From: Phytohabitans houttuyneae
Lineage (GTDB): Bacteria > Actinomycetota > Actinomycetes > Mycobacteriales > Micromonosporaceae
Reading direction: 5' to 3'
Assembly (NCBI RefSeq): GCF_011764425.1
Contig: NZ_BLPF01000001.1
Location: forward strand, 3,091,001 to 3,155,000
Length of the DNA: 64,000 bases
Shown here: one piece after another, positions 1 through 64,000 of the stretch
How the letters are laid out: every line of letters begins with the position of its first letter
Position numbering within the stretch: the stretch's first letter is position 1
Notes under the pieces: generated by a model
Databases searched by the model: none
What the model saw: only the letters and a program-made list of their open reading frames with translations
Told to the model about the DNA's origin: nothing
Position numbers and translations under genes: made by a program

Positions 1-564
1 GTCTCCACGCTCAAGGAGCCGTACCGCCTCGAAGGCAAGAAGACGATGGGGTACGAGCTCGCCGAGCAGCTCGGCTGGCGGGTGCCGGACGTCATCCTCT
101 ACCCCACCGGCGGCGGTGTGGGGCTGATAGGCATTCACAAGGCGCTCGGCGAGCTGCGCGAGCTGGGCTGGATCGGCGACAAGCTGCCCCGGCTGGTGGC
201 CGTGCAGTCCACCGGCTGCGCGCCGATCGTCGCCGCGTTCACGGCCGGCGCCCGGCGGGCCGAGCCCTGGCCGGACGCGCACACTGTCGCGTTCGGCATC
301 ACGGTGCCCGCGCCGCTGGGTGACGAGCTGATCCTCGACGCGCTCTACGCCACCGGCGGCACGGCCATCGCCATCGACGACACGGATCTGCTGGCCGACC
401 TGCGCGCGTTCGGTGCCGACGAGGGGCTGTGGCTCTGCCCCGAGGGCGCCGCGTGCCTGACCGCCGCCCGCGCGCTGCGCGCCTCCGGCTGGCTGAGCGA
501 GGACGAGGAGGTCGTGGTGTTGAACACCGGCACGGGCCTCAAGTACCCGGATAGCGTGGCGTGA
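1..564 (+). CDS. thrC: Threonine synthase, C-terminal part
   Basis: Pyridoxal-phosphate enzyme that converts O-phosphohomoserine to threonine in the cytoplasm. The gene enters from the left edge already in frame, so only the last 187 residues are visible. Seen: the glycine loop TGGGVGLIG (visible residues 36-44) that holds the cofactor phosphate, followed by the conserved IHKALGEL helix, and a C-terminal NTGTGLKYPD stretch typical of threonine synthases of the plant/actinobacterial type. The PLP lysine would lie upstream of the window. Other fold-type II PLP lyases are possible but the loop and C-terminus fit threonine synthase best. Confidence 0.88.
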   Translation, partial: VSTLKEPYRLEGKKTMGYELAEQLGWRVPDVILYPTGGGVGLIGIHKALGELRELGWIGDKLPRLVAVQSTGCAPIVAAFTAGARRAEPWPDAHTVAFGITVPAPLGDELILDALYATGGTAIAIDDTDLLADLRAFGADEGLWLCPEGAACLTAARALRASGWLSEDEEVVVLNTGTGLKYPDSVA

Positions 565-688
565 GCGAGCGAGTTGGCGCGGCGGCGTCTGGACGGAGCC
601 GTCCCGCCGACGAAGTCGGGGTTTCGGGGTGGCGGAGGAAGACGTCGCCTTCAGCGCCGCACGAGCGAGCGAACCAGGAGGCAGAGAG

Positions 689-1474
689 ATGACACGGATC
701 TTGATCACGGGTGCGTCGGACGGGCTCGGGCGGGCGCTCGCGTTCGCCCTGGCCGAGCGGGGGTACGAGCTCATCCTGCACGGCCGCGACGCCGGCCGTC
801 TCGCCGAGGTGGCCGACCGGACCGGCTCCCGGGCGATCCAGGCCGACCTCTCCTCGCTGGCCGAGGTGCGCCGGCTCGCCGGCGAGGTCGAGGGTGACCT
901 GGACGTGCTGGTCAACAACGCGGGCGTCGGCTTCGGCGCACCCGGCGCGCCCCGGGAGCTCTCGGCGGACGGTTACGAGCTGCGGCTGGCCGTCAACTAC
1001 CTCGCGCCGTACCTGCTGACCCAGCTCCTGCTCCCGCGCCTGAAGCGGGCCGCGCCGTCCCGGATCGTCAACGTGGCCTCGATCGGGCAGCGACCGTTCG
1101 ATGTGGACGATCCGATGATGGAGCGCGGCTACGACGGCACCGAGGCGTACCGGCGGGCGAAGCTGGCCCTCATCGCGTACACCTTCGACCTGGCCGACGA
1201 GCTCGCCGGCACCGGCGTGACCGTCAACTGCCTGCACCCGGCGACGCTGATGCCGACGACGATGGTGGTACAGGCCGGCACTGGCCACGTCGACACGCTC
1301 GAACGAGGGCTCCAGGCGACGCTGCGGCTCGTCGTCGATCCGCGGCTCGCGGGCGTGACCGGCCGTTTCTTCGACCGCGAACGCGAGGCGCGGGCCCTGG
1401 ACCAGGCCTACGACCCGGACTTTCGCAAGCGTCTCCGGGAGCTCACCGAGTCGCTAGTCTCGGCACGGGCGTGA
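689..1474 (+). CDS. SDR family NAD(P)-dependent oxidoreductase
   Basis: Classical short-chain dehydrogenase of 261 residues; substrate unknown. Seen: nucleotide-binding TGASDGLG at residues 7-14, NNAG at 76-79, a serine in VASIG and the catalytic YRRAK (Y-x3-K). The ATG at 689 is chosen because a perfect AGGAGG sits at 676-681, seven bases before it; an upstream in-frame start at 629 lacks such a site. The gene stands alone, and its 3' end overlaps by 32 bases the end of the convergent HD-hydrolase gene. Its C-terminal half (TGRFFDRERE) resembles SDRs of the retinol-dehydrogenase-like group. Reaction partner is not predictable from context. Confidence 0.88.
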   Translation: MTRILITGASDGLGRALAFALAERGYELILHGRDAGRLAEVADRTGSRAIQADLSSLAEVRRLAGEVEGDLDVLVNNAGVGFGAPGAPRELSADGYELRLAVNYLAPYLLTQLLLPRLKRAAPSRIVNVASIGQRPFDVDDPMMERGYDGTEAYRRAKLALIAYTFDLADELAGTGVTVNCLHPATLMPTTMVVQAGTGHVDTLERGLQATLRLVVDPRLAGVTGRFFDREREARALDQAYDPDFRKRLRELTESLVSARA

Positions 1475-2492
1475 GCCGCGCGCGGCTCGGCAGCCGCCCC
1501 GCGGCCAGCGCCCGGGCCCGGTCGGTGACGGCCGTCCTGGCGCCCACGAAACACAGGTCTGGCTGCTGCTCGCGGACGGCGTCGATGCGCGGCCTGAAGT
1601 CGGCGGGGCTCGCCACACCGATCCGCACCGCCCGCCGCACGAAGTCGTCTTCGTCGATGAGCACGAGGTCGACGTCGCCGTAGCGGGCCAGGTAACGCGG
1701 CATCACCTCGCCGCGCATCCAGCTCGACCGGCACACCATCTCGTTGTTGACCGGGAAGACGCGGGGACGGATGAAATGCGCCTTGACGGCCGACGCGACG
1801 TCGAGCAGGCGCTCCGGCCGGTCTTCGCGCTCCAGCACGCGCCACATCAGGTCGCGGAAGAGTCGGGCGAACTCGGCGCGGAACACCAGCGGGTCGGGCG
1901 TGCCCGTGCCGTGGAACTCGCGGGCCAGCCGGCGGGCCCGGCCGCGCCACGGCTCGGCGCGGAGCCTGAAGCCAAGCACCCGGGAGACCGTGTCGGGGAT
2001 GTAGTCGGGCCGCACGTTGAGCCCGGTCACGAGCAGCAGCGGGTCTTCGACCACGCCGGTGATGGCGTCGGCGCCGAGCACGATGCGACCCTCGGGACTC
2101 AGCTCGTCGATCCGCTTGTGGTGCACGCCGGCGAGGTCGGCGAAGTCCTCATCGGACAGTCGAGCGTCGAGGAGCGCCTTGCTGAACACGCGGGTGTTGC
2201 CGGCCTGGTCGAACCGCCCCACCTCGGTGTTGTGCGCGAAGGGCCACCTGTTGAGGTCGTGGTGGAGGCAGAGTCGCACGACGCGCTCGACGTCGACACC
2301 GGGCTGCCGCTCGGCGAGCCGCCGGGCCACCCAGGTCATGCGGCCGACATGCCATATCCGGGCAAATGCCGACGAACGAGGATCGCGGTCTTCTCCGTAT
2401 ACCGAAACAAAGCCCGTGATGCGACGCAACCGACGAAGCGCGCGAACAGTGCTGTAACCGCTGGGCGCCAGGGGAGCCGGAACGACCGTCAC
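1443..2492 (-). CDS. HD-domain phosphohydrolase, dGTPase-like
   Basis: Predicted metal-dependent phosphohydrolase of 349 residues. Seen: the HD-superfamily metal ligands in order, H48 (RIWHVGR), H78-D79 with the following NRWPFAHNTE, and D142 (LGADAITG). The spacing and the HD-x5-PF-x-H-x2-E pattern recall bacterial dGTP triphosphohydrolases, where the same segment reads HD-x5-PF-x-H-x2-E. The GTG at 2492 is chosen because it overlaps the stop of the radical SAM gene (GTGA) and follows a GGAGGGG about ten bases upstream; an ATG at 2528 is the alternative. It is the last gene of a three-gene operon. By inference the substrate is a nucleotide or the product of the two upstream enzymes. No close family name recognised. 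Confidence 0.75.
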   Translation of the reverse strand: MTVVPAPLAPSGYSTVRALRRLRRITGFVSVYGEDRDPRSSAFARIWHVGRMTWVARRLAERQPGVDVERVVRLCLHHDLNRWPFAHNTEVGRFDQAGNTRVFSKALLDARLSDEDFADLAGVHHKRIDELSPEGRIVLGADAITGVVEDPLLLVTGLNVRPDYIPDTVSRVLGFRLRAEPWRGRARRLAREFHGTGTPDPLVFRAEFARLFRDLMWRVLEREDRPERLLDVASAVKAHFIRPRVFPVNNEMVCRSSWMRGEVMPRYLARYGDVDLVLIDEDDFVRRAVRIGVASPADFRPRIDAVREQQPDLCFVGARTAVTDRARALAAGRLPSRARLTPVPRLATR

Positions 2493-3658
2493 GCCGCGAT
2501 CCCCCCTCCGGTAAACGACCCCAGCCACGCCTTCTGACGGCGCACACCCTGGGCTCGAATCGCCATATGCCGACCGTAGCCGTGCAACAGTGTATTGTAG
2601 TCAAACTCGTCGATCATGTCACCGATCACCAGCTCCCCCGCCGTGACCGATACCAATCCTGCGTCGAGACTCAGGAAGGCGGCCACCCTGGCGGCCAGGG
2701 TCGCACCGCCCGTCCACTCACCGGCCGCCGCCACGGCGCACCGGTCACGCTGCGCTATCGGGCACGCGGCGGGCAGGCAGCGGCTCTCGACGAACGGCGG
2801 CCGCCACGTGCCCAGGGCCTCAGGCCGTCCACTGAGGAACGCCAGCGCGCAGGACGTGTTGCGGTACAGCGGGTAACCGGCCGCCACGGCGAACTCGCGC
2901 GCCTCCGCCCAGCCCTCGTCGTCGAACACCTCACCCTCGCCGGGCGGCGCGGCCATCGACTGGTCCAGCAGCGTGACGAGGCGCTCGTCCGCCAGCGGTA
3001 CCCCCGGCCCGCGGGTGAGCCCGACCACCACCGAGGCGGACAGGCCCGACGTGGCCAGCCGCCCGACAAGCTTTTCCAGGTCGGCGTGGCTCGGGCGGAG
3101 CTCGGCCACGAACGGGCGCCAGAAGTGCACCGCCTTCTGGTGGGTGGTGCGGGACACGAGGCGGGCGTTGTCGAGCGTGGTGTCCAGGTCGGCGACCGGC
3201 CCGCGCTCAAGCGGCACGCCGGCGGTACGCGCCATCGACTGGCTGAGAAACCAGTAGATCGGGAGGCCGGGCGCGTCAAGCGCGCTGAGCAGGTCGGCGT
3301 CGAGCCGCCCCTTGGTCACCACGACGACCGGTCGGCGCGGGATGCGCTCCGCGAGCAGCTCCACGATCCGCACCAGCGCGTCCCGGTTGGGGCGGGTCAG
3401 CACCATGTCGGTGTAGTTACCCACGCAGAGCGGTGTCTTGTCGTACGCCGGGTCGATCACGCCGGCCCGCCGCCCGTACAGGTGATCTTCGACGGCCGCC
3501 ACCACCATCTCGGGGGTGGCCCGCACCTCCGGGCGGGCGGCGCGCAGGCCGAGGGGGCCGAGATAGCAGTACGCGCAGTCCGCCGGGCAGCCGAGAATCG
3601 GGTCCACCGTGATCCACGAGTCGTGCTCCGCCACCAGGGGGACGGCGGCCCGGGTCAC
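2489..3658 (-). CDS. Radical SAM protein (SplB-like architecture)
   Basis: Radical S-adenosylmethionine enzyme, 389 residues. Seen: the 4Fe-4S/SAM motif C24-x3-C28-x2-C31 (GCPADCAYC) near the N-terminus, preceded by a short strand, as in the spore-photoproduct-lyase-like branch; then a TIM-barrel-sized region, and a second cysteine group C294, C299, C307 that could bind another cluster or zinc. The GTG at 3658 overlaps the stop of the kinase gene (GTGA), and the stop overlaps the start of the HD gene, so all three products are probably made together. The reaction is unknown. It is not a DNA-repair lyase by any residue I can point to, and no peptide substrate gene is adjacent. Confidence 0.8.
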   Translation of the reverse strand: MTRAAVPLVAEHDSWITVDPILGCPADCAYCYLGPLGLRAARPEVRATPEMVVAAVEDHLYGRRAGVIDPAYDKTPLCVGNYTDMVLTRPNRDALVRIVELLAERIPRRPVVVVTKGRLDADLLSALDAPGLPIYWFLSQSMARTAGVPLERGPVADLDTTLDNARLVSRTTHQKAVHFWRPFVAELRPSHADLEKLVGRLATSGLSASVVVGLTRGPGVPLADERLVTLLDQSMAAPPGEGEVFDDEGWAEAREFAVAAGYPLYRNTSCALAFLSGRPEALGTWRPPFVESRCLPAACPIAQRDRCAVAAAGEWTGGATLAARVAAFLSLDAGLVSVTAGELVIGDMIDEFDYNTLLHGYGRHMAIRAQGVRRQKAWLGSFTGGGIAA

Positions 3659-5586
3659 CTGTCGTCCGTCGCCTGCCACGCGTCGAAGACCGCCGTTCGC
3701 GCTCTCCTGCATCGCTCCTCCAGCGAAGTAGCGTCGGTGACCGCGTCCGCGTTGTTCCAGTGGAACGAGAACGTCTCCTCCAGGAGCCGCTTCATGTGCA
3801 GGCCGCCCGGCTCGAACTGCAGCTCGAACGTGTCGAACAGCACCCGCTCGCGCCGGTTGCGGGAAGCGTGGAAGTACGGCTCGAAGAAGGTGGCCTGCTC
3901 CGTCAGCAGCACCGTGGCGCCGAGGCCGAACCGGGCGAGCCTGACCTCCACCAGGCTCTTGTACTCCTCCCGGAGAATCTCGTATCCGCGCAGGCTGGCC
4001 TCGAACTTGCGGGCCAGGTCGGCGTGCAGCTCCAGACGGTCCGGCACGACCGAGCCGAGCCGGCGGCCGTCCGGGTCGTAGCTGGCGGAGATCCCGTACG
4101 CCTCGAGGAAGTACGGATTGCAGATCACCATCTGGAGGCTTGCGCCCGCAGCCAGCAGGTGCAGGATGCGGGAGTTGAACACGCCACGAGTGGCCAGGTA
4201 CGAATACCCCGTCTCGGCGGTGATCCGGACGGACGCGCCGCGGGCGGCGGAGGCGTGCAGTGCGGCCTCCTTGGCGCGATTGCGCTTTTCGTTCGTGAGC
4301 CGCTCGTGTCCGTGCATCGGCACATACGCGGCGGTGCAGCGTAGCAAGGTCAACGCTTCGGCGGTGGTCGATATCACTGTATCCGGAGCGTAGCGATGAC
4401 CGTCAAGCATTCTGCGCAGCGCAGTGATCATCCGGAGCAGCGAAAGCATGTCGACCCCGGCCGCGACAGGGCCGTTGTTGGTCACCCATCGGATCCGCTT
4501 GAGGCATTCACTGAGCAGAAACCAGCGGTACATCATCGCGGCGCCCGGCAGTGACGTGCCGCGCAGCACCGCGCACAGCTCCTGCCGCCACATCCGCAGG
4601 CTGCGGCGGTGCCGCGGCTCGTCGGGCGAGTCGCGGAGGGCGAAGTCGTCGTCGCCGACAAGATTGACGGTCTCCAGCAGCTCGTCCTGCACGAGCGCGC
4701 CGCTGTGCGCGTGGCGGGGAGTGGTGTGCAGGACCAGGTCCACCTCGAACCGGGCCAGGTCCTCGAAGACGTGCGCCTGCCGCCCCTTGCCGAAGTCGAT
4801 CAGGTCGACCTCCGCGCGCACGCTGTTGACGAGGATGTTCGCCAGGTGGGCGTCGCCGTGGATCAACCGCCGGTCGGCCACCGGCGCCACCCGCACCGCG
4901 GCTGCCGCCTCGGTGTACCAGGCGCGGAAGTCGCGCAGGTCCTCGATGTCGGACCACAGCGCCGCGGCCGTGGTCAGGCTCGCGTTGATGTCCCGCTCCC
5001 AGTCGACGTCCGGCAGGTAGTCGACGAGCGCCCGCCCCTCTTCCTCGTTCTGCAGGTCGGCGTTGCGCACCAGCAGGCTGGCGACCTTGTAGAGGCAGGC
5101 GCGCACGGTCCGCTCCGGCGGCGCGCCCTCCACCGTCTGCGGCAGCGCGAACGCCTGGAGAAACCCGCCGAACTCGCTGTAGTCGGCCAGCTCGCGGTAC
5201 GTGCGGCTGCCGATGTAGCGGTACGCCATCGCGCTCCAGCTCTCCGACTGGTCGCGAAATTCGACGTCGACCGGGCCGTAAATGCCGTCGAGCTGGTTGT
5301 TGACGAGCCATTCGTCGGCGGAGCCCAGGAATTGGACCCGGTTTTCGTGCTCCAGCCGAATCTCGCCGGTCGGGCCGCCTTTGAGAATGAAAAGGCCGCG
5401 TCCCGGCGCATACACGAGTGCGACGAGCAGGCCGCTGTAGCCGCCTTGCAACACGCGCACGTCGACCGTGGCGCCCGCTTTGGACCTGTCCGGCGGCTGA
5501 TCCCCCACCACCAGGTGGACGAGGCGCCGGACATCGCCGGCCGTCAGTTCGGAATGCTTGCCGATCACGGTCAGCCGGGGCGGCAC
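3655..5586 (-). CDS. APH-like kinase fused to a C-terminal HKD-like domain
   Basis: Two-domain protein of about 643 residues, first gene of the operon with the radical SAM and HD genes. Seen: an aminoglycoside-phosphotransferase fold with the catalytic loop HGDAHLANILV near residues 244-254 and the metal-binding IDFGKG about 15 residues later. The C-terminal part from about residue 430 (SVRITAETGYSYL, LLAAGASLQMVICNPYF) resembles the degenerate phospholipase-D/HKD-like domains found at the end of some actinobacterial regulators, but I see no HxK-x4-D catalytic pair. The GTG at 5586 follows GGAGA; a TTG at 5604 is the alternative. Inference: a kinase acting on a small molecule or protein, with a sensor or effector tail. 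Confidence 0.7.
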   Translation of the reverse strand: MPPRLTVIGKHSELTAGDVRRLVHLVVGDQPPDRSKAGATVDVRVLQGGYSGLLVALVYAPGRGLFILKGGPTGEIRLEHENRVQFLGSADEWLVNNQLDGIYGPVDVEFRDQSESWSAMAYRYIGSRTYRELADYSEFGGFLQAFALPQTVEGAPPERTVRACLYKVASLLVRNADLQNEEEGRALVDYLPDVDWERDINASLTTAAALWSDIEDLRDFRAWYTEAAAAVRVAPVADRRLIHGDAHLANILVNSVRAEVDLIDFGKGRQAHVFEDLARFEVDLVLHTTPRHAHSGALVQDELLETVNLVGDDDFALRDSPDEPRHRRSLRMWRQELCAVLRGTSLPGAAMMYRWFLLSECLKRIRWVTNNGPVAAGVDMLSLLRMITALRRMLDGHRYAPDTVISTTAEALTLLRCTAAYVPMHGHERLTNEKRNRAKEAALHASAARGASVRITAETGYSYLATRGVFNSRILHLLAAGASLQMVICNPYFLEAYGISASYDPDGRRLGSVVPDRLELHADLARKFEASLRGYEILREEYKSLVEVRLARFGLGATVLLTEQATFFEPYFHASRNRRERVLFDTFELQFEPGGLHMKRLLEETFSFHWNNADAVTDATSLEERCRRARTAVFDAWQATDDR

Positions 5587-5715
5587 GAAGTCTCCAGACG
5601 ACAAAAGAAACGAGGGGTCAAGGCCGATGCTAGCCGCGCCCAGATTGTCTGGTCTACCGGTGCCGTGCCCGCTTCGCTACTCTGCGGTTCGTCTACTGGG
5701 GAGGGATCATCACCG

Positions 5716-6165
5716 ATGGGTGTTGGCGAGTGGGCGGCCTTCACGGCCGCGTTCATCAGCGGCGCGAACATCGTGGTCACCGCGGTCCTGACCCGCAGCC
5801 GCGACCGTACGAGCTGGTCGCGGGAGGCCCTCTCGGACACGCTGGTCGCCCTGCTGGAAGCGAGCTGGCGCAGCTCGGACGCGGCCCGCGAGCGTCACGG
5901 CCTCGGCACCCATCCCGGTGACGCGCAGATCGCCGCTCGGCTTGAGGACACGATGGAGGCCGCGTTCGCCGAGCTCCGCACCAGCCTGACCCGCCTGCGC
6001 CTCTTCGCGTCGGAGCCCGTCGGCGCGGCCGGCGTCGACCTGCTGATCAGGCACCGTGAGCTGCGCGACGCCCCCATGACCGACCAACCGGCCCGCCTGG
6101 AAGCGGTCGGCGCGGCGCGCCGCAAGCTCATCCAGGCGGCACGCCGCGACCTCAAGACCGACTGA
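5716..6165 (+). CDS. Small membrane-anchored protein, unknown function
   Basis: 149 residues: one N-terminal hydrophobic segment (about residues 6-25, AFTAAFISGANIVVTAVLTR), then a charged, mostly helical cytoplasmic domain. No enzyme motif is visible. It is transcribed away from the kinase/radical SAM/HD operon, sharing a 130-base intergenic region with it, so it may be co-regulated or part of the same system. Proteins with one anchor and a short helical tail are common in actinomycetes and mostly unnamed. The ATG at 5716 is the only good start; no strong ribosome binding site is seen. Confidence 0.6.
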   Translation: MGVGEWAAFTAAFISGANIVVTAVLTRSRDRTSWSREALSDTLVALLEASWRSSDAARERHGLGTHPGDAQIAARLEDTMEAAFAELRTSLTRLRLFASEPVGAAGVDLLIRHRELRDAPMTDQPARLEAVGAARRKLIQAARRDLKTD

Positions 6166-6170
6166 CGGCG

Positions 6171-6563
6171 TTACTTCGACGGCGGCTCGTCCTGGCCGGA
6201 CTCCTCGGCCTTGTCGGCCTCTTCCTTCGTCTTGTGCACCGCGCCGTCCGCGTGCTCGGGCGGGCCGTACACCGTGTAGAGGACCAGAGGGTTGGGGCCG
6301 GTGTTGACGAAGTTGTGCTTCGTGCCGGCCGGTACCGCGACGAGGTCTCCCTGGGCGACCTTCCGGGTTCGGCCGCCGACCTTCGCCTCGCCCACGCCGC
6401 TGACGAACGTGAGGATCTGGTCGGTGTCCTCGTGCACCTCCTCGCCGATCTCACCGTTCGGCGGGATGGTCATGATCACTAGCTGTGCGTGCTCGCCAGT
6501 CCACAGAACGCGCCGGAAGTCCCGGTTCTCCTCGGCGACGGTCGCGATCGTGAAATGCTCCAT
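6171..6563 (-). CDS. Cupin domain protein
   Basis: Small single-cupin protein of about 130 residues. Seen: cupin motif 1 with GEEVHEDTDQILTFVSGVGE and motif 2 with PAGTKHNFVNTG, giving the usual His/Glu/Gln metal ligands of the beta barrel; the tail after position 105 is charged and probably disordered (KTKEEADKAEESGQ). The start MEHFTIATV is chosen by homology to the usual cupin N-terminus; an ATG six codons earlier (6581) is possible. The product is likely a cytoplasmic metal-binding or sugar/polyketide-type isomerase or storage protein, which cannot be decided here. It is divergent from the potassium channel gene. Confidence 0.78.
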   Translation of the reverse strand: MEHFTIATVAEENRDFRRVLWTGEHAQLVIMTIPPNGEIGEEVHEDTDQILTFVSGVGEAKVGGRTRKVAQGDLVAVPAGTKHNFVNTGPNPLVLYTVYGPPEHADGAVHKTKEEADKAEESGQDEPPSK

Positions 6564-6670
6564 GTCCTCTTCGTACCCCATTCTCGGCTTGATCAAAGCC
6601 AGACCGGGACTGTGCAAGTCAGGACCAAGCCGCTGATCTATGGTGTAGGCGTGCAGGCCCGAGACGTACC

Positions 6671-7702
6671 GTGATCCATCTACCGTCACCCGCGCGGGGG
6701 CCGCTACGCGCGCTCAGCACGCGCCTGGTCGCCGCGGTCGGCCTGGTGCTGGGCATCGTCTTCGTGGTCTTCCTGGACCGCGACGGCTACCGCGACGTCA
6801 ACGAGGACGGGCTCACGCTCCTCGACTGCTTCTATTACGCGGTCGTGTCGCTGTCGACGACGGGCTACGGCGACATCACCCCGATCTCGGAGAGCGCGCG
6901 GCTCGTCAACGTCATCGTGATCACGCCGGCGCGGGTGCTCTTCCTGATCATCCTGGTCGGCACGACACTTGAGGTGCTTACCGAGCAGTACCGCACGAAT
7001 GCTCGCCTTACGCGGTGGAGAAGGCTCTTGAAGGACCACGTGATCGTCTGCGGCTACGGGACGAAGGGACGCAGTGCCGTCGCGGCGCTGCGCGAAAACG
7101 GCTTCGACACCAGGCGCATCGTCGTGGTCGAGTCCGACCGCGCGGCGGTGCGGCAGGCGACGTCCGACGGGCTTGTCGCGCTGGAGGGTTCGGCCACCCG
7201 CTCGTCCATCCTGGCCGACGCGCATGTCAAGGACGCCAAGGCGGTCATCATCGCGACCGACACCGACGAGGCGAACGTCCTGGTGACCCTCACCGCGCGG
7301 CAGATGACCGCCGGCAAGGTGCGGATCATCGCCGCCGCGCGCGAGGCGGAAAACGCCCCTCTCCTCAAGCAGAGCGGCGCCCACCAGGTGATCGTCTCCT
7401 CCGCGACGGCCGGCCGCCTGCTGGGTCTCTCCACGTCCGCGCCGCCCCTCATCGACGTGGTGGAAGACCTCCTCACCCCCGGACACGGCATGGCGCTGGC
7501 GCTCCGCTCGGCCGACCGCGCCGAGGTGGGCAAGTCGCCCCGCAAGGTGAGCGAGCTGGTGATCGCCCTGGTCCGCCACGGACGCGTGCTTTCGCTCGCC
7601 TCTCCCGAATGCGCGATGATCGAGACCGGCGACCTGCTGGTCTACATCCGCGACGACACCGCGGCACCGGTCGAGACCACCGTCAGCCGCGACGCCTCCT
7701 AG
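6671..7702 (+). CDS. Potassium channel with RCK (TrkA-N) domain
   Basis: Ion channel subunit of 343 residues in the cytoplasmic membrane. Seen: first transmembrane helix about residues 18-35, pore helix and selectivity filter TTGYGD at 63-68, second helix about 77-95, then an RCK domain starting at HVIVCGYGTKG (about 113-123) with a Rossmann fold that binds nucleotide or ions, and a C-terminal TrkA-C-like part. The layout matches MthK/Kch-type two-helix channels. The first helix is short and the loop before the pore is charged (DRDGYRDVNEDG). The GTG at 6671 is the start used. The stop overlaps that of the convergent VWA gene. Confidence 0.9.
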   Translation: MIHLPSPARGPLRALSTRLVAAVGLVLGIVFVVFLDRDGYRDVNEDGLTLLDCFYYAVVSLSTTGYGDITPISESARLVNVIVITPARVLFLIILVGTTLEVLTEQYRTNARLTRWRRLLKDHVIVCGYGTKGRSAVAALRENGFDTRRIVVVESDRAAVRQATSDGLVALEGSATRSSILADAHVKDAKAVIIATDTDEANVLVTLTARQMTAGKVRIIAAAREAENAPLLKQSGAHQVIVSSATAGRLLGLSTSAPPLIDVVEDLLTPGHGMALALRSADRAEVGKSPRKVSELVIALVRHGRVLSLASPECAMIETGDLLVYIRDDTAAPVETTVSRDAS

Positions 7703-9659
7703 CGGCGCGCGCGGCCGCGGCGGGCCCGGATGTAGTCGTTGACCACGTAGCTGCCGAGGTCGTCGGTGTCGGGGTGAAGACGCGGCCACCGCTGCGCCTG
7801 GCCACGGCGTCCACGAAGCGGCGCAGGCCCGCGTCCTCGCCGAGCATGAAGAGGTTGAGCGTCGCGCCGTACCTGGTCAGGGCGTCCACCTCGGCCACCG
7901 TCGCCTGGACGGTCTCGCTCAGCGGCGGCCAGAAGAACACCGCCTCGCCGTCCTCCAGATGTGCCGTGGGCTCACCGTCGGTCACCACCAGCACCACCGG
8001 CTCGCTGCCCGAGTGCTTGCGCAGGTGCCGGCCGGCGAGCTGGAGGGCGTGCTGGAGGTTGGTGCCCTGCACGTAGTCGGGTTCGACGGCGGCCAGCTCC
8101 TCCGACGTGAGCCGCGTGGCATACCGGCCGAAGCCGATGATCTGCAGCGCGTCCTGCGGAAACTTCGTCGCGACGAGGTGCGAGAGGGCGAGGGCCGTCT
8201 GCTTCATCGGGCCCCAGCGCTCTTCGGCGACCATCGAGTACGACAGGTCGACGCAGAGCGCGACGGCAGCCGAGGCACGCCGCTCGGTCTCCACGACCTC
8301 GAAGTCGTCGACCGCGAGCGAGACGGCCGAGGAGCGTGCCGAGGTGCTGCGGCGGACGGCGTTGCCGACCGTACGCACCACGTCGATGGGCTGCTCGTCG
8401 CCGAACTCCCAGGGCCGAGACGCACCGGTGATCTCGCCGGCGGCGCCCGCGTCCCGGAGGTCGTGCTGGCCCCTGCGGCCGGTCTCCAGCGAGGCGAAGA
8501 CGCGGCGCAGCGCGGTGCCACCCAGCCGGCGCAGCGCCTTCGGGCTGAGCGTGAGCCCCTCGCCGCCGCGGGCCAGCCAACCCTGCCGGCGCAGCTCGCG
8601 CTCCAGCTCCTGCAGGCGCCGCACGTCACCGGCCGCGCCCCGGCCGAGGATCCGCTCGACCGCTTCCACGTCGATGTCGTCGAGCGTCGCGCCGGGGTGC
8701 TCCTGGCCGAGCTGGTCGAGCAGCTCGTCCAGGTCGCCGATCTCGGCGAGCGCGCCGGCCGCCTCGCCGTACCCGAGTCCCTGCTGGCCGCGCACCTGGG
8801 CGCGCCGGTCCCAGCCCAGGTCGGGCCGGAGGGTGCGCAGGTTGGCGGTCAGCCGGGCCATCTGGTCGGCGAGCCCGGCGTTGCCCAGCGCCTGGGCCAT
8901 CAGCCGGGACAGCTCCTCCTGCTGCTGCGCGGAGAGCGAGCGCATCAGCCGTTCACCCGCGGCGGCGCGGCGGGCGAGGGCGTCGATCAGCTCGTCGACA
9001 GTGCCGGGCTTTTCCGGGAAGAACTCGCCGTGCCGCCGCATGAACTCGGCGAACGTGTCGGTCGTGTCCTCGCCCCGGGCGTGCCGGTCGAGCAGGTCGT
9101 TGAGGTCGCCGAGCATCTCGGCGAGGCGGCGCTGGGCGGCCGGGTCGGGGTTGCCGAGCGCCTCGCGCATGCCCGCGAAGCGCTGCTCCAGCACCTCGTC
9201 GCGCAGGCCGTCGAGGATCTGCTGGTACGTGCGGCGCGCGTCATCGCTTGCCCACTGGTAGTCGGAGAGCTCCTCGACCGCCCGGGCGGTGGAGCGGGGC
9301 AGGCTGTCCAGCCGCGCCTCGCTGAACCGGGCCGCGTCGTCGGTGCGGCTGGCAAGCTCCTCCCGCTCGGCGGCGAGGGCCTGGTCGAGCAGCGCCTGCG
9401 AGCGGGTCACCGCGCCGTCGAGGTTGCCCCGGCGCATCGCCTCGCGGCGCATCCGCCGGGCCCGGGCGGCGAGGTCGTCAAGCCCCCGGCCGCCGTCTGG
9501 GCCGCGGCGCAGCAGGTTGCGCAGCGCTTCGCGCAGGCTGCCACCGGCCAGCACCTCGGCACCGACCTGGTCGACCGCGGCACGCACGTCGTACGGCGGG
9601 GCGAGCGGGTCGGGCCCGCCTTGCCACGCGCCGTAGCGGAACCGGTTCGGACGCTTCAT
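7683..9659 (-). CDS. VWA domain protein, probable 3' frameshift
   Basis: Partner of the MoxR-type ATPase just upstream; the two overlap by four bases. About 658 residues as read. Seen: a long helical N-terminal half rich in Arg/Glu, then a von Willebrand A domain with the metal-ion site DLSYS near residue 470 and a VVTDGEPTAHL strand. The last 30 codons look shifted: the expected ending TPDTDDLGSYVVNDYIRAR appears in another frame if one C is restored next to 7770, which moves the stop to 7699, exactly against the potassium channel stop. By analogy with MoxR/VWA pairs the product probably works as a chaperone or assembly factor; the client is unknown. Confidence 0.85.
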   Translation of the reverse strand: MKRPNRFRYGAWQGGPDPLAPPYDVRAAVDQVGAEVLAGGSLREALRNLLRRGPDGGRGLDDLAARARRMRREAMRRGNLDGAVTRSQALLDQALAAEREELASRTDDAARFSEARLDSLPRSTARAVEELSDYQWASDDARRTYQQILDGLRDEVLEQRFAGMREALGNPDPAAQRRLAEMLGDLNDLLDRHARGEDTTDTFAEFMRRHGEFFPEKPGTVDELIDALARRAAAGERLMRSLSAQQQEELSRLMAQALGNAGLADQMARLTANLRTLRPDLGWDRRAQVRGQQGLGYGEAAGALAEIGDLDELLDQLGQEHPGATLDDIDVEAVERILGRGAAGDVRRLQELERELRRQGWLARGGEGLTLSPKALRRLGGTALRRVFASLETGRRGQHDLRDAGAAGEITGASRPWEFGDEQPIDVVRTVGNAVRRSTSARSSAVSLAVDDFEVVETERRASAAVALCVDLSYSMVAEERWGPMKQTALALSHLVATKFPQDALQIIGFGRYATRLTSEELAAVEPDYVQGTNLQHALQLAGRHLRKHSGSEPVVLVVTDGEPTAHLEDGEAVFFWPPLSETVQATVAEVDALTRYGATLNLFMLGEDAGLRRFVDAVARRSGGRVFTPTPTTSAATWSTTTSGPAAAARAARRRRG

Positions 9660-11059
9660 TCCCGGCTCCCGTAGAGGGTGCGCCCCTCCTCGGTCATGGC
9701 CTTGGAGAGGCGGCGGGTCAGGTGCAGCCCTTCCAGTGCGAACTCCACGCCGGCGGCGGCCTGCTGGACCGTTGGCGCGTCGTCGAAGCCGAGCCGCTCG
9801 AGCACCTTGGCCAGCCCGGGCACGGTGCCGACCTGGCGCAGCAGGTCTTCGGCGCCGACAAGCTCGCCGGTCTCCACGATCGCGCCCTCGGCCACCAGGT
9901 CGGTGAAGCCGGACAGGTCGAGCCCCGCCAGCCGGGCCCGGAACGTCTCGGCGGTCGCGGTGCGGAGCAGGTGGGCGAGTACCTCGATCTCGCGCCCCTC
10001 CTCGCCACTCTCGAACTCGACCTTGCCGCGCAGCGTGCTGGTGATCGAGGTGGCGTCGCCGATGCGGGCGGTCGGGATCGGCTCGCCCACGATGCCGCTG
10101 CGGCGCAGCGCCGACGCGGCCACCGTCTCGGCCGCCGCGATCGCGAAGCGCGCGGAGACACCGGAGCGGGCGTCGACCGACGGCGACTCGCGGACCGCGC
10201 GGGCGAAGCGGGCGATGACCTCCAGGACGTGGTCGGGCACCTCGGCCACGAGCCGCGCCTCCTGGCGGATCAGGTCGAGCTCCAGCCCCAGCTCCAGCGG
10301 ATAGTGGGTACGGATCTCGGCGCCGAAACGGTCCTTGAGCGGCGTGATGATGCGGCCGCGGTTGGTGTAGTCCTCGGGGTTGGCGCTGGCCACGAGCAGC
10401 AGGTCGAGCGGGAGGCGCAGCTGGTAGCCGCGGACCTGCACGTCGCGCTCCTCCAGCACGTTGAGCAGCGAGACCTGGATCCGCTCGGCGAGGTCGGGCA
10501 GCTCGTTGACCGCGAAGATGCCGCGGTTGGTGCGCGGCACGAGTCCGAAGTGGATGGTCTCCGGGTCGCCGAGGGTGCGGCCCTGCGCCACCCGGATGGG
10601 GTCGACGTCGCCGATGAGGTCGCCGACGCTCGTGTCCGGCGTGGCGAGCTTCTCGCCGTACCGCCGGGAGCGGTGCAGCCAGCGGATCGGCAGCTCGTCG
10701 CCGAGCTCCTCGGCCTGGCGGCGGGAGGTCGGGGTGAGCGGCTCGTACGGGTGCTCGTTGAGCTCGGAGCCCTCGATCACAGGCGTCCACTCGTCGAGGA
10801 GCCCGACAAGCGAGCGGATGACGCGGGTCTTGCCCTGGCCACGCTCACCGAGCAGGACCATGTCGTGGCCGGCGAGGATGGCGCGCTCGACCTCGGGCAG
10901 CACGGTGTCGTCGTATCCGACGATGCCGGGAAACCGTGGGCTGCCGTCGCGCATCTGAGCCAGAAGATTTTCGCGGAGCTCTTCCTTGACCGTGCGGTGC
11001 CGGTGACCGCTCGCGCGGAGCGCACCGACCGTCCTGATGGTGTCAGGCGTTGATGTCAC
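9656..11059 (-). CDS. MoxR/magnesium-chelatase-like AAA+ ATPase
   Basis: AAA+ ATPase of 467 residues. Seen: Walker A GERGQGKT at about residues 70-77, an insertion rich in charged residues, NRGIFAVNELPDL as the Walker B/sensor region, and VASANPEDYTNRGR as the sensor motif typical of the magnesium chelatase I and MoxR group. It starts with GTG at 11059 and overlaps the VWA gene, forming the classical ATPase/VWA pair that remodels or activates other proteins. There is no chlorophyll or cobalamin chelatase subunit nearby, so a chelatase role is not supported. The upstream intergenic space (442 bases) is shared with the conservon cluster. Confidence 0.88.
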   Translation of the reverse strand: MTSTPDTIRTVGALRASGHRHRTVKEELRENLLAQMRDGSPRFPGIVGYDDTVLPEVERAILAGHDMVLLGERGQGKTRVIRSLVGLLDEWTPVIEGSELNEHPYEPLTPTSRRQAEELGDELPIRWLHRSRRYGEKLATPDTSVGDLIGDVDPIRVAQGRTLGDPETIHFGLVPRTNRGIFAVNELPDLAERIQVSLLNVLEERDVQVRGYQLRLPLDLLLVASANPEDYTNRGRIITPLKDRFGAEIRTHYPLELGLELDLIRQEARLVAEVPDHVLEVIARFARAVRESPSVDARSGVSARFAIAAAETVAASALRRSGIVGEPIPTARIGDATSITSTLRGKVEFESGEEGREIEVLAHLLRTATAETFRARLAGLDLSGFTDLVAEGAIVETGELVGAEDLLRQVGTVPGLAKVLERLGFDDAPTVQQAAAGVEFALEGLHLTRRLSKAMTEEGRTLYGSRE

Positions 11060-11346
11060 CGGCCAAAACTAGCTCGGCTCTGTTACCAGCGGTCGAAGTG
11101 CAGGTTCGGATGCCCATGCGGGCAGGGCGGATCGGGCGACCCCCGGTCAACCGCCCGGACGGACTAGGGTGACGAGAGGCGTTTAATCGATCAACTCGCG
11201 GCGCTTCCTGACTGACCGGACACTCAGCCCGTGCCAGAGCAATTCGGATGTCGCGTATTCCGACCTTTACTGACGAAGTAGGTGCAGCAAACCTTTGCTG
11301 CCCGCTTCCCGCGACGCTGTGATCGACTCGCCCTCACGCTGCGCAT

Positions 11347-11359
11347 TGGGAGCGCTCCC
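11347..11359. promoter_or_regulatory. CebR-type palindrome TGGGAGCGCTCCC
   Basis: TGGGAGCGCTCCC followed by G differs in one end base from the 14-bp cellulose-utilisation (CebR) operator TGGGAGCGCTCCCA known from Streptomyces. It lies 143 bases before the start of the conservon-leading gene. No LacI-family regulator gene is in the window, so binding in trans is inference. Confidence 0.5.
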
Positions 11360-11431
11360 GCCTGCAACGCCCGGCTGGTGAAACGGTTCCGGAGCGCCAC
11401 TACCGGGCCTAAGTTCCTCGACGGGTGGCAC

Positions 11432-11447
11432 CGCGAAACGTTTCGCG
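11432..11447. promoter_or_regulatory. 16-bp perfect palindrome CGCGAAACGTTTCGCG
   Basis: Perfect inverted repeat with the central GAAACGTTTC found in many LacI/GalR-family operators. It is 54 bases before the start codon at 11502, a position suited to repression of the conservon cluster. Confidence 0.45.
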
Positions 11448-11501
11448 CGAGCTGTGGGGGCCCTGCCATCCCATCCGTCGCTGCCGCCGGGAGGGTGGAC
11501 G

Positions 11502-12605
11502 ATGAGCGCTGCCACGCCGAACGCGCCCACGAGGGTTTCGCTGCTGAGACCGCTGCTCGTGTTCGCACTGCTGATCCCCGTCGGGGTGCTCTTCGGGCAG
11601 GCGTGGCAAGGGCAGTCGGACCGCCTCTCCTTCGCCGCCCGGGAGCGGCAGGGCATCGAGTACCTCACCACGCTCGGCCAGGTGACGACCGCGCTGACCG
11701 ACGCGCAGTCCGCCGCGGTGGCCGGGCGGCCGGCGGACCGGGCCGCGGTCACGCGAGCGGTCGACGCCACCACCGCCGTTGACGACCGCCTCGGCGACGA
11801 GCTGCGTACGAGCGAGCGCTGGTCCGGCCTGCGCGTGAAGATCGAGGCGCTCTCCTCGGTGCCGCCCGGCGACAAGGCGCGGATCTACGACGCGTACGGC
11901 GAGGTCACCGACCTGCTGCTCGCCCTCTACGGCAAGGTCCGGGAGAACTCGCAGCTGATCCGCGACCCCGAGGCGGACACGTACTTCCTCCAGGACGGCG
12001 CGGCCGAGGAACTGCCTGAGTCGGTGGTCGCGGCGGGCAAGTTCGCCGACCTCGTGGTCATCGCCGCGGGCCGGCCCGCCGCGGAGCGCACGGCCGCGAT
12101 CGCCGACCTCACCGCCGCGCGGGGCGCGGTCCTCGACCCCGCCGCCGACCTCGCCGACGGTCTGCAGTCCGCGGTGGACAGCACCGAGAGCCGCACGCTC
12201 GGCGCCAACCTGCTCAGCCGGCTGGACCGCTTCCGCCGCAGCATGGACGGGCTGGCCACCTCGGCCGGCTCGCTCGACGGGCGGTCACCGCTGCCGACGG
12301 CCGACCGGCTCAACCCCGCCCGGATCGAGGTGCAGTCGGCCGCGTCCGAGCTCTCCAACGCGATCCTCGCCGAGCTCGACGTGCTGATCGCCGACCGGCA
12401 GTCGGGCATCCGCACGGAACGGTTCGTCTCGCTCGCCACGCTCGTCGTGGCGGTGCTGGGCTGCGCGGTACCGGCGGTGCTGGCCCTGACCAGGCGACGG
12501 CGACACCGGCGTCCGTTCGACGGTCCACATCGGCCGGTGCCACCGCGCACCTCGGCGCCGGCGCAGACCGAGAGCCAGTGGGAGCCCGTCGGTGCTGCTC
12601 GGTAG
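11502..12605 (+). CDS. Membrane receptor-like protein preceding the conservon
   Basis: 367 residues with two transmembrane helices (about 15-32 and 305-328) enclosing an all-helical extracytoplasmic domain of about 270 residues, and a short Arg/Pro-rich cytoplasmic tail. The sensor resembles the nitrate/nitrite-type (NIT) helical domain also present in CvnA. It has no kinase part. The ATG at 11502 is preceded by GGGAGG eight bases upstream. Its end overlaps the start of cvnA by 14 bases, so the two are translationally coupled and may form a receptor pair. I infer a regulatory or co-receptor role; it is not one of the four canonical conservon genes. Confidence 0.75.
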   Translation: MSAATPNAPTRVSLLRPLLVFALLIPVGVLFGQAWQGQSDRLSFAARERQGIEYLTTLGQVTTALTDAQSAAVAGRPADRAAVTRAVDATTAVDDRLGDELRTSERWSGLRVKIEALSSVPPGDKARIYDAYGEVTDLLLALYGKVRENSQLIRDPEADTYFLQDGAAEELPESVVAAGKFADLVVIAAGRPAAERTAAIADLTAARGAVLDPAADLADGLQSAVDSTESRTLGANLLSRLDRFRRSMDGLATSAGSLDGRSPLPTADRLNPARIEVQSAASELSNAILAELDVLIADRQSGIRTERFVSLATLVVAVLGCAVPAVLALTRRRRHRRPFDGPHRPVPPRTSAPAQTESQWEPVGAAR

Positions 12606-15180
12606 GCTGCGCATCCGCGGCAAGCTGGCGGTCCTGGTCATGGTGCCGCTGCTCCTCGTCGGTGTGCTCACCGTCCCGCTCGTCGTCAACCGGGCCGGCC
12701 TCGCCGGCCGTGCCGCGGACACCGCCCGCACCGTGCGGATCGCCAGCGAGGTCGGCGGCCTCGTCGGTGACCTGCAGCAGGAGCGCATGCTGTCGGTCGG
12801 CTACCTGCTCGGCACCGTCGACACCGCCGGCCTCACGCTGCAGAGCACCGCGGTCGCCGACCGCACCGCGGACCTGCGCGCGTCGCTCGGCGACGACCTG
12901 CCGCCCGCCGTGTCGCGGGCGATCGACACGATCGGCGACCTGGAGAAAGTACGCGCCGGCGTGCTCGGCAGGGCCATCCGCAGCGACCAGGTGATCGCGG
13001 CGTACGGCGCGGTGACCGCCCGCATCCTCGACTCGCTGCGTCTGCTCGACAACATCGACGTGGCCAGCGCCGGCGGGCGGCAGGTTGTCGCACTCGACGC
13101 CGTACTCCAGATGAACGACCTGATCAGCGCCGGCGCCGCGCTGATGGTGGTCATGGTCGCCGAGCGCAGCGCCGGCTCGATGACCGGCTACACCGCCAAC
13201 ATCGCCGCGCTGCAGGCCATCATCACGCGCTTCAACGCGTACGCGACGCCGGAGCAGAGCAGCCTCTTCCAGCTCGTCCAGCAGGCACTCAACGACCGGG
13301 TGGGCGCCGACTTCCCGGTCACGGTGCAGACCAACCCGCTCCAGGCGCTGGCCCGGTTCACGGTGCAGCAGCTCTACCCGTCGCTCGAGTCGTTCATCGT
13401 CCTGGGCCGGTTCGTCGAGCGCAAGATCGTCACGGACGTCACGGCGGAGGTCGAGCGGCAGCAGACGGTCGTCCTCACCACCGCGTACGGCGTCATCACG
13501 CTCGCCCTCCTCGTGCTCATCGGCGTCGTGCTGATGAGCGTCGTCGTGGCGCGCGCGGTGGCCCGGCCGCTGTCAAGCCTCACCCGCTCCGCCGAACGCG
13601 TGGCCACCGTCGCCGAGACCGAGCTGCGGCGGGTCGCCGACGAGGACGCCGACGACGAGGCCGAACCCATCCATCTGGAACCCGTCGACGTCCGCTCCGC
13701 CGACGAGATCGGCGACCTCGCCCGCGCGTTCGACAGGGTGCAGACCACCGCCGCCCGGCTTGTCGAGCGGCAGGTCAGCAGCCGGCGGAACGTGGCGCAG
13801 ATGTTCGGCCACGTCGGCCGCCGCACGCAGAACCTGGTGGGCCGGCAGATCGCGCTCATCGACCGGCTGGAGCAGGAGGAGACCGACCCGCAGCGGCTGC
13901 AGCAGCTGTACCGGCTCGACCACGTCTCCAGCCGCCTGCGGCGCAACGCGGGAAGCCTCGTCGTGCTCTCCGGCTCGGCCGGCGTCTCCGGTGCGGAGGA
14001 GCACATCGTGCCGCTGCCGCTCGCCGACATCGTGCGCCTCGCGCTCGGCGAGATCGAGGAGTACACCCGAGTCGACGTGCAGGTGCCCGGCGGCATCGCG
14101 GTCGCGCCCGCGGTCACCGGCGACCTGGTGCTGCTGCTGGCCGAGGTGATGGAGAACGCGACGGTGTTCTCCCCGCCGCACACCCGCGTCACGGTCAACG
14201 CGATGGTGACCGGCCACGTGGTACGCCTCCGCGTCGTCGACCACGGCCTCGGGCTGTCCCCCGAGCGGATCGCCGAGGAGAACGCCCGCCTGGCCCGCCG
14301 CGAGCGCCTCGACCTGGCGCCGACCGAGGTGCTCGGGCTCTTCGTGGTCGGGCGGCTGGCGCGTAAACACGGCCTCGCCGTCGCGCTCTCCGAGACGCCG
14401 GGCGGCGGCGTGACCGTCACCGTCGACATCGGGCAGGACCACCTGGTGCGCACCGCGATCCAGGAGCCGGACCCGGTGCCACCGCCCCAGCCGCCGAAGC
14501 CGGCGCGCGGCCTCGCCTCGGTACGGCACCTGAACGTGGCACCGTCGTACGGCGGCGACGAGCCGGCGGTCGTACAGCGCGCGGTGGCCCGCGCCCTCGT
14601 GGCGACCGCCGAGCACGAGCCGTCCTTCAACGTGGACGCGCTGGACCGGGCCACGCGCACGATCGGCAGCGGCAACTCCTGGAACGCGTTCGCGCCGCGG
14701 CCAGCCGCACCGCCGGTACCCCCTGCTGATCCGGCACCGGCGGCGACGCCCGCGCCCGCGCCGCGGACCGCGCCCACCCACGGTGGCCTCCGCCAGCGGG
14801 TCCCGGGAGCGCAGCTCCCGGAGGGGACGGCACCCGGCGCGGACCGCACGCCGGCGCCCACGGGGGTCGATGCCGCGACGGCGCGGGCGCTGGTGGAGGA
14901 GTTCGAAGCGGGGGTACGCCGCGCGGAGTCCACCGTGTCCGACGAGCCGGTCGCGCGCAGCGAGGTGCCGCCGGTGATCGCGCCGCCCGCACCGGGCCCG
15001 CGTGCCCCACTCACCCGCCGGGTGCCCGGCGCCACGCTGCCGGCGGACATCCCGACCCAGCCGCCGCCGCAGGTACTGCCCGACCAGTGGTCGCCCGATC
15101 CGGACGCGGCCCGGGACTCGCTCGAGCAGTTCGAATCCGGCGTCGCGCGCGCCTTGCAGCAGGAAGGAACCCAGCAGTGA
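12592..15180 (+). CDS. cvnA: Conservon sensor-kinase-like protein CvnA
   Basis: 862-residue membrane protein. Seen: transmembrane helix about 11-32, a helical NIT-like sensor domain about 40-290, second helix about 298-322, HAMP-like linker, a DHp-like helix pair (HVSSRLRRNAGSLVVLSG near 443), and a GHKL ATPase domain with N-box VMENATVFSPPHTRV near 517, VVDHGLGLSP near 549 and the later GLFVVGRLARKHG. The last 270 residues are Pro/Ala-rich and probably disordered. In Streptomyces, conservons act as membrane complexes resembling G-protein-coupled signalling. Whether it autophosphorylates is unclear. GTG start at 12592 with GGGAG upstream; the stop overlaps the cvnB start. Confidence 0.9.
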   Translation: MLLGRLRIRGKLAVLVMVPLLLVGVLTVPLVVNRAGLAGRAADTARTVRIASEVGGLVGDLQQERMLSVGYLLGTVDTAGLTLQSTAVADRTADLRASLGDDLPPAVSRAIDTIGDLEKVRAGVLGRAIRSDQVIAAYGAVTARILDSLRLLDNIDVASAGGRQVVALDAVLQMNDLISAGAALMVVMVAERSAGSMTGYTANIAALQAIITRFNAYATPEQSSLFQLVQQALNDRVGADFPVTVQTNPLQALARFTVQQLYPSLESFIVLGRFVERKIVTDVTAEVERQQTVVLTTAYGVITLALLVLIGVVLMSVVVARAVARPLSSLTRSAERVATVAETELRRVADEDADDEAEPIHLEPVDVRSADEIGDLARAFDRVQTTAARLVERQVSSRRNVAQMFGHVGRRTQNLVGRQIALIDRLEQEETDPQRLQQLYRLDHVSSRLRRNAGSLVVLSGSAGVSGAEEHIVPLPLADIVRLALGEIEEYTRVDVQVPGGIAVAPAVTGDLVLLLAEVMENATVFSPPHTRVTVNAMVTGHVVRLRVVDHGLGLSPERIAEENARLARRERLDLAPTEVLGLFVVGRLARKHGLAVALSETPGGGVTVTVDIGQDHLVRTAIQEPDPVPPPQPPKPARGLASVRHLNVAPSYGGDEPAVVQRAVARALVATAEHEPSFNVDALDRATRTIGSGNSWNAFAPRPAAPPVPPADPAPAATPAPAPRTAPTHGGLRQRVPGAQLPEGTAPGADRTPAPTGVDAATARALVEEFEAGVRRAESTVSDEPVARSEVPPVIAPPAPGPRAPLTRRVPGATLPADIPTQPPPQVLPDQWSPDPDAARDSLEQFESGVARALQQEGTQQ

Positions 15181-15608
15181 ACAACTCACTCCAGTTGAGC
15201 CCCGAGGCGCAGACCTTCAACTGGCTCCTGGACTCGTTCACGTCCAGCACGGCCGGTGTGCGGGAGGCCATCGCGGTCTCCGCCGACGGCCTGCTGATGG
15301 CGATGTCCAACATCGCCGACCGCGCGAACGCCGAGCGGCTCGCCGCTGTGGTCTCCGGGCTCACCAGCCTCGCCGGCGGGGCGGCCAACTGGTACGCCCT
15401 CGGCGGCCTCAACCGCGTGGTCATCGACATGACGGGCGGGTACCTGCTGGTCACCGCCATCAGCGCGGGCTCGGTGCTGGGCGTGATCGCCGAGCGGACG
15501 GCCAGCCTCGGCACGGTGGCGTACGAGATGACGCTCTTCGCCAGCCGCGCCGGCGGTGCGCTCACGCCGCGCCTCATCGCGGAGCTGAAGAACGCCGCCC
15601 AGTCGTGA
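15177..15608 (+). CDS. cvnB: Roadblock/LC7 protein CvnB
   Basis: 143-residue roadblock/LC7-fold protein, the second conserved member of the conservon. Seen: the typical order FNWLLDSFTSSTAGVREAI, a glycine-rich LLMAMSN strand, and a LVTAISAGSVLGVIAE core. In conservons and in MglB-like proteins this fold binds and regulates a small Ras-like GTPase, here CvnD. The GTG overlaps the cvnA stop (GTGA), and its own stop overlaps the cvnC start in the same way, so the three are translated in a chain. Confidence 0.93.
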   Translation: MNNSLQLSPEAQTFNWLLDSFTSSTAGVREAIAVSADGLLMAMSNIADRANAERLAAVVSGLTSLAGGAANWYALGGLNRVVIDMTGGYLLVTAISAGSVLGVIAERTASLGTVAYEMTLFASRAGGALTPRLIAELKNAAQS

Positions 15609-16045
15609 CCCACGTCCCGCCCGAGGAGCCGGCGGGGCCCGCCCGCATCCGGCCCTTCCTGGGCGTCTCGGGGCTTGGTGCGCAGCCGGCGGACGCCACG
15701 CCGGCCGGGCTGCGACCGTTTGTGCTCACCTCCGGCCGGGTGGACGGCGTGGACCCGGACATCGGCCTGGAGACACAGGTCACGGCCCGCTCGGACGGGC
15801 CGCTGCGCACCGGTGTACCGGTGTCCAGCCTGGCGCCCGAGCTGCGCACGATCATGGCGCTGTGCGCGGAGCCGATCTCGGTGGCCGAGATCTCCGCGCG
15901 GGCCCGGCTGCACCTCGGCGTGACCCGCATCCTCGTCGGCGACCTGCGGGCCGCCGGCTACCTCGACGTCCACGCGCGGGATGCCGCGCGTCCCGACCCC
16001 GACACCATCCTGCGAGTGATCCGTGGACTTCGTGCGATCTCCTGA
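15605..16045 (+). CDS. cvnC: DUF742 protein CvnC
   Basis: 146 residues with the DUF742 features of CvnC: a variable N-terminal half (IRPFLGVSGLG, RPFVLTSGRVDG) and a winged-helix-like C-terminal half (LCAEPISVAEISARARLHLGVTRILVGDL). The biochemical role is not established; it always sits between the roadblock protein and the GTPase and is thought to belong to the same membrane complex. GTG start overlapping the cvnB stop; 23-base overlap with cvnD. Confidence 0.92.
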   Translation: MTHVPPEEPAGPARIRPFLGVSGLGAQPADATPAGLRPFVLTSGRVDGVDPDIGLETQVTARSDGPLRTGVPVSSLAPELRTIMALCAEPISVAEISARARLHLGVTRILVGDLRAAGYLDVHARDAARPDPDTILRVIRGLRAIS

Positions 16046-16613
16046 GCAAGCACCCCCCATTCCCGTCAAGATCGTGGTCGCCGGCGGCTTCGGCGTCGGC
16101 AAGACCACAACCGTCGGCGCGATCAGCGAGATATCGCCGCTGACGACCGAGGCGGTCATGACCACCGCCGGGGTCGGCGTGGACGACCCCGGCCAGGCCA
16201 CTGGCAAGACCACCACGACGGTCGCGATGGACTTCGGCTGCGTGACCATCGATCGCAGCCTGAAGCTCTATCTCTTCGGTACGCCCGGACAGTCCCGCTT
16301 CGGCTTTATGTGGGATGACCTGTCCCACGGAGCGCTCGGTGCGCTGGTTGTGGTTGACAGCAGCCGGTTAGATGACTGCTACCCTGCGGTGGACTACTTC
16401 GAGCGGGCGCGCATACCATTCGTCGTCGCGGTCAACGCGTTCGACGGAAAGCTCGCCCACGACCTGGACGAGGTCCGGTGGGCCCTCGCGGTCGACGAGC
16501 GGATCCCCGTTGTCGCCTTCGACGCCCGCAACCGGATTTCTGTGAGAGACGCACTGCTAGTCCTACTGGATCGCGCGCTGGATGATGCGGTACAGGGAGA
16601 GACCGCGAAATGA
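16023..16613 (+). CDS. cvnD: Ras-like GTPase CvnD
   Basis: 196-residue small GTPase of the conservon. Seen: P-loop GGFGVGKTT at residues 21-29, the switch II region FGTPGQ in which the usual DxxG aspartate is not present, and VNAFDG as the G4 base-recognition motif (N-x-x-D instead of NKxD). It has no lipid anchor or membrane helix, so membrane contact would come through the other Cvn proteins. GTG start inside the end of cvnC. Partner of the roadblock protein as an activator or effector by analogy with MglA/MglB. Confidence 0.93.
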   Translation: MDFVRSPEQAPPIPVKIVVAGGFGVGKTTTVGAISEISPLTTEAVMTTAGVGVDDPGQATGKTTTTVAMDFGCVTIDRSLKLYLFGTPGQSRFGFMWDDLSHGALGALVVVDSSRLDDCYPAVDYFERARIPFVVAVNAFDGKLAHDLDEVRWALAVDERIPVVAFDARNRISVRDALLVLLDRALDDAVQGETAK

Positions 16614-16649
16614 GCCGGCGGGCTCGCTGGCCCTAGGAGGTGTTTCGGA

Positions 16650-17351
16650 GTGCGCGGTGGACTGGACGACGCGCTGGATCGCTTGGCGCGCATGGACCAG
16701 TTGCGCCGGCGGGCCGAAGGCGCGTCTGGCGGTCTGCCCACGGCACACGGGCTGGCCGAGGCGATCGAGGCGGTCCGCCGGGTAGTCGAGCGCCATCCCG
16801 ACCTCAACGTGACGCTCTACGGCGAGCAGGGTGAGGGCAGCGCCGAGGTGCGCATCGGCTGGGAAGACGGCGTGGTCCGCGCCAAGATCGTCTCGGTCGA
16901 GGGCCCCGAGGCCTCCAGCTTCGGGCCTGGTGACGGGCCGCCGCTGCCGGTGCTGCCGGCCGAGATACCGCCGATGAGTGACCTGCCCCGGCCGCTCACC
17001 GTGGACGCCCACCAGGGCGGCCGCCACTCCGGCCCGCCCCCGGTGCCCGAAATGCCGCGCCTGGTCGACCCGGGCCGCCTGGCCGACCGGCGCCGGCACC
17101 GCGCGGCCGCCGACACCGGCTTCCTGCCCGACCCCGGCGGCCTGGCCCCGGCCGCACCACCACCCCCGCCTCCTCCGCCACCGCCGCCCGCCAGCGACCT
17201 GCCGCCGCGCCCAGCACCGCCGGCGGGTGACCTTCCGATGCGGTCGGCGCCCCGGGCCTGGAAGGCCGAGCACGACGACAACGCCGCGGCCCGGTTGGCG
17301 GCGATGATCCGCGAAGACCCGTCGCTGCTGGCCGGCCCCGAAGAGCGCTAG
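16650..17351 (+). CDS. Proline-rich protein following the conservon
   Basis: 233 residues. The first 80 form a compact acidic domain (YGEQGEGSAEVRIGWEDGVVRAKIV) of unknown fold; the rest is low-complexity, Pro/Ala-rich, with a run of ten or more prolines around 170-182, and ends in a short charged helix. It begins with GTG nine bases after a perfect AGGAGG (16635-16640), 36 bases after cvnD, so it is very probably in the conservon operon. I do not recognise a family. The proline run suggests a protein-protein contact or scaffold role. Confidence 0.75.
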   Translation: MRGGLDDALDRLARMDQLRRRAEGASGGLPTAHGLAEAIEAVRRVVERHPDLNVTLYGEQGEGSAEVRIGWEDGVVRAKIVSVEGPEASSFGPGDGPPLPVLPAEIPPMSDLPRPLTVDAHQGGRHSGPPPVPEMPRLVDPGRLADRRRHRAAADTGFLPDPGGLAPAAPPPPPPPPPPPASDLPPRPAPPAGDLPMRSAPRAWKAEHDDNAAARLAAMIREDPSLLAGPEER

Positions 17352-17380
17352 AGCTTTCGGGCGCCATAGCAGCCACTCGA

Positions 17381-17645
17381 CGTCGGAGTTGGGTTGCTGG
17401 CCGTGCGACAGCTTCCGATGTCCTCCCAGCTCACGGCGTCCGCGCCCCAGCGGCCGCCTTGCCGGGGTAAGGCAGGCACGGTCGTCGCGGTCTGTGACTG
17501 TCGATCAGGTGGAGGCGGTATGAGCTCCGAGACCTTGGTGAGTTAGCGCGTTATTTCGACGCTAACTTGCCAAGATCTGCCGGTTCGGCTCCTGGGGTGA
17601 GCTGGGCGACTGCGGAGGGTGAGGCGGCAACCGCGGGCCTAGCTA
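17381..17645 (+). repeat. Dispersed intergenic repeat, copy A, with 49-bp hairpin core
   Basis: Gene-free stretch between the conservon and the nucleotidyltransferase. The core at 17530-17578 is an inverted repeat: left arm CTTGGTGAGTTAGCG, 11-base loop, right arm CGCTAACTTGCCAAG, with two G-U pairs if transcribed on this strand. The flanks also match copy B at 54765-55030 (for example CCCAGCTCACGG and GTGACTGTCGA on the left) and copy C at 63.8 kb on the right (GAGCTGGGCGAC, GGAGGGTGAG). No T-run follows the hairpin, so it is not a plain terminator. Confidence 0.8.
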
Positions 17646-17684
17646 AGTCGGGGCTGAGGTCGGGGCCGCGCTAGTCTGCGGCGC

Positions 17685-18437
17685 GTGCCCCACGACGTGG
17701 ATCAGGTCTGCGCGCGTTACCTGGAGCTCGCCGACCGGCACGAGCCGGGCCTGGTCGAAGGCCTCTACCTCCAGGGCTCGGTGGCGCTCGGCGACTACCG
17801 CGCCGGGGTCAGCGACATCGACTTCGTCGCCGTCACCACGCTGCCGCCGGACCCCGTCGCCATCCGGGCGGTCCACGCGGGGCTGCCGCGCCGGCCGCAC
17901 TTCGACGGGCTCTACGTGACCTGGGACGACCTGCGGCGCGACCCCGCGCAGGCGCCGCCCGGTGTGGGGGTGCACGAGCGGCGCGTCGATCCGGAGTCGC
18001 GCTTCGAGCGGAGCCTCGTCACCTGGCACGTGCTCGCGCAGAGCGGCGTGGCGGTCCGCGGGCCGGCGGTCGCCGAGGTCGGTGTGTTCACCGACTGGCC
18101 GGCCCTCGCCGAGGCCACGCTCCGCAACCTCGACGAGTACTGGGCGCCCTGGCTCGCCCGCGCCGGCCGTGGACCGGTGGGGCTGACGCCGTGGGCGGCG
18201 TGCTGGGGTGTGCTCGGCGTCGCGCGGCTGCGGCACACCCTGGCCGCGGGGCGGGTCACCTCGAAGACCGAGGCCGCCGGCTACGCCCTGGCCACCGCCG
18301 AGCCGCGCTGGCACCGGGTGATCCAGGAAGCGCTGCGCATCCGGGTCGGCGGGGCGCCGCGGTACCGCAACCCGTGGCGGCGCCGCGCCGACGTGGTCGG
18401 CTTCGTCTCCTCGTGGCTGGACGTCGCGCCGTCGTGA
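17685..18437 (+). CDS. Aminoglycoside-adenylyltransferase-like nucleotidyltransferase
   Basis: 250 residues. Seen: the nucleotidyltransferase signature GS at 31-32 followed by D44 and D46 (GSVALGDYRAGVSDIDF), then a helical C-terminal domain with RLRHTLAAGRVTSKTEAAGYA, an arrangement shared with AadA-type ANT(3'')/(9) enzymes. Actinomycete genomes carry many such proteins that are not proven resistance enzymes; the substrate is therefore open. The GTG at 17685 is the start used; no strong ribosome binding site. It stands alone between a repeat element and a secreted-protein gene. Confidence 0.8.
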   Translation: MPHDVDQVCARYLELADRHEPGLVEGLYLQGSVALGDYRAGVSDIDFVAVTTLPPDPVAIRAVHAGLPRRPHFDGLYVTWDDLRRDPAQAPPGVGVHERRVDPESRFERSLVTWHVLAQSGVAVRGPAVAEVGVFTDWPALAEATLRNLDEYWAPWLARAGRGPVGLTPWAACWGVLGVARLRHTLAAGRVTSKTEAAGYALATAEPRWHRVIQEALRIRVGGAPRYRNPWRRRADVVGFVSSWLDVAPS

Positions 18438-18503
18438 TGGCCGCCCAGCGGTTCGGTCGCGAATCCGGACACCTGGACCGCCCGCACGGCAGCACATACA
18501 TTG

Positions 18504-19226
18504 ATGGCTATGCATCTTCGGATTGGGCGGCTCGCCCTCGTGGCGGTCCTGGCCGGGTTCGGCGCGGCCGTCGTGCCCGCGGCCGCCGCGCACGCAGCCA
18601 CCGCTTGTGAGGTCACCTACACGGCGACGAGTTGGAGCGGTGGCTTCACCGCCAGCGCTCAGATCAAAAACCTTGGCGACCCATGGAACGGGTACACGGT
18701 GGAGTTTCGCTTCACCGGCGACCAGACCGTGACCTCCAGTTGGAACCACATCTGGTCGCAGTCGGGGCAGGCGGTGACCGTCCGGAGTGGACCGTACGCG
18801 GCGCCGGTGCCGACCGGCGGGAGCATCTGGCTCGGCTTCAACGGGCGTTACAGCGGCGTCAACACACCACCCACCGGTTGGCGGGTCAACGGCGTGGCCT
18901 GCTCGGTCACGGGCCAGCCGCAGGCCGTCATCGCCGAGCCCGACACCGTCACGATCCCCGAGGGTGGCGGCGGGTCGTTCACGATCCGGCTCAGCCACCC
19001 GCCGGCGCAGCAGGTGGCGCTCGGCATGTCCCTCTCCGGCACCGGCGTCTGGGCCTCGCCGCCGGTCGTCCTCCTCTTCACGCCGAACAACTGGAGCACG
19101 CCGCAGAGCTACCCGGTCATGAGCATGCAGGACAGCGACACGGTCGACGACCGTGCGGTGGTGACGCTCTCCGTCACCGGCTACACGCCGGACACCGTCG
19201 TCCTGCAGCAGGTCGACGACGACTGA
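18504..19226 (+). CDS. Secreted CBM2 protein with a Calx-beta-like domain
   Basis: About 240 residues. Seen: a signal peptide (RLALVAVLAGFGAAVVPAAAAHA), then a carbohydrate-binding module of family 2 (CEVTYTATSWSGGFTASAQI, WNGYTVEFRF, WLGFNGRYSG, closing C in GVACSV), then a domain of about 95 residues starting EPDTVTIPEGGG that resembles Calx-beta/cadherin-like repeats. No catalytic domain is present, so it probably binds cellulose or chitin on its own. Start codons ATG at 18504 and 18510 are both possible. It lies tail to tail with the amino-sugar operon. Confidence 0.75.
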   Translation: MAMHLRIGRLALVAVLAGFGAAVVPAAAAHAATACEVTYTATSWSGGFTASAQIKNLGDPWNGYTVEFRFTGDQTVTSSWNHIWSQSGQAVTVRSGPYAAPVPTGGSIWLGFNGRYSGVNTPPTGWRVNGVACSVTGQPQAVIAEPDTVTIPEGGGGSFTIRLSHPPAQQVALGMSLSGTGVWASPPVVLLFTPNNWSTPQSYPVMSMQDSDTVDDRAVVTLSVTGYTPDTVVLQQVDDD

Positions 19227-19235
19227 GCGGCGTGC

Positions 19236-20120
19236 CTAGCGGAGGAGGCGGGCGGCCAGCCTGGCGGCCCCCTCCTCACCGGGGGCGGCGAGGCACACCA
19301 CCGCTTCGGGCCAGGTCACCCGGAGCTGGTCGTGTACCGACGCGCGCAACCACGAGCAGTGCCGGAGCACGCCGCCGGCGAGCACGATCGGGCTCCGGTC
19401 GCCCGGCGGGCGAATCTCGGCGACCGTCTCGCACAGGTGCGTGGCGGCCTCGTCCATGATGGACAGCGCCAGCGTGTCGCCGTCCGCCGCCGCGGCGGTC
19501 ACGAGTGGTGCCAGGGAGGCCAGGTCGCGCGGCTTCCAGGTGTGCACCGCCACCACGAAGGGGTCCGCCGCCGTCTCGTCCACCGCGGCCGTGACCCGGG
19601 CGACGAGCGGGCCGGGTGGGTCGCCGCGGTAGAGGGCACGGGCGGTGGCGGTCGCGGCGGTGCGGCCGATCCAGAAGCCGGAGCCGAGGTCGCCCAGAAG
19701 CCATCCAAGACCGTCGGCGGTACGGAAGATGCGACCGCCGCTGATCTCGGCGGCCACCGCGCCCGTGCCCGAGATGAGCACGCTCCCGTCCGGCTCGCCG
19801 GTGCCCGCGGCGAACGCCACCTCGGCGTCGCCGACGACGTGCAGCGGGCACTGTACCCCCAGGGTGTCGAACGCGGCCTGCAGCACCGCGGGCCGTGACC
19901 CCCCGGCGGCGCCCGCGACCGCCACACCGATCCGAGAAGCGTCCACCGTGGACAGCGCGGCGGAGATGGCGGCGGTCAGGTTGGCCGCCGCCTCGGCGGC
20001 CGGGATGGTGACGGGGTTGGCGGCACCCGCGCGGCCGAAGCCGGCACGGGTGCCGCCGAGGGTGGTGACGACCGCGCGGGTCGCGGTGCCACCGATGTCG
20101 ATGCCGAGGACGAGGGTCAT
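19236..20120 (-). CDS. N-acetylglucosamine kinase-like (BadF/BcrA ATPase fold)
   Basis: 294-residue sugar kinase of the actin-like ATPase superfamily. Seen: phosphate 1 loop GIDIGGTATR at residues 6-15, GDAEVAFAAGTG as the catalytic aspartate region, SGTGAVAAEI as phosphate 2 and a late VLAGGVLRHC adenosine motif. The arrangement matches GlcNAc kinases. As the last gene of the amino-sugar operon, seven bases after the GH16 gene, it would phosphorylate the imported sugar. Substrate assignment is by family and context. Confidence 0.85.
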   Translation of the reverse strand: MTLVLGIDIGGTATRAVVTTLGGTRAGFGRAGAANPVTIPAAEAAANLTAAISAALSTVDASRIGVAVAGAAGGSRPAVLQAAFDTLGVQCPLHVVGDAEVAFAAGTGEPDGSVLISGTGAVAAEISGGRIFRTADGLGWLLGDLGSGFWIGRTAATATARALYRGDPPGPLVARVTAAVDETAADPFVVAVHTWKPRDLASLAPLVTAAAADGDTLALSIMDEAATHLCETVAEIRPPGDRSPIVLAGGVLRHCSWLRASVHDQLRVTWPEAVVCLAAPGEEGAARLAARLLR

Positions 20121-20127
20121 CTACGGA

Positions 20128-21330
20128 TCAGCAGCGACCGAGGTCTTCCCACTGCTGGGTCCAGCCGGGCTCGCTGCCCTGCGTCCACCAGCGGGCCCGC
20201 CACAGGTGCACGCCGTCACCGGACGGCGGGCCGCCCGGCACGCCGTTGGCGCTGCGCTGGTGGCGGACGGTGTTGCCACCCAGGTACACGGAGTTGATGT
20301 TCCAGAACGGCGCGGAGGAGCAGCCCGGCCCGCCGGTCGGGTTCACGGTCGGTGACACCGAGGGCGAGACGGACGGGGAGACGGTGGGCGAGACCGACGG
20401 TGACACCGGCGGGGTGGGACAGGAGCCGCCGGTACCCACCGTGTCGGTGTGCGCGGTGCCGGCCGAGCGGAAGGCGGCCACGCGAGCGGCGGCCTCGGCG
20501 GGCGTGAGCGCCTCGTTCACCGTGTGGTAGAGGTAGTCGACCTGCTGGCGATAGGTCGCCATGCCACCGGTGTGTGTCGCGGTGTCGATGAACCACAGGT
20601 TGAAGTTGATCGACATGGGCGTCTCGGGATAGTAGATGCCGCTGTGGTCGGCGACGAGCGCACCGTCCACGTAGTACTTCACGTGACCGGCGGAGACCGT
20701 GAACATCAGGTCGTGCCAGCCGGCGAAGCTCTGCCGCTGCGCGGTGTGGGTGTTCACCGCCTCCCACGGGTCGGGACGGTACGTCTCCCACGTGGTCTGG
20801 TAGAAGATCGGACCCTGCTCGCCCCACCCGCCGTTGGGCAGGTACTCGAAGTCGATCTCACCGTAGTTGGGGTCCATCGCCGCGTTGAGCGGGGTGATGG
20901 TGAAGAACGTCTCGACCAGGTGGTCGCCGTCGTTGCCGCTGACCGGAGCGTCGGCGAACTTGACCCGGGCCGCGTACGTGCCCTCGAAGAACTTGCGCTG
21001 ATGCAGGAACTCGGACTGGCTTGTACCGCCGGCGGTGCCGTCGGTGGCGGCTTGGAGCTGGAGCGACTTCGCACCGTCCACTGTGGGGAACGAGACGTTG
21101 GAGGCGGGCCAGGAGGCGCCGGGCACACCCGGGCCACCCGAGTTGGTCCGCACCGACCAGCCCCGCTGACCGATCAGTGGGTCAGCCGGGCCGCTGTAGT
21201 TGAAGTCGTCGAAGAGCACTTGGCAGGGGGCGAGTGCGACGGCCGGGGCGGCGCTGCTCGCCACGGCGGCGACGGTGCCGGCGGCGAGGGCCGCGGCGGT
21301 CGCGGCGAGTCCAGCGGAGAGGCGTTTCAC
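20128..21330 (-). CDS. Secreted GH16-type hydrolase with chitin-binding domain
   Basis: 400 residues. Seen: signal peptide to about residue 35, a concanavalin-like fold of about 240 residues with the family 16 catalytic pattern E-x-D-x-E (GEIDFEYLPN, about residue 155-165), a Ser/Pro/Val linker with six SPSV/SPTV units, and a C-terminal type 3 carbohydrate-binding module (ARWWTQGSEPG, WEDLG) of the chitin-binding CBM5/12 kind. GH16 enzymes usually cut beta-1,3 or beta-1,4 glucans or galactans; the exact glycan is open. Its place between the importer and the kinase suggests that it releases the sugar that the operon takes up. Confidence 0.85.
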   Translation of the reverse strand: MKRLSAGLAATAAALAAGTVAAVASSAAPAVALAPCQVLFDDFNYSGPADPLIGQRGWSVRTNSGGPGVPGASWPASNVSFPTVDGAKSLQLQAATDGTAGGTSQSEFLHQRKFFEGTYAARVKFADAPVSGNDGDHLVETFFTITPLNAAMDPNYGEIDFEYLPNGGWGEQGPIFYQTTWETYRPDPWEAVNTHTAQRQSFAGWHDLMFTVSAGHVKYYVDGALVADHSGIYYPETPMSINFNLWFIDTATHTGGMATYRQQVDYLYHTVNEALTPAEAAARVAAFRSAGTAHTDTVGTGGSCPTPPVSPSVSPTVSPSVSPSVSPTVNPTGGPGCSSAPFWNINSVYLGGNTVRHQRSANGVPGGPPSGDGVHLWRARWWTQGSEPGWTQQWEDLGRC

Positions 21331-21404
21331 GGCGTGCTCCTTTCTGGATGGCGCTTGGGGGTGTGGTCACCTCAACCCGCGGGGGCGCGCTGAGGCGGGT
21401 GGGA

Positions 21405-22226
21405 TCACCGCACCGCGCCGGCGGTCAATCCGTCGCGGATCTGGCGCTGGAACAGGATGTACGCGACGAGGACGGGCAGGATCGCGATGACGAGTCCCGC
21501 GAACAGGCCGCTCCAGTCGCTGCGATAGCCCTGGCTGACCGCCAGGAACGCGAGTCCCTGGGCCAGGACGTACCGGTCCGGGTCGGGGTTGAGCACAAGG
21601 GGAAGCAGATATTGGTTCCACAGCCCGAGGAAGTTGAAGATGCCCACGCTGACCAGCCCCGGGCGGGCCATCGGCAGCATGATGCGGAAGAACACCGCCG
21701 CGTGCGAGCACCCGTCGAGAAACGCGGCCTCGGCGACGGCGGTCGGCAGCGTGCGGAAGAAGGCGTGCAGGAAGAAGACGGTGAACGGGAGGGCGTAGGC
21801 GGCGTACACGAGGATCAGCCCGTGATAGGTGCCGAGCATGCCCAGCTGGTCCACCACGAAGAACAGCGGCACGAGCGCCAGGAAGACGGGAAAGAGCATC
21901 CCGGCGACGAGCGTGTAGTAGATGACCCGGTTGCCGGGGAAGGGGTAGCGGGCCAGGCAGTACGCGACAAGCGCGCCGAAGAGCATGGTGAGCACGAGCG
22001 CGCCGCCGACCACGACGACCGTGTTGAGCAGGTACCGGCCGATCGACGCCTCGGCCCAGGCGCGGGCCCAGTTGTCGAAGCGGGGTGTGGCCGGCAGCGA
22101 CCACGGGCTGTCGAAGATCTCCGCGTCGGTCTTGAGCGACGACACGACCGCCCACAGCAGCGGGAGCGTGACGAGCAGCGCCCAGACGAGGAGCACCACG
22201 TGTACGAGGCGACCTGTCGTTCTCAT
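21405..22226 (-). CDS. ngcG: Carbohydrate ABC transporter permease (NgcG-like)
   Basis: 273-residue inner-membrane subunit with six predicted helices and the ATPase-contacting EAA loop EAAFLDGCSHAAVFFRIMLP. Its ATG at 22226 overlaps the stop of the preceding permease gene (ATGA). The pair with a Tat-type lipoprotein and no ATPase gene of its own matches NgcEFG of streptomycetes, where the shared ATPase MsiK energises uptake; no msiK is in the window. Substrate GlcNAc or chitobiose is inferred from the operon. Confidence 0.88.
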   Translation of the reverse strand: MRTTGRLVHVVLLVWALLVTLPLLWAVVSSLKTDAEIFDSPWSLPATPRFDNWARAWAEASIGRYLLNTVVVVGGALVLTMLFGALVAYCLARYPFPGNRVIYYTLVAGMLFPVFLALVPLFFVVDQLGMLGTYHGLILVYAAYALPFTVFFLHAFFRTLPTAVAEAAFLDGCSHAAVFFRIMLPMARPGLVSVGIFNFLGLWNQYLLPLVLNPDPDRYVLAQGLAFLAVSQGYRSDWSGLFAGLVIAILPVLVAYILFQRQIRDGLTAGAVR

Positions 22227-23107
22227 GCCATCTCCACGCGCTCGCGCCGGGTCACGCGGAGCATGAGCACGGTCAACGTGAGGGTGAGGAAGAAGAGCGC
22301 GACGCCCATGGCGGAGGCGTAGCCGTACTTGCCGTATGTGAAGGCGTTGCGGTAGAGCGACAGCCCCATCACCTCGGTGCTGTTGTCCGGCCCGCCCGGC
22401 CCCACGGTCATGATCTGTACGAGCGCGAAGCCGTCGAGCGCGATGATGCCCAGGTAGACGAAGGCGACCTGCACGCTGTCCCACACGAGCGGGAGCGTGA
22501 TCCGCCAGAAGAGCGTGAAGGCCCCGGCGCCGTCGATCAGTGCCGCCTCGGTGATGTCCGCCGGTATCGACTCGATCGCGGCCGCGAAGAGCACGACGTA
22601 GAAGCCGACCGCCGACCAGATCAGGGCCGCCATCACGCACCAGAGCGCGAACCGCGGCTCGGCCAGCCACGAGCGCTCCAGGGTGGACAGGCCGATCCGG
22701 TCGAGGAAGCCGTTGAGCAGCCCGCTGTTGGGCGTGTACACGAACTGCCACAGCACGGCGATGATGGCGACGGAGAGCAACTGCGGGAAGAAGTAGAGCA
22801 CCCGGTAGGCCCGCAGGAGGCGGCTGCCCCGGGTCGAGGTGGCGAAGAAGAGGGCGAGCGCGATGGTGACCAGCGGCACGACCACGAGCATCAGGCCGTT
22901 GTGGCGCAGCGCCGACAGGAACAGCGGGTCACTCCACAGCCGGGTGAAGTTGTCCAAGCCGACGATGTTCACGTCGCTGGAGACGCCGTTGAAGTCGGTG
23001 AAGGCCAGGTAGAACGCCTGCGCGTACGGCGACACGACGAAGACTGCGTACAGCAGCAGGGGCGGGATCATCGCCCCGGCCAGAAACCGGTACCGGCCGT
23101 GTCGCAT
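22223..23107 (-). CDS. ngcF: Carbohydrate ABC transporter permease (NgcF-like)
   Basis: 294-residue permease, partner of the next gene. Six predicted helices and the EAA loop EAALIDGAGAFTLFWRITLP are seen. The ATG at 23107 has GGGAGG six bases before it and is preferred over a GTG at 23113 that abuts the ribosome site. Sixteen bases separate it from the binding-protein gene. Confidence 0.88.
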   Translation of the reverse strand: MRHGRYRFLAGAMIPPLLLYAVFVVSPYAQAFYLAFTDFNGVSSDVNIVGLDNFTRLWSDPLFLSALRHNGLMLVVVPLVTIALALFFATSTRGSRLLRAYRVLYFFPQLLSVAIIAVLWQFVYTPNSGLLNGFLDRIGLSTLERSWLAEPRFALWCVMAALIWSAVGFYVVLFAAAIESIPADITEAALIDGAGAFTLFWRITLPLVWDSVQVAFVYLGIIALDGFALVQIMTVGPGGPDNSTEVMGLSLYRNAFTYGKYGYASAMGVALFFLTLTLTVLMLRVTRRERVEMA

Positions 23108-23123
23108 GGTCACCCTCCCGCGC

Positions 23124-24515
23124 TCAGCGCTTGTGCTTGGCGACCGAGGAGTCGGCGGCGACGGCGTCGGCCGCCTTCTGCACCCGTGCCGCCCACTTGT
23201 CCGGCGTGGTGCGCTTGGTGAGCAGCTCCCCGGTGGCGTCGTCGAGCGCCTTGGACAGCGGTGGGTACCAGGTGCGGAAGCGGTATCCGAACATGTTCGG
23301 ACCGGCGGCCTTCGCGGTCTCGGCGGTGGAGGCGAGGCCGCTGCTGAGCGTCAGCCCGTCGGTCGCTCCGGCGACGACCGGCAGCGCCTTGGAGTTCTGC
23401 GCGAAGCCGCGGGCCACCTTCTGGGAGAAGAGGATCCGCAGGTACTCCAGGCCACCGCGGGCGTTGCCGGCCTTGGCCGGCACCAGGAACGACTCGCTGC
23501 TCGCGGCCATCACCGCGCCGCTGGGCAGCTTGTCGGCGCCGGTCAGGGACGGCACGGTGCCGAGCACCATGTCGAACCCGGCCGGGGTGACCTGCTGCTG
23601 CTCGCCCTCCAGCCAGGAGCCGCAGGGGATGAACGCGGCCTGGCCCTTGCTCCACGCGTTCTGCGCCTCGGTGTGCGACAGCGCCTCCGAGCCCGGCAGG
23701 ATGTAGCCCTGCGCGGCGAGCTGGTAGATGGCGTCCGCGGCGGCCAGCATCGACGGGCTCTTCCAGATGCCCGGCTCCAGGTTGTCCACCGACTTGACCA
23801 GCTCGTGCCCGCCGGCCTTGGCTGCCAGCGAGACCAGCGGGTCGTTCATGTACTCGGGGAACTTGCCCTGCCAGGTCCACGGCGCGATGCCGCTCTTCTT
23901 GATCTCGCCGCAGAGCGTGAGCATCTCGGCCCAGGTCGTCGGGTAGGTCCAGCCGTTCTTGGCGAACAGCGACTTGGAGTACCAGATGCCCCAGAGGACG
24001 GAGGAGTAGTTGAGCACGAGCACCTTGCCGTCGAAGGTGCCGTCCTCGACCACGCCCGGCATCAGCGTGTCCCGGACCTTCTTCGACGGGTCGTCGACGC
24101 TCGGCGCGTCGAGCAGCTCGGTGAGGTCGGTGAGCTTGCCGGACGACACCAGCGTCACGAGGTCGAGGCGGCCGGCGCCGCTGTTGTCCACCACGTCCGG
24201 CGGGTCGTCGGAGATGAAGCGGGGCTGGAGCACCTCGCCGACCCGCTGGATGCCCTTGTGGTCCACGGTGGCTTTCGGAAAGCGCTGCTCGTAGAGCGTG
24301 CCGGCCTCGATGGCGTACTGGTCGCCGTAGCCGCCCTTGAAGACGACCACCTCGAGCCCGGCGTCCGCCGGGGCGCCGAACGGGTTGTCGGCGGTGGCAT
24401 CGGCCTTCGTGCCCTTGTCGTCATCGTCGTCGGCGCCGCCCGTGGCACAGGCGCTGAGCGCCGTCGCCGCGACCGCTCCGACCAAAAGCGTGCGTCTGGT
24501 GGGATGTCTGTGCAC
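23124..24515 (-). CDS. ngcE: Amino-sugar-binding lipoprotein (NgcE-like)
   Basis: 463-residue extracellular solute-binding protein. Seen: twin-arginine PTRRTLLVG, hydrophobic stretch and lipobox LSAC, then an acidic linker (GGADDDDDKG) and a family 1-type binding domain. The Tat motif and domain order match the GlcNAc/diacetylchitobiose-binding protein NgcE. It is followed by its two permeases and precedes a chitin-binding hydrolase and a GlcNAc kinase, which supports an amino-sugar ligand. The specificity is not provable from the sequence alone. Confidence 0.87.
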   Translation of the reverse strand: MHRHPTRRTLLVGAVAATALSACATGGADDDDDKGTKADATADNPFGAPADAGLEVVVFKGGYGDQYAIEAGTLYEQRFPKATVDHKGIQRVGEVLQPRFISDDPPDVVDNSGAGRLDLVTLVSSGKLTDLTELLDAPSVDDPSKKVRDTLMPGVVEDGTFDGKVLVLNYSSVLWGIWYSKSLFAKNGWTYPTTWAEMLTLCGEIKKSGIAPWTWQGKFPEYMNDPLVSLAAKAGGHELVKSVDNLEPGIWKSPSMLAAADAIYQLAAQGYILPGSEALSHTEAQNAWSKGQAAFIPCGSWLEGEQQQVTPAGFDMVLGTVPSLTGADKLPSGAVMAASSESFLVPAKAGNARGGLEYLRILFSQKVARGFAQNSKALPVVAGATDGLTLSSGLASTAETAKAAGPNMFGYRFRTWYPPLSKALDDATGELLTKRTTPDKWAARVQKAADAVAADSSVAKHKR

Positions 24516-24536
24516 GGTATGCCTACCCTTCGAGGG

Positions 24537-25271
24537 CTAGGCGGTGCGCCGGATGCGGCCGGCGTACCGCGCTTCAAGGAGCTGGTTGTGCTCGTGCCCG
24601 CCGGGGATGTTGGCGGACAGGTAGATGGGTGGGGTCTGCCCCGCTTCGGCCAGCCGGGCGACCACCTCGGCGACGACCATCTGAGCCAGGACGGCGGCGG
24701 TGACCGAGGAGACGGCGCCGACCTGGCCGGGCAGGGCCACGTCGCCGTACGGCGCGCCGTTGTCGAGCACCACGTCGGCGATGTCGGACAGCCGCTTGCC
24801 GGAGGCGTGCAGGGGCGTGACGCGTTCGCTGTGCTCCAGCGAGGTCACCGCGATCAGGTCGTGTCCCCGCTCCTTGACGAGCAGGGCGAGCGCGACCACG
24901 ACGCCGTTGACGCCGGAGTTGGAGGCGATCACGAAGACGTCCCGCGGGTCGACCGGGGCCAGGTCGTAGAGCTGCTGGGCCACGCCGGGGTCGCGCTCCA
25001 GGCCAGGGTCCTCGAGCACCGCGCGGGGTTGGCCACCGTAGAGGACGATGTCCCGCAGCGCGATGCGGTTGGTCGGCACGAGCCCGCCGGCCCGGCCCGC
25101 GATCTCCATGGCCAGCGCCTCGGAGTGGCCCGAGCCGAACGCCTGCACGACTCCCCCGCGGTCCAGGGCGGCGGTGATGAGGCTCGCGGCGCCCTTGACG
25201 CCGTCCGCCTGGCTGGTGCCCACCTTTGCCACGAGCTCACTGATCATCGAGAGGTACGCCTGGGCCGTCAT
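24537..25271 (-). CDS. SIS-domain sugar isomerase-like protein
   Basis: 244-residue SIS protein. Seen: the phosphosugar loop GSGHSEALAMEIAGRAGG and a second loop SNSGVNGVVVALA. It resembles SIS proteins placed with amino-sugar transport genes in actinomycetes, where they act on phosphorylated amino sugars or bind them as effectors. It sits between the RpiR-type regulator (27-base gap) and ngcE (21-base gap). Whether it is an isomerase, deaminase or effector-binding protein is open. Confidence 0.85.
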   Translation of the reverse strand: MTAQAYLSMISELVAKVGTSQADGVKGAASLITAALDRGGVVQAFGSGHSEALAMEIAGRAGGLVPTNRIALRDIVLYGGQPRAVLEDPGLERDPGVAQQLYDLAPVDPRDVFVIASNSGVNGVVVALALLVKERGHDLIAVTSLEHSERVTPLHASGKRLSDIADVVLDNGAPYGDVALPGQVGAVSSVTAAVLAQMVVAEVVARLAEAGQTPPIYLSANIPGGHEHNQLLEARYAGRIRRTA

Positions 25272-25298
25272 GTGTGAGCTCCCCCGGGAGATAGGCGG

Positions 25299-26201
25299 TC
25301 AGCCGCGGCGCCGTCGCGCAGCGGGTTGGTCACGCAGGCGGTGCGCCTCGACGGCGCGCGCGGTCACCTGGAACGCCTCGGTCGTGCGCTCGTAGGTGCG
25401 CTGGGCCACCGCGACGTAGATGAGGTCGAGCGCGACGAGCTGGGAGTGGAGCGCGGAGAGCGCGGCCACCCGGAACGTCGTCTCGTGCACGGCCGTGGTC
25501 AGCGTGATGTCGGCGGTCTCGCCCAGCGGGGAACGCTCGAACGACGTGACCGCGACGGTCAGCGCGCCCTGCGACGCCGCCTCGGCGAGCATCTCGATCA
25601 CCTCGCGGGTGCGCCCGCCGTGTGAGAGGGCGATCGCGACGTCGCCGGGGCCGAGGAGGGCCGCGTTGGTGAGCGCCTTGTGGGCGTCCTCCCGGTACCA
25701 CACCGGGATGCGGATGCGCTCCAGCCGGAACGCCATCTCGCGGGCGGCGGTGCCGCTGCTGCCGAGCCCGAAGAGCTCCACCCGGCCCGCCGTCGCGATG
25801 GCGTCGGCGACCCGCGCGACCTTGTCGAGGTCGAGGCCGGCCGCGGTCTCCTGGATGGCCCGGGAGTCCGCGCTGGCGATGACGCCGAGCACCCGGTCGA
25901 GCGGGTCGCCCGGCTCGATCTCACGGTCGATGTCGGTGTCCCACCGGGCCTGCTCCTGCCGGCCGATCTCGGCGGCCAGTGCGACCCGGAGCGCCGCGTA
26001 CCCGCGGAAGCCCAGCACCCGGCAGAACCGCGTGATCGTGGCGGTGGACGTGCCGGCACGCTCGGCGAGGTCCACGATGGACGCCTCCGCCGCCACGGCC
26101 GGGTCCTCCAGGATCTGCTCCGCCACGCGCTGGAGCGCATCGGGGAGCGTGGACAGCTCCATCCGGAGCCGGCCGATGACGCCCTGGGTCTGTACCGCCA
26201 C
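25299..26201 (-). CDS. MurR/RpiR family transcriptional regulator
   Basis: 300 residues: N-terminal RpiR-type helix-turn-helix (AERAGTSTATITRFCRVLGFRGY, about 46-68) and a C-terminal SIS domain (GLGSSGTAAREMAF, SHGGRTREVIEML) that senses a phosphosugar. The GTG at 26201 follows AAAGGA. As first gene of an eight-gene operon it is likely to control its own transcription; two similar AT-rich boxes flank the promoter just upstream. The usual ligand of this family in amino-sugar operons is a GlcNAc-derived phosphate. Confidence 0.92.
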   Translation of the reverse strand: MAVQTQGVIGRLRMELSTLPDALQRVAEQILEDPAVAAEASIVDLAERAGTSTATITRFCRVLGFRGYAALRVALAAEIGRQEQARWDTDIDREIEPGDPLDRVLGVIASADSRAIQETAAGLDLDKVARVADAIATAGRVELFGLGSSGTAAREMAFRLERIRIPVWYREDAHKALTNAALLGPGDVAIALSHGGRTREVIEMLAEAASQGALTVAVTSFERSPLGETADITLTTAVHETTFRVAALSALHSQLVALDLIYVAVAQRTYERTTEAFQVTARAVEAHRLRDQPAARRRRG

Positions 26202-26230
26202 CGAAATTCCTTTCGTCGTTGCTTTGTGAT

Positions 26231-26287
26231 GAAGAAAATTATGATTGGACGCCCCGCTACGTCAAGAGCGAGCGAAAAAATTTTGAT
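26231..26287 (-). promoter_or_regulatory. Promoter of the amino-sugar operon with two RpiR-type boxes
   Basis: On the minus strand a sigma-70-like promoter is readable: -35 TTGACG (26260-26265) and -10 CATAAT (26238-26243), spacing 16. Two similar AT-rich boxes surround it, ATCAAAATTTTTTC (26274-26287) and ATCATAATTTTCTTC (26231-26245). They are unusually AT-rich for this DNA and are good candidates for the binding sites of the RpiR-type regulator encoded directly downstream. Confidence 0.6.
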
Positions 26288-26606
26288 GCGCCGGGGGTGG
26301 CCTCACCCAGGCGTTTGACCACAAAGGACCAAGCGTGTGCTTACCGCTACGTTACGTAAAACATGGCCTGAGCCCACGCCGTTCATCCTTTCGGTCTGTC
26401 TAGTTTGGCCGATCGGACGAAAAAATGCTGGTAGAAAGCATGACCACCGATCACTTGGGGAACCTGTGCCCCTCAACGCACCTCCCAAGCAACTCCTACC
26501 GACAGTGATATGCGGGACGATGATGCGGGGAGCGAACGGTGATCAATCTTTTGACGCTTGGGGGAACGAGCGTGCCAGCGCGCGGAGCCGGTGAGGTGGG
26601 CAGGGC
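26288..26606 (+). other. Leader region of the sigma factor gene
   Basis: No gene recognised. Two GGGGAAC motifs (26457-26463 and 26561-26567) resemble the GGAAC -35 element used by ECF sigma factors and could mark an autoregulated promoter of the downstream sigma gene, but no matching -10 element is convincing. Confidence 0.35.
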
Positions 26607-27164
26607 GTGACCATAGTCGAGCCCAGCATGACCGCCGCCGAGCAGCGGCTGGCCGAGCTGGACGCCTCCTTCGAGGACTTCTGCCGGGACAACATCGTGG
26701 CGGTCGAGCGGTTCCTCCGGAGCCAGTGCGGCGACCGCGAGCTCGTCCAGGAGGCGGTGCAGGAAACGCTCATCACGGCCCGCGACAAATGGGACGTGAT
26801 CAGCGGGTACCAGAAGCCCCTGGCCTGGGTCTACAAGACCGCCCGCTACAAGCTGATGAACGAGCAGGCCCGCCAGCGCCGCGAGTCGACCCTCCCCCTC
26901 GAAGAGGTCTCGAGCGACCGCCTCGTCGCACCGCCGGCCGACTCCCGCGAGGCACAGGAGTGGCTCCTTCGCTGCCTGCGCCGCCTGCCCGAGCGCCAAG
27001 CGGCCGTGTTCGCGCTCGCCTTCGAGGGCTGGACCGATCCGGAGATCGCCCGGATCCTCGGCATGGCGGACAACACGGTCCGCTCGTACAAGACGGCCGC
27101 TCGCCGGCGGCTCAAGGAGCTCGCCGAGGAGGCCGGATTCACCGTGCCCGCCAGGGGACGCTGA
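26607..27164 (+). CDS. ECF-like RNA polymerase sigma factor
   Basis: 185 residues. Seen: sigma region 2 (FCRDNIVAVERFLRSQCGDRELVQEAVQET would be too long to quote whole; its key part is ELVQEAVQETLITA), region 2.4-like WVYKTARYKLMNE, and region 4 with LPERQAAVFALAFEGWTDPEIA followed by the recognition helix MADNTVRSYKTAARRRLKE. Region 3 is short, as in ECF sigma factors. No anti-sigma gene follows; instead a PAS-GGDEF-EAL gene starts two bases after its stop. The GTG at 26607 is used; ATG at 26628 is possible. Confidence 0.88.
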   Translation: MTIVEPSMTAAEQRLAELDASFEDFCRDNIVAVERFLRSQCGDRELVQEAVQETLITARDKWDVISGYQKPLAWVYKTARYKLMNEQARQRRESTLPLEEVSSDRLVAPPADSREAQEWLLRCLRRLPERQAAVFALAFEGWTDPEIARILGMADNTVRSYKTAARRRLKELAEEAGFTVPARGR

Positions 27165-27166
27165 CG

Positions 27167-29026
27167 GTGGACCTCGACGACATCCTGGCCTTGGCCGCCA
27201 GCCACCAGCCCACGGTCTTCGAGCGGGCCAGCGCGAGCCGCAACACCCGCTGGGTGCAGCAGCAGTACGCGCGGGCCAAGGCCGACGGCCGCGACCTGGT
27301 GGGCGACGTCGACCCGCGTGACCCGCTCGACGGCGACACCGGCGAGATCCCCCGGATCACTCGTACCGCGCAGCTCGCCAAGCAGGGCACGGTGCGGTGG
27401 GACGCGGCGACCAACGAGCTCGCCTGGTCCGACGAGATGTCACTGATCTTCGGCCGGGCGCCCGGCGTGGTGCGCCAGAGCCTGGAGACGCTCATCGGGC
27501 TGGTACACCCGGACGACGAGCGCCGCATCCGCGAGGCCGCCACCTCCGCGTGGCGCGAGCGTACGGCCACCGAGCTGACCTGCCGGGTGGTGCAGCCGGG
27601 CGGGATCACCCGCTGGGTGCACTGCTACATCGAGGTGCTCACCGGCACGGCCGGCGAGCCCACCGGCCTCATCGGCACCGCGCAGGACGTCACCGAGCTG
27701 GAGCTCGCCCGCCAGGAGCGGGAGCGGCGGGCCCGCCGCAGAGAGATCGTCGAGCGGGCGTCGGGGAGCTTCGGCCCCGGCACAGGGCTGCGCGACCGCG
27801 CGGGATTCAGCGACGAGCTCGACCGCGCCCGGCGCACCGGCAGCGGCGTACTGCTGATCGTGGCCACCGAGCCGCAGGGCGGCACCGAGCCGCAGCGCCT
27901 CTCCGAGGTGGTCGCCACGTTCGTCATGCAGGTGGCCCGCCGCGTCGACATCTGCGGCGTGCTCGGCCCCGGCGAGTTCGGCGTCCTCATGCCCGACATC
28001 GGGCTGCGCCCGGCCACGTCGATCGCACAGACGATGGTGGAGAAGCTGCGGGCACAGCTCTTCGTCGCCGGGCCGCAGGCGCTGCGGATCGACGCGTGGG
28101 GCGGCCTGGTCCGTTTCGAGGCGCACGACGAGAGCAGCAGCATCGACCTGCTGATCGACGCCGAGTCGGCGTGGCGGCACGCGAAGGAGAGCGGCGCCGT
28201 CCTCAAGGCGCTGCCCCGCCCCGCTCCGGCCGACGAGCGGCAGGAGGCGTGGCGCACGCGGGTGCGCGCGGCGGTCGCCGGCAACGGGTTCACGCTGTAC
28301 ACGCAGCCGATCCTCGACCTGCGGCTCAACCAGATCACCCGGCAGGAGATCCTGCTCCGCACGCTCAACGACGCGGGCAACCCGGTGCCGCCCTCGCCGC
28401 TGCTCGACATCGCCGAGCACGTCGACGAGACGCTGCCGATCGACCTGTGGGTGATGGACAACGCGTTCGAGCTGATCGCGCAGGGGCCGCCCACGCCGCA
28501 CTACCAGATCAACGTCTCCGGGCGGTCGCTCGGCGAGCCGGGGCTGCTCGGGCGGGTGCAGGACCTGCTGCACAAGCACGATGTCGACCCCCGCCGGATC
28601 ACGTTCGAGATCACCGAGACCGCGCGGATCGACAACCGGTCCGGGGCGCTCTACTTCGCGCGCGCGATCCGCGAGCTGGGCTGCCAGCTCGCGCTCGACG
28701 ACTTCGGCGCGGCGTACAGCTCGTTCATGTACCTGAAGTCGTTCCCCATCGACCTCGTCAAGATCGACGGCGCCTTCATCACCGACATCGTGAACTCCCC
28801 CACCGACCAGGCGCTGGTGCGCTCCATTGTGGAGGCTTGCCAGGCGCACGGTGTGCTGACCGCCGGCGAGTACGTGCGGGACGCCGCGACGATCGAGCTG
28901 CTGCGCGGCTTCGGCGTCGACTTCGCGCAAGGCTACGAGGTGGGCCCCCCGATGCCGATCGCCGGCGCGCCCGCGTCGTCCGGCACGTCGATCGAGTTCG
29001 ACCTGCGAATCGACTCCCCCGCGTAA
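27167..29026 (+). CDS. PAS-GGDEF(degenerate)-EAL cyclic-di-GMP protein
   Basis: 619 residues without membrane helices. Seen: a PAS domain about 65-185 (WSDEMSLIFGR, VHPDDERRIREAA), a GGDEF domain whose active site reads GPGEF instead of GG(D/E)EF, so cyclase activity is doubtful, and an EAL domain with EILLR in place of EALLR, INVSGRSL, EITETARI, LDDFGAAYSS, KIDGAFI and QGYEVGPP. Most phosphodiesterase residues (E, N, E, DD, K, E, Q) are present, so hydrolysis of c-di-GMP is plausible. The GTG start lies two bases after the sigma-factor stop, which implies coupled synthesis and perhaps control of the sigma factor by this protein. Confidence 0.85.
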   Translation: MDLDDILALAASHQPTVFERASASRNTRWVQQQYARAKADGRDLVGDVDPRDPLDGDTGEIPRITRTAQLAKQGTVRWDAATNELAWSDEMSLIFGRAPGVVRQSLETLIGLVHPDDERRIREAATSAWRERTATELTCRVVQPGGITRWVHCYIEVLTGTAGEPTGLIGTAQDVTELELARQERERRARRREIVERASGSFGPGTGLRDRAGFSDELDRARRTGSGVLLIVATEPQGGTEPQRLSEVVATFVMQVARRVDICGVLGPGEFGVLMPDIGLRPATSIAQTMVEKLRAQLFVAGPQALRIDAWGGLVRFEAHDESSSIDLLIDAESAWRHAKESGAVLKALPRPAPADERQEAWRTRVRAAVAGNGFTLYTQPILDLRLNQITRQEILLRTLNDAGNPVPPSPLLDIAEHVDETLPIDLWVMDNAFELIAQGPPTPHYQINVSGRSLGEPGLLGRVQDLLHKHDVDPRRITFEITETARIDNRSGALYFARAIRELGCQLALDDFGAAYSSFMYLKSFPIDLVKIDGAFITDIVNSPTDQALVRSIVEACQAHGVLTAGEYVRDAATIELLRGFGVDFAQGYEVGPPMPIAGAPASSGTSIEFDLRIDSPA

Positions 29027-29036
29027 CCCTTTTGCG

Positions 29037-29097
29037 GTTGATCAGGGAGTTGGTGGGTGTGTCGGCCGGTGTGTCCACCCACAGGTCCCTGATCAAC
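29037..29097. terminator. Long palindrome, possible terminator
   Basis: GTTGATCAGGGA (29037-29048) pairs perfectly with TCCCTGATCAAC (29086-29097); inside, GTGGGTG (29053-29059) pairs with CACCCAC (29076-29082). It separates the EAL gene from pta. There is no T-run, so it may be a structure-only terminator or a repeat element; the palindrome at 54665 has a similar build but different sequence. Confidence 0.5.
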
Positions 29098-29145
29098 GCC
29101 CCGGGTGGCCGGGGCGGGCGGGGGCGCTGGAAATAGGGTGGGTGG

Positions 29146-31203
29146 GTGACACGAAGCGTCTACGTTGCCGGGCTGGGGCCGGGTGGCGGCAAGTCGACGA
29201 TCGCGCTCGGCCTGGCCGAGCTGCTCTCCCGGCAGGTGGAGGGCATCGGCGTGTTCCGGCCGCTCGCTCCCAGCGCCGAGGGCGGGCGGGACGCGATCCT
29301 CGACCTGCTGCGCGAGCGGTACCGGATCGAGGACCCGTACGAGGACCTCTACGGGGCCACCTACTCCGAAGCGGGTGAGCTGATTTCCGCCGGGCGGCGG
29401 GAGGAGCTGATCGCGCTGATCGTCGGGCGCTACCGGGAGGTGGAGCGGCGGCACAAGGCGATGGTGATCGTCGGCAACGGCCTGCGGGCCGACGACGAGA
29501 CCGACGAGCTGGCGTTCAACGCGCGCCTGGCCAACGAGTTCAGCAGCGTGGTCGTGGCCGTGGTCGACGGCCTGGAGCAGGACCCGGAGGAGATCGCCAC
29601 CGCAGCCAGCGGCGGCTACCACGGGCTGAGTGACCTCGGCGCCACCGTGCTCGCGGTGATCGCCAACCGGGTGCCGCCGGGGACCGAGATGCCCGAGCTG
29701 CCCGTGCCGGCGTACGCGGTCCCTGAGGTGCCGACCGTCTCCGCGCCCACCGTCGCCGAGATCGCCGCTGGGTTGGGCGCGACCCGCCTGACCGGCGACG
29801 ACGCCGCGCTCGACCGGGACGTGCTCGACTTCGTCGTCGGCGCGGCGCACGTGCCGCTGATGCTGGAGCACCTGACCGACGGCTGCCTGCTGATCATGCC
29901 GGGCGACCGGGACGACCTGCTCGTGGCCGCCGGCGCGGCGCGGGCGGCCGGCACGCCCGCCATCGCCGGCGTGGTGCTCACCCTCGGTGTACGGCCCGAT
30001 CCCCGCGCGATGCGGCTCGTGGAGTCGCTCGGCGCCGGGCTTGCCGTGCTCTCGGTGGCGACCGACAGCTACCACACCGTCGAGGCAATCGGCCGCATCG
30101 AGGGGCGTCCCACCGCCGCCAGCCCGCGCAAGGTGGAGGCGGCGATCGGCGCGTTCGAGTCCAGTGTGGACAACGAGGAGCTGATGCGCCGGCTGGACGT
30201 GGCGCGGGCGCCGCGCGTGACGCCGCTGATGTTCGAGTACGAGCTGATCGACCGCGCCCGCCTGGAGCGCCGCCACCTCGTGCTCCCCGAGGGCACCGAG
30301 GAGCGGATCCTGCGCGCCACCGAGACGCTGCTTCGGCGTGGCGTGGCCGACCTCACGCTCCTCGGCGACCCGGACGAGATCGCGCGCAAGGCCAAGGACC
30401 TCGGGCTCGACATCGCGGGCGCCTCCATCGTGGACCCGGCGGCGAGCCAGTGGCTGGACGAGTTCGCCGGGATGTACGCCGAGATCCGCCGGCACAAGGG
30501 CGTCACCCTCGACCTGGCCCGCGACGTGGTGCGGGACGTGAGCTACTTCGGCACGATGATGGTGCACACCGGGCGGGCGGACGGCATGGTCTCCGGCGCC
30601 ACGCACACGACCGCGGCGACGATCCGGCCGGCCTTCGAGATCATCAAGACGGTGCCGGACGTGTCGGTGGCCTCCAGCGTCTTCCTGATGCTGCTGGCCG
30701 ACCGCGTGCTCGTGTACGGCGACTGCGCGGTCAACCCCGACCCGGACGCCGCGCAGCTCGCCGACATCGCACTGTCCTCCGCGGACACCGCCGCGCGCTT
30801 CGGCGTCGAGCCGAGGGTGGCGATGCTCTCCTACTCGACCGGCTCGTCCGGCGCGGGCGCCGACGTGGAGAAGGTCGCGGCCGCCACCGCTCTCGTCCGG
30901 GAGCGCCGGCCGGACCTGCCCGTGGAGGGTCCGATCCAGTACGACGCGGCGGTGGACCCCGGCGTCGCCCGCACGAAGCTGCCCGGCAGCACGGTCGCCG
31001 GCTACGCGACGGTCTTCATCTTCCCGGACCTGAACACGGGCAACAACACGTACAAGGCGGTGCAGCGCACGGCGGGAGCGGTGGCGGTCGGCCCGGTGAT
31101 GCAGGGGCTGCGGCGGCCGGTGAACGACCTCAGCCGCGGGGCGACCGTCAAGGACATCGTCAACACGGTCGCCATCACGGCGATCCAGGCGGCCACGTCG
31201 TGA
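29146..31203 (+). CDS. pta: Phosphate acetyltransferase
   Basis: 685-residue long-form Pta that interconverts acetyl-CoA and acetyl phosphate. Seen: an N-terminal P-loop domain (GPGGGKST at 11-18), a middle DRTGG-like domain, and the C-terminal catalytic domain beginning near 360 (RRHLVLPEGTEERILRA, MVHTGRADGMVSGA, SYSTGSSGAG). It starts with GTG at 29146, and its stop overlaps the start of ackA, the usual acetate-overflow pair. Confidence 0.96.
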   Translation: MTRSVYVAGLGPGGGKSTIALGLAELLSRQVEGIGVFRPLAPSAEGGRDAILDLLRERYRIEDPYEDLYGATYSEAGELISAGRREELIALIVGRYREVERRHKAMVIVGNGLRADDETDELAFNARLANEFSSVVVAVVDGLEQDPEEIATAASGGYHGLSDLGATVLAVIANRVPPGTEMPELPVPAYAVPEVPTVSAPTVAEIAAGLGATRLTGDDAALDRDVLDFVVGAAHVPLMLEHLTDGCLLIMPGDRDDLLVAAGAARAAGTPAIAGVVLTLGVRPDPRAMRLVESLGAGLAVLSVATDSYHTVEAIGRIEGRPTAASPRKVEAAIGAFESSVDNEELMRRLDVARAPRVTPLMFEYELIDRARLERRHLVLPEGTEERILRATETLLRRGVADLTLLGDPDEIARKAKDLGLDIAGASIVDPAASQWLDEFAGMYAEIRRHKGVTLDLARDVVRDVSYFGTMMVHTGRADGMVSGATHTTAATIRPAFEIIKTVPDVSVASSVFLMLLADRVLVYGDCAVNPDPDAAQLADIALSSADTAARFGVEPRVAMLSYSTGSSGAGADVEKVAAATALVRERRPDLPVEGPIQYDAAVDPGVARTKLPGSTVAGYATVFIFPDLNTGNNTYKAVQRTAGAVAVGPVMQGLRRPVNDLSRGATVKDIVNTVAITAIQAATS

Positions 31204-32315
31204 AGATCCTCGTACTCAACAGCGGCTCGTCGAGCGTCAAGTACCGCCTCTACGCGGACGAGCAGACAGTCGACAAGGGAGTCGTCGAGCGGGTCACCGA
31301 CCACGACGCCGCCCTCGCCGAGGTGACCGAGCGGCTCGACCTTTCCGATCTGGACGGTGTGGGACATCGGGTGGTCCACGGTGGACTGCGGTTCAGCGAG
31401 CCGACTCTTGTCACCGACGAGGTCGTCGCGGCCGTACGGGAGCTGATCCCGCTCGCGCCCCTGCACAACCCGGCCAACCTCGCCGGCATCGAGGTGGCGC
31501 GCCGCCGCCTTCCCGGCGTGCCGCAGGTCGCCGTGTTCGACACGGCGTTCCACCGCACGCTGCCCGAGGAGGCGGCCACCTACGCCATCGACGCGGACCT
31601 GGCGCGTGAGCACGGCGTGCACCGGTACGGCTTTCACGGCACCTCCCACGCGTACGTCTCGCGGCGCGTCGCAGCCCTCCTCGGGCGTCCACTGGAGACG
31701 GTCAACACGATCACGCTGCACCTCGGCAACGGGGCGAGCGTGTGCGCCGTCGAGGGTGGACGGTCGGTCGCGACGTCGATGGGGCTCACGCCGTTGCAGG
31801 GCCTGGTGATGGGCACCCGATCGGGTGACATCGACCCGGGCGTGCTCGTCTACCTGGCGCGCAACGCGGGGATGGGCGTGGACGACCTCGACGACCTGCT
31901 CAACCACCGCAGCGGGCTCCAGGGGCTGGCCGGCGCCGGCGACATGCGGGAGGTGCTGAGCCGCCGCGCCGCGGGCGACCGGGCCGCCACGCTCGCGCTC
32001 GCCGTGTACTGCCGGCGGATCAAGGAGTATGTGGGCGGGTACTACGCGGTGCTCGGCCGCCTCGACGCGATCGCGTTCACGGCCGGGGTGGGCGAGCGGG
32101 CGGCGGCGGTGCGTGCCGAGTCGCTGGCAGGCCTGTCACGGCTGGGTATCGAGGTGGACACGGAGCGCAACGAGCGGGTCGAAGAAGGCATCATCTCGCC
32201 GGACGGTGCGCCGGTCACGGTGCTCGTGGTGCCGACCGACGAAGAGCTGGAGATCGCTACGCAGGCGCGCGGCGTGATCGTGACCGGATCAGCCCGCGGC
32301 GAGGAAGGCGACTAG
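31200..32315 (+). CDS. ackA: Acetate kinase
   Basis: 371-residue ASKHA-fold kinase that makes acetate and ATP from acetyl phosphate. Seen: NSGSSSVK at residues 7-14, FHGTSHAYV and GNGASVCAV loops, TRSGDIDPG, and FTAGVGE. Slightly shorter than the common 390-400 residues but with all motifs. GTG start at 31200 overlaps the pta stop. The last 27 bases overlap the end of a small gene on the other strand. Confidence 0.96.
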   Translation: MKILVLNSGSSSVKYRLYADEQTVDKGVVERVTDHDAALAEVTERLDLSDLDGVGHRVVHGGLRFSEPTLVTDEVVAAVRELIPLAPLHNPANLAGIEVARRRLPGVPQVAVFDTAFHRTLPEEAATYAIDADLAREHGVHRYGFHGTSHAYVSRRVAALLGRPLETVNTITLHLGNGASVCAVEGGRSVATSMGLTPLQGLVMGTRSGDIDPGVLVYLARNAGMGVDDLDDLLNHRSGLQGLAGAGDMREVLSRRAAGDRAATLALAVYCRRIKEYVGGYYAVLGRLDAIAFTAGVGERAAAVRAESLAGLSRLGIEVDTERNERVEEGIISPDGAPVTVLVVPTDEELEIATQARGVIVTGSARGEEGD

Positions 32316-32453
32316 CGCGATCAGGATCGCGGCCAGCACCGCGATGCCGATGATCAGAGGCAGGCGGGACGGCGCCGCCTCGGCCTCCGGGCTCTGCGCG
32401 AAGGAGCGGAACGCCTCGGTGTTTCCGCTCGGGTCCACGTACTCGTCAGACAT
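32289..32453 (-). CDS. Small single-helix membrane protein
   Basis: 54 residues: a charged N-terminal half (SDEYVDPSGNTEAFRSFAQ) and one C-terminal transmembrane helix (LPLIIGIAVLAAILIALVAF) ending in LAAG. Codon use fits a coding frame, and an ATG at 32453 (or 32459) is available. The 3' end overlaps ackA. No function can be given; tail-anchored peptides of this type are common in actinomycetes. Confidence 0.6.
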   Translation of the reverse strand: MSDEYVDPSGNTEAFRSFAQSPEAEAAPSRLPLIIGIAVLAAILIALVAFLAAG

Positions 32454-32467
32454 GGCCATGACCATAG

Positions 32468-32491
32468 CGTGGTAGGGCAGGCCCTACCACG
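32468..32491. promoter_or_regulatory. Perfect 11-bp inverted repeat before the MMPL gene
   Basis: CGTGGTAGGGC, AG, GCCCTACCACG. It lies between the divergent starts of the small membrane protein and the MMPL exporter, and a second repeat, CCCCAC with GTGGGG, follows at 32505-32522. The symmetry and place suit a repressor operator, for example of a TetR-type regulator encoded elsewhere. Confidence 0.5.
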
Positions 32492-32569
32492 AACGCGCGG
32501 CAGTCCCCACCAGAAAGTGGGGTGTGCGCTGGATCGAGGTGGATCAGCCCCGCTCATAGCGTCATGGAC

Positions 32570-34768
32570 ATGACGACATCCATGTTGCGACCGCCGGAAA
32601 GCCGGTCGGACGAGAACCTGACGAGCCACCGGCGGCCCCGCAACCTGGCCGCCTCCGTCGCCCGCTTCAGCACGCGCCACCGCGCCACCGCGATCGTCGG
32701 GTGGCTGCTGTTCGTGATCGTGGCGACCGCGCTGAGCGCGGTGATCGGCACGGTCGGCGCCGAGGACAGCGACTACGGCAACGGCGAGTCCAAGCGCGCC
32801 GCCGAGATCATCGACGCGGCCGGGTTCCCCGAGCGGGCCGGCGAGATGGTGATCGTGCAGAGCGGCACGCTCACGGCCGACTCGATCGAGTTCCGTACCG
32901 CGGTGCGGGACACCGCGGCCGCCGTCGAGGGCACCGGCCAGGTCGAAAACGTGAACACCGACGCGGTCTCCGGGGACATGCACTCGGTGCTCGTCACGTT
33001 CGACATGAAGGGTGACCCGGAGACGGCCGCCGACCGGATCGACCCGGTCTTCGACGCGGTGGCCGGCGTCCAGGACAAGCACCCGGACCTGGTGGTCGCG
33101 CAGACCGGCGAGGTCAGCATCGACGAGGCGATCGACGCGCAGGTCAGCGGCGCGCTGGGGACCCTGTCGATGCTCTCTCTGCCGGTCACGCTCGGCATCC
33201 TGCTCGTGGCGTTCGGCGCGCTGCTGGCCGCCGTACTCCCGCTGGGCCTGGCCATCACCGCGTTCCTGGCGTCCCTCGGCCTGCTGGCGGCGAGCAGCCG
33301 CTTCTTCCCGGCGGACGACACGGTCACCCACCTGATGCTGCTCATGGGCCTCGCCGTGGGCGTCGACTACTGCCTCTTCTACATCCGCCGGGAGCGCGAG
33401 GAGCGGGCCAAGGGCGCGAGCGCGGACCAGGCGCTGGCCATCGCGGCGGCCACCTCCGGACGCTCGATCCTGATCTCCGCGTTCACGGTCATCATCGCGA
33501 TGGCGGGCATGTTCCTGACCCAGGACGTCACATTCATCAGCCTGGCGGTCGGCACGATCCTCGTGGTCGCGACCGCGGCGCTCGGCTCGCTGACCGTGCT
33601 GCCGGCGATGCTCTCCAAGCTGGGCGACAAGGTCGACCTGGGCCGCATCCCGGGCCTGTACCGGCGCAAGTCCGACGGCCGGTTCTGGCGGTTCATCCTC
33701 CGCGTGGTGCTGCGCAAGCCGGGCGTCTCGGCGACCATCGCGGCGCTCGCGCTTGTCGCGCTGGCGCTGCCGGCGCTCGGCATGAAGCCGGCCTCGGACG
33801 GCATCGAGGGCGTCAAGCACGACGAGGCCGCGATCAAGACCTACGACCGGGTACAGGCCGCCTTCCCCGGCGGTGCCGACCCCGCGACGGTCGTGCTCAA
33901 GGCGGCGGACGTCACCGACCCCGCGATCACCGCGGCCATCGCCGACTTCAAGACCAAGGCGCTGGCCACCGGCCAGCTTCACGAACCGGTGTCCGTCGAG
34001 GTCAGCCCGGACAAGACGGTCGCCCAGATCCACATCGGGCTTTCCGGCACGGGTACCGACGACGTCTCCGAGGACGCGGTACACACCCTGCGGGACGACG
34101 TGATCCCACACTCGCTCGGCGGCGTGGCCGGCGCTGAGGTGGCGGTCACCGGCGAGGCCGCCCAGTCGGTCGACTTCAACCACGCGCTGACCCGGAGCGT
34201 CCCGCTGGTGTTCGCCTTCGTGCTGGGCCTGGCGTTCGTGCTGATGCTGGTCTCGTTCCGCTCGGTGGTCGTGGCGCTGACCGCGATCGTGCTCAACCTG
34301 CTCTCGGTGGCCGCCGCCTACGGTGCGCTGACGCTGGCCTTCCAGCACGGCTGGGGCGCCGGTCTGATGGACTTCCAGGAGCGCGGCACGATCACGAGCT
34401 GGATCCCGCTGTTCCTCTTCGTGATCCTGTTCGGCCTGTCGATGGACTACCACGTGTTCGTCCTGAGCCGGATCCGGGAGGGCTACGACCGCGGCTGGCC
34501 GACGAAGCTGGCCGTCTCCCGCGGCATCCAGAACACGGCCGGCGTGATCACCAGCGCGGCGGTGGTGATGGTGGCGGTGTTCGCGCTCTTCACCACGGCG
34601 CCGCTGACCGCGATGAAGGAGATGGGCTTCGGCCTCGCGATCGCGGTGCTGATCGACGCCACGATCGTGCGAGCGGTGCTCCTGCCCTCGGTGATGGCGA
34701 TGCTGGGCGAGCGGAACTGGTACCTGCCGCGCTGGCTCGGTTGGCTGCCGCAGCTGTCGCACAAGTAG
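32570..34768 (+). CDS. MMPL/RND family transporter
   Basis: About 732 residues, cytoplasmic-membrane exporter. Seen: helix 1 (ATAIVGWLLFVIVATALSAV), a large external loop, five helices including LMGLAVGVDYCLFYIRRERE (the GxxxDY signature of MMPL proteins), a second external loop, and a matching second half with LFGLSMDYHVFVLSRIREGY. The two halves repeat the RND fold. MMPL proteins export lipids or drugs; the cargo is unknown. ATGs at 32564, 32570 and 32582 compete as starts. The gene stands alone behind an operator-like inverted repeat. Confidence 0.9.
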   Translation: MTTSMLRPPESRSDENLTSHRRPRNLAASVARFSTRHRATAIVGWLLFVIVATALSAVIGTVGAEDSDYGNGESKRAAEIIDAAGFPERAGEMVIVQSGTLTADSIEFRTAVRDTAAAVEGTGQVENVNTDAVSGDMHSVLVTFDMKGDPETAADRIDPVFDAVAGVQDKHPDLVVAQTGEVSIDEAIDAQVSGALGTLSMLSLPVTLGILLVAFGALLAAVLPLGLAITAFLASLGLLAASSRFFPADDTVTHLMLLMGLAVGVDYCLFYIRREREERAKGASADQALAIAAATSGRSILISAFTVIIAMAGMFLTQDVTFISLAVGTILVVATAALGSLTVLPAMLSKLGDKVDLGRIPGLYRRKSDGRFWRFILRVVLRKPGVSATIAALALVALALPALGMKPASDGIEGVKHDEAAIKTYDRVQAAFPGGADPATVVLKAADVTDPAITAAIADFKTKALATGQLHEPVSVEVSPDKTVAQIHIGLSGTGTDDVSEDAVHTLRDDVIPHSLGGVAGAEVAVTGEAAQSVDFNHALTRSVPLVFAFVLGLAFVLMLVSFRSVVVALTAIVLNLLSVAAAYGALTLAFQHGWGAGLMDFQERGTITSWIPLFLFVILFGLSMDYHVFVLSRIREGYDRGWPTKLAVSRGIQNTAGVITSAAVVMVAVFALFTTAPLTAMKEMGFGLAIAVLIDATIVRAVLLPSVMAMLGERNWYLPRWLGWLPQLSHK

Positions 34769-34860
34769 CCCACTGGTAAGAGACCTTGGTGTCCGGATGG
34801 CCGCCGTACGGGAACCGGAAAGCCGGCCCAGTACGGCGGTCTCGTCCGTACCGTCGAAAC

Positions 34861-35700
34861 ATGAAGCGGTCCGCAGCGGGACTCGTCGGCGTGGTCCTGT
34901 TGCTCGCTTCGGCGGCGTGTGGCGCTCCGGCGCCACACGCCGTTTCCTACGCCTCCGCCCCGTCCGTCACCTATCCGGTGGGCGTCCGCGCGCTGCCGCT
35001 CAGCCGCGGCCAGGCCCGTCCGCTGCCGACAACGCTCTGGTACCCGGCCCTCCACGCCGGGCCCGACGCCCCGATCGCCACCGGGCGCTTTCCCGTGGTC
35101 CTCTACAGCCACGGCCTATACAGCCTCCCCGCCCACCACGCCGAGATCATCAGCCGCTGGGCCGCGGCGGGCTTCGTGGTGGCGGCCCCGGCGTACCCGC
35201 GCACCCGCGAGGACGCCCGCCGCTTCAGCCGCGCCGACGTCCGCAACCAGCCCGCCGACGCGTGGCACGTGGTGCGCGAGGTGCTGGCCCTCGCGGCGTT
35301 CGACGGCCACCTGGACAGCAGCCGGATCGGTGCGGCGGGGCACTCGGCCGGCGGGTACACGACCGCGGGCCTCTTCACCGCCGGCCACGACCGCCGGCTG
35401 CGCGGGGGCATCGTGATCGCTGGTGCGGGGATGGCGGGCGCCTTCGCCGGGCCGCCGGCGGCGATGCTCTTCGTGCACGGCACCGAGGACCCGACCGTGC
35501 CGATCGAGGCGGCGCGCGCGGCGTACGACCGGGTGCACTGGCCCAAGACGTTCCTCGCGCTGCCCGGGCAGGACCACGGCGCGTACCTGACCCCGGGCCG
35601 GCCCGGCTTCGCCCAGGTGCTGGCGGTGACGCTCGACTTTCTGCGCTGGACCCTCTACGACGACGCCGCCGCGCGGAGCCGCCTGTCGCTGGAAAGCTGA
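34861..35700 (+). CDS. Alpha/beta-hydrolase lipoprotein (lipase/esterase-like)
   Basis: 279 residues. Seen: lipoprotein signal peptide with lipobox SAAC near residue 20, oxyanion strand VVLYSHGLYS, nucleophile GHSAGG, and a late GQDHGAYL histidine. It resembles platelet-activating-factor acetylhydrolase/dienelactone-like esterases. A paralogue with the same layout follows at 36549, separated by a sirtuin gene. Substrate unknown. Confidence 0.82.
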   Translation: MKRSAAGLVGVVLLLASAACGAPAPHAVSYASAPSVTYPVGVRALPLSRGQARPLPTTLWYPALHAGPDAPIATGRFPVVLYSHGLYSLPAHHAEIISRWAAAGFVVAAPAYPRTREDARRFSRADVRNQPADAWHVVREVLALAAFDGHLDSSRIGAAGHSAGGYTTAGLFTAGHDRRLRGGIVIAGAGMAGAFAGPPAAMLFVHGTEDPTVPIEAARAAYDRVHWPKTFLALPGQDHGAYLTPGRPGFAQVLAVTLDFLRWTLYDDAAARSRLSLES

Positions 35701-35714
35701 GGCACCATGGATGG

Positions 35715-36559
35715 GTGATCGACGGGACCGAGCGGCTGGCCGAGATGGTGGCGGAGGGTGGCGTGGCCGTCCTCACCGGCGCCGGCATCTCCACCGACTC
35801 CGGCATTCCGGACTACCGGGGCCGGACGGTGTGCAGGCCAGGCACGCGCCGATGACCTACCAGACCTTCACCCGGGACTCGGTCGCCCGCCAGCGGTACT
35901 GGGCGCGCAGCCACGTCGGCTGGCGGACCATCGCCCGCGCCGAGCCCAACCCCGGGCACGTTGCCGTCGCCGACCTCCAGGCCGGCGGGCTGCTCCGCGG
36001 GGTGATCACGCAAAACGTCGACGGCCTGCACCAGGCAGGCGGCTGCACCGGCGTGATCGAGCTGCACGGCAACCTCGACCGGGTGGTCTGCCTCGACTGC
36101 GGCGAGGGGACCGCGCGGGACGAGCTGGACCGGCGGCTGCGGCTGGTCAACCCGGAGTTCCACGCGCAGGTGATCGCGGTCAACCCCGACGGTGACGTCG
36201 ACCTGCCGGACGCGGCCGTGCAGCGGTTTCGCCTGGTCGGCTGCCGGGCCTGCGGGCGGGGCACGCTCAAGCCCGACGTGGTCTTCTTCGGCGAGACGGT
36301 GCCTCGGCCGCGGGTGGACGCCAGCTTCGCGCTGGTGGAGAGCGCGCGCATGCTGCTCGTGCTCGGCTCGTCGTTGACCGTGATGTCGGGGCGCCGCTTC
36401 GTGCTGCGCGCGGCCAAGCTCGGCATCCCGGTCGCGATCGTCAACCGTGGGGCGACCCGGGGCGACGCGTACTCGGCGCTGACGCTGGACGCGCCGCTCG
36501 GTGTGGTGCTGCCCGAGCTGGTTCGCCTCGTGGGCGCCGGAGGCCTGGTTGCGCGCTAG
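35715..36559 (+). pseudogene. SIR2-family NAD-dependent deacetylase, frameshifted
   Basis: Sirtuin that would deacylate lysines using NAD. The start (GTG at 35715) gives VAVLTGAGISTDSGIPDYRG, then the frame breaks near 35822; the rest continues in another frame as PDGVQARHAPMTYQTF, with QNVDGLHQAGG, zinc-ligand pairs CLDCG and CRACG, KPDVVFFGE and VLGSSLTVM. Restoring one C in the GGGGCCGG run yields a continuous 281-residue protein. All catalytic motifs survive, so a sequencing error is more likely than decay; as written the gene is broken. Confidence 0.85.
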
Positions 36560-37472
36560 CCTCGCGGCCGCGTCCGCGCTCCTGCTCGCCGGCTGCTCGG
36601 TTTCCGTGCCTCGGCCCGCCGCCACCTCCGCACCCCCCACCTCCTCGACCGCCACGCCCTCCGCGTCACCGGCGCCGGCCGCGACCGGGCGGGCGCCGAG
36701 GCAGACCTTCGACGTGGACACGCGGCAGCTGCGGCTCGCCCGGGGCGACCGGCCGCTGCCGGTGACGATCTGGGCACCGGACGCGGACGCCGGGCGCTTC
36801 CCGGTGATCCTCTTCAGCCACGGGCTGACCGGCACGCCGCGCGACTACCAGCCGCTGCTCGAGCGCTGGGCCTCGGCGGGTTTCGTGGTCGTGGCGCCCA
36901 CGTACCCGTACACGAGCCGCGGCACCGAGCGCCTCGACGCCTTGGACGTGGTCAACCAGCCGGCCGACGCCACGTACGTGCTGACCGAGGTCCTCAAGCT
37001 GGACCGCCGCGCGGGCGACGCGCTGCGCGGGCGCCTCGCCACCGACCGCCTCGCCGCCGCCGGTCACTCGGCGGGCGGCATCACCACCATCGGCCTCTTC
37101 AGCGTGGCCCGTGACGAGCGGCTCGACGCGGGCGTGGTGCTCGCCGGCAGCGCGCTCGGCGTGGGGCTCGGCTTCACCGGCCCGCCGGCGCCGCTGTTCT
37201 TCGTGCACGGGCAGCAGGATTCGGTCGTCTCGTACGCGTCGGGCAGGGCCGCCTACGACAGCGTGCCGTGGCCGAAGGCATTCCTCACCCTCCCCGACGG
37301 CGACCACGGCCAGTCGCTGCTGCGTGAGGGCAACCGGGCCTTCGACGTGGTGGCCGGCTCGACGCTCGACTTCTGGCGGTGGTCCCTCTACGGCGACGCC
37401 GACGCCAAGCGGCGGCTGCCCGGCGACGTGGGCTCCACCGGCCTGGGCCGCCTCGACGACAAGCTCGGGTGA
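36549..37472 (+). CDS. Alpha/beta-hydrolase lipoprotein, paralogue
   Basis: 307 residues from a TTG start at 36549, which gives a clean lipoprotein signal (MRASLAAASALLLAGC); the TTG overlaps the sirtuin stop. Seen: a Thr/Ser/Pro/Ala linker, FPVILFSHGLTG, nucleophile GHSAGG, and DGDHGQSLL. It shares with the hydrolase at 34861 the segments RWASAGFVV, NQPADA and WPKAFL/WPKTFL, so the two are paralogues. An ATG at 36501 is in frame but would lengthen the protein before the signal peptide. Confidence 0.82.
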   Translation: MRASLAAASALLLAGCSVSVPRPAATSAPPTSSTATPSASPAPAATGRAPRQTFDVDTRQLRLARGDRPLPVTIWAPDADAGRFPVILFSHGLTGTPRDYQPLLERWASAGFVVVAPTYPYTSRGTERLDALDVVNQPADATYVLTEVLKLDRRAGDALRGRLATDRLAAAGHSAGGITTIGLFSVARDERLDAGVVLAGSALGVGLGFTGPPAPLFFVHGQQDSVVSYASGRAAYDSVPWPKAFLTLPDGDHGQSLLREGNRAFDVVAGSTLDFWRWSLYGDADAKRRLPGDVGSTGLGRLDDKLG

Positions 37473-37479
37473 CCCGCCG

Positions 37480-38433
37480 CTAGCGGGTGTGGTCGACGAC
37501 CACCTTGCCGAAGACGTCGCCGGAGTGCAGGCGGGCGAACGCGGCCTCCACCTCGGAAAACGGGAAGACGCTGTCGACCACGGGGCTGATGCCGCGCTCC
37601 TGGCAGAGGGTGAGCAGGCCGGCCAGTTCCTCGGCCGTGCCCATGGAGGTGCCGAGGATCTCCAGCTGCATCGCGAAGACGCGACGGAGGTTGACCTTCG
37701 GCTCGTGGCCGGCGGTCGCGCCGGAGACCACGATGCGACCGCCGAAGGCAGCCGACTTGAGCGAGTGGTCGAACGTCGCGGCGCCCACCGTCTCGATGAC
37801 CACGTCGACGCGCTCGGGCAGGCGGGCGCCCGGCTCCAGCGCGGTCGCGCCGAGTGCGGCGATGCGCTCGCGCTTGGCGGCGTCGCGGCTCGTGGCGTAC
37901 ACCCGCTTGCCCAGCGCGGCGGCAAGCACGACGGCCGCCGTCGCCACACCGCCCCCGGCGCCCTGCACCAGCACGGACTCGCCCTCGTGGATGCGGCCGC
38001 GGGTGGTGAGCATGCGGTACGCCGTCAGCCACGCGGTCGGCAGGCAGGCGGCGTCCGCAAAGGACATGCCGGCCGGCTTGGGCACGACGTTGGCGCGGGG
38101 CACCGCGACCCGCTCGGCGATCGTGCCGGGGTACCGCTCGGACAGCAGCGAGTAGCCGCGCGGGTCGGCGGAGTCGGCGATCACCGCGTACACGACGACC
38201 TCCGCGCCGGAAGGATCCAGGCCCGCCGCGTCGCAACCGAGGATCATCGGCAGCTGCTGCGCGGACAACCCGACGCCGCGCAGTGACCACAGGTCGTGGT
38301 GGTTGAGGGAGCTGGCCTTGACCTCGACGGTCACCCAGTCCGGGCTCGGCGGTGCCGGCTCGGGCTGCTCCCCCACCCCCAACGCGGCGAGCGGGTTGTC
38401 GTCGTCGAACGCGGAGGCATACGCGGCACGCAT
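37480..38433 (-). CDS. Zinc-binding-type quinone oxidoreductase/alcohol dehydrogenase (MDR)
   Basis: 317-residue medium-chain dehydrogenase/reductase. Seen: GroES-like half (KASSLNHHDLWSLRGVG, GCDAAG) and a Rossmann half with VLVQGAGGGVATAAVVLAAALG. The four structural zinc cysteines are absent, as in quinone oxidoreductases. The ATG at 38433 is chosen because the catalytic fold starts there. It ends 8 bases from the convergent hydrolase and follows malic enzyme on the same strand by 22 bases, so the two may be co-transcribed. Confidence 0.88.
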   Translation of the reverse strand: MRAAYASAFDDDNPLAALGVGEQPEPAPPSPDWVTVEVKASSLNHHDLWSLRGVGLSAQQLPMILGCDAAGLDPSGAEVVVYAVIADSADPRGYSLLSERYPGTIAERVAVPRANVVPKPAGMSFADAACLPTAWLTAYRMLTTRGRIHEGESVLVQGAGGGVATAAVVLAAALGKRVYATSRDAAKRERIAALGATALEPGARLPERVDVVIETVGAATFDHSLKSAAFGGRIVVSGATAGHEPKVNLRRVFAMQLEILGTSMGTAEELAGLLTLCQERGISPVVDSVFPFSEVEAAFARLHSGDVFGKVVVDHTR

Positions 38434-38455
38434 GATCCGCACGCTAGCAAAGGCG

Positions 38456-39643
38456 TCAGGCGACGCGGGCGACTCCGTCGCGCCGGGCGGCATCGGCCAC
38501 AGCCTCTGCCACCGCGGGCGCCACGCGCGGATCGAGCGGCGAGGGCACGATCGCGTCGGCCCGCAGCGCGTCGGCCACCACGCCGGCGATGGCCTCCGCG
38601 GCGGCCACCTTCATGCCGTCGGTGACCGTCGTCGCCCGCGCGTCGAGGGCGCCCCGGAAGACGCCGGGGAACGCGAGCACATTGTTGATCTGGTTCGGAA
38701 AGTCGCTGCGGCCGGTGGCGACCAGCGCCGCGTACCGCGAGGCCACGTCGGGGTGCACCTCGGGCGTGGGGTTGGCGAGTGCGAAGACGATCCCCTCGGG
38801 CGCCATGCCGGCCACCGCCTCCTCCGGGATCTGGCCACCCGAGACGCCGATCAGCACGTCCGCGCCGGCCAGCGCGTCCGTGATGCCACCGGTGACGACC
38901 CGGCCGTGGTGGAGCGCGCCGTTGGTGGTGGCGGCGAGCTCGGACTTGACCGGGGTGAGGTCACTTCGCCCACCGTGGATGACCCCGCGCGAGTCGGCGA
39001 CGATGACGCGGTCGGCGTCGACACCGCCGGCGATCAGCATCTTGGTGACCGCGACGCCGGCCGCGCCCGCGCCGCTCACGACGACGTTCAGATCATCCAT
39101 CTTGCGGTCGAGCAGGGTGACCGCGTTGCGCAGGGCGGCGAGCACCACGATCGCGGTGCCGTGCTGGTCATCGTGGAAGACCGGGATCGGCAGGGCATCG
39201 TCGAGCCGCCGCTCGATCTCGAAGCACCGGGGTGCCGAGATGTCCTCGAGGTTGATCCCGCCGAACGAGGGCGCCAGCGCGGTCACCACAGAGATGATCT
39301 GGTCGACGTCCTGCGTGTCGAGGCAGATCGGCACCGCGTCCACGCCGCCGAACTGCTTGAACAGCACCGCCTTGCCTTCCATGACCGGCATCGCGGCGCG
39401 CGGGCCGATGTTTCCCAGGCCCAGCACGGCGGTCCCGTCGGTCACGACGGCGACGGTGTGGCCGGTCCAGGTGTACTCAGCGGCGAGGTCCGGCTCGGCC
39501 GCGATCGCCTCGCAGACCTTTGCCACACCCGGCGTGTACGCCAGTGAAAGATCCTCGCGGCTGGTCAGCGGCACCGTGGCGGCGACGGCCATCTTGCCGC
39601 CGCGATGGAGCTCAAAAACGGGGTCTAATGAGGACGAAGACAT
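38456..39643 (-). CDS. NAD(P)-dependent malic enzyme
   Basis: 395-residue short-form malic enzyme converting malate to pyruvate and CO2. Seen: LAYTPGVAKVCEAIA with the catalytic tyrosine, the lysine region MEGKAVLFKQFGGVDA, metal-binding EDISAPRCFEIE and DDQHGTA, the nucleotide loop GAGAAGVAV, and FPNQINNVLAFPG. It lacks the phosphotransacetylase-like C-terminal domain of MaeB. The start has GGGGAG upstream. Confidence 0.94.
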   Translation of the reverse strand: MSSSSLDPVFELHRGGKMAVAATVPLTSREDLSLAYTPGVAKVCEAIAAEPDLAAEYTWTGHTVAVVTDGTAVLGLGNIGPRAAMPVMEGKAVLFKQFGGVDAVPICLDTQDVDQIISVVTALAPSFGGINLEDISAPRCFEIERRLDDALPIPVFHDDQHGTAIVVLAALRNAVTLLDRKMDDLNVVVSGAGAAGVAVTKMLIAGGVDADRVIVADSRGVIHGGRSDLTPVKSELAATTNGALHHGRVVTGGITDALAGADVLIGVSGGQIPEEAVAGMAPEGIVFALANPTPEVHPDVASRYAALVATGRSDFPNQINNVLAFPGVFRGALDARATTVTDGMKVAAAEAIAGVVADALRADAIVPSPLDPRVAPAVAEAVADAARRDGVARVA

Positions 39644-39755
39644 GCGGTGACTCCCCAACGTTTGTTTCCTCGCTCGCCCCTGGCAGCGAACGCTTCGGGC
39701 CCGCCGGCTGTGCACGCGACGGTGAGTGCACGAGGGGCGGTGCGCGGTGCGGGGG

Positions 39756-40067
39756 TCACCCGGTCCGAAACTTGAGCATAAACCCCGGGCGCGGCCAATA
39801 GCGCAGCACCACCCGCCCGATCACATCTGCCACCCCGTAAGCACGGGAGTCATCCGTGACCAGACCGTTGTCTCCCTGTACCCACCAACCGCCGTCTTGT
39901 GCGCGGACCGCGCGCTTTACCACGAGCAGGTCGGGCCGGGACCTGAATCTCGCCACGACGACGTCGCCCGGCCGTATCGCGCGGCCGCCGCGCCGCACGA
40001 TCAAGGCGTCGCCGTCGCGCAGCGCCGGCACCATGGACGGGCCACGCACGAGAACCGCGAACGGCAT
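39756..40067 (-). CDS. sodX: Nickel-SOD maturation protease (S26 family)
   Basis: 103-residue S26-type peptidase that probably removes the pro-sequence of nickel superoxide dismutase. Seen: catalytic serine in GPSMVPAL (S11), lysine in VVKRAV (K51) and the GDN box. It has no transmembrane helix, unlike ordinary signal peptidases, which fits the cytoplasmic SodX type. It is divergent from sodN with 84 bases between the starts. Confidence 0.92.
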   Translation of the reverse strand: MPFAVLVRGPSMVPALRDGDALIVRRGGRAIRPGDVVVARFRSRPDLLVVKRAVRAQDGGWWVQGDNGLVTDDSRAYGVADVIGRVVLRYWPRPGFMLKFRTG

Positions 40068-40151
40068 GTGTGTTTCACCTCTCGCGCATGGGGCAGTCGG
40101 ACAGGGAGTAGGGTCTTTCCCGGATCATCGCAAACGTCATGGAGGGTCCTT

Positions 40152-40556
40152 ATGCGACTTCCACGCATCCTTGCTCCGCGCACGATTGTCAGCGCCCACT
40201 GCGACCTGCCGTGTGGCGTCTACGACCCTGCGCAGGCACGGATCGAGGCCGAGTCGGTGAAGGCGATCGCCGAGAAGTACCAGGCGAACACCGACTCCGA
40301 ATTCCGTACGCGGGCTCTGATCATCAAGGAGCAGCGCGCCGAACTGGTCAAGCACCACCTGTGGGTGCTGTGGACCGACTACTTCAAGCCGCCGCACTTC
40401 GAGAAGTACCCGCACCTGCACCAGCTTTTCAACGAGGCCACCAAGCTCGCGGGCGCCGCCGGCGCCAAGGGCTCGGCCGACCCGGCGAAGGCCGACGAGC
40501 TGCTGAGCAAGATCGAGGAGATCTCCAAGATTTTCTGGGAGACCAAGCAGGCGTGA
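40152..40556 (+). CDS. sodN: Nickel superoxide dismutase precursor
   Basis: 134 residues. Seen: a 15-residue pro-sequence ending in IVSA, then the nickel hook HCDLPCGVYDP, whose amino-terminal His, Cys2 and Cys6 bind nickel once SodX has cut; the remaining helical bundle (AIAEKYQANTDSEFRTR, LVKHHLWVLWTDYFKPPH) is typical. Ribosome site GGAGGG six bases before the ATG. I see no clear nickel-regulator (Nur) box in the short promoter region. The stop overlaps a GNAT gene start. Confidence 0.97.
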   Translation: MRLPRILAPRTIVSAHCDLPCGVYDPAQARIEAESVKAIAEKYQANTDSEFRTRALIIKEQRAELVKHHLWVLWTDYFKPPHFEKYPHLHQLFNEATKLAGAAGAKGSADPAKADELLSKIEEISKIFWETKQA

Positions 40557-41062
40557 CCCCAGCTTCTTCCGAGGTCATGATCCGGCCGGCACGTCCTGAC
40601 GACGTGCCGGCCATCGTCGCTATGGTGCACGAGCTCGCCGAGTTCGAGCGGGCGCCTGAGCAGTGCCACCTCACCGACCCGCAGCTCCACGCCGCCCTCT
40701 TCGCACCACAGCCGGCCCTCTTCGGCCACGTCGCGGTCCGCTCCGGCGACGTCGTGGGGTACGCGCTGTGGTTCCTGAACTTCTCCACCTGGGAAGGCGT
40801 GCACGGGATCTACCTGGAGGATCTCTACGTCCGCCCCTCGGCCCGGGGCACTGGGGCCGGCCGGCTCCTGCTCACCACCCTCGCACGGATCTGCGTGGAA
40901 CGCGGGTACCAGCGGCTGGACTGGTGGGTCCTGCACTGGAACCCGGCCCGCGACTTCTACGCGGCGCTCGGTGCGGCGGCCATGGACGAGTGGGTCCCGT
41001 ACCGGCTCGCCGGACCTGCCCTCCATAAACTGGCGATGCCGGAGTCCGTCGAACGGCCCTGA
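40553..41062 (+). CDS. GNAT family N-acetyltransferase
   Basis: 169 residues. Seen: MIRPARPDDVPAIVAMVHELAEFE at the start (quoted in part: RPARPDDVPAIVAM), the acetyl-CoA loop VRPSARGTGAGRLLL and the C-terminal RDFYAALGAA helix. It resembles diamine/thialysine acetyltransferases. The GTG at 40553 overlaps the sodN stop (GTGA) and adds eight residues before the ATG at 40577; either could be used. It is likely co-transcribed with sodN. Confidence 0.85.
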   Translation: MTPASSEVMIRPARPDDVPAIVAMVHELAEFERAPEQCHLTDPQLHAALFAPQPALFGHVAVRSGDVVGYALWFLNFSTWEGVHGIYLEDLYVRPSARGTGAGRLLLTTLARICVERGYQRLDWWVLHWNPARDFYAALGAAAMDEWVPYRLAGPALHKLAMPESVERP

Positions 41063-41084
41063 GCCGGTAGAGTCGCTGGGCGGG

Positions 41085-41492
41085 GTGAGTCAGCTGACAG
41101 TGCATGTGGAGCCGGTGATCGAAGACGACGTTGTGTTGCTCACCGTGCCGGCCGACGTCGGATATCTCGGGGTGCTGCGCACAGCGACGGCTGGCCTTGC
41201 CGCGCGCCTGCACTTCGCGCTCGACGAGATCGAAGACCTGCGGATCGCGGTCGACGAGGCGTGTGCGATGCTCCTCGCCATCGCCAGCCGGGATGCCGAG
41301 CTCGAGTGCCGCTTCTCGGTCACCGACGACGCGCTGAGCGTCGAGGTCTCGGTCAACACCGTGCGGGGCGCCCGGCTGCCGGCCGAGTCCTCCTTCGCGT
41401 GGAAGGTGCTCACCGCGCTCACCACCGCCGCGTCCGCCATGGTGGAGGACGACCGCGCCTCGATCCGGCTGCTGACGCGCCGCTCCCCCTGA
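41085..41492 (+). CDS. Anti-sigma factor kinase (RsbW/SpoIIAB-like)
   Basis: 135 residues with a GHKL fold. Seen: YLGVLRTATAGLAARL, EIEDLRIAVDEACAML as the N-box region and a C-terminal LTTAASAMVEDD; the G1/G2 loops are weak. In Micromonosporaceae and other actinomycetes such a gene normally precedes a SigB/SigF-type sigma gene. Here no sigma gene follows. Instead the same frame continues after the TGA into seven 18-base repeats coding Glu/Ala/Pro, and then a dispersed repeat element. GTG start at 41085. Confidence 0.82.
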   Translation: MSQLTVHVEPVIEDDVVLLTVPADVGYLGVLRTATAGLAARLHFALDEIEDLRIAVDEACAMLLAIASRDAELECRFSVTDDALSVEVSVNTVRGARLPAESSFAWKVLTALTTAASAMVEDDRASIRLLTRRSP

Positions 41493-41519
41493 GCCTCTCT
41501 TCGCGGCCAACGGCGCACG

Positions 41520-41645
41520 GAGGCCGAGCTGCCCGCAGAGGCCGCGCCGCCCGCAGAGGCCGAGCTGCCCGCAGAGGCCGCGCCGCCCGCAGAGGCCGCG
41601 CCGCCCGCAGAGGCCGCGCCGCCCGCAGAGGCCGCGCCGCCCACG
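41520..41645 (+). repeat. Seven 18-bp tandem repeats
   Basis: Units of GAGGCCGCGCCGCCCGCA (two have GAGCTG in place of GCGCCG; the last ends ACG). The phase is in frame with the anti-sigma gene that stops at 41492 and reads as EAAPPA/EAELPA units until a TGA within the next repeat element. It looks like an alanine-proline linker of a lost or interrupted protein. Confidence 0.9.
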
Positions 41646-41674
41646 GAGCACGACCCACGGCGAAGCGCGACCAG

Positions 41675-41732
41675 CCGCGGAGGGTGAGGCCGCGGGAGCA
41701 ACGGTCCGGACCACCGCGGACATCGCGGTAGC
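41675..41732 (+). repeat. 58-bp dispersed module, copy D
   Basis: Starts CCGCGGAGGGTGAGGCCGCG and ends GACATCGCGGTAGC. It is identical, base for base, to the reverse complement of 63227-63284 and differs at four positions from 54973-55030. Located 15 bases downstream of the convergent gntR stop. Confidence 0.92.
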
Positions 41733-41747
41733 CCTCTTCTTCTGAAG

Positions 41748-42452
41748 TCAGTCCGGTGGGACGAGCGCCGTCCGGATGAACGTGATGTGCTCGCGGGCGA
41801 CCTTGGTGGCGCCCTCGGCGTCCTGCGCCTTCACGCAGCGCAGCAGCTCGCGGTGGTCGAGGTCGACCTGCTGCCAGAAGCCGGGCGGCGCCGTGGCGGC
41901 CACCTCCCGCTCGTTCGACACCTGGTAGAGCGGCCGGCTGAGCAGCTCGAAGAGCGGGTTGCCGGTGGCGGCGACCAGCGCGGCGTGAAACGCCTTGTGC
42001 GTGGCCAGCAGCGCCGTCACGTCCATCTCCGCCGGGTCGAGCAGCGCCGCCTCCAGCTCCGCGATGTGCCCCTCCGTGCGCCGGCGGGCGGCCTGGGCGG
42101 CCGCCGGCACCTCCAGGGACTCGCGCACCTCAAGCAGGTCGCAGAGGCCGGCGGTGGCGGTGCTGATCAGCAGGTTGAGGCCCGTCGACAGCGTGTCGGA
42201 GAGGTCTTGCGGGCTGGGATGGGCGACGAAGCTGCCGCCGGTCACCCCCCGCGTCGTGACGATGAGATGCTGGCTGGCGAGCAGGCGTAGCGCCTCTCGC
42301 ACGGTGCTGCGGCTGACCCCTGAGCGGGCGCACAGCTGTGGCTCGGTCGGGAGTCGTTCACCCGGCCGGAGCCTCCCTGATGTGATCTCGGCCCGGAGGT
42401 CTTCCGCGAGCGTTTGGTACGCCGGTGGCCGCACTGCCCCGTCTACACCCAC
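41748..42452 (-). CDS. GntR/FadR-family transcriptional regulator with FCD domain
   Basis: 234 residues: N-terminal winged helix (LRPGERLPTEPQLCARSGVSR, quoted key part PTEPQLCARSGVS; STVREALRLLASQHLI) and C-terminal FCD ligand-binding domain (THKAFHAALVAATGNPLFELL, with the metal ligands in the FHAAL and DHRELL helices). Such regulators usually control metabolism of small acids. No neighbouring enzyme operon tells the ligand. Confidence 0.92.
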   Translation of the reverse strand: MGVDGAVRPPAYQTLAEDLRAEITSGRLRPGERLPTEPQLCARSGVSRSTVREALRLLASQHLIVTTRGVTGGSFVAHPSPQDLSDTLSTGLNLLISTATAGLCDLLEVRESLEVPAAAQAARRRTEGHIAELEAALLDPAEMDVTALLATHKAFHAALVAATGNPLFELLSRPLYQVSNEREVAATAPPGFWQQVDLDHRELLRCVKAQDAEGATKVAREHITFIRTALVPPD

Positions 42453-42514
42453 GGCGACACTTTAGGGGCGCGGGCGCGCAAACGGTGGCACAGCCATCCG
42501 TTCGGGTGTCGTGT

Positions 42515-42904
42515 TCAGCCCAGACCGAGCGCTTTGGTACTCGATGGGGTGACCAACAGCGCTCCGACCGCCACCGCGATCGTGATGATCGGGACGCCGG
42601 CCCACGCGAGCCCGCCCTGGATCATGAAGTAGCCGATCGGCAGCAGCATCAGCTGGAGCACGATGGCCGGCCCACGCGCGCCCGCACGGCGGTTGGACAG
42701 CGCCCTGGCCAGCACAAAGAGCAGCGCGGCGCCGGCGATGGCGAAGGCGGTCACCATGAGCGCGACGGCCATGCTGTTGGCGGTGCCGGTGAGGTCCTCG
42801 TACACCAGGTACGCGGCGACGAGCGCGACCGCGGCCGCCTCCGCGATCAGCAGCCACACCGCCCAGCGCAGCGTGCCGGGCAGCGCCGGGGAGTCCTGGA
42901 TCAC
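42515..42904 (-). CDS. Four-helix membrane protein, unknown function
   Basis: 129 residues with four predicted transmembrane helices (about 15-37, 46-68, 80-97, 101-118) and short loops. No motif. GTG starts at 42904 or 42910; divergent from the lipid kinase with about 37 bases between starts. Small integral proteins next to lipid kinases occur widely in actinomycetes, but I cannot assign a role. Confidence 0.65.
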   Translation of the reverse strand: MIQDSPALPGTLRWAVWLLIAEAAAVALVAAYLVYEDLTGTANSMAVALMVTAFAIAGAALLFVLARALSNRRAGARGPAIVLQLMLLPIGYFMIQGGLAWAGVPIITIAVAVGALLVTPSSTKALGLG

Positions 42905-42941
42905 GCGCACACGATACTCGCCGCGGAGTACAGTCCCGCCC

Positions 42942-43865
42942 ATGCGGGCGTTACTGGTCGTCAATCCCAAGGCGACCACCACGAGCGAGCGCGCGCGGGA
43001 CGTGCTTGTGCGGGCGCTCCGCAGCGAGTTCGACCTCACGGTGGAGCAGACCCGCCGGCGCGGGCACGCGATGGCCCTCGCCCGCGACGCGGCCGCCGAC
43101 GGCGTCGACGTGGTCTTCACTCTCGGTGGCGACGGCACGATCAACGAGACGGTCAACGGGCTCATGGCCGGCGCCCCGGTCGAGACCCGCCCCGCGCTGG
43201 CCGTGGTGCCGGGCGGCTCGACAAACGTCTTCGCCCGAGCGCTCGGGCTCCCCAAGGGGTGGGCCGAGGGCGCGAGCGTGATCCTTGAGGCCCTGCGCAC
43301 CGGCCGGGTCCGGACAATCGGGCTGGGACGTGCCGACGACAGATATTTCACATTCTGCGCCGGACTGGGTTTGGACGCTTCGGTGGTGCGGCGAGTCGAG
43401 CAGGCCCGACTGCGCGGGCGCACATCGACTCCCGCCCTTTACATGCGTTCCGCGGTGACTCAGTACTTCACAGCGATGGACCGGCGTCACCCCGCTATCA
43501 CCTTGGAACAGCCGGGTGAGTCGGCCGAGAGCGAGCTATCGACGGTCATCATCCAGAACACCGCGCCGTGGACCTTCATCGGCGACCGGGTGATCAACCC
43601 CAACCCGGATGCGTCGTTCGACCTCGGCCTCGACGTGCTCGCCCTGCGCCGACTGCGTGTGCCTAGCACAACACGCACAGTGACGCAGCTCCTGTCCCGC
43701 CATCGCCAGCCGCACGGCTCGCAGGTGGTACGGCTGCACGACATCGCGGAGTTTTCCCTGGTGGCGGAGCGACCTCAGGCATTCCAGCTCGACGGCGACT
43801 ACCTCGGCGAGCGAGAAAAAGTCCGCTTCACGAGCGTGCCGGGCGCACTGCGCGTAATCTGCTAG
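42942..43865 (+). CDS. Diacylglycerol/sphingosine-kinase-like lipid kinase
   Basis: 307 residues. Seen: VVNPKATTT at the N-terminus, the nucleotide motif GGDGT at 62-66 with NETVNGL after it, VPGGSTNVFARALGLP, and the C-terminal beta-sandwich with DGDYLGE. The family phosphorylates diacylglycerol or related lipids at the membrane. The ATG at 42942 is used. It is followed by 400 bases without a gene before whiB1. Confidence 0.92.
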   Translation: MRALLVVNPKATTTSERARDVLVRALRSEFDLTVEQTRRRGHAMALARDAAADGVDVVFTLGGDGTINETVNGLMAGAPVETRPALAVVPGGSTNVFARALGLPKGWAEGASVILEALRTGRVRTIGLGRADDRYFTFCAGLGLDASVVRRVEQARLRGRTSTPALYMRSAVTQYFTAMDRRHPAITLEQPGESAESELSTVIIQNTAPWTFIGDRVINPNPDASFDLGLDVLALRRLRVPSTTRTVTQLLSRHRQPHGSQVVRLHDIAEFSLVAERPQAFQLDGDYLGEREKVRFTSVPGALRVIC

Positions 43866-44265
43866 AGGACACCTCGCGGCTCATCCGTCCTAGGGATTGC
43901 GCCGGAAATGTCGGCAATGCGGCGCGGACTGTACTACATTGACTGGTGACTGTCGCACACCGGGTGCTGACTCAAGGTCAAAACCCGGACAAAGGGGTTG
44001 TGGGCTTGCTCACCCGCTCGGATTTTTTCCGAGCGTCCCCTTGACATCGCGGGAGTTCGTGAAAGTATTCACAAGCGAAACGAGTTACCGGGAAGTTGCG
44101 CGGGCATGCCCGCCGTGTGGCACGTTCACGCAGCTCGACCGGTCCCAAAGCCTGCTAACGCGCTGCCGATCGGATGAATGCGCAAAGTCGCGATCGGCAC
44201 TGCGGGCGCAAATAGAGTTCCACCGCATTAATTGCCACCGATCCAGAACGAGGAGTGTTGCCGCC
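43866..44265 (+). other. Long leader/promoter region of whiB1
   Basis: No gene. Contains a perfect hairpin (CGCTCGGA, T5, TCCGAGCG at 44015-44035) that may end the lipid-kinase transcript, a -35-like TTGACA at 44041-44046 and a CRP-type site at 44058-44073, then about 190 bases of untranslated leader to an AGGAG site before the ATG. Confidence 0.5.
44058..44073. promoter_or_regulatory. CRP-type site before whiB1
   Basis: CGTGA-AAGTAT-TCACA differs in one base from the CRP consensus TGTGA-N6-TCACA. It follows TTGACA (44041-44046) and would overlap a -10 element at 44064-44069. In Mycobacterium tuberculosis the whiB1 promoter is known to be controlled by cAMP/CRP, so the site has precedent. 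Confidence 0.6.
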
Positions 44266-44520
44266 ATGGACTGGCGCCACCATGCTGTCTGCCGCGACGA
44301 GGACCCGGAGCTGTTCTTCCCGATCGGGACGTCCGGCCCTGCGCTCCTGCAGGTCGAGCAGGCCAAGGCCGTCTGCCGGCGCTGCTCCGTGACCGACGAG
44401 TGCCTCCAGTGGGCCCTCGACTCCGGTCAGGACGCCGGCGTCTGGGGCGGGATGAGCGAAGAAGAGCGGCGCGCCGTCAAGCGTCGCGGCGGCCTGCGGG
44501 TCCGCGCTCACTCTGCCTGA
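44266..44520 (+). CDS. whiB1: WhiB-family iron-sulfur regulator, WhiB1/WblE type
   Basis: 84 residues. Seen: four cluster cysteines C9, C37, C40, C46, the GVWGG turn at 58-62 and a basic C-terminal RRAVKRRGGLR region. The N-terminus MDWRHHAVCRDEDPELFFP and overall length match WhiB1/WblE, an essential nitric-oxide-sensitive regulator that binds the housekeeping sigma factor. Ribosome site AGGAG lies ten bases upstream of the ATG. In mycobacteria whiB1 neighbours pdtaS; here a sulfur operon and a lipoprotein gene lie between them. Confidence 0.95.
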   Translation: MDWRHHAVCRDEDPELFFPIGTSGPALLQVEQAKAVCRRCSVTDECLQWALDSGQDAGVWGGMSEEERRAVKRRGGLRVRAHSA

Positions 44521-44543
44521 CAAACAGCACCACACACAGCATC

Positions 44544-44577
44544 AACGCCCCGGGCTCCAGGCCAACCGGGGCGTTTT
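44544..44577 (+). terminator. Rho-independent terminator of whiB1
   Basis: AACGCCCCGG (44544-44553) pairs with CCGGGGCGTT (44566-44575), with a four-T run at 44574-44577, 24 bases after the whiB1 stop. Confidence 0.85.
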
Positions 44578-44927
44578 GCTGTCCGCATCCGGTGCCCCTT
44601 TCTCGTCCGAGCGCCATTGCCCACACACGCGGCCGGCCCCCGCACCCGGCGGCCATAAGCCCGCACGCGGGCGGCCATAGGCCCGCGCGCCACAGGCACG
44701 CACGCGACCGGCCCGGCATCAGGATCCCCCTGCGGTCCCGGACCGCCCCCGGCCGCCCCGGACCCGCCCTGACACCCGGGCCGGTCGCGCTGTGCGCGGG
44801 ACTTCCCCCCGAACTGTCCCGCGTGCGAGAAAGACGCCCTGAGGCGCGGTCGGGGCGTCTCTCTGGGATGAGGAGCCCACGCGCCACGCCTTGATACGGG
44901 TCGGTTGGACTACTGCCGGCGGCAGTA
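44578..44927. other. Gene-free region with short direct repeats
   Basis: No credible gene. A direct repeat GGCGGCCATAAGCCCGC / GGCGGCCATAGGCCCGC lies at about 44649-44691. A hairpin AGACGCCC / GGGCGTCT (44832-44839, 44853-44860) could terminate the cbiX transcript arriving from the right. Confidence 0.4.
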
Positions 44928-45677
44928 TCAGGCGGCAGCGGCTGCCGAGGCCGGCAGCGCGGCTGCGTCGGCCCGGGCCAGCACCAGCCGGGCAAGCTCG
45001 ATGGCGCCCTCGAGCGGCTTGGCCGCGGCGACGGCGCCCGCCTCCAGGGCGGAGTCGACCACGGTGTCGTAGAGCAGCCCTGGCGCCAGGAAGTACGCCG
45101 CGACGCCGATCCGCCGCGCACCGGCCGCACGCAGCTCCGCCACCGCTTCGGCGCCGGTGGGCGGGGCCGCCGACGCGTACGCCACGCGGGCCGGCGCACC
45201 CAGGTAGGCGCCGAGGGCGGCGGCGGCACTCACCACGGTCTGCCGCGCGGCGGCGTCGCGGGTGCCCGCCGCGGCGAGCACCACGGCGTCGAAGCCGGAA
45301 CCCGCCTCGGCCAGCCGCCGCCGCAGGCCGGTGAGCAGGAGGTCGTCGACGGGAGCGCCGGCGGGCGGGCCGAGCACGTCGGTCACGTCGACCGGCACGC
45401 GAAGGCCGGCGGCGCGGGCGGCCCGCACCATCTCGGGCACGTCCACCCGCCCGTGGTACGCCGACGTGAGCAGCAGCGGCACAAGTGTCACCCGCTCGTG
45501 GCCCGCGGCCTCCAGCGCGGCCAGCACCTGTCCCGGGCGGGGCAGTGTGTGGTCCAGGTACGACGCGCGGACATCCACCCCGGGGCGGGCGGCCGCGACC
45601 GCGCGGACGAGGGCACGGGTAGCCCGTGCCGCCCGCGGATCGCGGCTGCCGTGCACCACGAGAAGGATCGGTGTCAC
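44928..45677 (-). CDS. cbiX: Sirohydrochlorin chelatase (CbiX-like)
   Basis: 249 residues in two CbiX-like halves. Seen: LLVVHGSRDPRAARA with the metal/substrate histidine, VTLVPLLLTSAYHGRVDVPEM with the second histidine, and a repeated, more diverged second half. It should insert iron into sirohydrochlorin to make the siroheme that sulfite reductase needs, which fits its place at the end of the sulfur operon. GTG at 45677 overlaps the cysH stop. Confidence 0.9.
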   Translation of the reverse strand: MTPILLVVHGSRDPRAARATRALVRAVAAARPGVDVRASYLDHTLPRPGQVLAALEAAGHERVTLVPLLLTSAYHGRVDVPEMVRAARAAGLRVPVDVTDVLGPPAGAPVDDLLLTGLRRRLAEAGSGFDAVVLAAAGTRDAAARQTVVSAAAALGAYLGAPARVAYASAAPPTGAEAVAELRAAGARRIGVAAYFLAPGLLYDTVVDSALEAGAVAAAKPLEGAIELARLVLARADAAALPASAAAAA

Positions 45678-46410
45678 GTGTGCAGGCCGCACTCGGTCTT
45701 TTCGAACATCGCCCACCGGCCGGCCCGCGGGTCCTCGCCGGCCTTGGTGCGCCGCGTGCAGGGCCAGCAGCCGATCGAGGTGTACCCCTTCTTGAAGAGC
45801 TCGTTGACCGGCACGTTCCACCGCGAGATGTACGCGTCGACGTCGGCCTGGGTCCACGCCGCGATCGGGTTGACCTTGACCTTGCCGCGCTTGGGTCGAA
45901 CGCGACCACCGGCGTGTTGGCGCGGGTCGGCGACTCTTCGCGGCGCAGCCCGGCGGCCCACGCGTCGTAGTCGGCGAGCGCGCGCTCCAGCGGCTCGACC
46001 TTGCGCAGGAAGCAGCAGTCGTCGGGGCTCTTGTTGAACAGGCGCGGCCCGTACTCCCCGTCCTGCTGGCCGACGGTCAGCCGCGGGCGGATGGAGCGCA
46101 CGTTGACGGGCAGCGTGGCCGCCACCGCGTCACGCACCTTGAGCGTCTCCGGGAAGTGCAGGCCGGTGTCGAGGAACACCACGTCGACGCCGGGCGCCAC
46201 CCGCGAGACCACGTGTGCCAGCACCGCGTCGGCCATCGAGCTCGTCACGCAGAAGCGGTCGCCGAACGTCTCGGCCGCCCACCGCGCGATCTCCTCGGCG
46301 GGCGCGCCTTCCAGCTCGCGACCGGCCTCCTCGGCCAGGAGACGCAGCTCTGTCGAGCGATCAGTGGCCGGGTTGAGAAGGCCCAGACCCACGGCGTTCA
46401 CGGGGCTCAC
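45674..46410 (-). pseudogene. cysH: Phosphoadenylyl-sulfate (APS/PAPS) reductase, frameshifted
   Basis: Reductase of activated sulfate to sulfite. Seen: FCVTSSMADAVLAHVV (PP-loop), DTGLHFPET, the iron-sulfur cysteine pair DDCCFLRKVEPL typical of the APS-type, then a break, then PIAAWTQADVDAYI, the second pair IGCWPCTRRT and the C-terminal catalytic ECGLHT. The break is near 45893: one more C in the CCC run joins the halves as FDPKRGKVKVNP and gives 245 residues. All catalytic residues remain, so an assembly error is likely. GTG at 46410 overlaps the zinc-ribbon gene. Confidence 0.88.
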
Positions 46411-46568
46411 CGGGTTACCGCCTTTCGCACCAATCCGATGAACTTGACGGAGAACGCACGCGCGCAGCCCCGGCACTCCCAGGTCCCGTGCCCCTCCTCG
46501 GACGGGCGCAGGTCCTCTTCTCCGCAGTACGGGCAGTACATGGGTGCGGCGCGGGACTCAGTGCTCAT
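46407..46568 (-). CDS. Small zinc-ribbon protein of the sulfur operon
   Basis: 53 residues with two cysteine pairs, CPYC (12-15) and CRGC (32-35), forming a zinc ribbon, and a short basic tail. Its ATG overlaps the sir stop, and its stop overlaps the cysH start, so it is strictly coupled to both. A protein of this kind is regularly found between sir and cysH in actinomycetes; its role is not established, possibly in metal or sulfur handling. Confidence 0.85.
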   Translation of the reverse strand: MSTESRAAPMYCPYCGEEDLRPSEEGHGTWECRGCARAFSVKFIGLVRKAVTR

Positions 46569-48256
46569 CGCAATGCCTCCTCATCAGCCCTCATGACCCA
46601 GGTGGCGAACGCCTCGCCCTCGGTGCGGCCGTCCAGGTAGCGGCGGGCCAAGCGTTCCACGTACTCCGGTAGCTCGTCCGCGGTGGTCTTGAGCCCGCGG
46701 ACCTTGCGCCCGAACCCGGCCTGCTGGCCCTCGGCCATGCCGAGACCTCCGCCGAGATGGACCTGGAAGCCCTCCACCTGCTGCCCGTCCGGCCCCATGA
46801 CGATCTGGCCCTTGAGGCCGATGTCGGCGGTCTGGGTGCGCGCGCAGGCGTTGGGGCAGCCGTTGATGTGGATGGAGATGTCGGCGTCCATGTCGCCGAG
46901 GCGCTCCTCGAGCCGGGCGACGAGCTCCTCGCCGCGCCGCTTGGTCTCGACGATCGCCAGCTTGCAGAACTCGATGCCGGTGCACGCCATCGTCCCGCGC
47001 CGCCAGCTCGACGGCCGGGCCTCCAGGCCGATCCCGCGCAGCGCGGTGACCAGCGAGTCGACGCGCTCCTGCGCCAGGTCGAGCACGAGCAGCTTCTGGT
47101 ACGGCGTGAGCCGCACCCGCCCGCTCCCGTGCGCCTCGACGAGGTCGGCGAGCTGGGCGAGCTGGGTGCCGGACGTGCGACCCACCACCGGCGCCGCGCC
47201 GACGTAGAAGCGACCGTCGGCCTGCCGGTGCACGCCGATGTGGTCGATCGGCTTTTCCGGCAGCTCGGGCGCCGGCCCGTCCAGCAGCGTGCGGCCCAGG
47301 TACTCCTTTTCGAGCACCTCCCGGAACCGCTCCACGCCCCAGTCGGCGACCAGGAACTTGAGCCGGGCGCGGTGGCGCAGCCGGCGGTAACCGTAGTCGC
47401 GGAAGATGCCCACCACGCCGGCCCACACCTCGGGCACCTCGGCGATCGGCACCCACACGCCGAGGCGCTGCGCGAGCATCGGGTTTGTCGAGAGGCCGCC
47501 GCCGACCCAGAGGTCGAACCCCGGCCCGTACTCCGGGTGGTCGACGCCGAGGAAGGAGATGTCGTTCACCTCGTACGGCATGTCGGCCAGCCACGAGATC
47601 GACGACTTGAACTTGCGCGGCAGGTTGGAAAACTCCTTGGCGCCCACGAAGCGCTCCACGATCGCGTCGATCGCGGGCGTGGCGTCGAGCTTTTCGTCGG
47701 CCGAGATGCCGGCCACCGGGCTGCCCAGCACCACCCGCGGGCAGTCGCCGCACGCCTCGGTGGTCTGCAGCCCGACCGCCTCCAGGCGGCGCCAGATCTC
47801 CGGCATGTCCTCGACGCGGATCCAGTGGAGCTGGATGTTTTGCCGGTCGGTGATGTCGGCCGTGTCCCGCCCGAACTCCTGCGAGATCGTGGCGATCGTG
47901 CGCAGCTGGTCGAGGTCGAGCTGCCCGCCGTCGACGCGGACGCGGAGCATGAAGTACTCATCGTCGAGCTCGTGCGGCTCCAGGATGGCCGTGCGACCGC
48001 CGTCGATCCCGGGCTTGCGCTGGGTGTAGAGCCCCCACCAGCGGAACCGCCCGCGCAGGTCCTGCGGGTCGATCGAGCCGAACCCCCGGTGCGCGTAGAT
48101 GTTTTCGATCCGGGCGCGGACGTTGAGCGGGTTGTCGTCCTTCTTGGTGCGCTCGTTGGGGTTGAGCGGCTCGCGATGTCCCAGCGCCCACTGCCCTTCG
48201 CCGCGCGCCTTGCGCGGGCGTGCGGCCGGCCGGCCTTCCGAGCTTGTGACCGCCAT
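46565..48256 (-). CDS. sir: Ferredoxin-dependent sulfite/nitrite reductase
   Basis: 563 residues. Seen: two nitrite/sulfite reductase half-repeats, the siroheme/4Fe-4S ligands CTGIEFC (C-x5-C) and CPNAC (C-x3-C), and substrate residues in QNIQLHWIR. The context with cysH and cbiX points to sulfite as substrate. The ATG at 48256 is chosen for its GGAGG site eight bases upstream; an ATG at 48271 lacks one. A short cysteine-containing leader peptide precedes the gene by about 106 bases. Confidence 0.94.
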   Translation of the reverse strand: MAVTSSEGRPAARPRKARGEGQWALGHREPLNPNERTKKDDNPLNVRARIENIYAHRGFGSIDPQDLRGRFRWWGLYTQRKPGIDGGRTAILEPHELDDEYFMLRVRVDGGQLDLDQLRTIATISQEFGRDTADITDRQNIQLHWIRVEDMPEIWRRLEAVGLQTTEACGDCPRVVLGSPVAGISADEKLDATPAIDAIVERFVGAKEFSNLPRKFKSSISWLADMPYEVNDISFLGVDHPEYGPGFDLWVGGGLSTNPMLAQRLGVWVPIAEVPEVWAGVVGIFRDYGYRRLRHRARLKFLVADWGVERFREVLEKEYLGRTLLDGPAPELPEKPIDHIGVHRQADGRFYVGAAPVVGRTSGTQLAQLADLVEAHGSGRVRLTPYQKLLVLDLAQERVDSLVTALRGIGLEARPSSWRRGTMACTGIEFCKLAIVETKRRGEELVARLEERLGDMDADISIHINGCPNACARTQTADIGLKGQIVMGPDGQQVEGFQVHLGGGLGMAEGQQAGFGRKVRGLKTTADELPEYVERLARRYLDGRTEGEAFATWVMRADEEALR

Positions 48257-48362
48257 CCTGGCGTCCTCCATGTGCTTGATCAGGATGGACGCGCGAGGCT
48301 ACGCCGCTGATCTTGGAGGCCGGCGCTCTCTACGCGCCCGGGAACGGATAGATCGGGCGACG

Positions 48363-48437
48363 TCAGTGAGCCCGACACATGGCGCTGCGGACGCGGCCGT
48401 AGTCAACGTGGCGCCGGGAGGTCAATCCCAGCGACAC
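48363..48437 (-). promoter_or_regulatory. Leader peptide of the sulfur operon (cysteine attenuator)
   Basis: A 24-codon reading frame from GTG at 48437 to TGA at 48363. The end SRRHVDYGRVRSAMCRAH matches the family of putative leader peptides (RRHVDxxRV...C) found before sulfur genes in actinomycetes, where ribosome stalling at a late cysteine codon adjusts expression to cysteine supply. No Shine-Dalgarno site precedes the GTG, so a leaderless transcript is possible. It lies about 106 bases before sir. Confidence 0.8.
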
Positions 48438-48651
48438 GGCACGGCGCTCGGCAACGGTCACGAGGGTTAGCTTCTCACAGCGACCCGTGACCGCCAACCA
48501 GCCGCCCAGATGCCGGGAGTGTGGTTTGTAACACCTGGGCAACAAGCTGTGACCCCCGGCCAGGGTGAACAGAAACGGGGCAGAGGACACGGGATTGCGC
48601 GATATAGCATGCGCGCGCCTTTGGTAATTCATTCAAATACGGGGAGATACC

Positions 48652-49482
48652 GTGTCATTACGCTCCAAGGTTGCTGTGCTGGCGGCTGCCGCGCTTCCGG
48701 TGCTGGGCCTCGCCGCGTGCGGTGGTGATTCCGGCTCCGGCACGCCGTCCGCGCCGCAGGAGCAGGGTGTGCTGGCGATGCTCGTCGCCGACGCGAAGGG
48801 CTCGCTGGCGAAGGCCGTCGACAAGGCCACGAAGGCCGAGTCCGTGACCATGAAGATGGACGGCACCGCCGCCGGTGAGACCTTCAAGGGCGAGGGCACC
48901 TTGCTGTACGGCAAGGACCCCAAGGCCGAGTTCTCCATGGAGGCCGCGGGCACCGCCACCAAGATGCTGATCATCGGTTCGGTCATCTACATCGAGGTGC
49001 CCGAGGCGGACCGCGCCGAGATGGACGGCAAGCGCTGGATGAAGATGGACGTGAGCGCGGCCGGTGAGCAGGCGGGCTCCGGGTTCGCCAAGCAGATGGA
49101 CGACATCGACCCGGTGCGCCAGGTCAAGACCCTGCTCGCGGCCGAGTCGGTCACGGTGGTGGGCGAGGAGACGATCGACGGTGTGAAGACGGTCCACTAC
49201 ACGGTGACCAACCCGCTCGCCACGTACCTCGGCCAGCTCGACGCGGACATGCGCGCGGCCACCGAGAAGGAGCTGTCCAAGGCGGGCATCAAGGAGATCA
49301 AGACCGACCTCTGGGTGGACGAGAAGTACCAGCCGCGCCGGGTGCACGTGGTGATGGGCAGCATCAGTGACATCACCGTCACGTACACCGACTACGGCAA
49401 GCCGGCGACCATCACGGCGCCGCCTGCGGCGGAGGTGTTCGACTTCGCCGAGATGCTCGAAGGTCTGAAGACCGGAGGCTGA
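48652..49482 (+). CDS. LppX/LprG-like secreted lipoprotein
   Basis: 276 residues. Seen: signal peptide with lipobox LAAC (about residue 23), then an antiparallel sheet domain with KAESVTMKMDGT, GEGTLLYG, YIEVPE and TVTYTDYGKP, as in the LolA-like LppX/LprG group that carries lipids to the cell envelope. GTG start after GGGGAGA. It is alone, between the sulfur operon and pdtaS. Confidence 0.85.
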   Translation: MSLRSKVAVLAAAALPVLGLAACGGDSGSGTPSAPQEQGVLAMLVADAKGSLAKAVDKATKAESVTMKMDGTAAGETFKGEGTLLYGKDPKAEFSMEAAGTATKMLIIGSVIYIEVPEADRAEMDGKRWMKMDVSAAGEQAGSGFAKQMDDIDPVRQVKTLLAAESVTVVGEETIDGVKTVHYTVTNPLATYLGQLDADMRAATEKELSKAGIKEIKTDLWVDEKYQPRRVHVVMGSISDITVTYTDYGKPATITAPPAAEVFDFAEMLEGLKTGG

Positions 49483-49486
49483 GGCC

Positions 49487-58644: not shown

Positions 58645-58671
58645 AACACGTACCCGATGGGGTGCATTCCC
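58645..58671 (-). promoter_or_regulatory. SigR-dependent autoregulatory promoter
   Basis: On the minus strand GGGAAT (58666-58671), then 18 bases, then GTT (58645-58647): the exact SigR consensus. It lies about 41 bases before the sigR start, so SigR should amplify its own synthesis under disulfide stress. Confidence 0.8.
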
Positions 58672-58691
58672 CTGCGGTGCTGGTCAGGACC

Positions 58692-59306
58692 TCATCGGGC
58701 GAGACGCCGCTCACGGAGCCAGGCGACCGCGATGGCGGCGGTGCCCTTGGGGTCACGGCGCAGGTCGTGTCCCTCACCTGGGCGTACCTCGATCAAGGTG
58801 GCGGGCCCACCGGTTGGGATGCCGAACGGATCGCGGTCGCCGTTGAGCACCAGCGTGGGGATCCCCGCGGGCAGCTCGTCCTGCCGGGAGCGCTCCGGCC
58901 GGCCCGGCGGATGGAGCGGAAACGCCAGGCAGACGATCGCGGCGGCGCCGAGGTCGGCGGCGGTGCGGCAGGCGACCCGCGCTCCGCTGGAGCGGCCACC
59001 CACGACGAGCTTCGCCTTCGGATGGTCGGCGAGCAGCTCGCGCACGACCGCGGCCCACGCCTCGTCGAGCTGTGGCGCGGGCGCCGGCGCGCGCCGGCCG
59101 GCGACGCGGTAGGGCTGGGTGACGAGTGCGACCGTCACCCCGGCGGCGTGTGCGGCGTCACGGAGCGCGACAAGGTCGAGCGCGCCGACCCCGCCGCCGG
59201 CACCGTGCCCGAGCACGAGCAGGCTCTTTGCTCGGCCGGACGCGGGGGTCAGGTCGACCAGGGCCGGCCCGCGGGGCGTGACGATCTCACGGCTGGTGTC
59301 AGACAC
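58692..59306 (-). CDS. Alpha/beta hydrolase (KANL3/Tex30-like)
   Basis: 204 residues. Seen: LLVLGHGAGGGVGALDL, the nucleophile elbow GGRSSGARVA (G-x-S-x-G), LNGDRDPFG with the acid and GEGHDLRR with the histidine. It resembles small dienelactone-hydrolase-like proteins of the KANL3/Tex30 group. It sits upstream of sigR in the same direction, with the SigR promoter between them. Substrate unknown. Confidence 0.85.
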   Translation of the reverse strand: MSDTSREIVTPRGPALVDLTPASGRAKSLLVLGHGAGGGVGALDLVALRDAAHAAGVTVALVTQPYRVAGRRAPAPAPQLDEAWAAVVRELLADHPKAKLVVGGRSSGARVACRTAADLGAAAIVCLAFPLHPPGRPERSRQDELPAGIPTLVLNGDRDPFGIPTGGPATLIEVRPGEGHDLRRDPKGTAAIAVAWLRERRLAR

Positions 59307-59333
59307 TCGCCCATACTCGCCGAAACGGGATGG

Positions 59334-59732
59334 TCAGCGCGTGTTTAACGGAACCAAGGTCAGCAGCTGGTCGCGGACCGGTGGGCCCGCGCTCTCCGCC
59401 ACCTCTGTGTCCCGCTGCACCTGCCCGCGCCAGGCGACAAGCATCGCCCGCCGCTCACGCGGTGTCGTGGCACCCCAGACCCCGTGGCAGTCGCCGACCT
59501 CCAGTGCCCAGGCCAGGCAGGCTCCCTGCACGTCGCACGTGCGGCACAGGGCCACCGCGGCGTCCGCCGGCTCACTGGGAGCAGGAAAGAACGTCTCGGG
59601 GTCCACGCTCTGGCACACGCCTCGCGTGCGCCACGCATCGTCCAGCTGCCGCTCACTCAGCGCCCGAAGCAGCCTCGGGTCACGCCGTGCAGCGGCAACC
59701 TCGTGCGGGCGTGGCATCCGCGCCCGTGTCAT
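59334..59732 (-). CDS. WhiB-family regulator with N- and C-terminal extensions
   Basis: 132 residues. Seen: cluster cysteines C40, C63, C66, C72, and GVWGA with TTPRERRAML after it. The N-terminal 35 residues are extra and charged, and the C-terminal 30 are less basic than usual. I cannot assign a WhiB subclass. It is 27 bases upstream of the hydrolase in the same direction. Starts at 59732 or five codons later. Confidence 0.9.
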   Translation of the reverse strand: MTRARMPRPHEVAAARRDPRLLRALSERQLDDAWRTRGVCQSVDPETFFPAPSEPADAAVALCRTCDVQGACLAWALEVGDCHGVWGATTPRERRAMLVAWRGQVQRDTEVAESAGPPVRDQLLTLVPLNTR

Positions 59733-60004
59733 CCACCCACCTCCCCCGTGGGACCGGCGAAGTAATGGTTGTTGCCGTCCGCCCAGTGCGAATCGACACC
59801 TCTGCCGGCGTTGTGTTCTATCGCATTCGCGCCTTGCAATTCAAGGGGTTGCATAGATCCTGGCCGAAAGGCCAATCGTCTATTCACCACGAATAGCGGA
59901 AATGAGCACACAGCGTGATGGGAGCGCTCCCGTGCGCTATCGCTCGGTACTTTTTCTGATCACGGTGCGTCAGAAGAGCGGAAACCAATCAGAAACACTA
60001 ACGA
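59733..60004 (-). other. Upstream region of the second WhiB gene
   Basis: No gene. The stretch is less GC-rich than its surroundings and holds a CebR-type palindrome at 59919-59931, about 187 bases before the WhiB start. A promoter for the WhiB gene is expected here but is not fixed by eye. Confidence 0.4.
59919..59931. promoter_or_regulatory. CebR-type palindrome TGGGAGCGCTCCC, second copy
   Basis: Same 13 bases as at 11347-11359 and again followed by G. It lies between the WhiB start and the SRAP stop. Confidence 0.5.
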
Positions 60005-60718
60005 TCAAAATAGCGTCAACTCGACCGGTTCCTCGGGAGGCCCGCCGAGTGTCGCCCCGGGCACCCGCTCGACCAGATGCGGCCCGTCGTTGCGGACATC
60101 GCCCACGTCCGGACCCACCGGGCGAATCTCGATCCCGGCCAGAAACTCGTCGCTCGGCGCGTTCAGCAGCTCCTCGGCGTCGCCTCCACCGGCGAGCCAG
60201 CCCGCCCACCGCTGCCACGGCAGCAGCAGCGGCATCCGGTCGTGCACCAGCGCCAGGTCGCCGATCGCGGCCGTGGTCACGACGCTGAAGGTCAGCCCCT
60301 CGCCCCACGGCGACCACAGGCCGGCCATGGCGAGCACACCGCCGTGCGCGGGCGTCATGAAGTACGCCTGCTTGCGGCCGTCCGGCCTGCGCAGCCACTC
60401 GTACCACCCGTCGGCGGGCACGAGGCAGCGGCGCTTGGCGAACGGCGACGCGTACGCGCTCGACGTGGCCACCGTCTCCGCCCGCGCATTGATCATGCGG
60501 GCGGCACCCTTGGCGTCCTTGGCCCAGGTCGGCACCAGGCCCCACCGGGCTCCGGCCAACACCCGCTCGCCCCGGGACGTGGACATGCGCACGATCGGCA
60601 CCGGGTCGGTCGGCGCGACGTTGTAGTCCGGCGTCAAGCCCCCCGCGGTGTCGTCGTACGCCTCGAAGAGCGCGCTGAGGTCCGCCGCGCTGCGGGTGGT
60701 CGCGTACCGGCCGCACAT
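60005..60718 (-). CDS. SOS response-associated peptidase (SRAP/YedK, HMCES family)
   Basis: 237 residues. Seen: catalytic Cys2 in MCGRY, which links covalently to abasic sites in single-stranded DNA, N in DYNVAPTD, INARAETV, and WYEW with the following loop; the active-site histidine is in LVHDRMP. The protein shields abasic sites at replication forks. The start at MCGRY is required because Cys2 must become the N-terminal residue. Confidence 0.94.
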   Translation of the reverse strand: MCGRYATTRSAADLSALFEAYDDTAGGLTPDYNVAPTDPVPIVRMSTSRGERVLAGARWGLVPTWAKDAKGAARMINARAETVATSSAYASPFAKRRCLVPADGWYEWLRRPDGRKQAYFMTPAHGGVLAMAGLWSPWGEGLTFSVVTTAAIGDLALVHDRMPLLLPWQRWAGWLAGGGDAEELLNAPSDEFLAGIEIRPVGPDVGDVRNDGPHLVERVPGATLGGPPEEPVELTLF

Positions 60719-60807
60719 GCCGCTCACGCTACCGCGCCCGTCTCGACACCTGGGAGAAGCCGGATCGGCGATCACGATTGGTGGGCGGCGGACGGCAGAC
60801 TGTACGG

Positions 60808-62106
60808 GTGGCCGACACGAGCGCGAGACGCGCACCCACCCCGTGGACCGCGCCGACCGCCAAGGAGCCGGTCGCGACCACGTTCCGCCTCCCCGGCTCC
60901 AAGTCGATGACGGCGCGTGCCCTCGTGCTCAGCGCGATCGCGGACGGCCCCTCGACACTCCGCCGCCCGCTGCGCGCCCGCGACACCGAGCTCATGGCCG
61001 CCGGGCTGCGCGCCATGGGCTCCCAGGTGTCCACACTGGACGATGACCGCTGGGTGATCCGCCCCAACCCCCTGGCCGGCCCCGCGCACATCGACGTCGG
61101 CCTCGCCGGCACGGTCATGCGGTTCGCGCCGCCGGTGGCGGGGCTCGCGACCGGGACGGTGACGTTCGACGGCGACCCGCGCGCCCGGCAGCGGCCGCTC
61201 GGCCCGCTGGTGGGCGCGCTGCGTTCGCTCGGGGTCCGGATCGACTCCGCGGACAGCGGCGGGCTGCCGCTGGCCGTGCACGGCACCGGCCGGGTCGCTG
61301 GCGGCGAGGTGGAGATCGACGCCTCCGCGTCCAGCCAGTTCGTGTCGGGGCTGCTGCTGGCCGGCGCGGCGTTCGAGCGCGGGGTGGTCGTGCGCCACGC
61401 CGGCCCGCCCGTGCCGTCCGCCCCGCACCTGCGGATGACCGCGCTGATGCTGCGCGCGGCCGGCGCCGCGGTCGACGACACCACGCCGGACGTGTGGGCG
61501 GTGCAGCCCGGCCGGCTGTCGGGGCGCGCCTGGATCATCGAGCCGGACCTTTCCGGCGCGGCGCCGTTCTTCGCGGCCGCGCTGGTCACCGGCGGCGAGG
61601 TGACGCTCCTGGGCTGGCCGCGCACGAGCTCCCAGCCGGTCGACCGGCTCCGCGCGCTGCTGCACGAGATGGGCGGCGAGGTGTCGCTCGGCACCGAGGG
61701 GCTGACGGTTCGCGGCACCGGCGCCGTGCACGGGCTGGACGCCGACCTGTCCGACGTCAGCGAGCTGACCCCGGTGCTGGCCGCGCTCGCCGCGCTCGCC
61801 GACTCGCCCTCCCGCCTGCGCGGCGTCGCGCACATCCGCGGCCACGAGACCGACCGCGTGGCGGCGCTGGCCCGCGAGCTGAAGGCGTTGGGCGCCGACG
61901 TGACCGAGAGCCATGACGGGCTGGAGATCCGGCCGAGGCCGCTGCGCGGCGCGCCCTTCCAGACGTACGACGACCACCGCCTCGCCCACGCCGCCGCCGT
62001 GATCGGCCTGGCCGTCCCGGGGGTCGAGGTCGACGATGTGGCATGCACGTCGAAGACCCTGCCCGAGTTTCCGGCACTATGGTCAGCAATGGTGGCCGGA
62101 AGCTAG
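60808..62106 (+). CDS. aroA: 3-phosphoshikimate 1-carboxyvinyltransferase (EPSP synthase)
   Basis: 432 residues; sixth step of the shikimate pathway. Seen: LPGSKSMTARALVLSA with the shikimate-3-phosphate lysine, the AGTVMRF loop, SQFVSGLLLAGA, EPDLSGAAPFFAAALVTGG and the late TYDDHRLAHAAAVIGLAV. The sequence GLAGTVMRF replaces the common GNAGTAMR, as in actinobacterial enzymes. GTG at 60808 is used. It overlaps the start region of rsgA. Confidence 0.96.
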   Translation: MADTSARRAPTPWTAPTAKEPVATTFRLPGSKSMTARALVLSAIADGPSTLRRPLRARDTELMAAGLRAMGSQVSTLDDDRWVIRPNPLAGPAHIDVGLAGTVMRFAPPVAGLATGTVTFDGDPRARQRPLGPLVGALRSLGVRIDSADSGGLPLAVHGTGRVAGGEVEIDASASSQFVSGLLLAGAAFERGVVVRHAGPPVPSAPHLRMTALMLRAAGAAVDDTTPDVWAVQPGRLSGRAWIIEPDLSGAAPFFAAALVTGGEVTLLGWPRTSSQPVDRLRALLHEMGGEVSLGTEGLTVRGTGAVHGLDADLSDVSELTPVLAALAALADSPSRLRGVAHIRGHETDRVAALARELKALGADVTESHDGLEIRPRPLRGAPFQTYDDHRLAHAAAVIGLAVPGVEVDDVACTSKTLPEFPALWSAMVAGS

Positions 62107-63170
62107 GCCCGGGGCGGCGCGGGGGAGGGATCCTGACGGGGAAGAAGCGGCGGGAGTACGACGAGGACGACGTACGGGTCCGCCCGTCGCGTTCCTCGCG
62201 CCCGCGCACCCGCACGCGGCCCAAGCACTCCGACGCCGTCGAGGGCTTCGTGGTGGCGGTCGACCGCGGGCGGTACACGTGCCACGTCGGCGACGCCAGC
62301 ATCACCGCGATGCGGGCCCGCGAGCTGGGCCGCAAGTCCGTGGTGGTCGGCGACCACGTGGCGATCGTCGGCGACATCTCGGGAGCGCCGGGCGCGCTGG
62401 CCCGGATCGTCCGGATTGCCGAGCGCACGTCCGTACTGCGCCGCACCGCCGACGACGACGACACCACCAACGAGGGGCGGCTGGAGCGCGTCGTGGTCGC
62501 CAACGCCGACCAGCTCGTGATCGTCAGCTCGCTCGCCGACCCGCCGCCGCGCACGGGGTTCATCGACCGGTGCCTCGTCGCCGCGTACGACGCGGACATC
62601 GACCCGCTGCTCTGCCTCACGAAGGCCGACCTCGCCGCGCCGGACGCGGTGCTGGGCTACTACGCCGAGCTCGACCTCCCGCACGTGCTCTGCCGGCCGG
62701 ACGCCGACCTCGACGACCTGCGCGCCACGCTCACCGGGCGGATCTCCGTGCTGGTCGGCCACTCCGGCGTCGGCAAGTCCACGCTTGTCAACCGCCTCGT
62801 ACCGGCCGCAGACCGCGCGGTGGGCGCGGTGAGCGCGATGGGCAGGGGGCGGCACACGTCGACCAGCGCCGTCGCGCTCCAGCTCCAGGACGAGAAGCCG
62901 AGCTGGATCATCGACACCCCGGGCGTACGCAGCTTCGGCCTCGCCCACGTCTCCGCGGAGAGCCTGCTGCACGGCTTTCCCGACCTTGTCGAGGCCACCG
63001 TCGACTGCCGGCCCGGCTGCGAGCACACGGCCGACGACCCGGGGTGCGCCCTCGACGCGTGGGTGGCCGCCGGGCACGCTGACGAGCGGCGGCTCCGCTC
63101 GTACCGCCGGCTGCTCGCCTCCCGATCCGGCGACCCCGATCCCGAGGCCGCCGCGACCGACCCGCTCTAG
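62079..63170 (+). CDS. rsgA: Ribosome small-subunit-dependent GTPase RsgA
   Basis: About 345-363 residues; circularly permuted GTPase that checks late 30S assembly. Seen: basic N-terminus, OB-fold (CHVGDASITAMRARELGRK, quoted key part VGDASITAMRAR), G4 LTKADL before G1 GHSGVGKST, G3 DTPG, and a zinc knuckle CRPGCEHTADDPGC. Start: an ATG at 62079 lies inside aroA with no ribosome site, whereas a GGGAGG at 62123-62128 points to LTGKKRRE at a CTG (62133). I keep the ATG but favour the CTG biologically. Confidence 0.9.
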   Translation: MVSNGGRKLGPGRRGGGILTGKKRREYDEDDVRVRPSRSSRPRTRTRPKHSDAVEGFVVAVDRGRYTCHVGDASITAMRARELGRKSVVVGDHVAIVGDISGAPGALARIVRIAERTSVLRRTADDDDTTNEGRLERVVVANADQLVIVSSLADPPPRTGFIDRCLVAAYDADIDPLLCLTKADLAAPDAVLGYYAELDLPHVLCRPDADLDDLRATLTGRISVLVGHSGVGKSTLVNRLVPAADRAVGAVSAMGRGRHTSTSAVALQLQDEKPSWIIDTPGVRSFGLAHVSAESLLHGFPDLVEATVDCRPGCEHTADDPGCALDAWVAAGHADERRLRSYRRLLASRSGDPDPEAAATDPL

Positions 63171-63226
63171 GTCCTCGGTTCCGTCCGGCTTCGCGATCGG
63201 CGAAGATCCACCCCAGACAGATGCGG

Positions 63227-63284
63227 GCTACCGCGATGTCCGCGGTGGTCCGGACCGTTGCTCCCGCGGCCTCACCCTCCGCGG
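63227..63284 (-). repeat. 58-bp dispersed module, copy E
   Basis: Reverse complement identical in all 58 bases to 41675-41732. It lies 57 bases after the rsgA stop. Confidence 0.92.
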
Positions 63285-63835
63285 TGCGAGATCCCACCAC
63301 CGCACCAGCCCGCGGTTGCGACGAGCCTGCTCGACCTTGCCGGGCGGCGCCGGACCCCGCCGGCAGCCGGCGCGCCGCCTTCTCAGCGAGTCGCTCGGCG
63401 CGGCAGCGCGGAACCGGCCACGAGCGCCCTCGCCGACCTCCATGACCGACGCGGCCGCCCACCGATCAACGCGCGACGCTCGTCCCGGTCCAGGTCGGTC
63501 GCCGCTCCACGCGTTCAGAAAAACCACCGTTGCTGGTGAACCGCGGACGGTCCGGACCCAGCGCCACATGGGAGTTTCAGACCCACGCCGACTGAAACCG
63601 GGAGCGTCGCACAGGCCCGGACAACAGCCTGGGCCGCCGGCGCCACCCTGGCCGCAACGGCGGCCCGAGCCCAAGAGAGCACCGCCGAGCGTCTCAGCGC
63701 CAGGCTCGCCGCACCGCCTTGACCGCACCCCGCCGGGATCGGCAGCCTCGAGTTGGGGTTGTGGGAGCCGCTATGCCCGCGGGTGCCATCTCACCCTCCG
63801 TGGTCGCCCAGCTCAAACCAGGAGCCCACTCCGGC

Positions 63836-63884
63836 AGATCTTGGCAAGTTAGCGTCGAAATAACGCGCCAACTCACCAAGATCT
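63836..63884 (-). repeat. 49-bp hairpin repeat, copy C
   Basis: AGATCTTGGCAAGTTAGCG at the left end and CCAAGATCT at the right end. Read on the minus strand it has the arms CTTGGTGAGTTGGCG and CGCTAACTTGCCAAG. Compared with copy A one A is replaced by G opposite T, which becomes a G-U pair in RNA. The minus-strand right flank also matches copy A. Confidence 0.85.
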
Positions 63885-64000
63885 GGACTGCGGCGCCGCT
63901 TGCCCCCGACGGATGGTCGCTGACGGTAGTAGAGCCCTCCAGGACGGCGCCGCATCGTGGGCGGACTCGGCGCCGCGGTCCGTGACTGCCATTGGACCAG

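What the first reader, a model, noticed from the sequence alone, without database searches (positions are those of the whole stretch)
1443..6165. Candidate undescribed system: APH-like kinase/HKD-like fusion, radical SAM enzyme and dGTPase-like HD hydrolase, divergent from a small membrane protein
Seen: three minus-strand genes joined by GTGA overlaps (stops at 3655 and 2489, starts at 3658 and 2492), so fixed ratios are likely. The first product has an APH catalytic loop (HGDAHLAN) plus a C-terminal HKD-like domain; the second has C-x3-C-x2-C plus a second cysteine group; the third has H48, HD78-79 and D142 in a dGTPase-like HD-x5-PF-x-H pattern. A one-helix protein starts 130 bases away on the other strand. 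Known: dGTPase-type HD enzymes and radical SAM viperins act in phage defence by altering nucleotide pools. Inference: the operon could make or destroy a modified nucleotide, as defence, signalling or a small-molecule pathway. No peptide precursor or transporter is adjacent.
Basis: partly seen in the sequence, partly recalled or inferred. Interest (0 to 1): 0.8.

Follow-up and report, generated by a model that had tools for sequence, protein, structure and literature searches.

The report
Mobile radical-SAM, kinase and dNTPase cassette
Four neighbouring genes in a soil actinobacterium come and go together as one block and encode a kinase, a radical enzyme and an enzyme shaped like known nucleotide cutters, which together look like an undescribed way for bacteria to make and control an unusual nucleotide, perhaps for defence against viruses or rivals.

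Summary
The genes are real and conserved as a unit. Kinase, radical SAM (rSAM) and HD genes lie in the same order in 9 of 9 trio loci found, from four genera, one of them unnamed and taken to be Streptomyces. In a congener lacking the trio, the flanking SDR and cupin genes match with 8 bases between them, so the trio plus its small membrane protein (1443-6165) is one gained or lost block. Distribution is patchy.

Best reading: kinase and rSAM build or modify a nucleotide, the HD enzyme controls it, and the shared domain and membrane protein regulate it, most likely in conflict or defence. A published nucleoside-antibiotic cluster (rSAM, kinase, NTPase) is the main rival. No chemistry or phage test was possible.

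The parts
3655..5604 (-). Gene 1: APH-like kinase (about residues 1-400) fused to a conserved C-terminal domain of about 235 aa without a clear Pfam match; 649 aa, TTG start
   Evidence: HGDxxxxN and IDFG motifs, K75, E85, D251, D270 invariant in 9 of 9; C-terminal domain shared with TPR proteins of an unnamed genus
2489..3658 (-). Gene 2: radical SAM enzyme, 389 aa, C24-x3-C28-x2-C31, W180-R181-P182 and C-terminal four-cysteine group C270/C294/C299/C307
   Evidence: these residues invariant in 11 of 11 wider-family members
1443..2492 (-). Gene 3: HD-domain hydrolase with a dNTPase/dGTPase-like predicted fold, 349 aa
5716..6165 (+). Gene 4: small protein with one N-terminal hydrophobic stretch, 149 aa; belongs to the same indel block as the trio
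   Evidence: hydropathy 1.88 over residues 7-25; relatives in 3 congeners and in L066 (E 2.5e-21); absent with the trio from G004
1460..6180 (.). Approximate cassette boundaries: in congener G004 the matches to window positions 1459 and 6181 are 8 bases apart

Best explanation
The four genes form a mobile conflict (probably anti-phage) cassette that works on nucleotides. Shown by sequence or model: a conserved unit, an APH-like kinase with its active-site residues, an rSAM enzyme with a possible extra metal site, an HD protein with a dNTPase-like predicted fold, a conserved C-terminal domain on the kinase, and a partner with one hydrophobic helix. Inferred: the C-terminal domain and membrane partner regulate the system; on a trigger, the kinase phosphorylates a nucleoside or nucleotide-like substrate and the rSAM enzyme converts it, by a 5'-deoxyadenosyl radical, into a nucleotide analogue that poisons nucleic-acid synthesis, as viperin products do (recalled). 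The HD enzyme strips phosphates from the analogue (or from dNTPs), which protects the host or limits the response. In the other branch the same domain is coupled to a viperin-like rSAM and a NUDIX hydrolase, that is, the same logic with different enzymes.
For: Unit: full trio in order in 9 of 9 loci (window; 8 fetched loci); pairwise-identity matrices correlate at 0.965-0.981 (four of the nine rows are close congeners); clean indel with gene 4. Patchiness: 4 of 6 genomes of the window's genus, 1 of 65 (the query genome itself) in the genus of A. bangladeshensis, 2 of 295 of the unnamed genus g92, 1 of 396 phylum genomes for HD, the own one. Nucleotide chemistry: HD model and residues; plasmid rSAM cousins beside thymidylate synthase-NDK-exonuclease-ATPase-aldo/keto reductase or exonuclease-ATPase-HD. 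Viperin parallel: C-terminal domain on TPR proteins, with a one-helix protein, NUDIX and viperin-like rSAM, complete in 6 of 9 loci; two of the seven viperin-like proteins were scanned, PADLOC pVip 2.7e-22 and 1.5e-26; a search of 295 genomes found the viperin-like gene in the same six genomes and in none of the 289 others. Conflict context: Sa_NUDIX just upstream in 2 Glycomyces; HEC-05 candidate beside the cassette in P. suffuscus; caspase-WD40 and EACC1 genes near one copy; cousins near a DncV-like nucleotidyltransferase, TIR, anti-phage dGTPase and ABC three-component genes.
Confidence: 0.5

Rival explanations
1. A minimal nucleoside-antibiotic cluster: kinase and rSAM make a secreted toxic nucleoside, and the HD enzyme hydrolyses its triphosphate to give self-resistance.
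For: Published precedent thmA-C of Photorhabdus: rSAM, nucleoside kinase and nucleoside triphosphatase make 4'-thiothymidine, and thmC alone confers resistance (PMC12691670, section 7). Streptomyces plasmid rSAM cousins sit with thymidylate synthase and NDK or with murA and aldolase genes.
Against: No transporter or precursor gene in the cassette; the C-terminal domain and membrane partner look regulatory, and that domain is shared with loci that mostly carry a viperin-like gene. Homology of ThmA to P0002 was not tested (sequence not on hand).
Confidence: 0.25
2. The HD enzyme is the effector that drains dNTPs on infection (Clover-like), and kinase plus rSAM make or remove the small-molecule signal that keeps it off.
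Confidence: 0.15
3. Accessory small-molecule or macromolecule modification unrelated to conflict (for example salvage, cofactor, RNA or peptide modification).
For: Ordinary-looking chromosomal setting in the window (by eye); weak rSAM similarity to the PA0069/Rv2578c families.
Against: Patchy distribution, clean cassette indel and repeated conflict-gene neighbours of relatives.
Confidence: 0.1

Closest known systems
dGTPase / dNTP triphosphohydrolase HD enzymes (Thermus dNTPase 2dqb, E. coli dGTPase, Clover CloA)
   Different: Sequence far below curated cut-offs (16.1 of 385 bits); shorter; operon with kinase and rSAM
Prokaryotic viperins (pVip)
   Same: rSAM with a nucleotide-type partner; the kinase's C-terminal domain is linked elsewhere to a viperin-like rSAM
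   Different: P0002 itself matches no viperin model
thmA-C 4'-thiothymidine cluster (Photorhabdus, PMC12691670)
   Same: Three-gene logic: rSAM, kinase, nucleoside triphosphatase
   Different: Sequence homology not tested; no fused regulatory domain or membrane protein is mentioned in the section read
TCAD9 / NTP-dependent ternary conflict systems (PMC7159879)
   Same: Actinomadura kinase passes the Pfam TCAD9 cut-off (62.1 of 40 bits); the paper mentions APH-like kinases in such systems (passages)
   Different: No vWA-MoxR-VMAP genes in the cassette; P0001 and L006 have no TCAD9 hit at E up to 1
Octosyl acid phosphate synthase PolH with PolA (polyoxin)
   Same: rSAM cousins beside murA-like genes on Streptomyces plasmids
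   Different: PolH has its CxxxCxxC at 225-232 (PMC5365060, first third read), here at 24-31, so a different architecture

Membership tests
dNTPase/dGTPase HD hydrolase | H...HD...D metal ligands | tested here: met
   H48, H78, D79, D142 invariant in 9 of 9
dNTPase/dGTPase HD hydrolase | HE catalytic dyad (H-x2-E after the PF motif) | tested here: met
   H87 and E90 invariant in 9 of 9; that dNTPases need an HD motif and HE dyad is from PMC12265719; the exact placement of the dyad is recalled
dNTPase/dGTPase HD hydrolase | Fold of the family | tested here: met
dNTPase/dGTPase HD hydrolase | Curated family score (NCBIfam dGTP triphosphohydrolase) | tested here: not met
   16.1 of 385 bits
dNTPase/dGTPase HD hydrolase | dNTP hydrolysis | not testable with these tools
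   needs purified protein
Viperin | Match of P0002 to viperin models | tested here: not met
   no PADLOC hit, no NCBIfam viperin hit
Viperin (neighbour protein of the other branch, not in window) | Match to viperin models | tested here: inconclusive
   L051 and L053 proteins: PADLOC pVip 2.7e-22 / 1.5e-26; NCBIfam NF038283 74.8 and 89.3 of 180 bits
APH-like kinase | Pfam APH above cut-off; HGDxxxxN and DFG | tested here: met
   31.1 of 23.2 bits; motifs
Phospholipase D / HKD | HxKx4D motif in the C-terminal domain | tested here: not met
   absent from the C-terminal domain of 6 of 6
Radical SAM superfamily | CxxxCxxC | tested here: met
   C24/C28/C31 invariant in 11 of 11
Radical SAM superfamily | Pfam Radical_SAM cut-off | tested here: inconclusive
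   window 16.0, Actinomadura 32.1, cut-off 29.5
TCAD9 | Pfam TCAD9 cut-off | tested here: inconclusive
   Actinomadura 62.1 of 40; P0001 and L006 none at E up to 1; the other kinases were not scanned
thmA-C type cluster | Homology of the rSAM to ThmA | not tested
   ThmA sequence not on hand

The most novel reading that the evidence does not exclude
The cassette belongs to an undescribed two-branch family of actinobacterial nucleotide-based immune systems. The branches are united by one new C-terminal domain (on a kinase in one, on TPRs in the other) and usually a one-helix protein. Its chemical arm is interchangeable: a non-viperin rSAM with a dNTPase-like enzyme in branch A, and a viperin-like rSAM with a NUDIX hydrolase in branch B. 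It would be a second, distinct radical-SAM route to antiviral nucleotides.
Probability: 0.35. Interest if true: 0.88.

Novelty: new variant of a known kind. Interest (0 to 1): 0.74.

Why it matters
Viperin is the best known case of immunity by a radical-SAM-made nucleotide (recalled). A separate rSAM family, packaged with its own kinase and a dNTPase-like hydrolase and sharing a domain with viperin-like loci, would suggest that this kind of immunity arose more than once. It would also offer an unexplored source of nucleotide analogues. The four genes are small enough to express and test directly.

Tried and rejected
HKD/phospholipase reading: rejected for lack of HxKx4D and of a Pfam match. 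AF2 model of gene 1: mean pLDDT 40.5, not searched. PolH/NikJ identity for the murA-linked cousins: dropped after reading where the PolH motif lies. Viperin membership of P0002: rejected. Homology between the one-helix proteins of the sets: hhalign probability below 1% in all three pairings. Link to the MoxR/vWA-looking genes near 7.7-11 kb: two congeners without the cassette still match the window to 8473 (L043) and to 7952 (L044), so not treated as part of it. No relatives: rSAM or HD in viral contigs by pattern scan, rSAM in phages, kinase, HD or the branch-B domain in plasmids. PDB sequence searches gave only kinase-motif or weak hits. Fold searches: one Foldseek and one VIA search, HD model only. 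The label 'trypsin-like' for the branch-B 232-aa protein is by eye; Pfam finds nothing. In the genome search only part of the first-look candidates was scored in most genomes (for example 4 of 67, 8 of 47), so 'no match' there is a soft negative.
Full report
OBSERVATION. The three minus-strand ORFs and their GTGA overlaps are as described. Gene 1 (3655-5604) has the APH active-site motifs; gene 2 (2489-3658) has C-x3-C-x2-C and a second cysteine group; gene 3 (1443-2492) has the HD residues claimed. The divergent gene 5716-6165 has one N-terminal hydrophobic stretch. The HKD claim fails: no HxKx4D in the C-terminal domain of 6 of 6 members, and no Pfam match better than E 0.011 in 8 members.

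NAMES. Named sources are the window's genus (Phytohabitans, since its congeners' loci agree in coordinates with named P. suffuscus, P. flavus and P. maris records), two Glycomyces and Actinomadura bangladeshensis. The genus g92 that holds branch B and two trio loci is taken to be Streptomyces from its size, species number and class; this is inference.

CONSERVED UNIT. A scan of genome contigs with the rSAM protein gave 6 loci: three Phytohabitans, two Glycomyces, one Actinomadura. A search with the kinase's C-terminal domain in 295 genomes of g92 added two. With the window that is 9 loci, and all 9 hold kinase, rSAM and HD in that order. Between genera the proteins are 38-64% identical; the three identity matrices correlate at 0.965-0.981 (Mantel p 0.0001-0.0008, n = 9, four rows being close congeners). 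A 4-base overlap is possible between rSAM and HD in 6 of 9 loci and between kinase and rSAM in 5 of 9. Apart from distant relatives of the rSAM (G153, plasmids), I did not meet one gene of the trio without the others.

A CASSETTE. Of 6 genomes of the window's genus, 4 have the HD gene. In G004, which lacks it, the matches to window positions 1459 and 6181 are 8 bases apart. In G001 about 390 bases take the place. Neither has a kinase match. So gene 4 is gained or lost with the trio. In P. suffuscus a 3.6 kb stretch lies between gene 4 and the cupin gene; it holds a GmrSD_N gene that hits the defence candidate HEC-05 (PADLOC 2.6e-45; Pfam). A gene-4 relative accompanies the trio in L066 (E 2.5e-21), downstream instead of divergent upstream. 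L010 and L065 share another one-helix family at the divergent place (E 1.4e-49). The two Glycomyces loci have instead, just upstream on the same strand, a Sa_NUDIX gene (Pfam 3e-33 and 1.6e-33) with its own hydrophobic stretch (2.28 and 2.21); the one of L009 also hits PADLOC models named Effector (2TM, which I take to be CBASS; 2e-21) and RTasNUDIX (DRT; 2.3e-19). Distribution is sparse: 4 of 120 in the draw around G. albidus, namely that genome and three Phytohabitans; 1 of 65 in the genus of A. bangladeshensis, the query genome itself; 2 of 394 class genomes by rSAM, the own one and the distant G153; 1 of 396 phylum genomes by HD, the own one. Only part of the first-look candidates is scored in such searches, so these are soft negatives.

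RADICAL SAM PROTEIN. It is not a viperin and matches named families only weakly (PA0069, Rv2578c). An 11-member alignment with plasmid and genome cousins keeps C24, C28, C31, W180-R181-P182, C270, C294, C299 and C307 in all 11, which suggests a second metal site. The cousins, 21-29% identical to P0002, sit in telling places. Starting from the Rhizobium cousin, 37 plasmid records match; of the 24 that match at 50% identity or more over at least 87% of the query I looked at 9. In 3 of 3 Streptomyces plasmids among them the order is thymidylate synthase, NDK, rSAM, 3'-5' exonuclease, AAA/ATP-binding protein, aldo/keto reductase. In 3 of 4 Hyphomicrobiales plasmids it is rSAM, exonuclease, AAA, HD (Agrobacterium vitis lacks the HD). 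Gluconobacter has rSAM, exonuclease, AAA, aldo/keto reductase and Nostoc rSAM and AAA only. Neighbours include a DncV-like nucleotidyltransferase with patatin and ThiF genes, an annotated anti-phage dGTPase and a TIR protein, and an ABC three-component system. The Rhizobium HD hits PADLOC dGTPase (1.5e-8) but is not demonstrably homologous to P0003. Other cousins lie beside murA-like and aldolase genes, in two of three also a glycosyltransferase, in pFRL6 among deaminases and sugar-nucleotide genes, and in G153 beside NUDIX- and nucleotidyltransferase-like ORFs (by eye). These look biosynthetic and count against a pure defence reading.

THE SHARED C-TERMINAL DOMAIN. Searching with it alone found 4 of 246 class genomes including the own and 10 of 295 of g92. 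Two of the 10 are trio loci. The other 8, plus G319, carry the domain on a TPR protein. In 6 of these 9 loci the full set is present: one-helix protein (weakly hydrophobic), a 232-aa protein that looks trypsin-like by eye, TPR-domain protein, NUDIX and viperin-like rSAM. L069 and L070 lack the viperin-like gene; L071 has it but lacks the NUDIX and one-helix genes. Two of the seven viperin-like proteins were scanned: PADLOC pVip 2.7e-22 and 1.5e-26, but only 74.8 and 89.3 of the 180 bits NCBIfam asks, so viperin-like, not a filed viperin. In reverse, a search with seven of them found 6 of 295 genomes, each within 450 bases of the TPR-domain gene. Those six genomes also supplied six of the seven query rows, so the informative part is only that none of the other 289 had one, as a soft negative; the 3e-11 should not be used. 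Still, one domain joins two kinds of locus, each usually with a radical SAM enzyme, a nucleotide-type hydrolase and a one-helix protein. Homology of the one-helix proteins across sets is not shown.

MECHANISM AND RIVALS. I take the cassette to be a nucleotide-modifying conflict system (0.5). The closest published three-gene logic is thmA-C, in which rSAM, kinase and nucleoside triphosphatase make 4'-thiothymidine and the triphosphatase gives self-resistance (PMC12691670, passages and section 7). That favours nucleotide chemistry but equally supports an antibiotic rival (0.25). A Clover-like reading with the HD enzyme as effector gets 0.15 and an unrelated accessory pathway 0.1. The window's own surroundings give no help: by eye they are ordinary chromosomal genes; they were not scanned against PADLOC.

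LITERATURE. The listings show, by title and start of abstract, nothing that describes this combination; most of those papers were not opened (PMC10853773, for one, holds some of the terms and was not read), and the library lacks most subscription papers, so this is not proof of novelty. The ternary-systems paper PMC7159879 mentions APH-like kinases and a radical SAM effector in other contexts (passages); PMC10910872 mentions TCAD9 with vWA-MoxR systems (passages). General facts about viperin products are recalled, not from a call.

Noticed in passing
L008 1967-3946 (P. suffuscus): GmrSD_N/HEC-05-like defence candidate inserted between gene 4 and the cupin gene, beside the cassette.
   Followed up: partly
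L065 2379-4720: Caspase-WD40 gene and an EACC1 gene about 1.1 kb from the one-helix gene of a trio locus; a Mutator transposase gene lies about 2 kb beyond its HD gene.
   Followed up: partly
L014, L015, L016 (Streptomyces plasmids): Recurrent murA-like / class II aldolase / radical SAM cluster, in two of three with a glycosyltransferase; possibly an unstudied nucleoside natural-product cluster.
   Followed up: no
L072, L073, L079: Plasmid cluster thymidylate synthase-NDK-radical SAM-3'-5' exonuclease-ATPase-aldo/keto reductase, in L073 also with MazG-like and NUDIX genes; might be related to thymidine-analogue biosynthesis.
   Followed up: partly
L017 (pFRL6): Radical SAM cousin among dCTP deaminase, cytidine deaminase, UTP-glucose-1-P uridylyltransferase and glycosyltransferase genes.
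   Followed up: no
window 7683-11059: By eye, a vWA-containing gene next to a MoxR/Mg-chelatase-like ATPase gene; the near part is also matched in congeners without the cassette.
   Followed up: no
window 12592-17351: By eye, a sensor kinase / roadblock-like / GTPase gene row typical of an actinobacterial conservon.
   Followed up: no
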